DNA from: a virus
DNA: 41,033 nucleotides
IMG/VR virus record: IMGVR_UViG_3300022924_000010
Span: 1 to 41,033 of that record
Reading direction: 5' to 3' (one strand)
Shown: in pieces, positions 1 through 41,033 of the stretch
How positions within the stretch are numbered: position 1 is the first letter of the stretch
Layout of the letters: each line of letters opens with the position of its first letter
The notes under the pieces: model-generated
Databases searched by the model: none
Told to the model about the DNA's origin: nothing
What the model saw: the letters and a program-made list of their open reading frames with translations, nothing else
Program-made: the position numbers and the translations under genes

Positions 1-127
1 CTTCCATAGTGTAAATTTACGATTTAACTTTTGTATAATGAAATTTAATTTAAAATAATTTTAACTGTATTTCTTTTGGCTTGTAACCGATACGCTCCCA
101 TCGTTGTTTTAGCTGATCGTGCATACC
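1..127. repeat. Direct terminal repeat, left copy (assembly overlap)
   Basis: Bases 1-127 are identical to 40907-41033. The length of exactly 127 equals the largest k-mer commonly used by de Bruijn assemblers, so this most likely marks a circular contig rather than a physical terminal repeat. It holds the first codons of the XRE gene, its promoter-like element and the 3' part of the 44-residue gene at 50-184. Confidence 0.97.
12..19 (-). promoter_or_regulatory. Promoter-like -7 element upstream of the XRE gene
   Basis: On the minus strand this reads TAAATTTA, inside the 15-base sequence TAGTGTAAATTTACG at 7-21 (written on the plus strand). The same sequence with a single change recurs at 2678-2692, upstream of the YopX-like gene. 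The element is close to the Bacteroidetes -7 box TAnnTTTG but lacks the final G. It lies 5 bases before the XRE start codon (plus-strand 5-7, = 40911-40913), so the leader would be extremely short. A shared operator is possible. Confidence 0.4.
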
Positions 128-184
128 TAATTTACGGTAGACTAGGGCAACGTAATATTCCCGCTGGTGTATTCCATCAGTCAT
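50..184 (-). CDS. Small basic protein of unknown function (44 aa)
   Basis: Unrecognised 44-residue protein rich in Lys, Arg and Tyr, with a central run KQRWERIGYKP. No domain is evident. Its start codon overlaps the stop of the upstream gene (177-515) by ATGACTGA, which supports translational coupling and a real gene. It ends 43 bases before the XRE start across the junction, so it is probably the last gene of the recombination operon. It could be a small DNA-binding accessory protein, but only its charge supports that. Confidence 0.6.
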   Translation of the reverse strand: MTDGIHQREYYVALVYRKLGMHDQLKQRWERIGYKPKEIQLKLF

Positions 185-515
185 AGTTAATTTTGCTGTC
201 TAGTACCAACGTAACCGTATCGTATGAACGTTTTTTGGTAAAGTAATGAGCGGATAAAATTTTGCCTACCTGGAAACCAGATATACCCAATCTTTGGGCG
301 ATTATTTTTAACGGCGTTCGGTTCACATAACGCTCCAGAACAAATGCAACCAATTTTTTATCGAGTGTCTTTTTCTTGATCCTGGATAGCTTTAGAAAAT
401 GCCTGTAGTTGTAAATCGTGTTTACCTGAAGCCCTAAAGCTTCACCCATTTCTTGATCGGTCTGTTTTAGCCAATTCTTTTGGATGTAAACTAAACTGTC
501 TTTTCCTGCTTTCAT
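177..515 (-). CDS. Helix-turn-helix DNA-binding protein (112 aa)
   Basis: Contains two helix-turn-helix-like stretches: residues about 18-40 (TDQEMGEALGLQVNTIYNYR) and about 67-90 (PLKIIAQRLGISGFQVGKIL). Both have the usual pattern of a short helix, a Gly turn and a recognition helix. The layout resembles phage regulators or terminase-small-like HTH proteins. The ATG at 515 overlaps the stop of the 33-residue gene upstream (ATGA). It lies between the recombination genes and the XRE protein, so a role in regulating the early operon is plausible; binding sites are not known. Confidence 0.65.
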   Translation of the reverse strand: MKAGKDSLVYIQKNWLKQTDQEMGEALGLQVNTIYNYRHFLKLSRIKKKTLDKKLVAFVLERYVNRTPLKIIAQRLGISGFQVGKILSAHYFTKKRSYDTVTLVLDSKINYD

Positions 516-613
516 TTTATCGTTTCGTTAATATAGTCCAACAATGCTTTGGGAGTCTCGAATTTCTCTGGCCGGATGGTAAGCAAGAATGCTTTTATTT
601 CTTCTGAGGTCAT
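512..613 (-). CDS. Small protein of unknown function (33 aa)
   Basis: A 33-codon ORF whose stop TGA overlaps the ATG of the HTH gene (ATGA) and whose ATG lies 2 bases after the stop of the exonuclease gene. The compact packing and absence of spacer suggest it is translated. It is predicted as helical and mixed-charge; no domain is recognisable. It may serve only to couple translation between the exonuclease and HTH genes. Confidence 0.55.
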   Translation of the reverse strand: MTSEEIKAFLLTIRPEKFETPKALLDYINETIK

Positions 614-615
614 AA

Positions 616-1479
616 TTAATTGGTTAAAAGTTGATAAATGTATTCTCTGCACATCAAAACCCTGTCCTTAACCTTTTCAATCTGCTTAGGATCGTAATCA
701 AATCTAAACGTTTTAATCCTCTCCTCATCTGGAATAGGAATAAATGTGTCTAATGTTGAATCACTGAACATCGCTAATTTACAGTGTTCGAATTGAGCTT
801 GGGTGAAAACAATCTGCTCAGCTATTTTATACTTTTCTTCGTGGTCATCTTTCCAACGTGTAGCATCTTCTACCATGCGATCAGTAGCATCATTTAAAGT
901 ATGGCAAAGGACCAGGTTTTTAGCTGACCACAAACAACCGTAACCCTGTAACTGCCACCAATACCTTTTATCAAAAACATCTTCATACATAGGGAAGGTA
1001 TCGAGGTCATAGGAAGCTTTATTATCGTAAACACTATCCAATCGTTCAACATGTAAATCGCATTCTCCCTCGATGTAAGCGTTTGATTTTCGTTCGGTAT
1101 TCTTGTACACCATTCCGAGTTTAAGTTCGGTAGCCATGAGCGTAAAGCCATCTTCTTCAACCTCATTGCCCTTGATAACATATTTGTTTTTGAGTTCCTT
1201 GCGCCGGCCGTATTTAAAATTCTTCAACCACTGCTTACAATATGTTTTTGCACCAACCGGAAGCTCAACAATTTTTGACTTTTCGAATAGTTCTAAACGT
1301 TTTTTATTCTGAACATCGGTCAGTGGTTTACCTATTCCGTTAAACCTGTTGGTAAGTTCATTTAATTCTGCTTCCTGCTTTTCTGTCAATCCCATTTCGG
1401 CCATTATATCGATAATGGATGAGCAACGGATTTTGAAACTATCAGCTATTTCTCTAGGAGTAAGTGTTTTGCTTGCCAT
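616..1479 (-). CDS. PD-(D/E)XK exonuclease, recombination partner of the annealing protein
   Basis: Probable 5'-3' DNA exonuclease of the RecB/YqaJ/Cas4-like PD-(D/E)XK superfamily. Motif residues visible: Asp141 in GECDLHVE, Asp152-Asn-Lys154 (the D-x-K catalytic strand) and a QxxxY motif at Gln176-Tyr180 (QLQGY), typical of RecB-family nucleases. At 287 residues it fits phage recombination exonucleases. Its start overlaps the end of the Rad52/Sak-like gene by 34 bases, the usual SSAP-exonuclease pairing. The pair would resect and anneal DNA ends during phage replication or genome circularisation. The first 90 residues are helical and poorly conserved with anything I know. Confidence 0.8.
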   Translation of the reverse strand: MASKTLTPREIADSFKIRCSSIIDIMAEMGLTEKQEAELNELTNRFNGIGKPLTDVQNKKRLELFEKSKIVELPVGAKTYCKQWLKNFKYGRRKELKNKYVIKGNEVEEDGFTLMATELKLGMVYKNTERKSNAYIEGECDLHVERLDSVYDNKASYDLDTFPMYEDVFDKRYWWQLQGYGCLWSAKNLVLCHTLNDATDRMVEDATRWKDDHEEKYKIAEQIVFTQAQFEHCKLAMFSDSTLDTFIPIPDEERIKTFRFDYDPKQIEKVKDRVLMCREYIYQLLTN

Positions 1480-2120
1480 AGTGTTTTAGTGTTTTCGGTT
1501 AAACAATGTTGTTCAAGTTGATCCATTTCTTCAATCGTTGTGGCTTTTTCAATTAGCTTTTCAACTCTTTTTTCTTCTTTGGCCTTAGCTACATCGGTCA
1601 GCTTTTCATCTACAGAGAAGGCGTAAACATCTTTCCGGTTAAGCGATGAGCCAAATATTTCTCCGAAATGATCACAAGCATCTTTTATTGCAATTGTTTT
1701 GGCAATAGGCAAAGCCATCTTAACAGCTCCCTTGTTGATGTTGCTCATATCAATTTGCAGATTACCGCTATCTTTTTTAGTCTGCAATTCTTCCGCTCCT
1801 ACACCATCATGGTACATCCATTGCTCAGTAATTGGATCCAAATAGTGAACACGAACTGTAACCTCAACGCTGTTTAAAAGCATTCCAGTTTTTACTACCT
1901 CAATTTTATATGATTTAAAGAACTTCCTCAAAAGAAACTCTACCTTATCAATGGGAAGGTATCTGTAACCGCTAATGAAGGGATGTACTTTAACCCATGC
2001 CGATGGAGGTTGTTGGTTTAGGTAGTGGTTAAATGCTTCCTGGTTAATCGCAAGCTCAGTATTTTTGTAAAGCTCTTGAATAGTCGGAAGCGAGTTGTTT
2101 ATGCTTAATGCTGTACTCAT
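1446..2120 (-). CDS. Rad52/Sak-like single-strand annealing protein
   Basis: Probable single-strand DNA annealing recombinase. Residues about 60-165 show the Rad52/Sak-type pattern: a KVHPFISGYRYLP start, beta-strands around KIEVVKTGM and VEVTVRVHY, a DGVGAEE motif, and an Ala/Lys-rich helix (KGAVKMALPIAKTIAIKDA) before HFGEIFG. This matches the Rad52 arrangement in which a Gly-rich strand precedes a long helix. The C-terminal 60 residues are charged and coiled. The gene directly precedes and overlaps the PD-(D/E)XK exonuclease. The Rad52-versus-ERF subfamily needs a profile search. Confidence 0.75.
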   Translation of the reverse strand: MSTALSINNSLPTIQELYKNTELAINQEAFNHYLNQQPPSAWVKVHPFISGYRYLPIDKVEFLLRKFFKSYKIEVVKTGMLLNSVEVTVRVHYLDPITEQWMYHDGVGAEELQTKKDSGNLQIDMSNINKGAVKMALPIAKTIAIKDACDHFGEIFGSSLNRKDVYAFSVDEKLTDVAKAKEEKRVEKLIEKATTIEEMDQLEQHCLTENTKTLWQAKHLLLEK

Positions 2121-2139
2121 AATCTTATGTTGTTATCGG

Positions 2140-2589
2140 TTAATGTTGGGTTAGAAGTTCAGGGTTTTGGTGAATGTTTCCGATTATTTCAAAATGTTTT
2201 CCTGTGCTGTCTTCAAGAAATGTTACATCAGTTGGCATACTTACCAAAGGATTCGTAAGGCAAAAAGCCCCTTCTATAAATTCTATCTTATATTTTTGAG
2301 GCTCCCAATTTTTACACTCTAAAATATCCCCTTCGTAAATTTGCCTTCCGCTCTTATCGTTTAATCCTATAAACTGTTCTCTGAATAATTGATTTAAGCC
2401 TTTAGGCTTTAACATCGGAGGATTATGAAATTCGGAATGACAAACTAATTCTCCCTCATCTTGATTATTATTCAGTTCGGATAAATCAACGTAGAAATAT
2501 CCGTTGTTAAATGGAGTATTAAAATTTTCATATCCCAATAGATTTTTCGTTCCCTTTTCCCAAACTCTAAACTTAATCTCTCTGCTCAT
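2140..2589 (-). CDS. YopX family protein
   Basis: Matches the YopX phage family: N-terminal MSREIKFRVW, central QFIGLNDKSGRQIYEGDIL and C-terminal FEIIGNIHQNPELL, the three hallmark blocks in order. The molecular function of YopX proteins is unknown. I start at the Met at 2589, which places the family's N-terminal MxREIKFR at residue 1; an in-frame upstream start would add 16 non-conserved residues. It is the first gene after a promoter-like region (2640-2700) and is followed by the recombination pair. Confidence 0.85.
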   Translation of the reverse strand: MSREIKFRVWEKGTKNLLGYENFNTPFNNGYFYVDLSELNNNQDEGELVCHSEFHNPPMLKPKGLNQLFREQFIGLNDKSGRQIYEGDILECKNWEPQKYKIEFIEGAFCLTNPLVSMPTDVTFLEDSTGKHFEIIGNIHQNPELLTQH

Positions 2590-2656
2590 AAAAATAAAAA
2601 TGGGTTTCGAAAGGTCGCACAACCAATCTAGCCCCAATGTTTTTAAGTTATTATTG

Positions 2657-2692
2657 TAGTGTGCGCTACTAAACTTCTAGTGTAAATATACG
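2657..2692 (-). promoter_or_regulatory. Promoter-like region with near-palindromic operator candidate
   Basis: TAGTGTAAATATACG at 2678-2692 contains a minus-strand -7-like box TATATTTA (2683-2690). Downstream on the minus strand lies a near-palindrome TAGTGTGCGCTACTA (2657-2671), where an operator would overlap the transcript start. The 15-base element differs by one base from the one before the XRE gene, suggesting both sites answer to the same regulator. The XRE protein is the natural candidate, by inference only. Confidence 0.4.
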
Positions 2693-2719
2693 GGTTGTTA
2701 ACCGGTAGTTTTGTAACAA

Positions 2720-2839
2720 TTAGGTTAGGTAAACCACTGCCAATATCCCCATAACAAGCAGGAATATGTAAGCGTAAACATCTTGTTTCGCCCTAGACTT
2801 TCTACGGTCGAAGTATGCTTTTTGTGATTGCCAAGTCAT
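2720..2839 (-). CDS. Small single-span membrane protein (39 aa)
   Basis: A 39-codon ORF with a basic N-terminus (FDRRKSRAKQ) followed by one hydrophobic segment (about residues 21-38, YAYIFLLVMGILAVVYL). The ATG overlaps the stop of the upstream 83-residue gene (ATGA). By the positive-inside rule the basic end should face the cytoplasm. Function unknown. Confidence 0.6.
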   Translation of the reverse strand: MTWQSQKAYFDRRKSRAKQDVYAYIFLLVMGILAVVYLT

Positions 2840-3087
2840 AAAAATACGTGCATTACATTTTTAACTATTGAACTATCCTTAAGAAACATTTCGTAATTGA
2901 AATATACATTTCCTTTTTTCTGCAAAATAACTTCTCCTTTTTCAAGGTAATTCTGTTCAGGTAATACAAACGAGTGAAGCAACCCTTTTAATGGGTAGTA
3001 TTCCCTTTCAAATTCTACAATAAGAATATCACCTTTTTTAATATCCTTAAACCTTGATTTAAGTGTTAATGGTATATAGTTGATCAT
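2836..3087 (-). CDS. Hypothetical protein (83 aa)
   Basis: Unrecognised 83-residue protein, predicted mostly beta, with KKGDILIVEFEREYYPLKG near the middle. It looks like a small beta-barrel fold, but no family is identified. It overlaps its neighbours on both sides by ATGA, so it belongs to the same operon as the small membrane proteins at 2720 and 3084. Confidence 0.65.
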   Translation of the reverse strand: MINYIPLTLKSRFKDIKKGDILIVEFEREYYPLKGLLHSFVLPEQNYLEKGEVILQKKGNVYFNYEMFLKDSSIVKNVMHVFL

Positions 3088-3245
3088 ACAAACAAAGGTT
3101 TAACGCCTACCCAAATAGCAAGCAGTAATAAAAAAACACAAAGCGCGATGAATACCCGATCTAGCAATATGTTGTGAACTTCTGGCTTAACCTCTACCGG
3201 CTTAGGCTGTTCTTTGAAACGATTGGCGAATGGGTTATTTTTCAT
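3084..3245 (-). CDS. Small membrane protein (53 aa)
   Basis: A 53-residue ORF with a Pro/Lys-rich N-terminus (KEQPKPVEVKPE) and one C-terminal hydrophobic segment, residues about 31-48 (VFIALCVFLLLLAIWVGV). Its stop overlaps the next start (ATGA) and its start lies within the end of the 74-residue gene. It is probably a membrane-anchored protein with a short cytoplasmic tail; function unknown. Confidence 0.6.
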   Translation of the reverse strand: MKNNPFANRFKEQPKPVEVKPEVHNILLDRVFIALCVFLLLLAIWVGVKPLFV

Positions 3246-3459
3246 TGTTCAGTTGTTTAATTAGTTCATCAGCTATTGCAATTCCACGCCTAACTGTTGT
3301 TTCTACATCGTGACCATTCATTGTTCCTCCAAACGAAACCATTGCTTTTGTAAATTCAATAGCCATGTGTTCTCTAATGCTCAATCCTTGATAAATAGTT
3401 TGGCCTAGTACTTCGCTACATACTGTAGTTATTGGTTCGTTTGGATTAGTCATTTTCAA
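3235..3459 (-). CDS. Hypothetical protein (74 aa), common Bacteroidetes phage type
   Basis: Carries QGLSIREHMAIEFTKAMV followed by a helical GIAIADELIKQL. This layout (GLT/S-x-RE-x-x-A, then AxxxADALI) recurs in small proteins of many Bacteroidetes phages and prophages, to my knowledge without assigned function. It overlaps the 78-residue gene upstream by 14 bases and the 53-residue gene downstream by 11 bases. Confidence 0.65.
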   Translation of the reverse strand: MKMTNPNEPITTVCSEVLGQTIYQGLSIREHMAIEFTKAMVSFGGTMNGHDVETTVRRGIAIADELIKQLNNEK

Positions 3460-3682
3460 CCTCTCCTATCACTACTTCACGTTTCTTGTATTCCAGATTT
3501 TCCATAACGGATAAATAAGGCTTAACGTCTTTTTCAACCTCTGCCAATGTTTCAAAGCAACTGCTGAACATCGGGAATTTGTTTAGCTCGTATTGAGCGT
3601 AGTACCATGTTTTAGTTTCCATTTTATTTGGTTTAATTTCTTGAATATTATAAATTCCTTGTTTTGCAAATGGATAATTCAT
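3446..3682 (-). CDS. Hypothetical protein (78 aa)
   Basis: Unrecognised; the core from KTWYYAQYELNKFPMFSSC to the Lys-rich end is predicted alpha/beta. The chosen ATG shares its A with the upstream stop (TAATG), consistent with coupling; an internal Met at 3622 is an alternative start and would remove 20 residues. It sits near the beginning of the leftward early operon. Confidence 0.6.
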   Translation of the reverse strand: MNYPFAKQGIYNIQEIKPNKMETKTWYYAQYELNKFPMFSSCFETLAEVEKDVKPYLSVMENLEYKKREVVIGEVEND

Positions 3683-3951
3683 TATTTCAAATCTCTATTA
3701 GTTTCTTGCTGTGTATTTTTAGCTATGTGTTTGGATGGGTTTTTAAAGTTGTAGAACTCTGTTGAAAGTTTAACCCAGTTATCATCTAGGTATCTATTAT
3801 CAAGTGGGTATTCTTCTTTAGATAACCAAAGATGCAATTCAATCATCGGATATTCAATTACTAAATTACCATTAAAGTCAAAGTACTGGACTTTACCTCT
3901 TATCTCGGCATTGTAGTCGAAATCGATTTGGTTAGTGCGCGAATTTTTCAT
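3682..3951 (-). CDS. Hypothetical protein (89 aa), first gene of leftward operon
   Basis: Unrecognised 89-residue protein, beta-rich in the first half (KVQYFDFNGNLVIEYPMIE) and polar at the C-terminus. It is the promoter-proximal gene of the leftward block, starting 148 bases from the divergent plus-strand gene at 4100. The AT-rich intervening region should hold its promoter; I find only weak TAATTTGC-like matches on the minus strand at about 3995-4005. Confidence 0.6.
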   Translation of the reverse strand: MKNSRTNQIDFDYNAEIRGKVQYFDFNGNLVIEYPMIELHLWLSKEEYPLDNRYLDDNWVKLSTEFYNFKNPSKHIAKNTQQETNRDLK

Positions 3952-4046
3952 GTTGTTGTTATTTGATGAAGCAATATTACGGAGTTAGTTTGATATATGC
4001 AAATTAAAAATACAAAAAAATAAAAATAAATTATTTTCAATTATTA

Positions 4047-4077
4047 TTTGGTATTATAAATATTAGTTGTATATTTG
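4047..4077 (+). promoter_or_regulatory. Bacteroidetes-type promoter for the plus-strand early cassette
   Basis: TTTG at 4047-4050, a 19-base spacer and TATATTTG at 4070-4077 match the Bacteroidetes sigma consensus (TTTG, 19-20 bases, TAnnTTTG) closely. Transcription would begin near 4084, 16 bases before the first ATG at 4100. This is the clearest promoter in the window. Confidence 0.75.
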
Positions 4078-4099
4078 AATAAGCAAAACGAAAAAAATT

Positions 4100-4246
4100 A
4101 TGAAAACCATTTTAATCAACTACACAGAAGCAAGAGAATTAAAGTTAATAAGTATCAAACAAAACTTTGAGCGTCTTGGAGACAAGTTAGCAATATCTAC
4201 CAAATACGATAGAGATACATTTATTGAATTTTTAGATAGCTTGTAA
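4100..4246 (+). CDS. Small hypothetical protein (48 aa)
   Basis: First gene of the plus-strand cassette, just after the 4047-4077 promoter. The 48 residues are mixed-charge and predicted alpha/beta; no domain is recognised. Its TAA stop shares an A with the next ATG (TAATG). Its promoter-proximal position suggests strong early expression, as for host-takeover proteins, but nothing in the sequence proves that role. Confidence 0.6.
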   Translation: MKTILINYTEARELKLISIKQNFERLGDKLAISTKYDRDTFIEFLDSL

Positions 4247-4422
4247 TGAGAAATAAAGTTTATAGCCTTATTTATATAACTACTACATTTATAATTTTAG
4301 GGTTTCTATGTTGGATTACAGAAGGTAATAACTTTCCATTTAGAGGAAAACTAGCTATTATTATAGCTTTTGGTTTTCTTTGCATCGGGTATATTGTTTC
4401 TATAAAAATAAAAAATGATTAA
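4246..4422 (+). CDS. Two-span small membrane protein (58 aa)
   Basis: Two hydrophobic segments, residues about 8-24 and 36-53, flank a short polar loop (TEGNNFPFRGK). Basic residues lie at both ends, implying that both termini face the cytoplasm and the loop is periplasmic. It overlaps its neighbours by 1 base (upstream) and 8 bases (downstream). A membrane role such as exclusion of other phages or membrane modulation is possible but speculative. Confidence 0.6.
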   Translation: MRNKVYSLIYITTTFIILGFLCWITEGNNFPFRGKLAIIIAFGFLCIGYIVSIKIKND

Positions 4423-4648
4423 TAATAAATTAAAAGAAGTAAACCAAGATATTAACGATATTTTTAATCTATGTATCATTGATGAATCTAAAATATTCGA
4501 CAACGATATTCGTGTTGTAACCTATAATTTAGGTGAGTGCGTTGAAATAATTGATCACGTATTAAGATATCACAAAGAAATAGTTTGCCTATCCGACATT
4601 TGGCACTCCGAAAGTCAAGAAGTAACATTAATATTTTCATTAAAATAA
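4415..4648 (+). CDS. Hypothetical protein (77 aa)
   Basis: Unrecognised, acidic, predicted helical N-terminus (NNKLKEVNQDINDIFNL) and beta C-terminal half. It overlaps the membrane-protein gene by 8 bases and is followed after 1 base by the ribbon-helix-helix-like gene, so the cassette is one operon. Confidence 0.6.
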   Translation: MINNKLKEVNQDINDIFNLCIIDESKIFDNDIRVVTYNLGECVEIIDHVLRYHKEIVCLSDIWHSESQEVTLIFSLK

Positions 4649-4649
4649 C

Positions 4650-4826
4650 ATGAAAAAAGAAAAATCAGTAGGCCGTCCTACAATCAAAAAAGATCCTAAA
4701 CAAAAACAAATGAACGTTATGGTTTCTGGATTAACTCAGGAAAACGAAACATTTAAGCTACGTACCAAGTACATGAGCTTTAGCCAATATGTTAATAGTT
4801 TAATTGATAACGATATTAAGCCATGA
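4650..4826 (+). CDS. Ribbon-helix-helix-like DNA-binding protein (58 aa)
   Basis: A 58-residue protein starting with a basic GRP-containing arm (KKEKSVGRPTIKKDPKQKQ), then a beta-strand (MNVMVSGL) and two helices (TQENETFKLRTKY; SFSQYVNSLID). This is the length and layout of Arc/MetJ/CopG ribbon-helix-helix repressors. It could autoregulate the cassette from the promoter at 4047. The assignment rests on pattern only. Confidence 0.6.
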   Translation: MKKEKSVGRPTIKKDPKQKQMNVMVSGLTQENETFKLRTKYMSFSQYVNSLIDNDIKP

Positions 4827-4906
4827 TCCTATTCCTCCTATCCGCATTAACAATCATGGTATTATCATTTGCATGGTTCTTGACCAAACTAAAAATTGAA
4901 GTATGA
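4823..4906 (+). CDS. Tiny single-span membrane peptide (27 aa)
   Basis: A 27-codon ORF that is nearly all transmembrane (LLSALTIMVLSFAWFL), overlapping the previous stop and the next start by ATGA on both sides. The double overlap is the main evidence that it is translated. It may act as a membrane peptide or as a coupling ORF. Confidence 0.5.
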   Translation: MILFLLSALTIMVLSFAWFLTKLKIEV

Positions 4907-5136
4907 AAACACATTACGGAAGTTGCCAAAGAGCAAACGAAAGCGATAATCAAGATCATTGGAGCAAAACATCTTGTGGTTTAGAATATACTGAAAGCCC
5001 AATGACAGATAAACCAAAAGAAATAACCTGTAAGAGTTGCCTAAAGATTTATAATAAGCATTTGCAGATGTTTAAAGACAAACACAACCTTAATACTAGC
5101 CCTTCATTTGGAGGCATGGGTATGGGAACATTTTAA
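4903..5136 (+). CDS. Small Cys/His protein, possible zinc ribbon (77 aa)
   Basis: Contains His4 and Cys8 (HYGSC), Cys25 (TSCGLEYTESP) and a CKSC pair (residues about 43-46), a pattern that could bind one zinc ion. The C-terminal tail is rich in Gly and Met. A similar CGL...CxxC layout occurs in small phage zinc proteins; I do not recognise this one. It belongs to the plus-strand operon. Confidence 0.6.
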   Translation: MKTHYGSCQRANESDNQDHWSKTSCGLEYTESPMTDKPKEITCKSCLKIYNKHLQMFKDKHNLNTSPSFGGMGMGTF

Positions 5137-5184
5137 CAATCAATTTTAGAAACACCAATTAACCTTACCTAACTAAAGAATATT

Positions 5185-5376
5185 ATGAAAAGATTTGAAT
5201 TTTTATATCGAATTAGAGAAACTGAAAGTTTTAATGCAGAAACGATTGAAGAGGCCTGTAAGATGTTTATCGATAAGCATAAAGGAGAAGATATTGATTT
5301 AGATTATGAAGTAGAGGATGAAACTGGTGAAATGATTGATATCAGCAGTATTTCAGCAACTAAGCACCTACTATAA
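5185..5376 (+). CDS. Acidic hypothetical protein (63 aa)
   Basis: Begins KRFEFLYRIRETESFNAETIEEA and continues as a strongly acidic stretch (DIDLDYEVEDETGEMID). Small acidic phage proteins can be DNA mimics or inhibitors, but a single-strand/helix fold of the FNAETIEEAC type is also common in unrelated small proteins. It overlaps the next gene by 41 bases. Confidence 0.6.
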   Translation: MKRFEFLYRIRETESFNAETIEEACKMFIDKHKGEDIDLDYEVEDETGEMIDISSISATKHLL

Positions 5377-5554
5377 TGCAGATCACACACAAACAGAACA
5401 TTTTGCATGGTTTCCAATGGTAGTTAATACTTGGAGACCAAAAGGGACTAAAGCCTTGATTTGGCTACAAAAATATAAGATTTTAAATGATGTTCCTTAT
5501 AAGGTCAAATACAAATGGATTTCATATCTAGGATTTTTTAGCAAAGAACTATAA
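5336..5554 (+). CDS. Hypothetical aromatic-rich protein, TTG start (72 aa)
   Basis: Aromatic-rich, with FAWFPMVVNTWRPKGTKALIWLQKY and YKVKYKWISYLGFFSKEL. This resembles the small Trp/Lys-rich proteins found in many Bacteroidetes phages. The only start that keeps the FAWFP block is a TTG at 5336; the first in-frame ATG (residue 28) would cut into it. It overlaps the upstream gene by 41 bases. The gene ends 5 bases before the shared terminator. Confidence 0.55.
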   Translation: MISAVFQQLSTYYNADHTQTEHFAWFPMVVNTWRPKGTKALIWLQKYKILNDVPYKVKYKWISYLGFFSKEL

Positions 5555-5559
5555 AAACA

Positions 5560-5590
5560 AAAACCCGCATCATTTAGTTACGGGTTTTTT
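5560..5590. terminator. Bidirectional Rho-independent terminator between converging operons
   Basis: Perfect 8-bp stem AAAACCCG (5560-5567) / CGGGTTTT (5581-5588) with a 13-base loop. A T-run follows on the plus strand, and an A-rich flank supplies T-runs on the minus strand. It lies between the ends of the plus-strand cassette (5554) and the minus-strand lysis region (5593). Confidence 0.9.
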
Positions 5591-5592
5591 AA

Positions 5593-5796
5593 TTAAATTC
5601 CTAGATCAAACTCATCTTCGTACATTAGTTCCTCTTCCTGGAGACCAAAGTGCTTAAACAAATCCTTTGCCAGATCCTTTGCAAATCTGTTGATTGCCTT
5701 AGCTACCAATCCGGCAAGTAAAGCTCCAATGTAGCGTTTTAGTTTGCTAGCGATAAATTCCTCGAGCAGATCGATACGACGTCTTCTTTTTCTCAT
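5593..5796 (-). CDS. Small basic, amphipathic protein (67 aa)
   Basis: Starts with a strongly basic cluster (RKRRRR), followed by an amphipathic Ala/Lys/Leu helical region (residues about 14-50) and an acidic tail (EEELMYEDEFDLG). No family is recognised. It is the last gene of the minus-strand lysis region. Basic amphipathic helices fit a membrane-active or DNA-binding role; the location favours the former. Confidence 0.6.
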   Translation of the reverse strand: MRKRRRRIDLLEEFIASKLKRYIGALLAGLVAKAINRFAKDLAKDLFKHFGLQEEELMYEDEFDLGI

Positions 5797-5805
5797 ATAA
5801 TTATT

Positions 5806-5937
5806 TTAAGATTGTCTAGCTATCATATAACAGGCGATACCACACATAACGATAATTATTAATGCAATACCAACCAATATCCATACACCATTATCAACTT
5901 TGTCCTCGTTTGGTCTGTACGGTTTATTTACTTTCAT
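5806..5937 (-). CDS. Small single-span membrane protein (43 aa)
   Basis: A 43-residue ORF with a polar N-terminus (KPYRPNEDKVDNG) and one hydrophobic segment, residues about 19-38 (WILVGIALIIIVMCGIACYM). It overlaps the holin-candidate gene by 14 bases. It could be a spanin-like or holin-accessory protein, given its position next to the endolysin cluster. Confidence 0.55.
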   Translation of the reverse strand: MKVNKPYRPNEDKVDNGVWILVGIALIIIVMCGIACYMIARQS

Positions 5938-6211
5938 CTGTTGTGGTGTTTGCTGTTATGTTAACTTCTGCAGTAGTAGATCCCGGTAATAGTGGAGGCT
6001 TTGGCTTGGCATTAAGAACACCCCCAAAGTATAGTGCTAAAATAGTACTTGCCGATCCAGATATAAACCCAATGATCAAAGTAAGTATTTCGGTCTTATC
6101 GCCAAACCTTACGATTATATACCCGATCAATATCCAAACGGCTATGATTGAAATGTAAGCTATTCCGCTTCGTGTTCTCTGGTCGAGGTCGTGTTTTACT
6201 TCTTCTGCCAT
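5924..6211 (-). CDS. Candidate holin, two-span membrane protein (95 aa)
   Basis: Two predicted transmembrane segments (residues about 17-36, IAYISIIAVWILIGYIIVRF, and 42-65) after a charged N-terminus. The C-terminus is long, polar and Pro/Thr-rich. Size and topology fit a class II phage holin that would release the M15 endolysin. Its ATG shares an A with the stop of the HNH gene (TAATG); before the HNH insertion this was probably the endolysin-holin junction. Function is inferred from context. Confidence 0.55.
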   Translation of the reverse strand: MAEEVKHDLDQRTRSGIAYISIIAVWILIGYIIVRFGDKTEILTLIIGFISGSASTILALYFGGVLNAKPKPPLLPGSTTAEVNITANTTTDESK

Positions 6212-6780
6212 TATACTAATTGTATGTGTGGTAAATCCTTACTTTTTCTGGCATCTTTAATTTCCTTCATTACTTTCCCTATTATAATCATTTCTTCATG
6301 AGTAAAATTATCCATTCTCGCTACATTACAATCTTTACAACAAGGAACACAATTATCTACAGTATGCCCTTTTGTATTTAATATTCTATCAAAACCAGTA
6401 GGCGTATACCCACAATAAAAACAATTTGATTTAAAAACTTCTAAAATATGAACCCAAGTCATATCATTTTCAAAGCCTCTTTTCTGATCAAATTTTCTAT
6501 AAGCACTAGCTAATTGTATTGCTCTTCCTTTTGGGGTTGAACAATAAAGCTTACCATTTTTATAATGCTTTAATTTTTCCTCTTCTGTAAAAAGCCTATA
6601 TCTACTTGGTCTCGGATTATTAAAATTTCTTAATCTACTTCTATTGTTTTCACAAGACCTACATGTGTACATAAATCCAGAAGCCCTACTTTTATCTTTG
6701 TAAAAATTTATATGTAAAAGCTCTTTTTCTAACAAACACATACTACATTTTTGAAACTTTACAGTTAAATCCATAACCAT
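6211..6780 (-). CDS. HNH homing endonuclease inserted at the endolysin 3' end
   Basis: HNH-type nuclease (189 aa). A zinc-binding CSMC pair lies near residues 12-15 and CRSC near 40. The catalytic domain includes CFYCG, TGFDRI and VDNCVPCCKDCNVARMD. The pattern is the ββα-metal HNH variant with Asp (FDRI) at the first position and final Asn (CKDCN). The last nine residues, KDLPHIQLV, repeat the C-terminus of the adjacent M15 endolysin, with six of nine codons changed synonymously. This suggests that the nuclease inserted into the endolysin 3' end while a recoded copy kept the endolysin intact. Confidence 0.85.
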   Translation of the reverse strand: MVMDLTVKFQKCSMCLLEKELLHINFYKDKSRASGFMYTCRSCENNRSRLRNFNNPRPSRYRLFTEEEKLKHYKNGKLYCSTPKGRAIQLASAYRKFDQKRGFENDMTWVHILEVFKSNCFYCGYTPTGFDRILNTKGHTVDNCVPCCKDCNVARMDNFTHEEMIIIGKVMKEIKDARKSKDLPHIQLV

Positions 6781-6792
6781 AAATATACGAAT

Positions 6793-6828
6793 AATTAGTG
6801 GGGCATCAAAAAAACTACCCCACTAATT
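6793..6828. repeat. 11-bp inverted repeat around the endolysin stop codon
   Basis: AATTAGTGGGG (6793-6803) and CCCCACTAATT (6818-6828) are perfectly complementary with a 14-base loop containing the endolysin stop (6815-6817). On the minus strand it forms a hairpin between the endolysin and HNH genes. No clear T-run follows, so it may be a processing or regulatory hairpin, or a scar of the HNH insertion. Confidence 0.75.
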
Positions 6829-7231
6829 GTATATGAGGAAGGTCTTTGAAACGCCAAACTCCCCCCCATTCAACTTTAATTCCTAAAGTCTTTGCAGTTG
6901 ATAGGATATGATTTGCAATCGTTCTAAAGTTACTTTCGGTATTCCAATCCAATTGACCGTTTACATAAGGGCAAAAATCAATCGCATGACCGAAACCATC
7001 TGCTTTAATTTGATGATTAGATTTCGCCTTCACGCCGTCTGCATTGGTCACGATTGCCCCCTTAGTTGTTCTACCTTGAGCATATAACGCTTTTTGTTCT
7101 GCCGTAGTACGTACACCACTAATAACACTAAAATCAATAGGTGTATCTTTAATAGCTTCTTCGATAACCTTAACTAAATTCGGGTGTACTCCTTTTAATT
7201 TAGCTTTACTGTTTTCGCCTAATACTGCCAT
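6815..7231 (-). CDS. M15-family peptidoglycan peptidase (endolysin)
   Basis: Zinc metallopeptidase of the M15 D-Ala-D-Ala carboxypeptidase / L-Ala-D-Glu endopeptidase group (138 aa). The SGVRTTAEQKALYAQGRT block and the VTNADG block are typical. His in KSNHQ, Asp in FGHAIDF and His in DLPHIQ are the likely zinc ligands. It should cleave peptide bridges of the host wall at lysis. The ATG at 7231 overlaps the upstream stop (TGATG) and is preferred over a GTG one codon earlier. It has no signal peptide, so export would need a holin. Its C-terminal KDLPHIQLV is duplicated in the downstream HNH gene. Confidence 0.9.
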   Translation of the reverse strand: MAVLGENSKAKLKGVHPNLVKVIEEAIKDTPIDFSVISGVRTTAEQKALYAQGRTTKGAIVTNADGVKAKSNHQIKADGFGHAIDFCPYVNGQLDWNTESNFRTIANHILSTAKTLGIKVEWGGVWRFKDLPHIQLVG

Positions 7232-7350
7232 CACATAAAATATTTAAATTCGATCGCTGTTTCAATCATGAATAAACAAATAAGGATAATAACAAGCGCA
7301 ACTACGCGTACCTTTTTATCCTCAATCAAATTGTTTCTTAGCTGATCCAT
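7231..7350 (-). CDS. Small single-span membrane protein upstream of endolysin (39 aa)
   Basis: A 39-residue ORF with a charged N-terminus (DQLRNNLIEDKKVR) and one hydrophobic segment (VVALVIILICLFMI). Its stop overlaps the endolysin ATG (TGATG). A TATATTTG box at 7354-7361 on the minus strand lies only 3 bases before its ATG, too close for a normal leader. It may be a pinholin-like or anti-holin peptide, by position. Confidence 0.55.
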   Translation of the reverse strand: MDQLRNNLIEDKKVRVVALVIILICLFMIETAIEFKYFM

Positions 7351-7379
7351 ATTCAAATATACAAATACTTTTAATTAAT

Positions 7380-7763
7380 CATAGCAATGCTTATACGGGA
7401 TATATCCATTTTATTAACAGCTATCAATTAAGATAGTATTTAAAAGCCTGTTAACCTCAGCCTAAATTATCAATTCCCACGGTGCCTGCCCTTGCAGATT
7501 GGAGGTAAGTTGTTTTGTTAATCCATTTCTGGATATCCCGACCATGTTGACGCATTTTAAAATCATTGCATGGATTTGTTCTAACAACCCGATAATAAAA
7601 ACTTCCCGAATTTTTGTTTGACTTGCTTAACGGTCATGCAGTATTCTGTAAGTGGAGCTGCTATTTTAATAATGCTAAAATAAGAAATCCCACTCGAATA
7701 AACAAGCGGGATTTTCAAATATCTGATTTGAGTTCAGACGAACCGTTAAGCATCACAAATATA
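7380..7763 (-). ncRNA. Candidate structured non-coding RNA or long lysis leader
   Basis: About 400 bases without a convincing gene, bounded by an upstream terminator (7804-7836) and its own promoter (7756-7783). Nested inverted repeats: 7624-7634 with 7742-7752 (11 bp, enclosing the start of the transcript); 7685-7691 with 7708-7714; 7638-7641 with 7658-7661; 7520-7526 with 7570-7576, extended by 7509-7513 with 7584-7588; 7454-7458 plus 7471-7474 with 7498-7506; 7486-7489 with 7494-7497; 7421-7425 with 7432-7436. The longest ORF on the minus strand is 34 codons (7462-7566). It could be a stand-alone RNA or an untranslated leader of the lysis genes. I recognise no known RNA family. Confidence 0.35.
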
Positions 7764-7783
7764 GTAAAGATTTTTACTTTCAA
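7756..7783 (-). promoter_or_regulatory. Bacteroidetes-type promoter in the lysis-region gap
   Basis: On the minus strand TTG (7783-7781), a 17-base spacer and TATATTTG followed by T (7763-7756) match the TTG ... TAnnTTTGY consensus. Transcription would begin at about 7748-7751, at the first base pairs of the 11-bp stem 7742-7752. Confidence 0.6.
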
Positions 7784-7803
7784 TTGTAATATTTATAATA
7801 CAT

Positions 7804-7836
7804 TAAAAAAGTCCGCTACATTTCTGCAACGGACTA
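7804..7836 (-). terminator. Rho-independent terminator on the minus strand
   Basis: Stem AGTCCG / CGGACT (7810-7815 with 7830-7835), followed on the minus strand by six T (7810-7805). It lies 28 bases after the 35-residue membrane-protein gene and isolates the structured region at 7380-7763 from upstream transcription. Confidence 0.8.
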
Positions 7837-7863
7837 ACCAAACTTACCCCATGAAAAGTGTTT

Positions 7864-7971
7864 TTATATTGCCGTGTGTAATCCGTAGATTAAAAAACCA
7901 ATAGTAATTGCCATAGTTAATCCAACTACTAAATATGATATGATTTTTGCCGATCTTTCTGAAAGTGCCAT
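7864..7971 (-). CDS. Tiny membrane protein (35 aa)
   Basis: A 35-residue ORF with a short basic N-terminus (ALSERSAK) and one hydrophobic segment (IISYLVVGLTMAITIGFLIYG). It sits between the 97-residue membrane/coiled-coil protein and a terminator, as the last gene of that unit. It has the size of phage-encoded membrane peptides; function is unknown. Confidence 0.5.
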   Translation of the reverse strand: MALSERSAKIISYLVVGLTMAITIGFLIYGLHTAI

Positions 7972-8042
7972 AATTTTTATTGTTTAAGTATGATCAAATG
8001 TAATACTTAATGTAATATCTTGTATGTAACAATGATGATATA

Positions 8043-8324
8043 TTACTTACCTTGTAAAGATTTAATTTGCTCTTTCATTATTACTTGCTCAATTCTGATC
8101 TGATTTTGTTCCTGTCGAATGTGGTTAAGCTCAACACCCAAAGTTTCCCACCGGATATCCTGTTTCTTTGTGTTTTCTATTTGAGTACCTCTAATCTCTG
8201 AAACATCATCACGTGTATTTGATACGGCGATACTTAATGTTGCCCATGCAATAGCTCCAAAAACGAAAGCTGCTACTATCTTTACTACGTCAACTAGTGT
8301 GAACGTGTTTTGCTTGATATCCAT
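8043..8324 (-). CDS. Membrane-anchored coiled-coil protein (93 aa)
   Basis: One N-terminal transmembrane segment (residues about 12-34, VVKIVAAFVFGAIAWATLSIAV), then a long charged helix with coiled-coil character to the C-terminus. This N-anchored helical layout resembles phage i-spanins and some holin-associated proteins. The Met at 8324 is preferred over an upstream in-frame ATG at 8336. It could be the inner-membrane partner of the lysis machinery; I see no matching lipoprotein. Confidence 0.55.
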   Translation of the reverse strand: MDIKQNTFTLVDVVKIVAAFVFGAIAWATLSIAVSNTRDDVSEIRGTQIENTKKQDIRWETLGVELNHIRQEQNQIRIEQVIMKEQIKSLQGK

Positions 8325-8422
8325 GCTAATAATCATATCGGATTGTTTAGGTTGCCACTAGAATAACAACTCCCAATTGTAAAGGTTTCTTCAAATAAAT
8401 CATTTTTTGTTAAAGATAATAA

Positions 8423-8779
8423 TTATGCACCCATTATTTTCATAAGTTTTGCAAAAGATTTTTCCAACAATAAAAACACAAATAAACCAAATCCGTAAAT
8501 GATGATAATATTGTAGAATGTCTGGCTTGCAATTATCTGTAAATGAAAAACTACCGCCCTTACGATAAGTGATGAAATAAACCACCATAAAACCCTATGG
8601 TTTATCTTCTCCTGCATCACATACATTGTTGCCATTGCATAGATACAGATGAACCATATACTGGCATAGCTAAAATGAGTTATCAGATTTGAGATCACAA
8701 TCGAATCGGTAATGTAAAGCTTACCTAGGCTCATTGTTGTCAAATGCCATATCCAATAAATTAGCAATGCAGTTCTCAT
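8423..8779 (-). CDS. Multi-span membrane protein (118 aa)
   Basis: About four hydrophobic segments span most of the 118 residues, with few charges and several His and Trp. The chosen ATG at 8779 overlaps the upstream stop (ATGA); an ORF start 12 codons earlier lies wholly within the neighbour. It could be a holin-like or superinfection-related membrane protein. It is last in the tail/lysis unit before an 86-base gap that I cannot assign. Confidence 0.6.
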   Translation of the reverse strand: MRTALLIYWIWHLTTMSLGKLYITDSIVISNLITHFSYASIWFICIYAMATMYVMQEKINHRVLWWFISSLIVRAVVFHLQIIASQTFYNIIIIYGFGLFVFLLLEKSFAKLMKIMGA

Positions 8780-9006
8780 CGTGTTGGTATGAAAACACAT
8801 CGGCCGGCACTGCACTCATTGATACCACCAGGGATTGGCGGACAAGGGTTGCTTTCGCTACATTGCTGATCAGGATTTTCATCGTTCCATCCAATTTCCA
8901 GACTTTCGTTCATCCCGTTCTTTTTCATTGCCTTTGTGCAATAGATCTGATGCTTTATAATACCAGCATCGTCAATAATTCTTTTTCTTAGTAAAACTTT
9001 TACCAT
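8776..9006 (-). CDS. Small Cys-containing protein (76 aa)
   Basis: The N-terminal half is basic (VKVLLRKRIIDDAGIIKHQIYC). The second half contains CSESNPCPPIPGG and CSAGRC, a five-Cys pattern that may form disulphides or bind a metal. Function is unknown. It starts 15 bases after a terminator that closes the fibre operon, and its end is coupled to the multi-span membrane protein. Confidence 0.55.
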   Translation of the reverse strand: MVKVLLRKRIIDDAGIIKHQIYCTKAMKKNGMNESLEIGWNDENPDQQCSESNPCPPIPGGINECSAGRCVFIPTR

Positions 9007-9021
9007 GATATTAAAATAAAA

Positions 9022-9051
9022 AGTGCCGTAAACATTTACGACTACGGCACT
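9022..9051 (-). terminator. Terminator at the end of the fibre operon
   Basis: Nine-base-pair stem AGTGCCGTA (9022-9030) / TACGGCACT (9043-9051) with a 12-base loop; on the minus strand it is followed by a T-rich tract. It lies 17 bases after the last fibre-region gene (9068-9634) and should end the main tail transcript. Confidence 0.85.
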
Positions 9052-9067
9052 AAATTAATAATTTATT

Positions 9068-9634
9068 TTACAAATCTGATTTAACCCACCATTTATCTAT
9101 CACCATTGAGGTTGAAGTTACCGCACTGCCAAACTGAACAGTAACGCTAAGCAGGTTGTCTATAGCAGTATTGGTTGATATAGCTCCCCTCACCAAGGAT
9201 ATGGGCGAACTCAGAGAAAGACCTGCAGTAGCGTTGTTCTGCGTAATCTGGCAGGCTACAATCTGTGAATTGTTAGCCCCATTGTTTGTGATTGTGCCAT
9301 CGATAATGAAAGGAGAATTAGTTTGGCTGATCGTAATTCCAACATTGCTGACCAAAGTAACAACTTGATTACCGAATCTAACCCTTATTGTAACATTTGG
9401 CGTAACCAATAAAGAGGTTATCGAAGCATCAATCCTAAATGCTACCTCTTTGTATGTTGACATAGTATTTGCCTTGATTGTATCGGATAAGATTATGCTT
9501 TCGGTGGTTAGGTTTGCTAATGTGATACCTGGCGATAGTGACCTTATCTTTCCCACTGAGCTGATCGATCTTGTTTGAGAGAATGAACAGATTGAAATAA
9601 CTGTCAATATTAATAAAAGTAAAGTTTTCTTCAT
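9068..9634 (-). CDS. Secreted-type beta-rich virion or surface protein (188 aa)
   Basis: Begins with a clear Sec signal peptide (KKTLLLLILTVISICSFSQ, cleavage near Ser-Gln19/20). The rest is predicted to be all-beta, rich in Thr, Ser, Asn and Ile (residues about 25-188). It is the last gene of the fibre operon. It may be a fibre tip or accessory protein. A signal peptide on such a protein is unusual for a component assembled in the cytoplasm. Function is unassigned. Confidence 0.65.
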   Translation of the reverse strand: MKKTLLLLILTVISICSFSQTRSISSVGKIRSLSPGITLANLTTESIILSDTIKANTMSTYKEVAFRIDASITSLLVTPNVTIRVRFGNQVVTLVSNVGITISQTNSPFIIDGTITNNGANNSQIVACQITQNNATAGLSLSSPISLVRGAISTNTAIDNLLSVTVQFGSAVTSTSMVIDKWWVKSDL

Positions 9635-9680
9635 AATGCTAAATTTTAGGGGAATATCTGCTCCCCAAGTTTACGTTTTT

Positions 9681-10133
9681 TTAGTTTACCGTGATTGAGC
9701 CTTGGCTCGACTGTAATACAAATTCAGTATTTGCAACTATACACACCAGAACGACACAGTTATATCTTGCCGTGCTAGCTATGAAGCCACTGGAACCAAT
9801 TGTGGTATCTGTTGCTGCGTGGATCTGCTGCCCTGTTGATTGGGCTATCTTCCAACCTCCTGCTCCCTTTCCGTTAATGAAAATAACATCTCCTACGTTA
9901 GCCGTATTTGGTAGCGTATACACCGTTAGTGATGCGTTTTGGGGAATGTATCTCCCTACATTTGATAAGGTTGCTGAGGTGCCAGAGGTTTGGTAAACTA
10001 CCGTTGAACTTGCAAATGCACTGAGTTCGCTGTATTTTACATTACCAGTAGAGGGATTGTAGGTGGTAATCCTGTCTTGGGAAAATGCGGAATAACCGAT
10101 TGAAAATAATAGGAGTAAATAGAGTTTTTTCAT
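9681..10133 (-). CDS. Secreted-type beta-structural protein, possible receptor-binding tip (150 aa)
   Basis: Signal peptide in residues 1-19 (KKLYLLLLFSIGYSAFSQ), then a beta-rich domain. The block LPNTANVGDVIFINGKGAGGW followed by IAQSTGQQIH resembles the beta-roll or trimeric knob modules of phage fibres, in which a VGD-hydrophobic-N-G-G pattern recurs. Preceded by the 293-residue fibre protein with a 7-base gap. I suggest it is a fibre or adhesin tip; evidence is composition and position. Confidence 0.6.
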   Translation of the reverse strand: MKKLYLLLLFSIGYSAFSQDRITTYNPSTGNVKYSELSAFASSTVVYQTSGTSATLSNVGRYIPQNASLTVYTLPNTANVGDVIFINGKGAGGWKIAQSTGQQIHAATDTTIGSSGFIASTARYNCVVLVCIVANTEFVLQSSQGSITVN

Positions 10134-10140
10134 TATGTTT

Positions 10141-11022
10141 TTAATTTATGTTGCGATTTAAAATACTTTCATATCCATTTATTACCCTAGTCATGTTCAC
10201 TACTTTCGTCTCTGTCAATCCATAGCCTATGTGGGCGAATGCACATTCCTTGCTAGTGAACAGCCCTGAAAACTGGAAAAATAGAAATTCCTGATTGGAA
10301 GGAGGGGAATTATAACTACTGCCATTGCTTTCGCTGAGTTTTACCCCCCTGTGATATACCGAATGATTGTTACTTATCCTAGCCGATAAAGCAAGTCCAG
10401 TTGTTTCCGCTATAGGACCTGCAACATATCCATCAAAATTCGTAGTATTGTACAGGTTTGAAATCAGTAAACCGCTCACAAACCCATAATACATAGCTAT
10501 TCTTCTTGTAGATGCGTTTGCGGGGTCATAGGCACCCATCTCCAAACCAGCCTCCGAAATATTAGTCCTACTATAGTAGCTCATAGAAAAGCTGGTAGGA
10601 TCTATTGAATCGGTATTATAGAATGTATTGGCATAGCTTGACGAACCATTGGGCTTTATTCCCGTTGTAGAATGGACAAAGCCACCTCCCAAAAAAGAAA
10701 GCCTATACGCAACGTCCAGATCCCTTGGATCTTTTGCATTGAACTTGTGCTTGAATGCCGTTCCACCGATAAAAAGGTATATGGCTGCACAGTCGTTCCA
10801 TACATCTATTGCTTTAAGATTTGAAATGGCATATACAATAGCATACATTTCCGTAGAGGTCAACCTACCCGAAGGATCTTCATTCATTGCATTTATCAGG
10901 TTCTTTGCATCCTGATCTGCTGTGTAAACTACCGTACTGCCAACAAATTTGATTCCCCCCTGTAGCTGTGCCACAGAGGTTAAAGGAAATAGAAATAGTA
11001 AATATAATAATATCTTTTTCAT
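10141..11022 (-). CDS. Secreted-type tail fibre / receptor-binding candidate (293 aa)
   Basis: Signal peptide (KKILLYLLFLFPLTSVAQ). Residues about 80-275 resemble the lectin-like (concanavalin-type) domain of Bacteroidetes phage tail proteins: FIGGTAFKHKFNAKDPRDLD, YRLSFLGG, PNGSSSYANTFYN, SFSMSYYSRTNI and the C-terminal block FSGLFTSKECAFAHIGYGL. Such domains are often found at fibre tips and bind glycans. Its start overlaps the 587-residue fibre's stop by one base. The likely role is host recognition, inferred from family resemblance. Confidence 0.7.
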   Translation of the reverse strand: MKKILLYLLFLFPLTSVAQLQGGIKFVGSTVVYTADQDAKNLINAMNEDPSGRLTSTEMYAIVYAISNLKAIDVWNDCAAIYLFIGGTAFKHKFNAKDPRDLDVAYRLSFLGGGFVHSTTGIKPNGSSSYANTFYNTDSIDPTSFSMSYYSRTNISEAGLEMGAYDPANASTRRIAMYYGFVSGLLISNLYNTTNFDGYVAGPIAETTGLALSARISNNHSVYHRGVKLSESNGSSYNSPPSNQEFLFFQFSGLFTSKECAFAHIGYGLTETKVVNMTRVINGYESILNRNIN

Positions 11023-12785
11023 TAGTTTATTGCTCTATATGTTGTTGCGCCTGCCGATATTGTAGTCCACCCCCATTGTGATGTCAAAGAAGCTGTTGAT
11101 GATCCGTTTATATTCACAGCCCCACTGATTGTAACCGTATTCCCACTTCCATCAACACGAACTATTTTTAAGTTAAGTCCATTCATGTTTGCCAAGTTAG
11201 GCAACGTTATGGTTACATTCCCTGCTGTTGCATCAACATCTAATGTAAGCCATCCATTAGATCCAAAATCAGATGCGAGAACCGTATAGTTTGCCGTCTT
11301 TGACAGATATCCCTCAGAAAGCCTATCTACAATTGTAACGCCTCCTATATTGCCCGAATTATCTGTAGTTAAACCTCTATTGCCTCCGCCTGCCAATGCA
11401 CTTAGGATAGGGTTGCTTGAAAATGTCTTAACCCCTGCTATAGTCTCGTTACCCGTTGTATGTACAACCAGAGCGTCTTTAGCCTGTACGTATGCCGTTG
11501 TTGCCAAATTTGTGGAATTATCTATGGCAGATGGAGTCGGAGCTGTAGGGGTTCCAGTGAATGTAGGAGATGCGATGTTGGCCTTTAATGCCAAGTCAGA
11601 TGTATACACGCCATTAGTGACCGTTGCTGCATTCCCCGTAATATCTACAACCTTTCCCCCTGTTGCATTCAATAATGCATTAGAAGAGCCCATATTGGTC
11701 GCTAGGATAGTCTCTGGGGAACCACCAAATATCTTTAGCGCATCCGAAACTGTAGACGTAGCCGAGTTTCCAGTAGTGTTTGCACCTATTGTCTGACCAC
11801 TTGCTACATCTGGTATTACTCCAGAGCCGTTTCTTTTAACAATCTGGTTAGCGCCAGATCCACTGTTCAACGTCAGTACGGGGGTTGTTGTTCCCGTAGC
11901 CACACTTATATCGCCATTGGCGCTAGAAACACTGGTAACTGTTCCGCTTCCTCCACCTCCCCCGATCGGAACTCCGTTAATCTTGTATTGTGCGCCCGCA
12001 GCAATATCAACGTCTCCATTTGCTGAAAAACTTACAACGCTTTCACCTCCTGAATAAAATCCCAACTTTCCTATGGTTCTTCCATTTTCAATATTCCAGT
12101 TAATTCCCCCCGATCTACCGTCTGATAAAGACACTAGCGGAAATCCAATTGTTCCGCTATTTGTTATACCCATCGTAGGAAAAGAATTAACTGTACTTAT
12201 AGCAATATTCTTATCTGTGCTGTTCCCCCCATTAGTAGCCGTCTGCAGATTATAATTTGAATACGGCACATAACCGCTCAAATCTGGTACCGGTGGAAAG
12301 ATGGAGGATTCGCCAACCAATAAAGTTGCTATTGCCACCTGTGTACCAGATATCGAAGGCATTATCGCAATAGCTGATTGAGCACCACCTACCGTATCTA
12401 TTACACTTGATGTGTTTCCCACTACTACAATGTAACGTTGTTTGCCAGTTCCGCTCAATGGAATATTATTGAACACGGTAGAAGTACTTTTTGTATAGAT
12501 AACAGAATTTTTTCTATATGAACCAGAACTTATTGTGAGGTCATCGCCAACCAATGAAGGAGTAAGTCCTGAAACCTGCCCATCTGTAGCTAAAGCTAAA
12601 TTATTTCTAATCCACCATTCAGAACGAGAATAAAGATAAATTCCGGCAACTGTTCCGGGTGAACGGTAAGAGGTATCAGTTCCAACGATCTTACGCTGTA
12701 GGGAACCATTGCCAAAAGTTACAAAAGTTTGTGCGCTAACACCTATAGAAGAAAGCAACAATAACGATAATAATTTTAATTTCAT
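11022..12785 (-). CDS. Long tail fibre protein with signal peptide (587 aa)
   Basis: N-terminal signal peptide (KLKLLSLLLLSSIGVSAQ). The central part is low in charge and rich in Ser, Thr, Gly, Asn. It includes a GGGGGSGTVTSVSSANGD linker, an ANTTGNSATSTVSDAL block and SPTFTGTPTAPTPSAIDNST, the phage tail-fibre repeat (LxxPTFTGTPxAPTPxxxDNSTNLATTAYV). The C-terminal 90 residues (LPNLANMNGLNLKIVRVDG) resemble a beta-prism tip. It is adjacent to other distal tail genes. I would call it a structural tail fibre carrying a signal peptide. Confidence 0.8.
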   Translation of the reverse strand: MKLKLLSLLLLSSIGVSAQTFVTFGNGSLQRKIVGTDTSYRSPGTVAGIYLYSRSEWWIRNNLALATDGQVSGLTPSLVGDDLTISSGSYRKNSVIYTKSTSTVFNNIPLSGTGKQRYIVVVGNTSSVIDTVGGAQSAIAIMPSISGTQVAIATLLVGESSIFPPVPDLSGYVPYSNYNLQTATNGGNSTDKNIAISTVNSFPTMGITNSGTIGFPLVSLSDGRSGGINWNIENGRTIGKLGFYSGGESVVSFSANGDVDIAAGAQYKINGVPIGGGGGSGTVTSVSSANGDISVATGTTTPVLTLNSGSGANQIVKRNGSGVIPDVASGQTIGANTTGNSATSTVSDALKIFGGSPETILATNMGSSNALLNATGGKVVDITGNAATVTNGVYTSDLALKANIASPTFTGTPTAPTPSAIDNSTNLATTAYVQAKDALVVHTTGNETIAGVKTFSSNPILSALAGGGNRGLTTDNSGNIGGVTIVDRLSEGYLSKTANYTVLASDFGSNGWLTLDVDATAGNVTITLPNLANMNGLNLKIVRVDGSGNTVTISGAVNINGSSTASLTSQWGWTTISAGATTYRAIN

Positions 12786-12788
12786 ATT

Positions 12789-13775
12789 TTATGAATTATT
12801 AAATATTCTTAAAGGAGAAACATAGCCACCAATTGGCCTTGCGTATGGGTTGTCATTTGGACCCGGCATTAAAGGGGCATATGCAAAATCTACTCCATCC
12901 AATAATGGTAGTGTATTTGATCCAGACTGTATGATGTTTACAAGTAAAGTAGATGTAGGCATTCTTAACGACTGACCATAGATTAAAATATTAGATCCGC
13001 TACCAAAATCAATATCCAATGAAACTACTGCATTTGAAGCTGATGTATAATCTGTTTTCAACCCTGTTAAGTTCTGTATAATTACCCCAACATCATAGAT
13101 CACTACCGAGTTTGTACTGTCTGTTGAACCACCTGCACCAATCGCAGTAACCTTGTATGTCCCCGCATCTGTTGATCCAAAATTAGCGATTGTTAACGTA
13201 GATGTTGTTTCTCCTGAAATAGCAACTCCATTTTTATACCACTGATAACTGGTAGTATCACTTGCGGTAGCCGATAAGGTCATTGTATATCCTTCGACTA
13301 TTGTTAATGGGGTTGTTGGTTGTAAGCTAAATACTGGAGCTGGTGGTGTAGGTATTGGTGCAATGTAAGTGCCCATCGTATAAACCGTAATGTTCATCGA
13401 TGGTAATGCGCCAGGATCATTTGGGTTTAAAAAGCCTGTAATGTTGCTATTTGCAAAGTCATAATTGGCATTTATCTGTTCGCTAGATGAAGCGTAATCG
13501 ATACGCACTGGTAATAATATCCGTCCTGCGCTTAATGAAAATGGCAGATAAGCACCGCCAAAACCATCAAGTATCAAATCGTTTTCAGTAAATTGTTGGC
13601 CTAGTCCACCGCCAACAATAGCCATTACGGTTGCAAGATCCGGAATACTTTGTGGATCTGTAAAACTTCTTGCGCTATTATACCTTATTTCATCTTCTAC
13701 ACTTATAAAACCGCCTCCGATTGCCCTTAGTACGGTAATACGTATCAGATCATATATCGCTTCACGTATTGCCAT
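12789..13775 (-). CDS. Tail protein with an immunoglobulin-like domain (328 aa)
   Basis: Residues about 142-228 form an Ig-like domain of the phage type: FSLQPTTPLTIVEGYTMTL, SYQWYKNGVAISG with the typical Trp, then LTIANFGSTDAGTYKVTA with the D-x-G-x-Y tyrosine corner. Flanking parts are beta-rich and unassigned. Ig-like domains often decorate tail and capsid proteins and aid weak attachment to host glycans. It shares 1 base with the 546-residue tail protein's stop. No signal peptide is seen. Function as a distal tail or baseplate accessory is inferred. Confidence 0.75.
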   Translation of the reverse strand: MAIREAIYDLIRITVLRAIGGGFISVEDEIRYNSARSFTDPQSIPDLATVMAIVGGGLGQQFTENDLILDGFGGAYLPFSLSAGRILLPVRIDYASSSEQINANYDFANSNITGFLNPNDPGALPSMNITVYTMGTYIAPIPTPPAPVFSLQPTTPLTIVEGYTMTLSATASDTTSYQWYKNGVAISGETTSTLTIANFGSTDAGTYKVTAIGAGGSTDSTNSVVIYDVGVIIQNLTGLKTDYTSASNAVVSLDIDFGSGSNILIYGQSLRMPTSTLLVNIIQSGSNTLPLLDGVDFAYAPLMPGPNDNPYARPIGGYVSPLRIFNNS

Positions 13776-15415
13776 TAGTCAACCAATTTAAATATGTAAA
13801 GTGAAATAACTGATTTAGGTGTAACATCGAAAAGATCACCGTCTCCCATGTTATCTGTTTTCCCTAATGTTGCTGCACTTGCGCCTTTTCTTGCCTCATA
13901 AGCTAAATCTCCACCACCTGTTCCTGCCCTTGCAACCCTTGTGTTTGAAGCAACTGTATCACCCGGACTTGCGTTAACATCAGCACTCATCGTAAACAAG
14001 GCTTCAGCAGGTAACGCCGATCTAGGTATCAGCTTTTGGTTTGTGCCAATGATAGTTCCTAAAGTAGCGTAGTTTGAAATGATATCTGCTGTTTTAATCT
14101 GTTGGAAATAAGCATTATCAGCGTCTATAGTTCCATTAGTACCAAGAATACACCACTTAGTCCATTTTGTATTAGCCTTACCTAAACCAGTTGACATATC
14201 CCAGTTCAGTAGGAAATCGCCTGGACTTGGTTCAAGCCAATTTATGATAGCTCCAGCACCTAATTCTGTTGATGCACCTCCACCACCACTAATTGGAATC
14301 GGCAAAGCGTCAAGCTGTTTCCAGATTAACCAGATAGAAACATTATCTCCTGATTGAATACCCGAAATATAAACAGTTGTAGATGTAAGAAACAGCCAAT
14401 TTAACTGTAATGAGTTGGCCGTTTGGTTAAGTACAATAGTTCCAATTTCGCTACCGTTTGGCGTTGTTCCAAAATTAAGCGTAATTGGGTTGTTTGATAT
14501 TCGATAAATCGCAATCGCTTCGAGCAAAGAATTAAAGGTAAACAAACCTGTTACATTAAAATCTGCTCCCGAATTTAAATAAGGTGTAACCACTTGATTA
14601 GGTGTATAAGTCTGATTGGGTAAATTCCCTGCTGTTACAAATCTAAGAAAATTATTGGTAACGGGTTCTATATCTATCGAGCCACCAATAAAATTATTAT
14701 CGGTATTGTTTTCTACTTCAAATTCAGAATCCTGTATCGGTTGATAAGGCACTCCATCGATTGAAATCTGATCACATTGGGTAATTATGTTTACCTTATC
14801 AAGAAACTTATTTGGAACTCCCCATTTGTAGCCAATCTTCAAAGAGAATTGACGGTATGCAATAGAATTAAGTTGGGTTAGGTTTCGTATCTGATCATTG
14901 TAAACATCCCTATCGTTCTTTGGCTTATAATCGCCAATCCATCCCTCAACACGGTAATTAAATTCAAATCCTGTATCGAAAACAACTGAATAATCATTTG
15001 TAGAATTTTTGTAGGTAAATAAAACCGTATTAGGCCATTCATCGGCTACATCAATTGCTTCTGCTTCAAATTGATCCTGTTGGATTACGAACCTACCAAC
15101 ACCTAATGTAGTGAAAGGATATGATATCTCGTAAATTCCATATGTTGGATAGTCTGGAAGCGTAATTGCACTTAAAACCCATGGAACGGTATCGGCAATT
15201 GACTGATCTAGATTGTAGATAACCAGATCATTTACCGGTGCTTCTGCAATTAATTGAAGCTTAAGTGTGTCTGACAGTTGCCATTTTTGGAAGTAGCATT
15301 GTTTAGTCTGCCAATCCTCTAACTGCGCCCCTGCAAAATTACCGTCAAATCCATTGTTAATATTTGCTGTATCAACAAAGCATAACGGCAATAGCAATGC
15401 GGGTGTCATTATCAT
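13775..15415 (-). CDS. Distal tail or baseplate protein (546 aa)
   Basis: A large beta-rich protein, with WVLSAITLPDYPTYGIYEISYPF, an acid/aromatic middle part and a Gly/Ala-rich C-terminal region with GGGGAS. The order (tape measure, 671-aa protein, this one, Ig-like protein, fibres) suggests a role in the tail tip or baseplate hub. I recognise no specific family. The first 20 residues are hydrophobic (TPALLLPLCFVDTA) but lack the basic start of a signal peptide. Confidence 0.65.
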   Translation of the reverse strand: MIMTPALLLPLCFVDTANINNGFDGNFAGAQLEDWQTKQCYFQKWQLSDTLKLQLIAEAPVNDLVIYNLDQSIADTVPWVLSAITLPDYPTYGIYEISYPFTTLGVGRFVIQQDQFEAEAIDVADEWPNTVLFTYKNSTNDYSVVFDTGFEFNYRVEGWIGDYKPKNDRDVYNDQIRNLTQLNSIAYRQFSLKIGYKWGVPNKFLDKVNIITQCDQISIDGVPYQPIQDSEFEVENNTDNNFIGGSIDIEPVTNNFLRFVTAGNLPNQTYTPNQVVTPYLNSGADFNVTGLFTFNSLLEAIAIYRISNNPITLNFGTTPNGSEIGTIVLNQTANSLQLNWLFLTSTTVYISGIQSGDNVSIWLIWKQLDALPIPISGGGGASTELGAGAIINWLEPSPGDFLLNWDMSTGLGKANTKWTKWCILGTNGTIDADNAYFQQIKTADIISNYATLGTIIGTNQKLIPRSALPAEALFTMSADVNASPGDTVASNTRVARAGTGGGDLAYEARKGASAATLGKTDNMGDGDLFDVTPKSVISLYIFKLVD

Positions 15416-15435
15416 GTACGCAAGGTAAAGAAAAT

Positions 15436-15464
15436 ATTACAAAGGATAAAAAATATATTTTGTA
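15436..15464 (+). promoter_or_regulatory. Possible promoter for the PP-loop cargo gene
   Basis: The AT-rich 79-base gap holds the box TATATTTTG (15454-15462) about 33 bases before the ATG, a relaxed match to TAnnTTTG with one extra T. No clear upstream TTG is spaced correctly. It is the only candidate for driving a plus-strand gene inside a minus-strand operon. Confidence 0.3.
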
Positions 15465-15494
15465 GATTGCAGTTCATTTAAACTCAACTTAAAA

Positions 15495-16533
15495 ATGAAA
15501 CAGAAATATTTATGCTCCACGTCTGGAGGTGAAACATCGGCCACAATGGCAAAGCTGATTAAAGACAGAAATAATCTTAAGCCCGTATTAGTTTTTAATA
15601 GCAAAGGAAAACCTCTTTACACCAAGTATGTAAACGATGAAATGGAGGTTATATTTGTTTTCGCAAACATGTCAAGAGAGGATAACCGAACCTTAAAATT
15701 TGTTTACAACTTAAAAGTTTATTGGGGAATATCTTGCGTTTGGGTAGAGGCAAACGTGCAAGAGGGACGGGTCGGTACTAAACATAAATTAGTGACTTAT
15801 CAAACGTGCAAGAGGGACGGGTCGGTACTAAACATAAATTAGTGACTTATCAAACGTGCAAGAGGGACGGGTCGGTACTAAACATAAATTAGTGACTTAT
15901 CAAACGTGCAAGAGGGACGGGTCGGTTTTCGAGGGTATAATTTCAAAATACGGGATACCTAATAAAATTTATATCCATTGTACGAGAGAGGGTAAAAAAG
16001 CACCAATTGACAGTTTTGCTAAATCTATTGGGTGGGATGATTTTATAACAATAATAGGATATCGCGCCGATGAACCAAAAAGAGTAAATTTGATCAATGC
16101 TAAAAAATCTAAGCAATGGTATCCTTTATTTGAGTGGGGAATTGTAAAAGCAGATATTAAAAACTTCTGGTCTAAACAAAAATTCAAATTAGGGTTGTTA
16201 GAATTTGAGGGAAATTGCAGATTATGCTATAAAAAATCAAAACGAAAACTTTTAACCCAAATAATTACTGATCCAAATTCTGTTGAATGGATTAAGGAAA
16301 TGGAAAATAAGTACAGATTTTTTCAGAAAAAAGGTAGAGATATTTCTAGTTTTCCAAAAGAGGGAATAATGTTTTTTAGGGAAAATGAAAGCATTAACGA
16401 TTTGATAGAAGAAAGCAAAGAGCCTTTTGATAAATGGGTTGAACCTATAAAATCTACAATGAGTTTATTTGATATTGAATTAGATGAACAAGACGGATGC
16501 GAAGAAAGTTGTGAGCCATTCCAAATAGTTTAG
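15495..16533 (+). pseudogene. PAPS reductase-like PP-loop gene split by a tandem-repeat frameshift
   Basis: Two partial frames encode one PP-loop protein of the phosphoadenosine-phosphosulfate reductase family (COG0175-like, also called DndC-like). 15495-15842 holds the SGGETSATMAKLI PP-loop and FANMSREDNRTLKFV. 15856-16533 (GTG-initiated at best) holds KHKLVTYQTCKRDGSVFEGII, KYGIPNKIYIHCTRE and RADEPKRVNL. A 50-bp unit is repeated 3.5 times at 15751-15926. Removing two units (100 bp) restores one frame of 312 residues. The gene stands alone on the plus strand with its own terminator, so it is cargo. Related proteins act on sulfur or AMP chemistry or in DNA modification; the phage role is unknown. 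Confidence 0.85.
15751..15926. repeat. Tandem repeat, 3.5 copies of a 50-bp unit
   Basis: Copies at 15751-15800, 15801-15850 and 15851-15900 are identical, followed by the first 26 bases of the unit (15901-15926). The ancestral gene probably had 1.5 copies, giving two 26-bp repeats read in different frames (ANVQEGRVG and QTCKRDGSV) around 24 bases. Any copy number from 2.5 upward hits an in-frame TAG in the second unit. Confidence 0.95.
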
Positions 16534-16554
16534 TTGAGTTTACTATTCTGGATT

Positions 16555-16590
16555 AAAGCCGATACATATTAATTTATGGTCGGCTTTTTT
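16555..16590 (+). terminator. Rho-independent terminator of the PP-loop cargo gene
   Basis: Stem AAAGCCGA (16555-16562) / TCGGCTTT (16580-16587), 17-base loop, followed by T-run. It lies 22 bases after the PP-loop gene stop and converges with the end of the 671-residue tail gene at 16589. Confidence 0.88.
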
Positions 16591-18604
16591 ACGGCAATAA
16601 ACTAAAATCAGTTGCCAACAATTTCAAAGTCTGTTCTGTATTTCCCGCCAAATCAACTGGTAATTCCAAAATATAACCGCTTGCAATCGTTCCATTGTAT
16701 TCAAATGTTACGTAACCGAATGGATTGCTATCTATCAACTGCATTGCGTTTCGTGGTAGTTTGCAGGTAATATTGAAAATGTAAGGTTGAAAATATTTAC
16801 CAGTTAAATCAGAAACACGTATCGGTTTATCCTCATCTACAACCTGACCATTATTGACAACTACTATATTTGCGTTCTTTTCTGCGCTTCCAAATTCAAT
16901 GAAGCGGGGATTTAACCTGTCCAATATCGAACGGAAAAAGCCTGAATGGTTTAATAGATTATGCTTAGGAGAAAGTAAAAGGTTGTATGCAGACAACGGA
17001 AAAGTTAACCCCGTAACGCCTGATAACTGAATTCCCAATATTGGCGTAAAATTACCATCTCCATTAATCGGGTTGCAATCGATCATAAACGTATCGTTAT
17101 CACTTTTATTATCTGAAGTAGCTGTTTTACTGATATTGAATTGAACCCTTAGCTGCTCGATGCCGTATTGATCGGCACGAACCGGACTAACCATATTGAT
17201 CTCTTTCTGTAAGGCCGTAATTGGTAAACCCCAAACCTGTCCGCTATTGTATTCCTCACGGCCATCATAAGCATCCGTATTACCATCATCATACCCAATC
17301 TTCAATGAATTGCCCAAAAGTTCTTCAGCATTATCTTGAGAAAAGTCTTTTATACTTCCAACATCCATAATCTGGATATTTCGGAAAAAAGAATAGGTTT
17401 CTTCTAATTTGAATTTACCGCTATCAGTACCCAATCCAACATCGTTTATCGCGTAGAAACATTGGTATAAATCCTTCAATGAAATCTTAATCTTTGCATC
17501 AGCTATTTCACGGACTGCAGAACCAGATGTAAAAATTAGGTCTTTACGGATTGTCTTTAAAAATACGCTATCGAATACGGTTGATGGGCTAACCCTTGTC
17601 AATGCACGCCTCATCAGATCAAATGATCGTATACCTTTACAGTTGGACGGATCGCTAACGCTTGCGTAGCTAACCCTAACTTCTCCCTCTGAAACACTTA
17701 GATAGGGAATACTGGGCGATTGATCTGACCTTGAATAGATATAAAGTCCTTCGCCCTGTTTCATCGCGTATGTAAAATCGAATGATACATCAAATATTAA
17801 TGGCGTTGTAGTTTGGCTTGTACCTACAAATAATTGTTTAACAGGATTATATCCTACGCCTAAAGTTGAGCAAATTAAAAGTTCGCAAATACGGCTAAAG
17901 CCCACAAGTCTTGGGTATATAAATCCCTGCATTCTGCCTCTAATCCTTACTGTTTGTCCCCCCACCCTATCACATCTAACGAAATAATCACCTCCAAAGT
18001 TATCTGTATCAGCAGCATTTCTCTGAGCTGTATTTACAGCAGAAAGAAAACCAGATCCAAAACCGTTTGTAGTTAAGTCTGTACCAATTACGAAACGCTT
18101 TGCACTGTTGAGTGAAGTTGTGTCTACATATTTTGTTATCCAGATACTTTCCTCTTTAAACTGAACGCCTGGCAATACGATATTTACAACATCAGGTCCA
18201 ACCAGATCAAATTCATATACAATACCCTCTTTAGCCTTTATATCTTTGCCTATGCCAGTTTCCAAAAGCATGATGTTTACTGCTTTGCCAACCGGATTAT
18301 ATTTACTAAAGTCAAGGTCTGATCTGAATATGGTTTCGTAGTCCCATAATGATTTACGCTGTTCAACCTCTAACCTTACGCCTGCTTCGATGCCATATTT
18401 ATCAAATGCAATCTTTAGTATCTGCGCTCCATCCTTAACGAACTGTAACGGCAAACTAAGCGATCTGATAATCCCGAAATAGGCCATATCCCTTTGGAAC
18501 TTTCCTATAGTTTCCTTATCCCATCCAACTGGAGCAAATACAAGTTCTGTCCGTACATTGTCGAGTGTTAGGTAATACCGAAACTTATTGCCCATTAAAT
18601 TCAT
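16589..18604 (-). CDS. Tail protein downstream of the tape measure (671 aa)
   Basis: A large protein with no recognisable motif, predicted mixed alpha/beta with little low-complexity sequence. It follows the tape measure gene and shares one base with its stop, a position usually taken by distal tail or baseplate hub proteins in siphophages. Fragments such as YYLTLDNVRTELVFAPVGWD, IAYDKYGIEAGVR-like text and a C-terminal beta domain are the only landmarks. Assignment is by gene order. Confidence 0.65.
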   Translation of the reverse strand: MNLMGNKFRYYLTLDNVRTELVFAPVGWDKETIGKFQRDMAYFGIIRSLSLPLQFVKDGAQILKIAFDKYGIEAGVRLEVEQRKSLWDYETIFRSDLDFSKYNPVGKAVNIMLLETGIGKDIKAKEGIVYEFDLVGPDVVNIVLPGVQFKEESIWITKYVDTTSLNSAKRFVIGTDLTTNGFGSGFLSAVNTAQRNAADTDNFGGDYFVRCDRVGGQTVRIRGRMQGFIYPRLVGFSRICELLICSTLGVGYNPVKQLFVGTSQTTTPLIFDVSFDFTYAMKQGEGLYIYSRSDQSPSIPYLSVSEGEVRVSYASVSDPSNCKGIRSFDLMRRALTRVSPSTVFDSVFLKTIRKDLIFTSGSAVREIADAKIKISLKDLYQCFYAINDVGLGTDSGKFKLEETYSFFRNIQIMDVGSIKDFSQDNAEELLGNSLKIGYDDGNTDAYDGREEYNSGQVWGLPITALQKEINMVSPVRADQYGIEQLRVQFNISKTATSDNKSDNDTFMIDCNPINGDGNFTPILGIQLSGVTGLTFPLSAYNLLLSPKHNLLNHSGFFRSILDRLNPRFIEFGSAEKNANIVVVNNGQVVDEDKPIRVSDLTGKYFQPYIFNITCKLPRNAMQLIDSNPFGYVTFEYNGTIASGYILELPVDLAGNTEQTLKLLATDFSLLP

Positions 18605-21603
18605 TAGTTCCTTTTAAATAGTCTGTCTGTATAATTGTTTATTTTACTCATTCTTGCGGTTGTAGACCTAAATCCTCTTTCGGTAACTATTGTTGACTGC
18701 ATTTTAATTTTTTGAACAGCCTTTACTTGTTGTTTTGAGCTATTTCTAATATCATCACGTAAACCTTGCAAATCCCAACTGTTACCAGCAACATCGTGCC
18801 TATCTGGTTTAGCCAATAATCGTTTTGTTTCTGGAGCAGATATAAACTTTGTACCCTTCCTAACAAATCCAATCTCTGGATTATCTTTTGTTAATGATGT
18901 TCTGCCATCAGGATCAATCCTTAATTCCTGTCCGTGACCATATTCCGCATAACCATCTTTAGCCATCGTACCGCCTTTCGCAAATTTAGGTATTGGTTGA
19001 GCTAAAACGGTAGCTGCCTGAATTGCACCCAAAGCAATGATTCCTGGGATTACAAAAGCCCCCAATACTCCTGTTTGAGCCAATGCCTTACTGATAGCAA
19101 CGGCAGTATTAATTGCAATCTGGCCCAATGCGAATACTTTATCCGCAACCGCTTGTTTGCGTTTCTGTTCACGGATACGGGCATCAATAGCCAATTGAGC
19201 CTGTTCGCCCTGTGCCTGAATAATAGCGGTCTGATCCGCTTTTTCTTTTTCGGACAACATGCTTTCCGCAACATTCTCTAGCTGTAAGTCAGTTGCAGAT
19301 TGCCTAGCTTCCTTTTCTTTTTCGAGGTTGGCAATATTTGTATCGAAAATCTGTGACGTTAATCCACGTGTAAAATCGAATACTCCCAAAGCAACCTCTT
19401 TAATGGCTTCTGCATTCTGTTTTTCGGCTTCTAAACGTTTTTTATTGCTCGCATCGATGCCCTGTAGTTCAGTATCTTTTGCCTTTAAAATCAGTGCTGA
19501 CAAATCAGCTTGCTCTTTAGTAACATCTGCACCTTGCGCCTTTCTTACCTCAATAAGCTTTTGAGCCTGTTTAATCTGCTCATCTAATTCTTTAAGATTG
19601 TATTTACGGGTAATTTCAAGTCTGGCTAAATCTAATGCTTCCTGTGCCTTTTCAGAGTAATCGCCTTTTTTCTGATAGTTATTGATTAAAGCTGTTATCT
19701 CTTCATTACGCTGTTTTTCGATAACATTTAAAGTCTGTTGACCCTGAATTAAACGGATTCGCTCAGATTCACTAGCTTCGAAAAGAAGTATTTTTATAGT
19801 TTCTTCGCTTGATTTTTTGTTGGCCGTATCTTTTTTATTATTGTAATCGGCATCTACCTTTAGTTTCTCATCAGCAGTTAATTTTTTGCCCTTAATTTCC
19901 TTTTGTTGCTCTAGTCTTGCAATCTCATTTGATACATTGGTAAAGTTTCTAAGTGCATCTAGCCTTGTTTGTTGGCTGAAATTCTCATTTTTAAACTGAT
20001 CCTCGTAAACCTTTTGGATATCCTTATTGGCATCAATCTGAATTTGTATCAGAGCAGCAGCATCTTTACGCGCCTGAATTGCGGGATCAACACCTTTTTT
20101 CTTTTTTTCTTCCTTAACATCCACCAACCCATTAAACCCATACTTTTTAGCTATATCAGCAGCCTGTTGTTGGAATTTACGGGCAATAGCCAACTGCTTT
20201 TCTTGCGACTGTTGACCATCTTTAATTCTCTGCTCATTTTCACGCTTTAAATCTTTGGTTAAAATCTTTCTTACAGCTTCGCCCTCTTTATCTCCTTTTA
20301 TTACAAAGTCGGTTTGTTGCCTAATTAAACGCTGTTCATCTTCCTGCGCCTGTTGCGCTGCTTTTACAGCTTCCTGTGCTGCGTTACTTAGTGATAATTG
20401 AGCAGCAGCCTTTAGTAACGTAAATTGTATATAGGCATCTGCATTCTTATTCAGTGCGATTTCGGCTGCATCCAATGATTTAACTTTGCCGGTTGTTTGT
20501 CCTATGGTTTCGTTATACTGCTTAAGCACAACTTCTTTATCTATAAATCCTTTTCTAGCTAGGTCAATATTTATGCGTAGTTCGTTTACGTTTTTAACGG
20601 CATCGGCATAAGCACCGCCCTCTAATGATTTATTTAGATTTTCTTGCGTTGCCTGTGCCTGATTTGTTTTTTTGCTGAATAGATCTAAACCTTCTACTAA
20701 TTTGGCAATACCTTCGTAAGCGACACCAAACAAACCAGCAATACCAATTCCAGGCAAGATCATTGCAAGCGTTCTTAAACCACTAAAAGCCCTTGTAAAG
20801 GCATTTCCGTAGTTACCAACATTTCTTTGTGATTTTCCTAAATTCTTTTCAAGTGTTAAAACCTGATCATTTAACTGAGGAATTGTTTTACTTAACCTTT
20901 GACCGAATGGACTTGCTCTTTCTTCTACCGTTAAAAGTGAATAAGTTTTTTGCAACCTAGCTAAAGCCAATTGACGCTGTTCCAAACTTCCTTTAACCGC
21001 ATTTCCCTCTTTGGCTTGGGCAACTAGGTTTAATCGATCAATCTTAGCTAACTGATTGGCTTTTTCCTGCTCTAGGTTTGATAGCTTTTTTGCCTTTGTC
21101 GTTTGTTCGGTAACAACATTAGTTCTGCCTCTTGCGGTAGCTTCATTTGCCTGTGCCCCTGTAATCTGTGTGCTGTTGGCTAATTCTTGGGCTGATATTT
21201 CTGCTTCTTTCTGCGCTCTAGCTACCTCAACCGATTCAATCTGTTTGATACGGGCAATCTTGGCATTGTCTTTAGCAATCTGTTGCGCTTCAATAGCATC
21301 TTTTTTTGCCTGTCTTGCAGTTTCAGCATTGGCATCCTTTACCCTTTGTGCTTCTATTTTTTCCTCAATCTGTTGGGTACGCAAAAGGGACTGCTTCAAT
21401 TTTTCTTGGGCAATAGCAGCAGCATCGGCACTTTTGGAAAAATCTCCCATGCCTTTTGACTTGGCCATTACATCATTTAAGGCTTTATAACCTACGATGT
21501 TATCCTGCAAAACCAAATAAGCCTTTTCAAGCTCTTCACGTGTTTTGATTACGCTATCGATCCCGACTTTGGAAACAATCTCTTTAACGTCAACTCCTGC
21601 CAT
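18604..21603 (-). CDS. Tape measure protein (999 aa)
   Basis: The longest gene. Residues about 60-250 and 430-770 are strongly helical and rich in Ala, Gln, Lys, Glu (long coiled coil). A hydrophobic pair lies at about 270-300 (LRTLAMILPGIGIAGLFGVAYEGI) and another at about 855-900 (VLGAFVIPGIIALGAI). This is the composition and layout of siphophage tape measure proteins, which fix tail length and enter the cell with DNA. At roughly 1.5 Å per residue it would correspond to a tail of about 150 nm, an estimate only. The ATG shares a base with the preceding chaperone-like gene's stop. Confidence 0.88.
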   Translation of the reverse strand: MAGVDVKEIVSKVGIDSVIKTREELEKAYLVLQDNIVGYKALNDVMAKSKGMGDFSKSADAAAIAQEKLKQSLLRTQQIEEKIEAQRVKDANAETARQAKKDAIEAQQIAKDNAKIARIKQIESVEVARAQKEAEISAQELANSTQITGAQANEATARGRTNVVTEQTTKAKKLSNLEQEKANQLAKIDRLNLVAQAKEGNAVKGSLEQRQLALARLQKTYSLLTVEERASPFGQRLSKTIPQLNDQVLTLEKNLGKSQRNVGNYGNAFTRAFSGLRTLAMILPGIGIAGLFGVAYEGIAKLVEGLDLFSKKTNQAQATQENLNKSLEGGAYADAVKNVNELRINIDLARKGFIDKEVVLKQYNETIGQTTGKVKSLDAAEIALNKNADAYIQFTLLKAAAQLSLSNAAQEAVKAAQQAQEDEQRLIRQQTDFVIKGDKEGEAVRKILTKDLKRENEQRIKDGQQSQEKQLAIARKFQQQAADIAKKYGFNGLVDVKEEKKKKGVDPAIQARKDAAALIQIQIDANKDIQKVYEDQFKNENFSQQTRLDALRNFTNVSNEIARLEQQKEIKGKKLTADEKLKVDADYNNKKDTANKKSSEETIKILLFEASESERIRLIQGQQTLNVIEKQRNEEITALINNYQKKGDYSEKAQEALDLARLEITRKYNLKELDEQIKQAQKLIEVRKAQGADVTKEQADLSALILKAKDTELQGIDASNKKRLEAEKQNAEAIKEVALGVFDFTRGLTSQIFDTNIANLEKEKEARQSATDLQLENVAESMLSEKEKADQTAIIQAQGEQAQLAIDARIREQKRKQAVADKVFALGQIAINTAVAISKALAQTGVLGAFVIPGIIALGAIQAATVLAQPIPKFAKGGTMAKDGYAEYGHGQELRIDPDGRTSLTKDNPEIGFVRKGTKFISAPETKRLLAKPDRHDVAGNSWDLQGLRDDIRNSSKQQVKAVQKIKMQSTIVTERGFRSTTARMSKINNYTDRLFKRN

Positions 21604-22199
21604 TATACTTTTTGTTTAAGGGTTTTCTTTAGTGCAATATACTCCATGGTGGATATTTTACGGCTGTCAAACTGGAAATGTTCCCGCATTATTGCGAGTT
21701 CTTCCATATAATCCATTTCGGTTGCCTTTGCCTGTTCGACCTTGGCAATCGATTGGTATTCCTGCAAAACGGTTTCATATTGGATAACGTACGACTTCGC
21801 TTTGTTGGCCGTGGTTACCAAGTCTTGAGCAATAGTTTCATTGGTAAACGGTAGAAATACACCAGCCAACTTTTTTAACGTGTCTATGGTAATCTTAAAT
21901 GGAGTAACATCTTCAACCCTGCTCAATAGGTTGATACATTCTTGAATTAGGTTAATTTTATTCCTTAAGACCTGTATTTCTTTGATCAGTTCGAAAATAT
22001 GCGTCCCCTGTTGGTCTTGGCTTAATTCGGTGTACTCCATGAATATATCATCCCAAACCGCCTGCAAATCGGGTTTTAATCGCCATCCATCTTTATCTGA
22101 AAGCAATTGGTTCAAATCATCTTTAGTCAAGCACTTGATGAAGTTTAGCAATGGTAGTTCAGAACAGTTTGCGTATGTTTTACGGTAAAGGATATTCAT
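21603..22199 (-). CDS. Tail assembly chaperone-like protein (198 aa)
   Basis: A mostly helical 198-residue protein immediately before the tape measure gene, the usual place for tail assembly chaperones. The blocks CSELPLLNFIKCLTKDDLNQLL and AVWDDIFMEYTELSQDQ look like the N-terminal domain found at this position in Bacteroidetes phages. I find no obvious slippery sequence that would make the G/GT frameshift product. Assignment is by position and size. Confidence 0.55.
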   Translation of the reverse strand: MNILYRKTYANCSELPLLNFIKCLTKDDLNQLLSDKDGWRLKPDLQAVWDDIFMEYTELSQDQQGTHIFELIKEIQVLRNKINLIQECINLLSRVEDVTPFKITIDTLKKLAGVFLPFTNETIAQDLVTTANKAKSYVIQYETVLQEYQSIAKVEQAKATEMDYMEELAIMREHFQFDSRKISTMEYIALKKTLKQKV

Positions 22200-22387
22200 A
22201 TTTCGCCTGTAATTTTAATTGGGAAACCATATTCGTTTGATGGAAAATTAGATTCAATCCATACCATAGCAGACAACAATAATTCACAAATCATATTTCT
22301 ACCATCTAATTCTTGCGTATTTTCATTCCAATAACAAGGTACACCATAAAATGTGGCGTAATGGGTGTATCTGCTTTTATCAATCAT
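22196..22387 (-). CDS. Small tail-region protein (63 aa)
   Basis: A 63-residue protein with KSRYTHYATFYGVPCYWNENT, WIESNFPSNEYGFPIKI. Its stop overlaps the next ATG (ATGA). The ATG at 22387 is preferred over an upstream in-frame Met at 22417, because the promoter-like box lies at 22407-22414 between them. Function is unknown; it is at the head of the tape-measure transcript. Confidence 0.6.
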   Translation of the reverse strand: MIDKSRYTHYATFYGVPCYWNENTQELDGRNMICELLLSAMVWIESNFPSNEYGFPIKITGEI

Positions 22388-22406
22388 AGCGAAAATGTTA
22401 CATCGG

Positions 22407-22414
22407 TAAATATA
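22407..22414 (-). promoter_or_regulatory. Divergent -7 box, minus strand
   Basis: TATATTTA on the minus strand, 19 bases before the ATG at 22387. It forms one arm of a perfect 10-bp inverted repeat (22408-22417 with 22432-22441) whose other arm is the plus-strand -7 box, so both promoters are arranged back to back. Confidence 0.45.
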
Positions 22415-22434
22415 CAATTTTTCAAATGTAGTTG

Positions 22435-22442
22435 TATATTTG
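22435..22442 (+). promoter_or_regulatory. Divergent -7 box, plus strand
   Basis: TATATTTG followed by T matches the TAnnTTTGY box. Transcription would start near 22448, just before the hairpin at 22463-22506. I find no clear TTG at 19-20 bases upstream. Confidence 0.5.
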
Positions 22443-22462
22443 TTCAGAGCGTTAATTTAGAT

Positions 22463-22506
22463 AAGTGTCGGGGACGTGTTGAAATAGTACCTATGATCCG
22501 ACACTT
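22463..22506 (+). promoter_or_regulatory. 5' leader hairpin of the two-gene cargo cassette
   Basis: AAGTGTCGG (22463-22471) and CCGACACTT (22498-22506) form a perfect 9-bp stem with a 26-base loop in the untranslated leader between the -7 box and the ATG at 22524. It is followed by a pyrimidine-rich TCTTTT run, so it could act as an attenuator or a regulatory hairpin. Confidence 0.5.
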
Positions 22507-22523
22507 TCTTTTAAAATTAGATT

Positions 22524-22772
22524 ATGATATATATTTTATCTGGAATAGTATTAGTAATACTTTCATTTGTTATTTACATTCTGTTCCACTGGTTAAGAAT
22601 TTTGTTTTATCTCAAAAAACTATCGATCGGAGAAATCAGCAAAATTAATTGGGACTTAAGAGGTAAATACGAAAACCTATCAGCAAAAGAACGGTTTTAC
22701 TTTGGGTGGATTTACATTAACCTAATCAAAATGTCAGAAAAAAGATTGCAGGAATTAATTGATAAAATTTAA
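22524..22772 (+). CDS. Membrane-anchored cargo protein (82 aa)
   Basis: One N-terminal hydrophobic stretch (residues 2-33, IYILSGIVLVILSFVIYILFHWLRILFYL) then a polar, helical, charged domain of about 50 residues. It lies in a plus-strand cassette inside the minus-strand tail module, with its own promoter. Such cargo in phages often alters host surface or excludes other phages; here no family is identified. Confidence 0.6.
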   Translation: MIYILSGIVLVILSFVIYILFHWLRILFYLKKLSIGEISKINWDLRGKYENLSAKERFYFGWIYINLIKMSEKRLQELIDKI

Positions 22773-22776
22773 TATT

Positions 22777-23001
22777 ATGACTTCACAAGAAAAAGCTAAG
22801 CATATTTTTGAAGCGCATTTAGAAGCTCAAAGATGCGATGAGAATGAGTCTGCAATTGAGGCGTCTTTGGTTACTGTCAATAGTATTATTGAAGCTATAA
22901 AAATTACAACTGATCATTTGGAATTAACAATCAATGAAGAACATGAAGTATCAAAAGATATTCAGTTTTGGAATGATGTTAAAAAACAAATACAATCATA
23001 A
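22777..23001 (+). CDS. Hypothetical helical cargo protein (74 aa)
   Basis: Starts MTSQEKAKHIFEAHLEAQ and is helical and acidic, with EEHEVSKDIQFWNDVKKQIQ at the end. The helical block EKAKHIFEAH... and the ILK/ITTDHLELT middle suggest a small four-helix type fold. It follows the membrane protein after 4 bases. The ATG at 22777 is preferred over a TTG at 22759 in the upstream gene. Confidence 0.6.
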   Translation: MTSQEKAKHIFEAHLEAQRCDENESAIEASLVTVNSIIEAIKITTDHLELTINEEHEVSKDIQFWNDVKKQIQS

Positions 23002-23010
23002 CATTATTTG

Positions 23011-23043
23011 GTAGGTCGGCACCTGAAAGATTGTGCTGCCTAC
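23011..23043 (+). other. Hairpin in the 141-base gap after the cargo pair
   Basis: GTAGGTCGGCAC pairs with GTGCTGCCTAC leaving one bulged base and a 10-base loop. The rest of the 23002-23111 stretch has no ORF longer than a few codons. It may be a 3' stabilising hairpin or a small RNA. Confidence 0.45.
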
Positions 23044-23111
23044 TTTGAAGAAAGATGTCAAGTGCTAAATGATTGAAAACCATAGCGAACTGAAAATTAC
23101 GGCTTGATATT

Positions 23112-23145
23112 AGCCAATTGCATTAATTTGTGGTTGGCTTTTTTA
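23112..23145 (+). terminator. Terminator of the two-gene cargo cassette
   Basis: Stem AGCCAA / TTGGCT (23112-23117 with 23134-23139), 16-base loop, followed by a T-run (23139-23144). It is 110 bases after the last cargo stop and overlaps the end of the minus-strand gene 23143-23589. Confidence 0.7.
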
Positions 23146-23589
23146 TGTGGCCTTAAGTCCCGTTTTCTGCTCGAGATATTCAACAACTTTTGGTCTTACT
23201 GCTTCGGTAGCGTAGTTGTATTTATTGTTTTCTGTTAATCCGAATATGTTCTTGCCGTCCCTAGCTTCCAACTTTGATGTTTTAGAATCAGTTGATCCAA
23301 ATTCTAAAATATTACCTTCCAACCTGGCAAACATGTGACCTTGAAATGAACCGGTCACAAAGAAATCAGCACGGCCGTAGCCTACAAATGGATTTAACGA
23401 TGCTTTGTACAGCGCATAACTACGTGACGAATATTCTCTCAAATCGCTACCGTCTGATTTAATTCCCTCAAAATATAGCTGTTCCTTATTCAGTTGAACC
23501 GCTTGGCTTCGTGTCTGGTCAATAGCCGAAACCGTTGCGCCCTCCATATCGAGGGATTTAAAAGCCAAATACATATCAGTCAAACCCAT
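23143..23589 (-). CDS. Probable tail completion / connector protein (148 aa)
   Basis: Contains RSYALYKASLNPFVGYGRADFFVTGSF, ARLEGNILEFGSTDSKTSKLE and NIFGLTENNKYNYATEAVRP, a pattern reminiscent of small phage virion-morphogenesis and tail-completion proteins (beta-rich core followed by a Lys/Asn end). It is isolated between two plus-strand cassettes but matches the direction of the tail operon. The cassettes appear to have been inserted on either side. Gene order supports a neck or tail-terminator role; the exact one is not clear. Confidence 0.55.
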   Translation of the reverse strand: MGLTDMYLAFKSLDMEGATVSAIDQTRSQAVQLNKEQLYFEGIKSDGSDLREYSSRSYALYKASLNPFVGYGRADFFVTGSFQGHMFARLEGNILEFGSTDSKTSKLEARDGKNIFGLTENNKYNYATEAVRPKVVEYLEQKTGLKAT

Positions 23590-23594
23590 TGTAT

Positions 23595-23602
23595 CAAAGA
23601 TA
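23595..23602 (-). promoter_or_regulatory. Minus-strand -7 box for 23143-23589
   Basis: TATCTTTG on the minus strand matches TAnnTTTG exactly, six bases upstream of the ATG at 23589. The short distance would leave an almost leaderless transcript. It sits back to back with the plus-strand box at 23629. Confidence 0.4.
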
Positions 23603-23628
23603 ATACAAAAAGTTATGGAGTTAAAAGT

Positions 23629-23636
23629 TATTTTTG
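23629..23636 (+). promoter_or_regulatory. Plus-strand -7 box for the seven-gene cassette
   Basis: TATTTTTG matches TAnnTTTG, four bases before the ATG at 23641, so the transcript would be nearly leaderless. No clear TTG lies 19 bases upstream. It is the only candidate promoter for the cassette. Confidence 0.4.
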
Positions 23637-23640
23637 AGAT

Positions 23641-23955
23641 ATGGAAGTTAAGGAAACTAAATTAGTTGAAGTAAGTAAAGAAGTTACGGTATCAATAGAA
23701 TGTGATTGTTGCAAGACAAAACATTTTGGCAATACATTGCCTACCTCATGGCATTCGTTTACTCATGGACATGAAGATTGGGGGAATGATAGCTTTGAAA
23801 GTATCGAAACCTTTCATTGTTGCTCTGTGCATTGTTATTCAAGATTGCTTTCTATATCAGTTGAATACATGAAGGCTAATGATAATACTAAAACCTGTAA
23901 GATTGATGGCATGAGTTATGTATTCGCTAAACGTTTAACTGAGATATTAAGATGA
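23641..23955 (+). CDS. Cys-rich cargo protein (104 aa)
   Basis: Contains CDCCKTKHFG and HCCSVHCYSR, which resemble paired zinc-binding knuckles (eight Cys/His in total, with GHEDWG between). The rest is acidic and helical. It is the first gene of the seven-gene plus-strand cassette inside the tail module. I do not recognise a family; a zinc-binding or redox role is possible. Confidence 0.6.
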   Translation: MEVKETKLVEVSKEVTVSIECDCCKTKHFGNTLPTSWHSFTHGHEDWGNDSFESIETFHCCSVHCYSRLLSISVEYMKANDNTKTCKIDGMSYVFAKRLTEILR

Positions 23956-24212
23956 TTAACACCATGCAACAACTAGCATCCGACTTTGCTGAGGATATCA
24001 ACACGCAACTTGAAATAAAGCTAAAGAATTGTTTAGAGAAAAACGGCTTTGAGTTTTTGGATTATAATCGCGTATTGGTTATAAACAAAGAACATTTCGA
24101 TGATATGAATGAAATGTGGCTTGATGGCGTTTTAATCCTTAAATGGTCTAAGTTTAGTTTCAAACAGCATGCCGATAAATTGATTGGCAGTTTTGAATAT
24201 TTGGAGGTATGA
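23952..24212 (+). CDS. Hypothetical cargo protein (86 aa)
   Basis: Acidic N-terminus (NTMQQLASDFAEDINTQLE) then FEFLDYNRVLVINKEHFD and WSKFSFKQHADKLI. No domain recognised. Starts ATGA-overlapped with the previous stop and ends overlapping the next start, so translation is coupled. Confidence 0.6.
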   Translation: MINTMQQLASDFAEDINTQLEIKLKNCLEKNGFEFLDYNRVLVINKEHFDDMNEMWLDGVLILKWSKFSFKQHADKLIGSFEYLEV

Positions 24213-24409
24213 TTAGAGTTAATTTCAACAAGCCAACATATATAAAATATTCAGATATTGAATTTGAATGTATGTTTTGTTTTCCTTTAGATATTGACTA
24301 CATCAATGATAGATGGACTTCAATTATGATGGATGAAACATCCGATGGGATTTTTATTCATAATGGTAACATCCAATCAATAGAACACGTTAAACCAACT
24401 GATTTATGA
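24209..24409 (+). CDS. Hypothetical cargo protein (66 aa)
   Basis: A 66-residue protein with NFNKPTYIKYSDIEFECMFCFP and an acidic middle (DIDYIND). No family is recognised. It overlaps its neighbours by ATGA on both sides. Confidence 0.55.
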   Translation: MIRVNFNKPTYIKYSDIEFECMFCFPLDIDYINDRWTSIMMDETSDGIFIHNGNIQSIEHVKPTDL

Positions 24410-24588
24410 GCAAGCAAAAAGAAGCGCTACATAAATTAGCTGAAGCATGGAATTTGTTCCAAAAGATACCTGTTAACGAAAAACACGTTTGCGATAATGA
24501 TGAGTTTTGTAAAGCCATACATCAAGCTCAAAATATATTGATTGCCCAATTGTATATTAAAGAACATGGTAATAAATTTGACTTATGA
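24406..24588 (+). CDS. Hypothetical helical cargo protein (60 aa)
   Basis: A short, helical protein (KQKEALHKLAEAWNLFQKI) with a Cys in KHVCDND and a C-terminal helix (AIHQAQNILIAQLYI). No family recognised. Overlaps both neighbours by ATGA. Confidence 0.55.
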   Translation: MSKQKEALHKLAEAWNLFQKIPVNEKHVCDNDEFCKAIHQAQNILIAQLYIKEHGNKFDL

Positions 24589-24902
24589 GTAATCAACCTT
24601 CAAATTGGGATGCTATAGTAGCTGCCATTAATCAAATAAAAGAAAGTAAATTTACGGTATCAAAAGAGCAGTTTCTTGATGTACTAACTCAATTTGTTAT
24701 GCAAGCTAGAGCAAAGTATATTGAAGAAAAGAAAGAAGAACCTACTAAAATTCATTTTCATACTCAATGGTTATCTGATAATGAGATTACAGATTTAACC
24801 CATATATGTGGAATGAATGTTTTTCATAATACGTGGATTGCTTATGGAGATATTGTACTTTCCAACTTCAAGCATTTAAACTTAGATATTAACCGATTAT
24901 GA
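24585..24902 (+). CDS. Hypothetical cargo protein (105 aa)
   Basis: Begins NQPSNWDAIVAAINQIKES and continues with a helical segment (VSKEQFLDVLTQFVMQARAKYIEEKKEE) and a His-rich end (KIHFHTQWLSDNEITDLTHICGM). No domain recognised. Coupled to its neighbours by ATGA overlaps. Confidence 0.55.
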   Translation: MSNQPSNWDAIVAAINQIKESKFTVSKEQFLDVLTQFVMQARAKYIEEKKEEPTKIHFHTQWLSDNEITDLTHICGMNVFHNTWIAYGDIVLSNFKHLNLDINRL

Positions 24903-25012
24903 TTACATCAAGAAAACAAACTTTGAACGACTTTAGGTTGATCAAAAAGAACTATGGTAGCTATACGGTTTACCTTGATTGTTGGCACATGTATTTTAGG
25001 AAAACCAAATGA
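24899..25012 (+). CDS. Tiny basic cargo protein (37 aa)
   Basis: A 37-codon ORF with a basic N-terminus (TSRKQTLNDFRLIKKN) and aromatic C-terminus (YGSYTVYLDCWHMYF). It overlaps the upstream stop and the next start by ATGA, which is the main reason to accept it. Function is unknown. Confidence 0.5.
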   Translation: MITSRKQTLNDFRLIKKNYGSYTVYLDCWHMYFRKTK

Positions 25013-25272
25013 TAAAGTTGGATATTTTTCTACAAACCGAAATAGACGGTGATATTTACGTTAAATCAGACTTGTTGGATTTAATGAGATTACAAAAGCA
25101 ATTGTTAATTGAAGAAGATTTGTTATGTACAATTGAAGATTGTGCTAACATTTGGTTAGGTTATTCAAATGATTTACAGGCATCATGGTTATTCTTTCCC
25201 AAAGATGATAAAGATATTATACCGATGATTAAAGGCAATAGTTATTTCGTTTCATTTTCTGACTATCTATAA
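25009..25272 (+). CDS. Hypothetical cargo protein (87 aa)
   Basis: Last gene of the cassette. It holds DIFLQTEIDGDIYVKSDLLDL, then CTIEDCANIWLGYSND and WLFFPKDDKDIIPMIKG. No domain is recognised. It stops 5 bases before a strong terminator. Confidence 0.55.
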   Translation: MIKLDIFLQTEIDGDIYVKSDLLDLMRLQKQLLIEEDLLCTIEDCANIWLGYSNDLQASWLFFPKDDKDIIPMIKGNSYFVSFSDYL

Positions 25273-25277
25273 ACAAT

Positions 25278-25303
25278 AAATCCCGCTATTTCTAACGGGA
25301 TTT
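25278..25303. terminator. Bidirectional terminator between the cargo cassette and tail genes
   Basis: Perfect stem AAATCCCG (25278-25285) / CGGGATTT (25296-25303) with a 10-base loop; it is T-rich on both sides. It ends the plus-strand cassette (stop 25272) and the minus-strand gene 25309-25482. Confidence 0.85.
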
Positions 25304-25308
25304 AAATT

Positions 25309-25482
25309 CTATTTCTTCTTTTTTGAATCTACCTTAATCGGTGGTGAAATATTATCGAACTCTTTTGACAGATTTATGTTTTCAAAACCAGGCACTTTAG
25401 AATAATGCTCAACAAAATTTTCCTTTCCGACTTCTACAGCCCAAACCTTGTTAAAGCTGTTCTTTCCGATTACTACGCTCAT
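25309..25482 (-). CDS. Small tail-region protein (57 aa)
   Basis: A 57-residue ORF starting SVVIGKNSFNKVWAVEVGKENFVEHYSKVPGF-like and ending in a Lys-rich tail (KVDSKKKK). Its ATG shares a base with the stop of the tail tube candidate (TAATG), so it is coupled. Such small proteins following the major tail protein are common in Bacteroidetes phages; no function is assigned. Confidence 0.6.
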   Translation of the reverse strand: MSVVIGKNSFNKVWAVEVGKENFVEHYSKVPGFENINLSKEFDNISPPIKVDSKKKK

Positions 25483-26399
25483 TAGGCAACGTAGATATCT
25501 TGGATTTCAAAACCAACAACTCCAGCAGCATCAAGTAATGTTACCGTGCTACCCCCAAATGTGCCTGCTCCAGATGACGCCAAAACAACGGTAAACGACT
25601 TCGTTGATGGTACTGCAGTAACCGAACTGATAACAATTGAAGTACCGCTACGGATAAACTCATACAAAGCAGGATCAGCCAACTGTGTTGAATACTGATC
25701 GTAAAGATTGATGCCTCCGCAACCTGTTGTTGCTCTAAATCCAAAAGTAGTTGTAGCACGTGGCGCAACCAATGATGGGATGATATTGTTTAATCCCGAT
25801 AACTCTTGCAATTCTCCCAAGTCCAATGGAATTGAGCCCCCATTTTCGTTGAAATAGTTTGGCAAGAAATTCACACGGTAAGCATAAACAGTAATCGTTG
25901 CATCAGTTGCAATTTTAAGCTTATCAGTGAAGATGTAGTTTGCCGGAATACCTTTTAACGATGTACCAACTTTACGACCGAACAAACGACCATCTGCGTC
26001 AACAACAAAGAAGTAGTCGTTGTCGCTTTTGTTGAACGCTCTTAGCTTATCATTAAGGCATTTACCGCCTTTGATAAACTGTAAGGTCCAATCGTACATT
26101 CCCTCGTTAACTGGAACGTTAAACCCTGCGCCCAATGTTTGATAAGTCGTATCTGTTGAGTTATCAGTAACCAAAACCTGTTGAGGGTAAGGAAAGATAC
26201 GATCAGCAAAAAGGTCAGCTTTGGTTGCTGCATCAAGTTTTGCCATTACCGTTGCGCTATCTACCATATTAGCCTCTGTAAGCTCGAATGATTTTGGCAC
26301 ACGGATAATAAACTGTGGCAATTTTGGATCAATGGCGCAATCTCCAAAACCTGTGTTTGCCCCATTATTATCGCAAATTGTTGTATTTAAAATGCTCAT
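25482..26399 (-). CDS. Major tail protein candidate (305 aa)
   Basis: A 305-residue beta-rich protein between the head-tail connector genes and the tape measure region. Fragments include FADRIFPYPQQVL, GMYDWTLQFIKGGK, NDYFFVVDADGRLFGRKVG and an Ala/Ser/Thr-rich C-terminal domain (about 60 residues) with Ig-like or lectin-like composition. Gene order (after 172 and 199-residue connector genes, before the chaperone and tape measure) and lack of signal peptide support a tail tube protein. Could instead be a different structural tail protein. Confidence 0.6.
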   Translation of the reverse strand: MSILNTTICDNNGANTGFGDCAIDPKLPQFIIRVPKSFELTEANMVDSATVMAKLDAATKADLFADRIFPYPQQVLVTDNSTDTTYQTLGAGFNVPVNEGMYDWTLQFIKGGKCLNDKLRAFNKSDNDYFFVVDADGRLFGRKVGTSLKGIPANYIFTDKLKIATDATITVYAYRVNFLPNYFNENGGSIPLDLGELQELSGLNNIIPSLVAPRATTTFGFRATTGCGGINLYDQYSTQLADPALYEFIRSGTSIVISSVTAVPSTKSFTVVLASSGAGTFGGSTVTLLDAAGVVGFEIQDIYVA

Positions 26400-26411
26400 G
26401 TTAATAATTTT

Positions 26412-27011
26412 TTAAACTACCACAACACTAGGCGGGCAGTATGATGAATTAATTTTTAAATTTCTGAAAGTTATCTCTATTGCATCAAGTTTATCATTGA
26501 AAACCGCACCTTCTTTACCGTAAACGCCTTCACGTCCCCAAAAATAGTTCCGTTTAGCATCGTGCCTTAAATTTTCAGGGTTACCAACACCGACAAAAGT
26601 ATTCTTTGTTAGCGAAATCTGTCTAAGCAAACTTTGATAAATCGGTGTCAATATCGGCTTGAAATTGAGCTCATCCCTTTGGTAAGCCTTGAAATTACTA
26701 TCGGTACTGTTACAGATAGCAATCCTCAATTCCGGAATGTTACTGTAGATACCTGGAGCAGTTCCAAATTCTTCTTTTACATCAAGAAACAGACAGATTA
26801 AAGGGTATTTGTTAACGTTGGTATCGTTCAAGCTCATTTGGTTCAATGTTTCGATTATCTCGTAACCTGTACCGTACTGATAGTGAACACCCGTTAATTC
26901 ATAGCCTTTCTCCGCATTCAAAGCCTGTAAAGTAGGTAGCATTTCTGCGCTTACCTTGGCAACGATCTCTGCAAATATGTCCTGAATGTATATCGGATTT
27001 GGTGAGGTCAT
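26412..27011 (-). CDS. Head-tail connector or tail terminator protein (199 aa)
   Basis: Predicted alpha/beta, with NPIYIQDIFAEIVAKVSAEMLPTLQALNAEKGYELTG at the N-terminus and a C-terminal ITFRNLKINSSYCPP. The start at 27011 is preferred because it lies 2 bases after the upstream stop; the longer ORF start at 27104 is inside the neighbour. By position it would cap the tail tube (tail terminator) or complete the neck. Confidence 0.55.
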   Translation of the reverse strand: MTSPNPIYIQDIFAEIVAKVSAEMLPTLQALNAEKGYELTGVHYQYGTGYEIIETLNQMSLNDTNVNKYPLICLFLDVKEEFGTAPGIYSNIPELRIAICNSTDSNFKAYQRDELNFKPILTPIYQSLLRQISLTKNTFVGVGNPENLRHDAKRNYFWGREGVYGKEGAVFNDKLDAIEITFRNLKINSSYCPPSVVVV

Positions 27012-27013
27012 AA

Positions 27014-27532
27014 CTAAAAATCTAAAGTATTCTTGAACTGATAGATTTCTGAAATATGCCAACCGCATCCGAACCACCAATGACGCCAATAAACCCTGTT
27101 CCAATCTGGATAGTCTGTTGTTGAAAGGTCAAACAGCCTAGCCATTCCAACCATTTCGTTCCAACTTCTAACCATTTTTGCCATATTGTTTACTGGAGTT
27201 GCATTGTCTGTCTTTCCCTTTACTTCGCCTATTCCTGCCGTAGATGTTGCCTGATTAAGCATGTAGTAATAATATACGTAATCAATTATCATCGGCTTTA
27301 GGTCTGTTTCGTCACGAAGGGCAACCCATTTCGCTTTTAGCGGATCGATATCAGGCAAAGCCAAACCAGCAATAAACTCTGCATACAATGTAGCACCCAG
27401 CAATTCCAAAAGAAATTTCTTCTCGTACTTATTGATGAAATCTTGGACAGTAGTCGATACTCCGCCAACATTTGCAGGAACTTGTGCAATCGTATTCTCT
27501 CCCTTGAAATCACTAGGTATTACAATAGACAT
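27014..27532 (-). CDS. Head-tail adaptor-like protein (172 aa)
   Basis: Mostly helical, with STTVQDFINKYEKKFLLELLGATLYAEF, then an Asp/Pro loop and YVYYYYMLNQATSTAGIG. This resembles the Bacteroidetes phage adaptor family sometimes labelled DUF6712. The C-terminal 40 residues are Trp-rich. It lies between the signal-peptide protein and the tail-terminator candidate, the usual neck position. Confidence 0.65.
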   Translation of the reverse strand: MSIVIPSDFKGENTIAQVPANVGGVSTTVQDFINKYEKKFLLELLGATLYAEFIAGLALPDIDPLKAKWVALRDETDLKPMIIDYVYYYYMLNQATSTAGIGEVKGKTDNATPVNNMAKMVRSWNEMVGMARLFDLSTTDYPDWNRVYWRHWWFGCGWHISEIYQFKNTLDF

Positions 27533-27543
27533 AACTTTTTATT

Positions 27544-27945
27544 TTATTGACGGTATAATAAGTACTTATTGTGGGTACTATTCTGCGTTCCGGTAGTAGT
27601 TGTAATGACGCGATAATTGTAACCCTGATTACTTGTAAAGTTTAGCCAATTTTCAGCAGTTGCATCTGTAATAGTGTAACTGTTCAATGTGTGCCAAACT
27701 TCACCAGACAATCCAGTAAGTTTGCTCTGAAGTACAATTGTTCCTGCTACAGTGCCACTATTTTTAGTGATCTGGTAATGGAAAGTAATTGCGCTTCTGC
27801 TTTTTGGTATTGTTACGTTAATCGTATCGGCAGCAGCATTCGCCATTACCTTGTTAACCGTTCCGATCTGGCCCTGAAAATCCTGAGCTTTTGTAAAGGC
27901 AGTCATACCGAGAACCAATGCAAGAATTAAAACTAGCCTTTTCAT
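27544..27945 (-). CDS. Signal-peptide beta-sandwich protein in the head module (133 aa)
   Basis: Starts with a Sec-type signal peptide (KRLVLILALVLGMTAFTKAQ) followed by a beta-sandwich-like domain rich in Thr, Asn, Ser (residues about 25-133) with RSAITFHYQITK and GTIVLQSKLTG. It lies between the 80-residue head gene and the connector, where decoration or neck proteins are expected. Whether the peptide is used is unknown. The domain looks like phage decoration or Ig-like adhesin modules. Confidence 0.6.
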   Translation of the reverse strand: MKRLVLILALVLGMTAFTKAQDFQGQIGTVNKVMANAAADTINVTIPKSRSAITFHYQITKNSGTVAGTIVLQSKLTGLSGEVWHTLNSYTITDATAENWLNFTSNQGYNYRVITTTTGTQNSTHNKYLLYRQ

Positions 27946-28187
27946 TATTCAGTAACCCCCGCAACTTCTTTAGCTTTTTTCATTTCAGCTTTTTCATCCA
28001 AATCAGTAACCTTTACATGTTTCGGATAGTTTTTAGCTAATTTATCAGCACCGCTAAAGTGCATGATTGTTTTTTCCCCTTTTTTGAACTTCTTGAAGTC
28101 CTGCAAGAACTCAACGTTTCTTGCATCCTCAATTCTACCCTTTGGCAAAACTGAGTCTTGGCTTAACGCCTGTTTGATATCTGACAT
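27945..28187 (-). CDS. Small charged protein after the capsid gene (80 aa)
   Basis: A Lys/Glu-rich, helical 80-residue protein (SVLPKGRIEDARNVEFLQDFKKF, KAEMKKAKEVAG). It lies 25 bases after the major capsid gene in the head operon and shares one base with the signal-peptide gene downstream. Small charged proteins here are often head completion or capsid-associated; function is not assigned. Confidence 0.6.
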   Translation of the reverse strand: MSDIKQALSQDSVLPKGRIEDARNVEFLQDFKKFKKGEKTIMHFSGADKLAKNYPKHVKVTDLDEKAEMKKAKEVAGVTE

Positions 28188-28212
28188 CTTTATTTAATTT
28201 TAAGATAAATGA

Positions 28213-29604
28213 TTAAATAACTGGAACTTCGATCAAGGTCTCAATGTTAGTCCATGTATCATAGATAACAGATCCTCTTGTATCGCTTGGGAAATAGGTA
28301 AGATAACGTCTCCAACCTCTGTAAGAAGTTTTATCTTCACGGAAATCTTCACCGTTCAAACCAGTTTCAATACCAGCGTTACCATATCTGAACATTTTAA
28401 ATCCAGTATCGGCAGCCACCAATAAAAGGTGTGTAGAAGGAATATCATCAGCATCAACACCGATAACATGAACACCTGCAATCCAAAGTTCAGCGTTATT
28501 TGAAACGTAAACCAAAGAGTTATTCATGTATCTTTCATCTGTTGATTTAAGCGAAATAATCGCATACCAAACATCCCACGCAACAAACGCCATTCCAGCG
28601 ATATACTTGCTTGTAGTGACCATTGAAGCAGCAGCAGCGATAATATCATCAATATATGTTGCGGCAATTACTTTTTCATCAAAAGCAGGTGTAACAACGT
28701 ACTGCGAAGCGTTTGTAATGATACCATAAGGCTCTAATGCGTTTACAGCAGGATTACCACGTAATAAACCAGTATTAGCTACTTCATCCAATTGCTCTTT
28801 GAAATCTGTTTTGATCCAATTATCAAATGAAGGGATGTCCTGAAGCAAACAATCTTCGATGGTACCGAAAATAGCTAATTTCTTCGCATCAGCACGAACG
28901 GCTTTAATTCTGAATGAACGCTTAGGTTTAGCCTGTCCGCTTTCAATCCATGCCGCACCACCCGGATCGCCACTTGTTGGATTTGTATCGCCAATTTCAA
29001 CCTTTTCTAAATAGATAAGGTATGGAACGTTGATAGTTCTGATAGGGAAGTAATCCAACATGATATTGGTTTTTCTCCTTGCAGCCATTAATCCTGGAAG
29101 AAGCATGTAGCCAGAAGCCATAACAGCAGTATCAGCACCCTCGCCTGTTACAAAAGTTTGTGGAATACCAAATGTTTCAGCCGCTTTTACCTCTTCGATT
29201 TCCAAAAAGTTGTTTTCCCTTTTGTTTTTCAAAGATTTTTCGGTGAAATTTTTAACATCCTCCATTTTGTACATCGGCCTAGCGCCGATTACTTTTGGAT
29301 TCGCTTTATCTGCTTCATCAGCTGCTTTAACCTGTAGCTCTACCAATTGGTTGAACAATGCTTCATTCTTTTCGTTGATCGCTTTTAACTTAGCATCAAC
29401 ATCAGATGCCTTCATTGTAGAAAGCTCTGATTTTAGGGATTCAATATCAGCTTTTAATGCCGTTACCTCTTCCTGTTTTGCTGCTTCGCCCAACTTCTCA
29501 ACAATAACATCTACGTTATCGGATAGGGTTTTGAAAGCATCTTCTTCGTTCGAACCACCGCCACCATTAGCATCAGCAGTACGATAAATAAATCTTTTTA
29601 CCAT
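28213..29604 (-). CDS. Major capsid protein, HK97-like, with N-terminal helical scaffold (463 aa)
   Basis: An HK97-type capsid protein. Residues about 20-105 are a charged coiled coil (NEEDAFKTLSDN through VELQVKAADEADK), a delta-domain-like scaffold to be removed by the neighbouring protease. The shell domain follows, with TFGIPQTFVTGEGADTAVMASG, AWIESGQAKP, SFRIKAVRADAKKLAIFGTIEDC, EQLDEVANTGLLRGN and C-terminal SDTRGSVIYDTWTNIETL. Gene order (portal, protease, capsid) is classical. The start overlaps the protease stop by 7 bases. Confidence 0.9.
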   Translation of the reverse strand: MVKRFIYRTADANGGGGSNEEDAFKTLSDNVDVIVEKLGEAAKQEEVTALKADIESLKSELSTMKASDVDAKLKAINEKNEALFNQLVELQVKAADEADKANPKVIGARPMYKMEDVKNFTEKSLKNKRENNFLEIEEVKAAETFGIPQTFVTGEGADTAVMASGYMLLPGLMAARRKTNIMLDYFPIRTINVPYLIYLEKVEIGDTNPTSGDPGGAAWIESGQAKPKRSFRIKAVRADAKKLAIFGTIEDCLLQDIPSFDNWIKTDFKEQLDEVANTGLLRGNPAVNALEPYGIITNASQYVVTPAFDEKVIAATYIDDIIAAAASMVTTSKYIAGMAFVAWDVWYAIISLKSTDERYMNNSLVYVSNNAELWIAGVHVIGVDADDIPSTHLLLVAADTGFKMFRYGNAGIETGLNGEDFREDKTSYRGWRRYLTYFPSDTRGSVIYDTWTNIETLIEVPVI

Positions 29605-30449
29605 TTTAAGTTTTTTAACTTGTTAGACATTTCTTTTAATTGTTTGCTATGAGTGTTTTTCAACGGCTCAACTTTATCATGAGTGTCTGCTGACGGCTCA
29701 ATATTTTTAATTATGTTTCCTGTAATTGGATTACTACCAAAAGGAACTAAACTGCTTTCTCTTGAATTTTTAGCTTCTTTGATAATGAAGAAATAAGGAA
29801 TATATTCAAAATCAGATGCATTTGCGATTTCATTTTTGTAGGCATCATAATTATCTTTTGCTTTTTTATCTTCTGGAGCATTACTGTCAAGTGCAAAATC
29901 AATTGATATGTACATCATCCTTACGCTTGCCTGTATTGCATCTCCGCTTTCTAGCCATTCTTTGGCCTCTTTGCTCATTACCTTGTCTTTTCTGAACTTA
30001 TACACCAAAACCTGTGTGCTTCCAGCGTATGGCATTCCCAAAGAAGCGAATGTAACTTTAGCTACGAACATTTCGATATGCTCTTTTCTTACGATAGTAT
30101 CTCTGATTGTTAGGCTATGGGTATCAACCAAATAGTTTTTGCCCTGTTGATCTGAAACTGATTTGTTCCAGATACCATTGATATGCAAATCATCATGGCT
30201 ATCTAATATTCTTGTGGTATTTACGGCAATATAATAATAGTCTTTATCGACAGAAACGGCTTTATCAGCTACTTCCATCCTTATTTTATTTAAGGTCTTG
30301 CAAGAAACTGCCAAACCCTTATCAACAGACTTTTGCTCGATAGATTTTTTGAAATCAATGATCTGGTCTAAGTTTTCCTTAATATAGGAAATCATCAGCT
30401 CTTTTGAAGCAAACTCTTTCTGTTCCCCTAAAATAGATTTTAAAATCAT
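29598..30449 (-). CDS. Prohead protease, HK97-like (283 aa)
   Basis: Probable capsid maturation protease of the U35/HK97 type. The N-terminal helical segment is followed by VNTTRILDSHDDLHINGIW, the typical NxxxxxxxSHxDxxxxG block, then LVDTHSL with the candidate catalytic His. A Ser (in IQASVRMMYI, around residue 188) is the candidate nucleophile. It precedes and overlaps the capsid gene and follows the portal, as expected. The C-terminal 80 residues are charged and poorly conserved and might include a scaffold-like extension. Catalytic residues are assigned by analogy. Confidence 0.8.
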   Translation of the reverse strand: MILKSILGEQKEFASKELMISYIKENLDQIIDFKKSIEQKSVDKGLAVSCKTLNKIRMEVADKAVSVDKDYYYIAVNTTRILDSHDDLHINGIWNKSVSDQQGKNYLVDTHSLTIRDTIVRKEHIEMFVAKVTFASLGMPYAGSTQVLVYKFRKDKVMSKEAKEWLESGDAIQASVRMMYISIDFALDSNAPEDKKAKDNYDAYKNEIANASDFEYIPYFFIIKEAKNSRESSLVPFGSNPITGNIIKNIEPSADTHDKVEPLKNTHSKQLKEMSNKLKNLKW

Positions 30450-30571
30450 TTTTTAATTTCTTTGCCTAAGTCCTCTAATTTTTTTTCGATAGCTTCTTTA
30501 GCTTTCTTGTCTTTTGTCGATACCTTGGCCTGTTTAAGCTGTTGCTCCGACTGTTTTTGTTGGTTGCACAT
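30446..30571 (-). CDS. Small charged coiled-coil ORF between portal and protease (41 aa)
   Basis: A 41-codon ORF, Gln/Lys/Glu-rich, overlapping the 3' end of the portal gene by 38 bases and coupled to the protease start by ATGA. The sequence (KVSTKDKKAKEAIEKKLEDLGKEI) looks like a single helix or coiled coil. It may be translated by re-initiation; alternatively it is only a coupling ORF. Confidence 0.45.
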   Translation of the reverse strand: MCNQQKQSEQQLKQAKVSTKDKKAKEAIEKKLEDLGKEIKK

Positions 30572-31778
30572 AGTTCGCTGCTGTAAAATCAGTATCTAAA
30601 AATCTGTTTATTTCATCCAAAGGTACATTTAATTTTAAAAGCCTTTCCATTGTCAAAGCTTTTTTATCGCTTATCTCTGCTTTTTCCTTTTCAAATACCT
30701 GCATAAATGCAAGGTGATCCCATGAAAGGATAATTTTTTTGCCCTTATTATTATAATCAAAATAGTTGTTCAGCCCTGTACATAGCTTTTCGCCCTTTGG
30801 CTCCAGAACATAATCAACATAACCCCCTTTTGCTTTCTCCTGGTTTTCAAATGTAGATCCTTTTTCTGCAAACGCTTTCAATATTTCTTCTGGAATACCG
30901 AATACAGTGCCGATACGACTGAATTGTACACTTTCAATTTCACTAAGACCAATACCCTTAACGCTATCAATAAACCTTTTGATATCAATTGCCGACTTCA
31001 TCGCATGAACCGGCTGATTGTTATTAGTTTTATTCTCGATATCCTCTTTTTCAGAGTTGAGCATAGGCGTTTTTGTAGTATCTTCAAACTTAGCCTGACC
31101 AGATACAACAAACTTACCTGCATAACGAATATTTATATTCTCGCTGTTCAAAGCTTCCTCAATATTTGAAACGACCTTGTAAAGCGCATCGATACGGGAA
31201 ACATAACCAAACCATGAATTACCTACGTTAAGATCCTTTACCGAAATAACATCGCCAATTCTTAATGACTTAACAGTCCCGTCATTATAATGATAGGTTA
31301 TTCTTTTATCAAAAATGTTTTTTACCTCTGCAACACTTTCCAATAACTTATCGAAATCATCAATAGAACTGTCAATTTCGACTTTCCAGTTATCCAAAAC
31401 ATACATCCGCAATAATGGGTTTTCGATAACTTTAGAAGTTCCCCAAACATTACCATTGCCCATCATATGGTTAAACATAAAACTCCACATCCAATCGGAT
31501 TGGGTTTCAAATGGATTAGGTTGTTTGATAAATTTTAGGAAAGGATCATCTAAAATGTATTCTCCAGTAGCGACATCTACAACGTAGAATTTAGCCATTG
31601 AGAATAAATCACATTGCAAAGAGAAAACCCTAAGTAATGCAAAGTTCTTAAGGATTATTTCTAGCTTTTCTTTGGTTGCAGCATAATTATTGAACTGGAT
31701 TAATCCGTCTATAACCTCACCCTTAAAAAAGAATTTGTTAGTACCAAAGAAGTTACCTACTAAAGATTTCCAGTTCAT
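30534..31778 (-). CDS. Portal protein (414 aa)
   Basis: Portal vertex protein, located between the large terminase and prohead protease genes. Typical portal fragments: KFYVVDVATGEYILDDPFLKFI, a DWMWSFMFNHMMGNGNVWGT loop, VGNSWFGYVSRIDALYKVVSNIEEALNSEN, and the C-terminal helix near AFAEKGSTFENQEKAKGGYVDYVL. The portal ring is the DNA channel of the capsid. The ATG at 31778 is preferred over a TTG six codons upstream. Length of 414 is in the range for phage portals. Confidence 0.85.
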   Translation of the reverse strand: MNWKSLVGNFFGTNKFFFKGEVIDGLIQFNNYAATKEKLEIILKNFALLRVFSLQCDLFSMAKFYVVDVATGEYILDDPFLKFIKQPNPFETQSDWMWSFMFNHMMGNGNVWGTSKVIENPLLRMYVLDNWKVEIDSSIDDFDKLLESVAEVKNIFDKRITYHYNDGTVKSLRIGDVISVKDLNVGNSWFGYVSRIDALYKVVSNIEEALNSENINIRYAGKFVVSGQAKFEDTTKTPMLNSEKEDIENKTNNNQPVHAMKSAIDIKRFIDSVKGIGLSEIESVQFSRIGTVFGIPEEILKAFAEKGSTFENQEKAKGGYVDYVLEPKGEKLCTGLNNYFDYNNKGKKIILSWDHLAFMQVFEKEKAEISDKKALTMERLLKLNVPLDEINRFLDTDFTAANYVQPTKTVGATA

Positions 31779-31828
31779 TGGGGTTAAAGATAACAATATA
31801 TTTTTGATTGTAACAAATTTGATAATAT

Positions 31829-33217
31829 TTACGATTTTATTATGCCTTCTGCTCTTAATCTTAAAGCAATATACCTTGCTGGATCTAAAAGGTGGTTATT
31901 ATCTTCTTCTGGCTCATCCAGGACAGTACCAGAGCGATCAACCTTTCTTGAGTAGTTTTCTTGCTCATATTTTAAATCAACGCTATCAGATGTATAATAA
32001 ACCTCCATATCGTTTAGGATATCAATACCATCCATAATTGATCCAGCAGGTTTTAATGCGCTTACTGCATACTCCCATCCCAAATCACGTAAAGCTAAAA
32101 TCTTAGTTGTTCTATTATAATCGCAATCAATAGGTGCATCAAAAGGAATATTGAATTTTGAGAAAACATATTTTACAATACCAGTTTTTTCAGTTGCAAA
32201 CTTACCAGCGTCATCAGCTTCAATCATGGATTGTTCGGTTGAAGAAAGCTTATCCCTCCATTGGTTTTCAGAAAGGTAATTTAGTTGCCTAAAATATAAA
32301 GCACCGTCATAGTATTTGCTTTCCAGAATACCCCATGGATCAACAGCACCCCAATCTACACCATAATGTACATGGCCTTTAATTTCAAGGTATCTCTCCA
32401 AATCAATTTCTTTAAATCTAAATATTCGGTTTGGTTTTTCAGCTTTTAAACCCAAGCCGTAAACCTGCCAATTAAAGCTATTAGCTGATCTTTTGGCTTC
32501 GTTTGCCCTACATCTTGCTAATTCTTTTATCTGTCTTTCGGTAAAGTTTAAAGGGTTTTCGATAAGGTCGTACTGTCTCGCTTCGCTTTCGGTCAATAAT
32601 TTATTCTCTACAATGTCAGAATGAATAACCGGCTGATATCCTAGTATCTTTATTTTTTGCTCTTGAGGGCAAAATGGATTATCTTTAAAGGTTGATTTTA
32701 AAACTAAGCATCGTGGATCTTTTTTAATATCATCTATAAAGTGAGCTTGTTTTGGATTCCAATCTAATACAACGAAATCTTCACACCTCATATCAATCTG
32801 ATCAAAAGTATCACGGCTGATTTTATAAGGCTCATTGAACCATGCAACATCGCCTTGATAACCATGAACTTTTAAAGCATCATCAGTACCGCAAATCTCA
32901 ATATTGCTTTTCGTATGAAACCTATAAATTGATTTTGTTGAATGGTATTTTACAGAAGAATATCCTTCCATATCTGGATAGATTTTTTCCATATCATTAC
33001 CAACTGTATCTCTGCAATCTTTAGCTGTGTCACGCCAAACTGAGCAGCGTTTTTTTCTATTACTCTTGCAGTAAAGATAAAAAGCCTGGATTAAAGAACG
33101 GGTTTTACTTGACCTGCTGCTACCTTCTAAAACAAGATATCGCCATTTTCTCGATCCATCTTCATTAAACTCATGGATAGCATCCCAAATCTGCTCATAA
33201 ACAATGGTTGCATCCAT
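31829..33217 (-). CDS. Terminase large subunit (462 aa)
   Basis: Packaging ATPase-nuclease. Walker A is GSSRSSKT (residues 32-39), Walker B is DVAWFNEP (about 123-130) with the catalytic Glu at 129. The nuclease domain has YGVDWG (Asp288), DCDYNRT (Asp364/Asp366) and a C-terminal LLDPARYI acid. It cleaves concatemers and drives DNA into the capsid through the portal. Preceded by the terminase small subunit with one-base overlap. The WRDTAKDCRDTVGND region and the WNP block after DFVVLD fit the PBSX-like/Terminase_3 family; subfamily not certain. Confidence 0.93.
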   Translation of the reverse strand: MDATIVYEQIWDAIHEFNEDGSRKWRYLVLEGSSRSSKTRSLIQAFYLYCKSNRKKRCSVWRDTAKDCRDTVGNDMEKIYPDMEGYSSVKYHSTKSIYRFHTKSNIEICGTDDALKVHGYQGDVAWFNEPYKISRDTFDQIDMRCEDFVVLDWNPKQAHFIDDIKKDPRCLVLKSTFKDNPFCPQEQKIKILGYQPVIHSDIVENKLLTESEARQYDLIENPLNFTERQIKELARCRANEAKRSANSFNWQVYGLGLKAEKPNRIFRFKEIDLERYLEIKGHVHYGVDWGAVDPWGILESKYYDGALYFRQLNYLSENQWRDKLSSTEQSMIEADDAGKFATEKTGIVKYVFSKFNIPFDAPIDCDYNRTTKILALRDLGWEYAVSALKPAGSIMDGIDILNDMEVYYTSDSVDLKYEQENYSRKVDRSGTVLDEPEEDNNHLLDPARYIALRLRAEGIIKS

Positions 33218-33576
33218 TATTCATCGACTTCTTTTGGCCTTACGATATTAACCTGAATAGGCGTATTGTTTTCAAAACTTCCCTCTATTTCCTGTTTAGG
33301 TGCGCCATAAGCACTATCCATTATTGCTTTATAAGCATTGGTATCCCCTTTTGAAATAGCATTGATAATCTGAACGATTGTTGCAATTTCTTCAGCAGAC
33401 ATTTTTTGTTTAATCTCTGGATAAATAGTCTTTATTTTTTCGTAAACATCCTCTGGCAAAGACATTTGCATTTCAAGAACACGTTTTGCTATTGTGGATC
33501 TGCTAACTCCTGGAGGTCTTCCATTAGGGTTTCCGGATTGACCTTTAACAAATGGTTTTAAGTTTTCGTCGTTCAC
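33217..33576 (-). CDS. Terminase small subunit candidate (119 aa)
   Basis: Begins DENLKPFVKGQSGNPNGRPPG, the GQSGNPNGRPxG block common to phage DNA-binding proteins (DUF5681-like), followed by a helical SRSTIAKRVLEMQMSL and KMSAEEIATIVQIINAISKGDTNAYKAIMDSAYG. This looks like the small-terminase arrangement of a DNA-binding N-terminus and an oligomerisation helix. It overlaps the large subunit start by one base and lies just after a -7 box (33599-33606), suggesting it begins the late transcript. Confidence 0.75.
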   Translation of the reverse strand: MNDENLKPFVKGQSGNPNGRPPGVSRSTIAKRVLEMQMSLPEDVYEKIKTIYPEIKQKMSAEEIATIVQIINAISKGDTNAYKAIMDSAYGAPKQEIEGSFENNTPIQVNIVRPKEVDE

Positions 33577-33598
33577 TGTTACCTCTCTGTTTTAAACC

Positions 33599-33606
33599 CA
33601 AATCTA
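33599..33606 (-). promoter_or_regulatory. Candidate late promoter -7 box
   Basis: TAGATTTG on the minus strand fits TAnnTTTG, 22 bases before the terminase small-subunit ATG (33576). The upstream -33 region has no clear TTG. It may begin the packaging, head and tail transcript. Confidence 0.45.
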
Positions 33607-33625
33607 CGAATTATTTTTTAAAAAC

Positions 33626-33808
33626 CTAATTGTCTCTTTGCTCAAAAAATTTCCTTAATGCATATCTGTAATGATAACCATTAAACCTTCTTTCTAATAA
33701 AATATCATTACACTTGGTCTGTTCCTGAAAATCTTTTATTATTTTAATTTGTTTCCTAAGATTAAGTTCGTGTTTAGGAACTCTTTTTATATGGTGTCTA
33801 CTGCTCAT
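33626..33808 (-). CDS. Small basic protein (60 aa)
   Basis: A basic 60-residue protein (SSRHHIKRVPKHELNLRKQIKIIKDF) with aromatic patches near the end (NGYHYRYALRKFFE). Its charge suggests nucleic-acid binding. It is the last gene before the late promoter candidate. No family is recognised. Confidence 0.55.
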   Translation of the reverse strand: MSSRHHIKRVPKHELNLRKQIKIIKDFQEQTKCNDILLERRFNGYHYRYALRKFFEQRDN

Positions 33809-33810
33809 TA

Positions 33811-33936
33811 TTAACCTCTTTTTATTAAATTACCTTTTGAAGTATCTGGTTTTAAGTATTCCTTTTGGTTTAGCTCATCCTGTTCTTTAGATATCCCCAA
33901 CTGTTCAAGGATGAATGAACGGTCTAAATAACGGCC
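33811..33936 (-). pseudogene. Possible remnant of a gene (41 codons, no start)
   Basis: An open stretch of 41 codons ends in TAA 2 bases before the ATG of the gene 33626-33808, but has no ATG and is preceded immediately by a stop codon. It encodes LDRSFILEQLGISKEQDELN and a Lys/Gly-rich end, a protein-like composition. The remaining gap 33937-33987 shows nothing clear. It may be the 3' relic of a gene lost by insertion of the HNH pair just upstream, or non-coding. Confidence 0.3.
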
Positions 33937-33987
33937 TTACAAACTCCACCCTAACCATTGCTAGGAGGTGTTGGTAATGACCATGTG

Positions 33988-34410
33988 TTAATTTTCATCT
34001 TCATATAAATTATGATTAATGCAATATAGAATGGAGATTGTTTCTTTATGAATTTTATTCATATCAAAATTCTCATCAAGGAAATGTTTATCAAAAAGTT
34101 TTTTCTTTTTGGTTAGTGATAAGTTATACCACCAAAAAGCCTTGTCATATTCTTTTTCGTTTTCTTCCTCCTTGTGGCGTAAACTGTGGCCCGCGTCAAA
34201 AGATAGTGATGCAAGTTCTTTTCTACTACACGTATCCTTTTTAGCATATTCCCAAAACTCATCAAATACCTTTTTAGCAGAACCCTTAGGTTTAGGCTCG
34301 TTTAGTTCCTGGCATTTTTGGAAGCCTATTAAAAATCCCAACTGAATTGATGGATCATGTTCATGTTGCCTAGCCATTTCCTTAATTTCTTTCTCTGTTA
34401 AATCTTTCAT
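33988..34410 (-). CDS. Hypothetical protein (140 aa)
   Basis: Helical and charged: N-terminal DLTEKEIKEMARQHEHDPSI, a Lys/Glu/Trp-rich centre (FWEYAKKDTCSRKELASL), and SLTKKKKLFDKHFL. No domain is recognised. The start at 34410 is preferred because it lies 2 bases after the stop of the homing endonuclease gene. It may be part of the replication operon tail. Confidence 0.55.
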   Translation of the reverse strand: MKDLTEKEIKEMARQHEHDPSIQLGFLIGFQKCQELNEPKPKGSAKKVFDEFWEYAKKDTCSRKELASLSFDAGHSLRHKEEENEKEYDKAFWWYNLSLTKKKKLFDKHFLDENFDMNKIHKETISILYCINHNLYEDEN

Positions 34411-34412
34411 AA

Positions 34413-34928
34413 TTATTTTTCGTAAATCCATTTATATCCAGCTGAGCTATTTGATATTTTAGTTAAACAATTAGCAATACCACTAGCTGAAATACCCAAA
34501 AAACGTGATGCCTCAGAAGTGCTCCCCCAATGCTTAACAATGTTACTGTTCATATCTAATTGGATAATTTTCTTTGAGGTTTGATGTAGAGACCCAAACT
34601 TCCCTGTCTGTCTTTTTGATACCACTAAGGGGTTAGCTTTATGATAATCCTTTGAATTTTTAGACATTGTTTTTCTTTGGTAATCTGAAGTGTCGTATTT
34701 TCTGTGACACGATACGCAAAGCTCCATATAATTAGATATTTCCGTAGTGTATTTCATACCTTTAATCAAAGCCCACTCGGTAATTTTTACATTTTTACAA
34801 TGGAGACAATTCCCAGTTTTTTTGTTATTCTTGTTTATGTGGTAATGAACTCTAGCATATTCATTAGAAGTAATTCCCTGCTTTTCAAACTCTCTTTTAT
34901 TTTTAACTGAATTTTTCTCTGTTATCAT
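34413..34928 (-). CDS. HNH homing endonuclease with NUMOD1 domain (171 aa)
   Basis: A free-standing HNH nuclease. Residues about 30-80 hold the HNH core (GNCLHCKNVKITEW, CVSCHRKYD), with a Zn ribbon (CLHC ... CVSC). Residues about 118-171 form a NUMOD1/IENR1 DNA-binding module (IIQLDMNSNIVKHWGSTSEA ... ending AGYKWIYEK). This domain pair is characteristic of phage homing endonucleases. It is one of three HNH genes here and probably mobile. It lies between two hypothetical genes that have tight junctions (2-base gap to 34410). Confidence 0.88.
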   Translation of the reverse strand: MITEKNSVKNKREFEKQGITSNEYARVHYHINKNNKKTGNCLHCKNVKITEWALIKGMKYTTEISNYMELCVSCHRKYDTSDYQRKTMSKNSKDYHKANPLVVSKRQTGKFGSLHQTSKKIIQLDMNSNIVKHWGSTSEASRFLGISASGIANCLTKISNSSAGYKWIYEK

Positions 34929-34929
34929 G

Positions 34930-35103
34930 TTAGTTTGATTTAATGTTAAGTATGCTTTCTAATTGATCATCAGTTAATACTTCCGTATCTGGATAAAGAA
35001 CCTCTGAAATAGCTCTAAATCTTAACCCTCTAATCGTTTTGTAGCTTTCATAAAGAATGCAGTCTTGAACCCAAAAATGATCATGATTAAAACTCTTTTC
35101 CAT
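34930..35103 (-). CDS. Small hypothetical protein (57 aa)
   Basis: An acidic protein (EKSFNHDHFWVQDC ... SEVLYPDTEVLTDDQLESIL). No family recognised. The ATG at 35103 is preferred over a TTG at 35112 overlapping the upstream stop. It is packed 1 base from the homing endonuclease. Confidence 0.55.
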   Translation of the reverse strand: MEKSFNHDHFWVQDCILYESYKTIRGLRFRAISEVLYPDTEVLTDDQLESILNIKSN

Positions 35104-35108
35104 ATCTA

Positions 35109-35468
35109 TCAAGGTTTAAATTGAAGTTCCGTAAATACAGAATTGAAATAATAAATGTTCTGTAGTTGATGTAAAAATTGTATTTGAATATAGCAATCAT
35201 CATCGTTGGTACAATAAGGCATAAATAACCATCTATCAGAAGATTGTTGTATTAAATGTTTATCATCGGCATAACTACCAGTTTCCTCCATATACTCAAA
35301 CCTACACTTCAAAAGTATTTCTTCAGTCAATTGGATAGGCTTGATCATATTTATTTTTAATGGTTCTTGAGCAATATTTATAGATGTTTCACCAATACTG
35401 TAAACTTGCTGCCACATACTTGCATATATAACCCAATTACCAATCCTTAACTCTTCTGCTTTAATCAT
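35109..35468 (-). CDS. Conserved Bacteroidetes phage protein of unknown function (119 aa)
   Basis: Shows ELRIGNWVIYASMW at the start, IKPIQLTEEILLKCRFEY in the middle and QIQFLHQLQNIYYFNSVFTELQF at the end. This ELRIGN ... PIxLTEEIL ... LHQLQNLY ... EL pattern recurs in many Bacteroidetes phage genomes, with no known function. Overlaps the gene upstream (35465) by 4 bases. Confidence 0.75.
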   Translation of the reverse strand: MIKAEELRIGNWVIYASMWQQVYSIGETSINIAQEPLKINMIKPIQLTEEILLKCRFEYMEETGSYADDKHLIQQSSDRWLFMPYCTNDDDCYIQIQFLHQLQNIYYFNSVFTELQFKP

Positions 35469-35674
35469 AACTTTTCTACTTCAAATTGTGGAATAATTGA
35501 ATTTTTAATAACGTCTTTAGCAGTATAACTAACGTATTCATTTATTTTATACTTCTCATATTGATGTTGTATGCTTTCCAGAGTCCAAGTGTAATCATTA
35601 CAGAATATATAATTCATTACGTGTTCCCAATCTATAACTTCATTAATCATCCCCAAACTTACAATTTTATCCAT
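35465..35674 (-). CDS. Small hypothetical protein (69 aa)
   Basis: A mildly acidic protein: DKIVSLGMINEVIDWEHVMNYIFCND and a Lys/Asn-rich second half. No family recognised. Its stop overlaps the next start by 4 bases. Confidence 0.55.
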   Translation of the reverse strand: MDKIVSLGMINEVIDWEHVMNYIFCNDYTWTLESIQHQYEKYKINEYVSYTAKDVIKNSIIPQFEVEKL

Positions 35675-35700
35675 TAGCTTAATGTAACAATGATGATAGG

Positions 35701-36051
35701 TTAAACCGTTTCAAAATAGAATACGATGGGCTTTAGGGTCTCTTCGATTTGACCATAACGTTTAGCAAATTTATACTGAGTGCTATACAAGTTTAATGAG
35801 TTAACGAAATTGAATATCTTATTTCTAAACGCTTCTAATGGCTCTGATGATTTCATTATGTTACAGGAAGCGCAAGATGGCATGTAGTTTTCGATACATT
35901 CATTTTCTGGTCTTTCACATCCACCATTAATCCAATCCCTTACAATAGGTTCAAAATGGTCAACATGCCAACCTTTTGTAAGTTCACACCCACAATAGGC
36001 ACATTTACCATTATACTTTTGGAATATTAATTGGCGTTCAGATTTCTTCAT
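35701..36051 (-). CDS. HNH endonuclease (116 aa)
   Basis: A compact HNH nuclease: CAYCGCELTKGWHVDHFEPIVRD with zinc-binding CxxC and catalytic HxDH, then PENECIENYMPSCASCNIMKSS with the second CxxC and the terminal Asn-Ile-Met-Lys. The HVDHFEP ... CxxCN layout is common in phage-encoded HNH proteins, including packaging-associated ones. Located after the RuvC-like gene, 3 bases away. No NUMOD domain, so not necessarily a homing enzyme. Confidence 0.85.
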   Translation of the reverse strand: MKKSERQLIFQKYNGKCAYCGCELTKGWHVDHFEPIVRDWINGGCERPENECIENYMPSCASCNIMKSSEPLEAFRNKIFNFVNSLNLYSTQYKFAKRYGQIEETLKPIVFYFETV

Positions 36052-36054
36052 AAC

Positions 36055-36576
36055 CTATTTTTTAAATTGTTTATTGCTTGTTAAACCAAAAACCAACATA
36101 GCAGCATCACGGCCATGCTCATTAGTTGAGTATTCGTAACCGGTTAATATTTTAAAAGTGTTTGCTTTTAATTTTGTCTTGTTATCTTTGGGAGCGACCA
36201 ATTCAAAAGGAATATTATGGTCTGTTAAAAAATCTTCCCATATTTTACAGTCACGTTTTATTGATCCGGCACCCTGTAACTTTTCACGACCTCCAGTAAA
36301 AAACTTTCTTTTTCTTGCATCTTCAATCCTAACCAATTTAATTAATGGTTTCTTTATTAGAACATCAAGGAACACACGATGTATTGGCAATGAGCAAACA
36401 TTTGAAAGTTTATTATTCGATTGATTAAAAATGGCATATCCCGTGTTCACGCCAGGATCTATTCCAATTATCAAAAAAGTTTCCGCTGCGGTTATTGTCA
36501 TCTTATCAACTTTCTTTTCTAAGAACTTAAATTGTCCCGAGTTTTCAAGTATCTTATTAATTGCTTCCTTTTGCAT
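36055..36576 (-). CDS. RuvC-like Holliday junction resolvase (173 aa)
   Basis: RuvC-fold nuclease: IIGIDPGVNTGYAIFN (first catalytic Asp, about residue 40), RIEDARKRKFFTGGREKLQGAGSIKRDC (Glu and a Gly-rich loop), IWEDFLTDHNIPFELVAPKDNKTKL and C-terminal NEHGRDAAMLVFGL. These fit the four acidic catalytic residues of RuvC-like resolvases. It would process branched recombination or replication intermediates before packaging. The start at 36576 is my choice; an internal Met (36501) places GIDPG close to the N-terminus and is an alternative. Confidence 0.8.
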   Translation of the reverse strand: MQKEAINKILENSGQFKFLEKKVDKMTITAAETFLIIGIDPGVNTGYAIFNQSNNKLSNVCSLPIHRVFLDVLIKKPLIKLVRIEDARKRKFFTGGREKLQGAGSIKRDCKIWEDFLTDHNIPFELVAPKDNKTKLKANTFKILTGYEYSTNEHGRDAAMLVFGLTSNKQFKK

Positions 36577-36655
36577 GTTTCTGTTTTTTATACTGTAAAT
36601 ATTCAATCCACGATCGGACCGTAACTGTTAGGCGCTTTATCTTGTAGGTGTGCAT
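36557..36655 (-). CDS. Small basic ORF (32 aa)
   Basis: A 32-codon ORF, very basic (HTYKIKRLTVTVRSWIEYLQYKKQKH). It starts 1 base after the methyltransferase gene and overlaps the resolvase start by 20 bases. It may be a coupling ORF or a small DNA-binding protein. Confidence 0.4.
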   Translation of the reverse strand: MHTYKIKRLTVTVRSWIEYLQYKKQKHAKGSN

Positions 36656-36656
36656 T

Positions 36657-37274
36657 TTAGAATAGTTTGGTTTGAGATTGGTGCTGTTTAATCCATAATT
36701 GGGCATCAATAAAATGTTTTTCAGACTTTTCACAAGCAGTTAAATCAAAATTATAGTCAATACATGCTATTGCTATTGATCCACTACCTAAGTGTGTATC
36801 TAAAATTTTATCCCCTTCATTTGCATAAGTTTTTAAGATAAATTTATACAAGGGAACTGGTTTTTGTGTTGGATGGATTTTATCTGTATGGTTGTGTAGG
36901 TGTATTCCATAATCAAATACTTTTGCTGGCTTTTTTAAGCCCATACTCACCCATGCATATTCAGCAGATGCAAAATTATCAACAGTTTGTTTTTTATTCC
37001 AAATCAAGAAATATTCACTAGGTGGCATAACAAAATTATTAGCACCCCAAACTATCTGGTTTTTGCTAACTCTGAATAACTCATCCCAATATTCATTTGT
37101 TGGAGCTTCATTATTAAAATCAGCATTAGATTTAACTTTGTGTCTATCATTTTTTCCAATACCATTTCTAAACCTTTGTAAATTATAGGGCGGATCGACA
37201 ATAGCTAAATCAAAATGATTATCAGCATATCTGGCCATTAAGTTAATGTTGTCTTCGTTGGTTATCGTTATCAT
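36657..37274 (-). CDS. DNA N6-adenine methyltransferase, DPPY type (205 aa)
   Basis: An orphan DNA methylase with the catalytic DPPY at 27-30 (FDLAIVDPPYN), HPTQKP at about 134-139 and the AdoMet-binding LDTHLGSGS at about 158-166. This order (DPPY first, then the Gly-rich motif) marks a beta-class amino-methyltransferase. The middle block NQIVWGANNF and YFLIWNKKQ is typical of this Dam/N6A-type family. No cognate restriction enzyme is seen, so it may protect phage DNA against host restriction. Target sequence cannot be deduced. Confidence 0.88.
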   Translation of the reverse strand: MITITNEDNINLMARYADNHFDLAIVDPPYNLQRFRNGIGKNDRHKVKSNADFNNEAPTNEYWDELFRVSKNQIVWGANNFVMPPSEYFLIWNKKQTVDNFASAEYAWVSMGLKKPAKVFDYGIHLHNHTDKIHPTQKPVPLYKFILKTYANEGDKILDTHLGSGSIAIACIDYNFDLTACEKSEKHFIDAQLWIKQHQSQTKLF

Positions 37275-37465
37275 TAAATTTTATATTCTTTTAATTTTTC
37301 TTCATTAATATACCAACCGTTCTTATAAAATATTATATCCCTTCTTACTAAAGCAGCGAATGAACTTCTACTACCCACTTCATTGGATATATATCCATTG
37401 CCTTGATTAGACTTGAGCTGTTTTATGAGCCAAATCATTCTATTTGTTAGTTTTTTATTTTTCAT
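37274..37465 (-). CDS. Small winged-helix-like protein (63 aa)
   Basis: Basic N-terminus (KNKKLTNRMIWLIKQLKSN) followed by GYISNEVGSRSSFAALVRRDIIFYKNGWYINEE, which has the look of a wing (GWYI) after a recognition helix (SSFAALVRRD). Probably a small DNA-binding protein. It shares a base with the methyltransferase start and overlaps the next gene by 4 bases. Confidence 0.5.
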   Translation of the reverse strand: MKNKKLTNRMIWLIKQLKSNQGNGYISNEVGSRSSFAALVRRDIIFYKNGWYINEEKLKEYKI

Positions 37466-37647
37466 ATTTTTACTTCTACTTTAACTAAAATATAACCATT
37501 TCTACTTAAATTGTTTACCAATACATTACCGCTAACCCAATTATTACCACTTTCAAAATTTAATGCGTCATTAAAAATAACGTTAAGCTCATTACTATTT
37601 GAACTGTAAATTTCTTCATTAAGTTCCTCTATTGTTTGTAATTTCAT
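37462..37647 (-). CDS. Small hypothetical protein (61 aa)
   Basis: Acidic/Asn-rich (SSNSNELNVIFNDALNFESGNNW) with a hydrophobic-basic end (GYILVKVEVKI). No family. It overlaps the next gene by 4 bases. A 36-base gap follows to the 88-residue gene upstream. Confidence 0.5.
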   Translation of the reverse strand: MKLQTIEELNEEIYSSNSNELNVIFNDALNFESGNNWVSGNVLVNNLSRNGYILVKVEVKI

Positions 37648-37683
37648 AATTTCACTTTAAAAACTGTTTTGCCTTTTCGTTGA

Positions 37684-37950
37684 TTAAATTTTTACCGCTT
37701 CTATTTTTCCCTGTTCATCCCAAACTTTGATAGTTCGCCTTATAACAGTCTGATATTCGCCTTTTTCCGACTTGAACTCATCGTGTGTTGTGGTCAGGAT
37801 ATGTTCCAATTTCTGATCAGCGTTAAGCCTAAATGTATTGACTTCACTCTTTATCTCAGTACTCCCGATTAAACGCCATTTTAAGCCGTCCTGTTGAAAC
37901 GTATTGTGCAAATACATACCATTTACCGAAATCATCTTAAGATTGCTCAT
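37684..37950 (-). CDS. Hypothetical protein (88 aa)
   Basis: A beta-rich protein (MISVNGMYLHNTFQQDGLKWRLIGSTEI ... RRTIKVWDEQGKIEAVKI). No family is recognised. It overlaps the coiled-coil gene upstream by 14 bases. Confidence 0.55.
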   Translation of the reverse strand: MSNLKMISVNGMYLHNTFQQDGLKWRLIGSTEIKSEVNTFRLNADQKLEHILTTTHDEFKSEKGEYQTVIRRTIKVWDEQGKIEAVKI

Positions 37951-38278
37951 AAGCCTGTTTCATTGCGTTTAACTCCTGTTCTACATTTGACAACCTATTG
38001 TTCAAATGCCTAAACCTTAATTTCAATGATTGAGCTTTGTTGTTAAGCCCCAACATATCTTCAAATATACCCAATAGTATTTTGATGCGCTCCTCTTGGT
38101 CTGTAACATTCTTGCTATCTGGATTGCGCTTTTTGGCTTTCAATAGCTCAGAATACATATCGGCCAATACACCGTTACCAATGCTTATTGCCAAATCATA
38201 TTTATTTAAATCCTCGTAGAACAGATGAAAGGTATCTATTTCGGCTTTGTACTGTTCTGCTAGTGCTTTGTAGTCCAT
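37937..38278 (-). CDS. Coiled-coil protein (113 aa)
   Basis: A helical protein, with long heptad-like runs (LAEQYKAEIDTFHLFYEDLNKYDL and AQSLKLRFRHLNNRLSNVEQELNAMKQAYEQ). No catalytic motif. I start at 38278, 2 bases after the stop of the Cys-containing gene; an in-frame upstream Met is inside that gene. Possibly a replication accessory or structural scaffold protein. Confidence 0.6.
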   Translation of the reverse strand: MDYKALAEQYKAEIDTFHLFYEDLNKYDLAISIGNGVLADMYSELLKAKKRNPDSKNVTDQEERIKILLGIFEDMLGLNNKAQSLKLRFRHLNNRLSNVEQELNAMKQAYEQS

Positions 38279-38280
38279 AA

Positions 38281-38490
38281 TTAAAATGGTAATGCTGTAC
38301 AATCGTATGTGTGAACTTTGTATTTCCAGTAGTGTATTCCGATTTGACGGTCTTTATCGTCATATTGTCCAACACGAATTGAACCATCAATATAAGATTT
38401 TCCTATTGATATTGTATTTCCACATGACGTGCATCTGTGAGGTATTCTAGCAACTCTTACTATCTCTCCTCTCTGTAGTTCTGAACTCAT
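38281..38490 (-). CDS. Small zinc-ribbon-like protein ending in LPF (69 aa)
   Basis: Contains HRCTSCGNTISIGKSYIDG, one CxxC knuckle with a preceding His and a later Cys (YDCTALPF), which can form a zinc ribbon. The C-terminus is ALPF, similar to the DLPF tails of the two neighbours but without the acidic residues. It is packed 2 bases from its neighbours. Confidence 0.55.
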   Translation of the reverse strand: MSSELQRGEIVRVARIPHRCTSCGNTISIGKSYIDGSIRVGQYDDKDRQIGIHYWKYKVHTYDCTALPF

Positions 38491-38492
38491 AA

Positions 38493-38834
38493 TTAAAAAG
38501 GTAAATCTTCTTCAAATAAAATACATTCAGTTGGCATTAATTCCTTATCATGGAACTGCTCTGGATAATTATCCACCATTCCGTTTTTAATACATTTGAA
38601 AGGATATAACTCAATATTCTTTGCCGTACATTTAAAACCCTTAGATTTTTGCTCTCTGTCAAAAATATTTGTATAAGTTATTTCTATTTCTTCAAGGTGA
38701 ACGCAACCGCTGCATTTTGATTGGTTCTTTGGATTTGAATAACAATTTTCCTCATGTTTAATCATGGCATGTTTGACCAACATTCTCTTTTTACAGAAGT
38801 CACATTGGTAAGTTGGTTTTTCAATTACTTTCAT
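38493..38834 (-). CDS. Zinc-binding protein with an SSB-like acidic tail (113 aa)
   Basis: N-terminal zinc finger of the CxxC ... HxxxxC type (YQCDFCKKRMLVKHAMIKHEENC), then CSGCVHLEE and further Cys residues. The C-terminus is EEDLPF, very close to the DDDIPF/DDLPF tail of bacterial SSB, which recruits replication and repair proteins. It belongs to the replication operon. The tail suggests a partner that binds the SSB-Ct pocket or a mimic of it. Confidence 0.65.
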   Translation of the reverse strand: MKVIEKPTYQCDFCKKRMLVKHAMIKHEENCYSNPKNQSKCSGCVHLEEIEITYTNIFDREQKSKGFKCTAKNIELYPFKCIKNGMVDNYPEQFHDKELMPTECILFEEDLPF

Positions 38835-38998
38835 TTTGCGTATTCTCTTATAAATGAAATCATTTCTTCAACATCATCTAATCTATCATCCATTTCTGAA
38901 CCATACTCGCAATCTGGATGCGCCATTAAGAATAATGAAATGCTATTTAACCTTTCGTTAAAAAATTCAATCTGTTCTTCGTTTAATTCTAGTTTCAT
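38831..38998 (-). CDS. Small acidic protein (55 aa)
   Basis: A 55-residue, Glu/Asp-rich helical protein (KLELNEEQIEFFNERLNSI ... MDDRLDDVEEMISFIREYA). ATGA overlap with the zinc-finger gene supports it. Acidic helical proteins can act as inhibitors or DNA mimics, but nothing specific points to this. Confidence 0.55.
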   Translation of the reverse strand: MKLELNEEQIEFFNERLNSISLFLMAHPDCEYGSEMDDRLDDVEEMISFIREYAK

Positions 38999-39008
38999 AA
39001 TTTTATTT

Positions 39009-40046
39009 TTAAAATGGTAAATCTTTTTCTGTTGGTTCGTTAAAGTGTTTGCTTGGTGTGAGTGCTGAGGGTATTATTTCTTGTGCCTTACAATGTTCAA
39101 AGGCGTAAAACTTCTCGCCGTTTATTTCTTCGTAGTACCTATTCTTCTGCCAATCAAAGAATGATGAAACTGCTCCTTTTTTAGCTGTGCCCTTTGGTTT
39201 TGCTTTTAGTATTTTAATTATAACCTCATTTTCCTGGAATGGAATGCCTGTAGAAGGGTTCATTGTTAATTCAACCTTACCGTTAATGCGATTATGTTCT
39301 GGCCTCCAGACACCAACAACGTTAAATGCCCTACGGCCCCATACCGCACCTCCAGCAAAACTGTTTAAGGTTGGTACTGCAGTACAATAAACATCTTGGC
39401 CGGTTATATCCTTTAGGACAATTGGCGGTAGGTCCTTGGCGTGAGTAACTATGTTATTATGCCAATTATTAACCTTTGCTTCTTGACGGTATTTTTTTAA
39501 TGCCCACGCCAAATACTTATCTTCACGCCCTCCGTATTTTGTTAGGTCCTCTTCAAAATCATTGAAAGGATCTGCAGATGTTGTTTGCAATTTAATACCC
39601 AATTCTTTCTCAAGGCTTTTCCAATACGAAAAGAAACTTTCGATCGAGTGGTCCGTTTCATCTGCATCAATAAGATAGAAATGAGTATCAAGCCAGTTCA
39701 TAGCGGTGTAAACTTCTTTTTCGGTAGCTGCGTAGGGATTAGATTTAAAAAAGGGTTTACGGATACACTTTGATACTAGCTCGCCTATTACATCCTCCAT
39801 ATTACCTATTTCTCCCTCTAACAATCCATGTTTCCACCCAAACCTTTCTGATTGATTAAACAACATTTCCAAATGAAACTCTGTTTTACCTGCTCCTGCG
39901 AAACCTAAATAATAAGTGCTATATCCCAACTTAAAACTTAAAAGCTCATCAAGCGTTTTAAATCCCGTATCAACACCCCTAGAAACTCCAGTCTCATAAT
40001 GTTTCATTACCGATTCGGTATAATCCGAAATTCTTTTCTTTGCCAT
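39009..40046 (-). CDS. RecA/DnaB-type ATPase, replicative helicase candidate (345 aa)
   Basis: P-loop ATPase. The start (SRGVDTGFKTLDELLSFKLGYSTYYLGFAGAGKTE) resembles the DnaB-C/RadA pattern in which a TGFxxLDELL strand precedes a Walker A motif (GFAGAGKT, 48-55). Further parts: FYLIDADETDHSIE as a possible Walker B-like site, and IIKILKAKPKGTAKKG. It likely unwinds DNA or loads recombination proteins in phage replication. The C-terminus is EKDLPF, matching the SSB-like tails of nearby genes. One-base overlap with the initiator-like gene upstream. Confidence 0.7.
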   Translation of the reverse strand: MAKKRISDYTESVMKHYETGVSRGVDTGFKTLDELLSFKLGYSTYYLGFAGAGKTEFHLEMLFNQSERFGWKHGLLEGEIGNMEDVIGELVSKCIRKPFFKSNPYAATEKEVYTAMNWLDTHFYLIDADETDHSIESFFSYWKSLEKELGIKLQTTSADPFNDFEEDLTKYGGREDKYLAWALKKYRQEAKVNNWHNNIVTHAKDLPPIVLKDITGQDVYCTAVPTLNSFAGGAVWGRRAFNVVGVWRPEHNRINGKVELTMNPSTGIPFQENEVIIKILKAKPKGTAKKGAVSSFFDWQKNRYYEEINGEKFYAFEHCKAQEIIPSALTPSKHFNEPTEKDLPF

Positions 40047-40714
40047 TATTTGAATAGGTTTTTATTGTTTGATTGGTCAACTGCTTTTTGATCTAATTTT
40101 TTAGGTTTATTGAAATCGTTCTTAAACCATCTTTTCAACCTTAGCTCAGTATCCCACGTTTTTTCGGTTTCCTGTTTAAACTTTGTATTTGATTTATTGG
40201 GTTCGGTCCAGTAATCGCAAAATTCTCTTATACCTTCCTTTCCATAGGTATCAATAAAAGGGATTAGTGATTGAGAAAACTTTAGTTTTCGTACATCTAT
40301 ACTATTAGTATTTAATATACTCTTATCTACTCTTATCTTATCTGTATCGCTTTGTATTACAATTGTATTAGATTTTGATACAATTGTATTTTTTTCTTTT
40401 AGCTTTTTCCATCTTTCTTGGACCGCTAATCTTCTTTTTTCCGACAAATCCAGCACCTCACTATTTTGCTCATCAAGAAATTTTATCCTTACAAATCCAT
40501 CATTATCTATAAACATTATCTTTTTACCGATCAATATATGTAAATGTTCTTCATCAATTTCTATCTCAGCATCTTCTACGGTTAACATACATTCCTTGTT
40601 CCAGTAAAGGCAGCAAAGCCTAAGAAATCTGGCCTGTGTTACCTCTGGACACTTTTGTATTTTCCCCATCATCCAATCGGATATAACAAATTTAAACCAT
40701 GTAAGCTTTTCCAA
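40046..40714 (-). CDS. Replication initiator-like protein, TTG start (222 aa)
   Basis: The N-terminal part (LTWFKFVISDWMMGKIQKCPEVTQARFLRLCCLYW) and the C-terminal SQSLIPFIDTYGKEGIREFCDYWTEPNKSNTKFKQETEKTWDTELRLKRWFKNDF match the Bacteroidetes phage replication protein type (N-terminal Lin1244/DUF4373-like, C-terminal DUF7833-like). It may load the helicase, since it sits directly before the ATPase gene. The only start that keeps the FKF block is a TTG at 40714. The middle is low complexity and highly variable (NTIVSKSNTIVIQSDTD). Confidence 0.7.
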   Translation of the reverse strand: MEKLTWFKFVISDWMMGKIQKCPEVTQARFLRLCCLYWNKECMLTVEDAEIEIDEEHLHILIGKKIMFIDNDGFVRIKFLDEQNSEVLDLSEKRRLAVQERWKKLKEKNTIVSKSNTIVIQSDTDKIRVDKSILNTNSIDVRKLKFSQSLIPFIDTYGKEGIREFCDYWTEPNKSNTKFKQETEKTWDTELRLKRWFKNDFNKPKKLDQKAVDQSNNKNLFK

Positions 40715-40748
40715 ATTAACTTTTGTTAAATTTTAGTACATAAAAATT

Positions 40749-40913
40749 TTATTGGAGTATTCTCCTTAATTCATCAACGTGTTTTAAAGGTACGATGGTC
40801 GTGCCCTTAACCCATTGATTGACGAGCGCTCTAGTTACGCCCATCTTTTCTGCAATCCATGTTTGCTTTATTCCTTTTTCTTGAATAATGGACCTTAATG
40901 TTTTTGCTTCCAT
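40749..40913 (-). CDS. XRE-family Cro/CI-type HTH regulator (54 aa)
   Basis: A 54-residue protein made up almost wholly of one helix-turn-helix: SIIQEKGIKQTWIAEKMGVT followed by ALVNQWVKGTTIVPLKH. The QxxIAEKMGVxxxxVxQW layout is that of Cro/CI-like XRE regulators. It is too small for a lambda-type repressor with a dimerisation domain, so a Cro-like role is likely. Its start codon (40911-40913) and promoter-like element lie in the terminal repeat. It lies between the replication genes and the recombination operon and shares its promoter motif with the site at 2678-2692. Confidence 0.8.
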   Translation of the reverse strand: MEAKTLRSIIQEKGIKQTWIAEKMGVTRALVNQWVKGTTIVPLKHVDELRRILQ

Positions 40914-41033
40914 AGTGTAAATTTACGATTTAACTTTTGTATAATGAAATTTAATTTAAAATAATTTTAACTGTATTTCTTTTGGCTTGTAACCGATACG
41001 CTCCCATCGTTGTTTTAGCTGATCGTGCATACC
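40907..41033. repeat. Direct terminal repeat, right copy
   Basis: Second copy of bases 1-127. It contains the start codon and upstream promoter of the XRE gene (40749-40913) and a truncated second copy of the gene at 50-184 (stop at 40956). The genome should be read as a 40,906-bp circle, with these genes counted once. Confidence 0.97.

Follow-up and report, generated by a model that had tools for sequence, protein, structure and literature searches.

An HNH endonuclease gene between two codon-different endolysin tails suggests C-terminus exchange by a free-standing homing element in phages

The window, a stretch of 41,033 nucleotides covering positions 1 to 41,033 of the IMG/VR virus record IMGVR_UViG_3300022924_000010, carries three consecutive genes on its minus strand, which encode an M15 endolysin, an HNH endonuclease, and a holin-like small membrane protein, in this order (Table 1). 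The endolysin was assigned by profile searches (PF13539, E = 3.2e-9; phrog_465, E = 2.3e-49). The label "holin" rests on gene position and hydrophobicity, as no Pfam or PHROG family matched this protein at threshold. The inverted repeat around the endolysin stop codon had a predicted RNA fold of -25.1 kcal/mol (z = -4.85). Short hairpins likewise precede the HNH start in the related loci L020, L139, L142, and L144, and they perhaps limit HNH expression. All loci given here with L numbers are metagenomic or genome contigs, except for that of ESh4 and its relatives.

Table 1. Features of the endolysin-HNH-holin region of the window
Feature	Position	Strand	Remarks
M15 endolysin gene (L-Ala-D-Glu peptidase type)	6815..7234	-	139 aa from GTG 7234; ATG also at 7231
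Endolysin working tail KDLPHIQLVG and stop	6815..6847	-	Sequence; codons 6847..6815 AAA GAC CTT CCT CAT ATA CAA TTA GTG GGG TAG; probable replacement C-terminus brought by the element
Occupied left junction			Endolysin body + AAAGACCTTCCTCATATACAATTAGTGGGG
Perfect 11-bp inverted repeat AATTAGTGGGG / CCCCACTAATT	6793..6828	-	Extends across the endolysin stop and immediately precedes the HNH start
HNH endonuclease gene	6211..6780	-	189 aa; N-terminal zinc ribbon and PacI-like HNH core
Homologous HNH core	6247..6780	-	Alignments; ends at the near-invariant Arg178 codon (6249..6247)
KDLPHIQLV and stop, fused to HNH	6211..6240	-	Sequence and homologous remnants in L135, L143, L146, L205, and L213; codons 6240..6211 AAG GAT TTA CCA CAC ATA CAA TTA GTA TAA; probable stranded native endolysin tail
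TAATG, stop of the HNH-fused tail / start of the holin-like gene	6209..6213	-	Sequence
Gene of the holin-like small membrane protein, behind the element	5924..6211	-	ORF

The nine C-terminal residues of the HNH protein are identical to those of the endolysin tail (9/9), and six of the nine codons (7 nt) differ between the two copies, all synonymously. The chance of a nine-residue match to any C-terminus within the window is ~1e-9. Both this identity with synonymous codon differences and the position of the TAATG junction, now behind the HNH gene, had been pointed out in the original prediction and were recovered from the sequence and its open reading frames. The span given there was 6211-6860; the gene itself occupies 6780..6211, and 6860 reaches into the endolysin tail.

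The nuclease lies outside any intron or intein, with a complete endolysin reading frame upstream of it. A search of the locus with the Rfam intron models gave no match at E ≤ 1 and a weak Thr_leader alone; a group I intron was rejected, as neither an intron core nor a family match was found in Rfam. The best PHROG match of the HNH protein was phrog_1035 (E = 1.5e-20), labelled "endonuclease VII". Members of the DHHRN/endonuclease VII family are recognized by a DHDH motif with an invariant first His (H41 of Endo VII) (PMC6083498). In the window protein this His is missing, the aligned position being Asp131-Arg132 (FDRILNTKGH), and despite the phrog_1035 label, 0 aligned HNH members have a His after that Asp. 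The Endo VII/DHHRN homing family (F-CphI) was therefore rejected. The protein matched the PacI profile (E = 5.8e-7, including GVDR..CxxCN..EM..LG), and a Foldseek comparison of its model with PacI (PDB 3LDY) gave E = 7.7e-6 and a probability of 1.00 at modest TM scores of 0.39/0.51, making PacI its best solved relative by profile and fold. With its G-x-D-R motif, its CxxC pairs, and these sequence and model matches, the window HNH can be classified as PacI-like. PacI itself acts as a restriction enzyme and recognizes 8 bp. Position 122 of the HNH is a Tyr (CxYC) in the window and other members and a His (CxHC) in members of inverted orientation, such as L143; PacI has a Tyr, its proposed general base, at the aligned position.

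Homology of the HNH protein to its relatives stops at Arg178, immediately ahead of the tail. In the AlphaFold model the last helix comprises residues 161-179 (pLDDT 89.6), and KDLPHIQLV beyond it is modelled with low confidence. The frame of most relatives continues past the equivalent of Arg178 into whatever DNA adjoins, and that of L133 stops right after the Arg.

Close relatives were gathered by pattern scans and subsequent HMM scoring, which yielded 15 distinct members including the window. All 15 are located at the 3′ end of an M15-type peptidase gene, with the assignment for L133, L136, L140, and L135 based on motifs judged by eye. Seven have the orientation of the endolysin (window, L020, L064, L132, L133, L136, and L140), and eight are inverted and overlap the endolysin end (L131, L135, L138, L139, L142, L143, L144, and L146), with the final endolysin codons read antisense to the HNH C-terminus. 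The more distant relatives L021, L125, and L127-L129 do not lie at endolysin 3′ ends. The HNH of L021 (2605-3480) has three tandem zinc-ribbon-like stretches and no adjoining endolysin, and is found upstream of the same type of gene as that behind the HNH of L132. An assembly artefact is unlikely, as L145/L146, L133/L134, and L136/L137 recur across separate assemblies and the phage backgrounds of L205 and L213 differ. The strict-pattern clade scan detected no HNH relative in genome contigs, nor did an HMM search of 395 + 385 genomes of two bacterial classes, while all 15 clade records, included as positive controls, were matched. These elements therefore look largely confined to viral records, as far as the partial sampling goes. 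One 77-kb contig, IMGVR_UViG_3300022919_000004 (L070, L072), has two endolysins, only one of them with the HNH, and may represent two joined phages or a tandem prophage.

Two endolysin tails are present in four clade members (window, L135, L143, and L146) and also in L205/L213, which have a different HNH at the same site. In these loci the working tail is attached to the endolysin, and the second is stranded past the HNH beside the holin. In L135 both copies read PMHFQWAHE-stop and show 5 nt (stop counted) and 0 aa differences. The stranded tails are GPHWELDRRVYPAK-stop in L143 and PHWELDRRVYPAK-stop in L146, and in L205/L213 HWELDRRVYPAK-stop forms the in-frame end of the different HNH. The second tails of L135, L143, L146, and L205/L213 all reached the lowest p attainable with 500 shuffles (p = 0.002). 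The endolysin-attached tail is identical in amino acid sequence to the stranded one in the window and L135 and only similar in L143, L146, and L205/L213. In 11 of the 15 clade members a clear second tail is absent (L020 has LS-stop at most); in these it was either eroded or is not obligatory. PH-like codons past the HNH in L142, L144, and L139 were not counted as remnants, being within or next to a leader hairpin or too short. The N-terminal zinc ribbon of the L205/L213 HNH looks similar to that of the clade, and its insertion point is the same endolysin codon.

Alleles without an HNH, including L200, L208, L211, L214, and L215, end with GPHWELDRRVYPAK-stop, and the holin start follows just behind. 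As they were found, like L205/L213, with a pattern derived from the stranded tail, identity inside the pattern is given by construction, and gene context and flanks are independent of it. Since the HNH-free alleles carry the stranded copy as their normal tail with the holin just after it, this copy can be identified by sequence comparison as the native endolysin tail in L143, L146, and L213, and the imported one as a homologous tail from another lineage. The expectation that HNH-free relatives end with the tail and its stop followed by the holin was thus confirmed for tails of the PH..-stop type, but the collections searched yielded no close relative of the window phage that lacks the HNH. The endolysin closest to that of the window, L001 (76%), ends with VDLPHFELS-stop and has a different holin, and the holin-like protein used as bait retrieved no relative in an IMG/VR scan. 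The tail pattern DLPH[IF..][QE]LV-stop matched 12 M15 endolysins, of which 0 had the HNH tail, and hence gave no unoccupied window allele. In L207 an endolysin with a different body bears the same PHWELDRRVYPAK tail, as if it had recombined at the PH codons with no HNH involved.

The boundaries of the insertions became visible when occupied and HNH-free loci were compared. L213 and L215 are 60/60 identical before the insert, up to CATTGG, after which L213 continues with QLDWKAYP-stop, the HNH, a second CATTGG at an offset of 506 bp, and then the native tail and holin; on the far side the two are 233/250 identical. The endolysin bodies of L146 and L211 are 335/338 identical and L146 then switches to a foreign tail of ~20 codons, where identity is 38/67; past the HNH, its native tail and holin are again 238/250 identical to L211. 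The sharp drop from 335/338 to 38/67, seen in this relative rather than in the window, is the pattern of flanking co-conversion. L143 diverges from L205 at AGCTTCAA, and every one of the K, D, G, P, and H codons beyond this point carries silent changes. The inserted unit is nearly the same in L205 and L213, whereas their endolysin bodies and holin starts differ. Presence at this one site is disjunct among the relatives, with the HNH found in L143/L146/L205/L213 and lacking in L200, L208, L211, and L215; the window belongs to no such pair. The junctions cluster at the D-x-P-H codons, which in M15 peptidases encode a zinc ligand, and because of this clustering we place the presumed HNH cut there.

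The original prediction had assigned the recoded copy to the HNH. The comparisons of L143, L146, and L213 with HNH-free alleles reverse this assignment: because the stranded copy is the native one in these relatives, the HNH-fused KDLPHIQLV of the window is most likely the former tail of the endolysin, and the import would be the copy now on the endolysin. The codon set upstream in the window endolysin begins with AAAGACCTTCCT, and its unoccupied end would have been the endolysin body followed by AAGGATTTACCACACATACAATTAGTATAATG.

The data point with good confidence to a homing element whose endonuclease gene is free-standing. Its target would be the conserved codons around the D-x-P-H motif, close to where M15 endolysin genes end, and it would carry a substitute C-terminus for the endolysin beside the nuclease gene. 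From the sequences we infer that the HNH cuts, that repair involves a homologous left end and a right end that varies, and that silent differences confer self-immunity. In a mixed infection, the HNH would cut or nick the unoccupied endolysin gene near the PH codons. On the left, repair would copy donor DNA through the shared endolysin gene, leaving the recipient with the donor tail and donor stop; this left crossover is visible in L146 and L143. On the right, the HNH end would be joined to the broken end of the recipient, and donor and recipient may differ there; the right joins are visible as junctions at the PH or H codons. The endolysin would thus stay whole, with the nuclease installed and the old tail left past the HNH beside the holin. 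In the window, this presumed old tail is in frame and supplies the last nine codons and the stop of the HNH. Since the replacement restores the same motif, the target would remain uncut only if its DNA differs there or the site is split. Synonymous differences could keep the target uncut and could also limit recombination between the copies.

Whether the codon differences were selected is a separate matter. A real tail swap in which the differences are no more than the usual divergence of donor and recipient endolysins, recoding was not selected, and immunity comes from the insertion splitting the site has about an even chance. This reading opposes the recoding claim and not the tail swap itself. 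It agrees with replacement tails that range from identical in amino acid sequence (window, L135) to merely similar (L146, L205/L213), with L213, in which native codons extend as far as CATTGG and the insertion just splits the site, and with the freely varying codon use of M15 tails between phages. It is at odds with the two cases of several synonymous and 0 residue changes, although M15 tails elsewhere vary in residues, and with the synonymous change of K, D, G, P, and H around the presumed cut in L143. Because the tails cover this whole range, selection for recoding is possible but not established. The claim of an intron-less endonuclease at the endolysin 3′ end with a codon-different replacement was upheld by the lack of an Rfam intron and by recurrence in L135, L143, L146, and L205/L213, but "recoding" as a selected synonymous change is one end of the range of imported tails and not a general rule.

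Explanations that dispense with homing or with a tail swap fared less well. Phage modules often break at gene ends, and L207 has a different endolysin body on the same tail, as illegitimate recombination of phage mosaics without homing at the site would produce; location of 15/15 members at the same gene end in both orientations, together with a different HNH at the same codon, is unexpected from random breakage and makes this improbable. A plain duplication of the endolysin 3′ end when the element inserted, with both copies drifting afterwards, would account for one insert flanked by two copies but is very improbable: neutrally, ~4 residue changes would be expected in the window and 0 were seen among 7 changes (P ~2e-5), the corresponding value for L135 was 2e-4, and in L146 the endolysin-joined tail is foreign in comparison with HNH-free L211, while the stranded one fits. 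It is scarcely credible that KDLPHIQLV has a function within the nuclease and is conserved for this reason. The tail is in frame and intact, but it occurs on the HNH of no other clade member, the stranded tails of inverted members lie outside the HNH protein, and its confidence in the AlphaFold model is low.

A free-standing homing element with a substitute tail has its closest parallel in fungal mitochondrial mORFs (Allomyces atp6; Glomus atp6, atp9, cox2, and nad3), in which an endonuclease ORF near the 3′ end of a gene brings a foreign C-terminus fused to the gene and strands the native one past the ORF, the tail copies showing large DNA but small protein divergence (PMC3630166). The phage loci have the same architecture, which is seen directly in L143, L146, and L205/L213 and would apply to the window by homology, so the phage element appears to be a counterpart of mORFs. 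It is not itself an mORF, as those encode LAGLIDADG or GIY-YIG enzymes in mitochondria, whereas the window has a PacI-like HNH in a viral record; the phage loci further differ in using two HNH types, in either orientation, at a peptidase active-site motif. Intronless homing by SegF and MobE of T4 likewise involves a free-standing nuclease between genes, a disjunct distribution, and replacement of flanking DNA, but these enzymes typically cut in the neighbouring gene, and the passages of the review retrieved by a term search show no stranded native C-terminus (PMC2988022). No report of a tail swap in phages was found in the open-access literature. In phage ShiLan an HNH is inserted in a methylase without intron or intein, and the first 11 in-frame residues of the element are similar to the 11 that follow the insertion site, a resemblance discussed by the authors solely as a potential intron signature (PMC11855218). 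Although this insertion is mid-gene and read through in frame, with the HNH in another frame, the 11-residue repeat may be a replacement copy following the same logic as the endolysin tails.

How a free-standing homing gene can insert into an essential gene without an intron and without killing its host has been an open point, and the phage loci suggest an answer, namely, that a substitute C-terminus arrives with the element and the old one is stranded. The stranded tails locate the insertion to the exact codon, so that the sequence itself indicates the likely cut site, the left crossover, and which DNA stems from donor or recipient. Endolysin C-termini would also be swapped by selfish elements. 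The engineered HomeR home-and-rescue gene drive is aimed at the 3′ coding end of an essential gene, for which it supplies a re-coded rescue of 22-27 aa (PMC7968924). It is a Cas9 system in flies and hence an analogy of logic only, but the phage loci offer a natural parallel to such re-coded rescue drives. With somewhat less than even confidence, we propose a natural phage "home-and-rescue" drive, in which the tail would be selected to encode the same or an equivalent protein with different codons at the site of its own nuclease, thereby rescuing the cut essential gene, resisting re-cutting, and avoiding recombination with the stranded native tail; different nucleases would have arrived independently at the M15 zinc-ligand codons, making these a hot spot.

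Stranding without homologous replacement seems to occur as well. In ESh4 (L126, 2498-3070), an HNH relative lies between the tail genes K and I. HNH-free K ends with KYDFEGN-stop or KYDFKGN-stop; in ESh4 the HNH ends with DYDTEND-stop in the frame of the lost tail of K, and K receives an unrelated new end. The stretch concerned, however, includes part of the beginning of gene I as well.

What the first reader, a model, noticed from the sequence alone, without database searches (positions are those of the whole stretch)
15495..16533. PP-loop (PAPS reductase-like) cargo gene switched off by a 50-bp tandem repeat
The gene lies alone on the plus strand inside the minus-strand tail module and is split by 3.5 identical 50-bp copies. 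Deleting exactly two copies restores a 312-residue frame. 50 is not a multiple of three, so copy-number changes by slippage or recombination between the 26-bp repeats would switch the gene on and off. Only the 1.5-copy form gives full length, because the second unit carries an in-frame stop. This could be phase variation of a cargo enzyme in a phage.
Basis: partly seen in the sequence, partly recalled or inferred. Interest (0 to 1): 0.8.

Follow-up and report, generated by a model that had tools for sequence, protein, structure and literature searches.

The report
Phage cargo gene broken by repeat
A bacterial virus carries a spare enzyme gene that is interrupted by a perfect 50-base repeat whose copy number decides whether the protein can be made, so the gene may be a reversible on/off switch or may simply have been broken recently.

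Summary
Window 15751-15926 is a perfect 50-bp x 3.52 tandem array inside a PAPS-reductase-like (PHROG_424, PP-loop) gene. Both halves match the family, and only a 1.5-copy array keeps one frame. 79 of 80 viral relatives read straight through the site with 1.5-copy spacing.
New here: (1) The record ends overlap by exactly 127 bp, so it is a circular k=127 assembly. 176 bp is the longest such array that k=127 can hold, so 3.5 copies is a floor. (2) The 26-bp arm is used twice in different reading frames, and both readings fit the family (11.5 and 11.1 bits). No native word from 79 relatives does so when swapped between sites. Relatives share at most 11 of 26 bases between the sites. This suggests a functional 1.5-copy allele with 26-bp direct repeats existed. 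(3) Two sister phages lack the gene at this spot, so it is cargo.
Best reading: an OFF allele made by out-of-frame tandem expansion, mechanistically reversible, like pneumococcal capsule-gene duplications. Whether it is a selected switch or a step to loss is undecided: no ON molecule was seen, and two near-invariant residues outside the arms are changed.

The parts
15495..15842 (+). 5' part of the PAPS-reductase-like (PP-loop) gene; ATG to the TAG met in the second repeat unit; 115 aa, carries the SGGxTS PP-loop motif (SGGETS)
   Evidence: ORF; PHROG_424 E 7.9e-10 over residues 2-88
15751..15926 (+). 50-bp tandem array, 3.52 perfect copies
   Evidence: TRF; 0 of 100 shuffles for the arm
15751..15776 (+). 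first 26-bp arm (S1), read NVQEGRVG in the upstream frame
   Evidence: profile fit 11.5
15901..15926 (+). last 26-bp arm (S2), identical DNA read QTCKRDGSV in the other frame
   Evidence: profile fit 11.1
15840..15845 (+). tandem in-frame stops TAG TGA that end the upstream frame in unit 2
15856..16533 (+). 3' part of the same gene (frame open from 15838), 225 aa; GNCxxC and C-terminal SCEPF motifs present
   Evidence: ORF; PHROG_424 E 1.4e-26; aligns to relatives from residue 5 on
16557..16590 (.). inverted repeat AAAGCCGA/TCGGCTTT followed by T, read by eye as a possible terminator shared by the cargo gene and the next tail gene
   Evidence: sequence; loop too long for the scan, which did not list it
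15416..16588 (.). cargo spot between two minus-strand virion genes; different content in sister phages L090 and L091
   Evidence: blastn of window against L090/L091; sequences; ORFs

Best explanation
The window carries an OFF allele of a PAPS-reductase-like cargo gene. In the ancestral ON form the gene held one and a half 50-bp units, that is a 26-bp direct repeat 50 bp apart whose two copies are translated in different frames. Slippage or recombination between the arms during phage replication added whole 50-bp units (at least two more). Each unit shifts the frame by two, and any complete second unit brings in-frame stops, so the product is a 115-residue fragment. Loss of the added units by the same route would restore the gene, so the lesion is reversible in mechanism. 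Shown: the array, the broken frame, the family identity, the normal length, the absence from sister phages and the dual-frame fit of the arms. Inferred: the ON allele, the route of expansion, and reversal. Whether reversibility is used (phase variation) is left open.
For: Array and frames. Family match of both halves. 79 of 80 relatives run through uninterrupted (the exception L059 has a point stop far downstream). In the four relatives printed, alignment length over the array equals the 1.5-copy reading, with a one-residue gap in some. The arm fits the family in both frames: S1 11.5 bits against random window DNA -12.1 (sd 5.5), S2 11.1 against -17.4 (sd 5.6), fraction reaching it 5e-5 each of 20,000. 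Matched null: native S2 words of 79 relatives read in the S1 frame, maximum 1.4; native S1 words in the S2 frame, maximum -0.1. Relatives' two sites share 7.2 of 26 on average, 11 at most, n=79, so identity arose in this lineage. The rest of the gene shows no other frame break.
Against: No ON molecule and no copy-number variant seen; no reads available. Four departures from 40 near-invariant columns (T to M in FANT, A to C inside S2, L to G in CTREL, I to Y) against a mean of 0.92; only 4 of 79 relatives have four or more. The I to Y change is shared with L010 and L011, but T to M and L to G are not, and an insertion of about 18 residues follows the PP-loop. These could mean that the protein was already decaying. 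S2's fit (11.1) lies below the 5th percentile of relatives (13.5).
Confidence: 0.62

Rival explanations
1. One-way loss: the cargo gene was broken recently by a tandem expansion and is on its way out. The repeat is only the first visible lesion and never serves as a switch.
For: Cargo absent in both sister phages, so the gene is dispensable on this scale. Two near-invariant residues outside the arms are changed without precedent in L010/L011, and there is an unusual insertion. A relative, L059, is broken by a point stop. Lambda ninC is scored nonessential (PMC10695390, table passages).
Against: Beyond the array the frame is otherwise intact over the whole gene. The dual-frame fit of the arms argues that a 1.5-copy allele was under selection for function. 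Only 1 of 80 relatives has a broken frame otherwise.
Confidence: 0.27
2. Assembly artefact: the true genome has another structure and the 3.5-copy array was made by the assembler.
For: Array length 176 = 127 + 49 is the longest array of this period that a k=127 graph can hold without a loop, and the record is a k=127 assembly by its exact 127-bp end overlap. So the copy number is a floor and not a measurement.
Against: In a k=127 graph each (k+1)-mer must be seen in reads, and a 128-mer wholly inside the array needs more than 2.5 copies in some molecule (inference). A 1.5-copy form has no repeated 127-mer and would assemble directly. All four arms are identical.
Confidence: 0.06
3. Recoding: the gene is expressed as it stands. 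A +1 shift at the AAT TAG in unit 2 would join the two frames and give a full-length protein with one extra 33-residue copy in a loop, or a ribosome could hop between identical codons two units apart.
For: The frames abut within a few bases (upstream stop at 15840, downstream frame open from 15838). Relatives L002, L023 and L056 carry inserts of roughly 30-45 residues at this very loop. RNA downstream of the stop folds slightly better than shuffles in one of three stretches tested (z -2.06; the others -0.57 and -0.20).
Against: No known shift-site consensus was recognised (TAG, not TGA C; recalled). The other two folds are ordinary. Relatives need no recoding. A hop would have to skip the nearest identical landing site.
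Confidence: 0.03
4. The array is an in-protein repeat with its own function (as in repeat proteins).
For: Some relatives have long in-frame repeats nearby (L011, L016).
Against: Those have periods that are multiples of three. Here the unit is 50 bp and stops follow in two of three frames.
Confidence: 0.01

Closest known systems
Reversible tandem duplications inside pneumococcal capsule genes (cap3A, cap8E, tts; Waite et al. 2001 and 2003)
   Same: Tandem duplication inside an open frame switches a gene off; the duplication is described as spontaneous and reversible (passages of PMC4243769 and PMC2995930; the original papers were not read).
   Different: Those are bacterial capsule genes with duplications of various segments (recalled). 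Here it is a phage cargo gene with one perfect multi-copy 50-bp array, and the ON form itself appears to hold 26-bp direct repeats read in two frames. Switching has not been observed.
Simple-sequence-repeat phase variation (Neisseria, Campylobacter and similar)
   Same: Unit length not a multiple of three, copy number sets the frame.
   Different: Unit 50 bp and not 1 to about 10 bp (recalled definition). Only one copy number is ON, since a complete second unit carries stops.
Phage PAPS-reductase-like / NinC proteins (PHROG_424)
   Same: Both halves match the profile. tblastn of the downstream half finds 273 phage records, among them Tenacibaculum phage PTm1 (39%), chi-like Salmonella phages and lambda.
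   Different: Frame broken by the array; 39% or less identity to the best hits among named phages; 54% to the nearest viral contig (L010).

Membership tests
Phage PAPS-reductase-like family (PHROG_424) | profile match over the protein | tested here: met
   C-terminal part 1.4e-26, N-terminal part 7.9e-10. Pfam-A: 0 families for either part.
Phage PAPS-reductase-like family (PHROG_424) | SGGxTS PP-loop, GNCxxC and C-terminal SCE motifs | tested here: met
   SGGETS, GNCRLC, SCEPF in the two ORFs. The importance of the motifs is inferred from conservation.
Phage PAPS-reductase-like family (PHROG_424) | uninterrupted frame | tested here: not met
   Stops at 15840 and 15843. 79 of 80 relatives uninterrupted.
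Phage PAPS-reductase-like family (PHROG_424) | enzyme activity on PAPS or another adenylated substrate | not testable with these tools
   No assay. The nearest solved chains match only the PP-loop part (3 sequences, best 2.7e-6).
Phase-variable contingency locus (repeat-mediated) | repeat inside the coding frame with unit not a multiple of three | tested here: met
Phase-variable contingency locus (repeat-mediated) | an ON copy-number state that gives a family-like protein | tested here: inconclusive
   Met only by frame arithmetic and family alignment; the ON molecule itself was not seen.
Phase-variable contingency locus (repeat-mediated) | copy number varies within a population | not testable with these tools
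   No reads. Exact arm search in viral contigs found 0, with near-identical records possibly withheld.
Phase-variable contingency locus (repeat-mediated) | switching is heritable, frequent and selected | not testable with these tools
   needs culture or time series
Simple-sequence-repeat phase variation | short unit (1 to about 10 bp; recalled) | tested here: not met
   period 50

The most novel reading that the evidence does not exclude
A built-in genetic switch in a phage cargo gene. The ON gene keeps a 26-bp word twice, 50 bp apart, translated in two different frames, and both translations are functional. Repeated cycles of expansion (OFF) and contraction (ON) homogenise the two arms, while selection on the ON protein keeps the word legible in both frames. 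The dual-frame word would then be a readable sequence signature of past switching that could be searched for in other genomes.
Probability: 0.25. Interest if true: 0.8.

Novelty: new variant of a known kind. Interest (0 to 1): 0.5.

Why it matters
If copy number varies, this would be repeat-based on/off switching of a cargo enzyme in a phage of probable Bacteroidota hosts (host inferred by me from relatives). It would give a simple way to ask when such an enzyme pays. The dual-frame repeat is a testable sequence signature of repeated switching that does not depend on catching both states. If it does not vary, it is still a clear snapshot of how phage cargo is lost. The k=127 point is a general caution: short-read assemblies report a floor for such arrays, so switches of this kind are easily miscounted or missed.

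Tried and rejected
Exact arm in viral contigs: 0. Single-protein scans of viral contigs and genome contigs: 1 and 48 pattern matches, no relative; an alignment query then gave 591 relatives among 600 listed candidates, 80 kept. Nucleotide search of 13800-21600 in named phages: no match. Rfam: 0 matches in window, L090 and L091. Promoter scan: 1 site against 4.9 expected, no value; Bacteroidota promoters are not covered by it. Direction of arm conversion: S1 codons are rarer (0.0004) than S2 codons (0.0096), which suggests S2 to S1, but S2 fits the family less well than nearly all relatives, which suggests the reverse; left open. The 'own gene outside array' codon row used a wrong frame for the second half and was not used. 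Script failed partway. L130's six 'stops inside' looked like a second broken copy; one search shows an intact PP-loop ORF on the other strand, so this was rejected. L128's single TAA comes at the end of an open frame of 301 aa. Recoding was tested only by folding. Structure prediction was not run.

Literature: library searches on phage phase variation and tandem repeats gave no paper describing repeat-switched phage cargo (listings only; one search returned 0). This is not a claim that none exists. Assembler k-list searches did not yield the k values; PMC11265017 passages say JGI uses metaSPAdes without giving k. k=127 rests on the 127-bp end overlap.

Full report
What was checked. The window is a virus record of 41,033 bp. 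Its first 127 bases equal its last 127 exactly, which is what a circular contig from a k=127 de Bruijn graph looks like. The genome is therefore probably complete, about 40.9 kb. The array at 15751-15926 is real in the assembly: period 50, 3.52 copies, no mismatch. The gene starts at 15495, and its first frame ends at TAG 15840. A second frame, open from 15838, runs to the stop at 16531-16533. Both halves match PHROG_424, phosphoadenosine phosphosulfate reductase of phages. Pfam-A gives nothing.

Frame logic. A unit of 50 bases moves the frame by two. The upstream frame is open in unit 1, meets stops at +39 and +42 of a complete unit 2, and would also meet stops in unit 3. The downstream part needs the last half unit to be read at the offset that occurs only if it is the second unit.

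What the normal gene looks like. An alignment search returned 80 viral relatives (the best 80 of 591). In 79 the frame is uninterrupted over the site and to the end of the match. The exception, L059, is open over the site and has a single in-frame TAA far downstream. Over the repeat region the relatives printed have the length of the 1.5-copy reading, within one residue. A few relatives (L002, L023, L056) have inserts of tens of residues in exactly this loop, so the place tolerates length change when the frame is kept. The nearest relative, L010, is 54% identical over the alignment.

The arms. The 1.5-copy form must already contain a 26-bp perfect direct repeat, because tandem addition of whole units copies what is there. 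The two arms are read in different frames: NVQEGRVG and QTCKRDGSV. Scored on a profile of 79 relatives that does not include the window, the first arm gets 11.5 bits and the second 11.1. Random window DNA gets about -12 and -17, and 5e-5 of 20,000 draws reach the observed score in each case. As a closer null I read each relative's own second-site word in the first-site frame and the reverse (n=79): the best were 1.4 and -0.1. DNA drawn synonymously for the second peptide reaches the first-arm score in 0.00025 of draws; for the first peptide read as the second, none of 20,000 did. In relatives the two sites share 7.2 of 26 bases on average and 11 at most. So the identity is new in this lineage, and the word satisfies two frames at once. 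I take this as evidence that a 1.5-copy allele existed and worked. Caveats: the first site is a variable loop, so its alignment is less certain, and pre-existing chance similarity of the two sites cannot be excluded. The arm is 61.5% G+C in a 35.8% genome, and its codons are rare for this phage in the first frame (0.0004) and somewhat rare in the second (0.0096).

Base rate. In 126 sources (1.04 Mb) the exact direct repeats of 20 nt or more at 24-300 nt spacing, apart from the window's, have spacings divisible by three, with one exception: L029 at spacing 160, starting just after the gene's frame ends. TRF on 125 loci gives 3 arrays of period 20 or more with 95% or more identity. An out-of-frame, multi-copy, perfect array in a conserved gene is therefore very unusual in this material.

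Copy number. At k=126 the array repeats a k-mer; at k=127 it does not. So 176 bp is the longest such array that the assembly could show without a loop, and the true number may be higher. By inference, a 1.5-copy form would have assembled directly, and a minor 1.5-copy form would have been removed as a bubble. The assembled state is then the commoner one in the sample. I could not look at reads.

Cargo. The flanking genes are virion genes: 16589-18604 matches a virion structural PHROG, and 18604-21603 a tape measure. The gene on the other side, 13775-15415, has no PHROG match. Two sister phages have both neighbours: L090, 91-94% identical in DNA, and L091, 77-80% next to the spot. Neither has this gene between them. 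L090 has two small ORFs on the strand opposite to the tail genes (6055-6228 and 6221-6421). L091 has about 400 bp without a sizeable ORF. PHROG_424 matches in 4 of 21 records tested from the two flank and terminase searches, and in none of the records behind L090-L094. The spot is a place where cargo comes and goes.

Is it a switch? For: the array is the only frame break in an otherwise open gene, the mechanism is reversible in principle, and the arms look as if shaped by function in both frames. Against: no other copy-number state was found, and four of 40 near-invariant columns are changed, where relatives average 0.92 and 4 of 79 have as many. One of the four (I to Y) is shared with the two nearest relatives, and one lies inside the second arm. 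T to M in the FANT motif and L to G in CTREL remain unexplained. There is also an insertion of about 18 residues after the PP-loop. These may mean decay, or an enzyme of altered specificity.

Closest precedent. Reversible duplications inside pneumococcal capsule genes switch them off and on; I saw this in passages of two later papers that cite Waite et al., not in the originals. The present case differs in being in a phage, in having one perfect array, and in the dual-frame arm. Function of the protein is unknown; lambda's relative NinC is listed as nonessential (PMC10695390 table passages).

Verdict. Observation confirmed. Interpretation partly supported: an OFF allele by out-of-frame tandem expansion is well supported; phase variation is possible and testable, not shown.

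Noticed in passing
window 1-127 and 40907-41033: Exact 127-bp direct terminal repeat: the record is a circular k=127 contig, so the phage genome is probably complete at about 40.9 kb.
   Followed up: yes
L059 (about position 3397): A PAPS-reductase-like relative with a single in-frame TAA about 70 residues before its end, otherwise intact: a second broken allele in the family, by point change, or a recoded stop.
   Followed up: partly
L094 against window 25271-33926: 99.6% identical over 8.7 kb but 86-95% on both sides: a recent recombination tract between sister phages covering the head and terminase genes.
   Followed up: no
L091 8290-8350: The corresponding cargo spot in L091 holds a piece that looks like a tRNA T-arm and acceptor stem by eye; neither ARAGORN nor Rfam calls it.
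   Followed up: partly
L011 1923-2250 and L016 1-370: Long nine-base-type in-frame repeats near or upstream of PAPS-reductase-like genes in two relatives.
   Followed up: no
window 15580-15660: An insertion of about 18 residues after the PP-loop helix whose sequence (PVLVFNSKGK) resembles the following strand (VIFVFANMSRE); possibly an older duplication.
   Followed up: no
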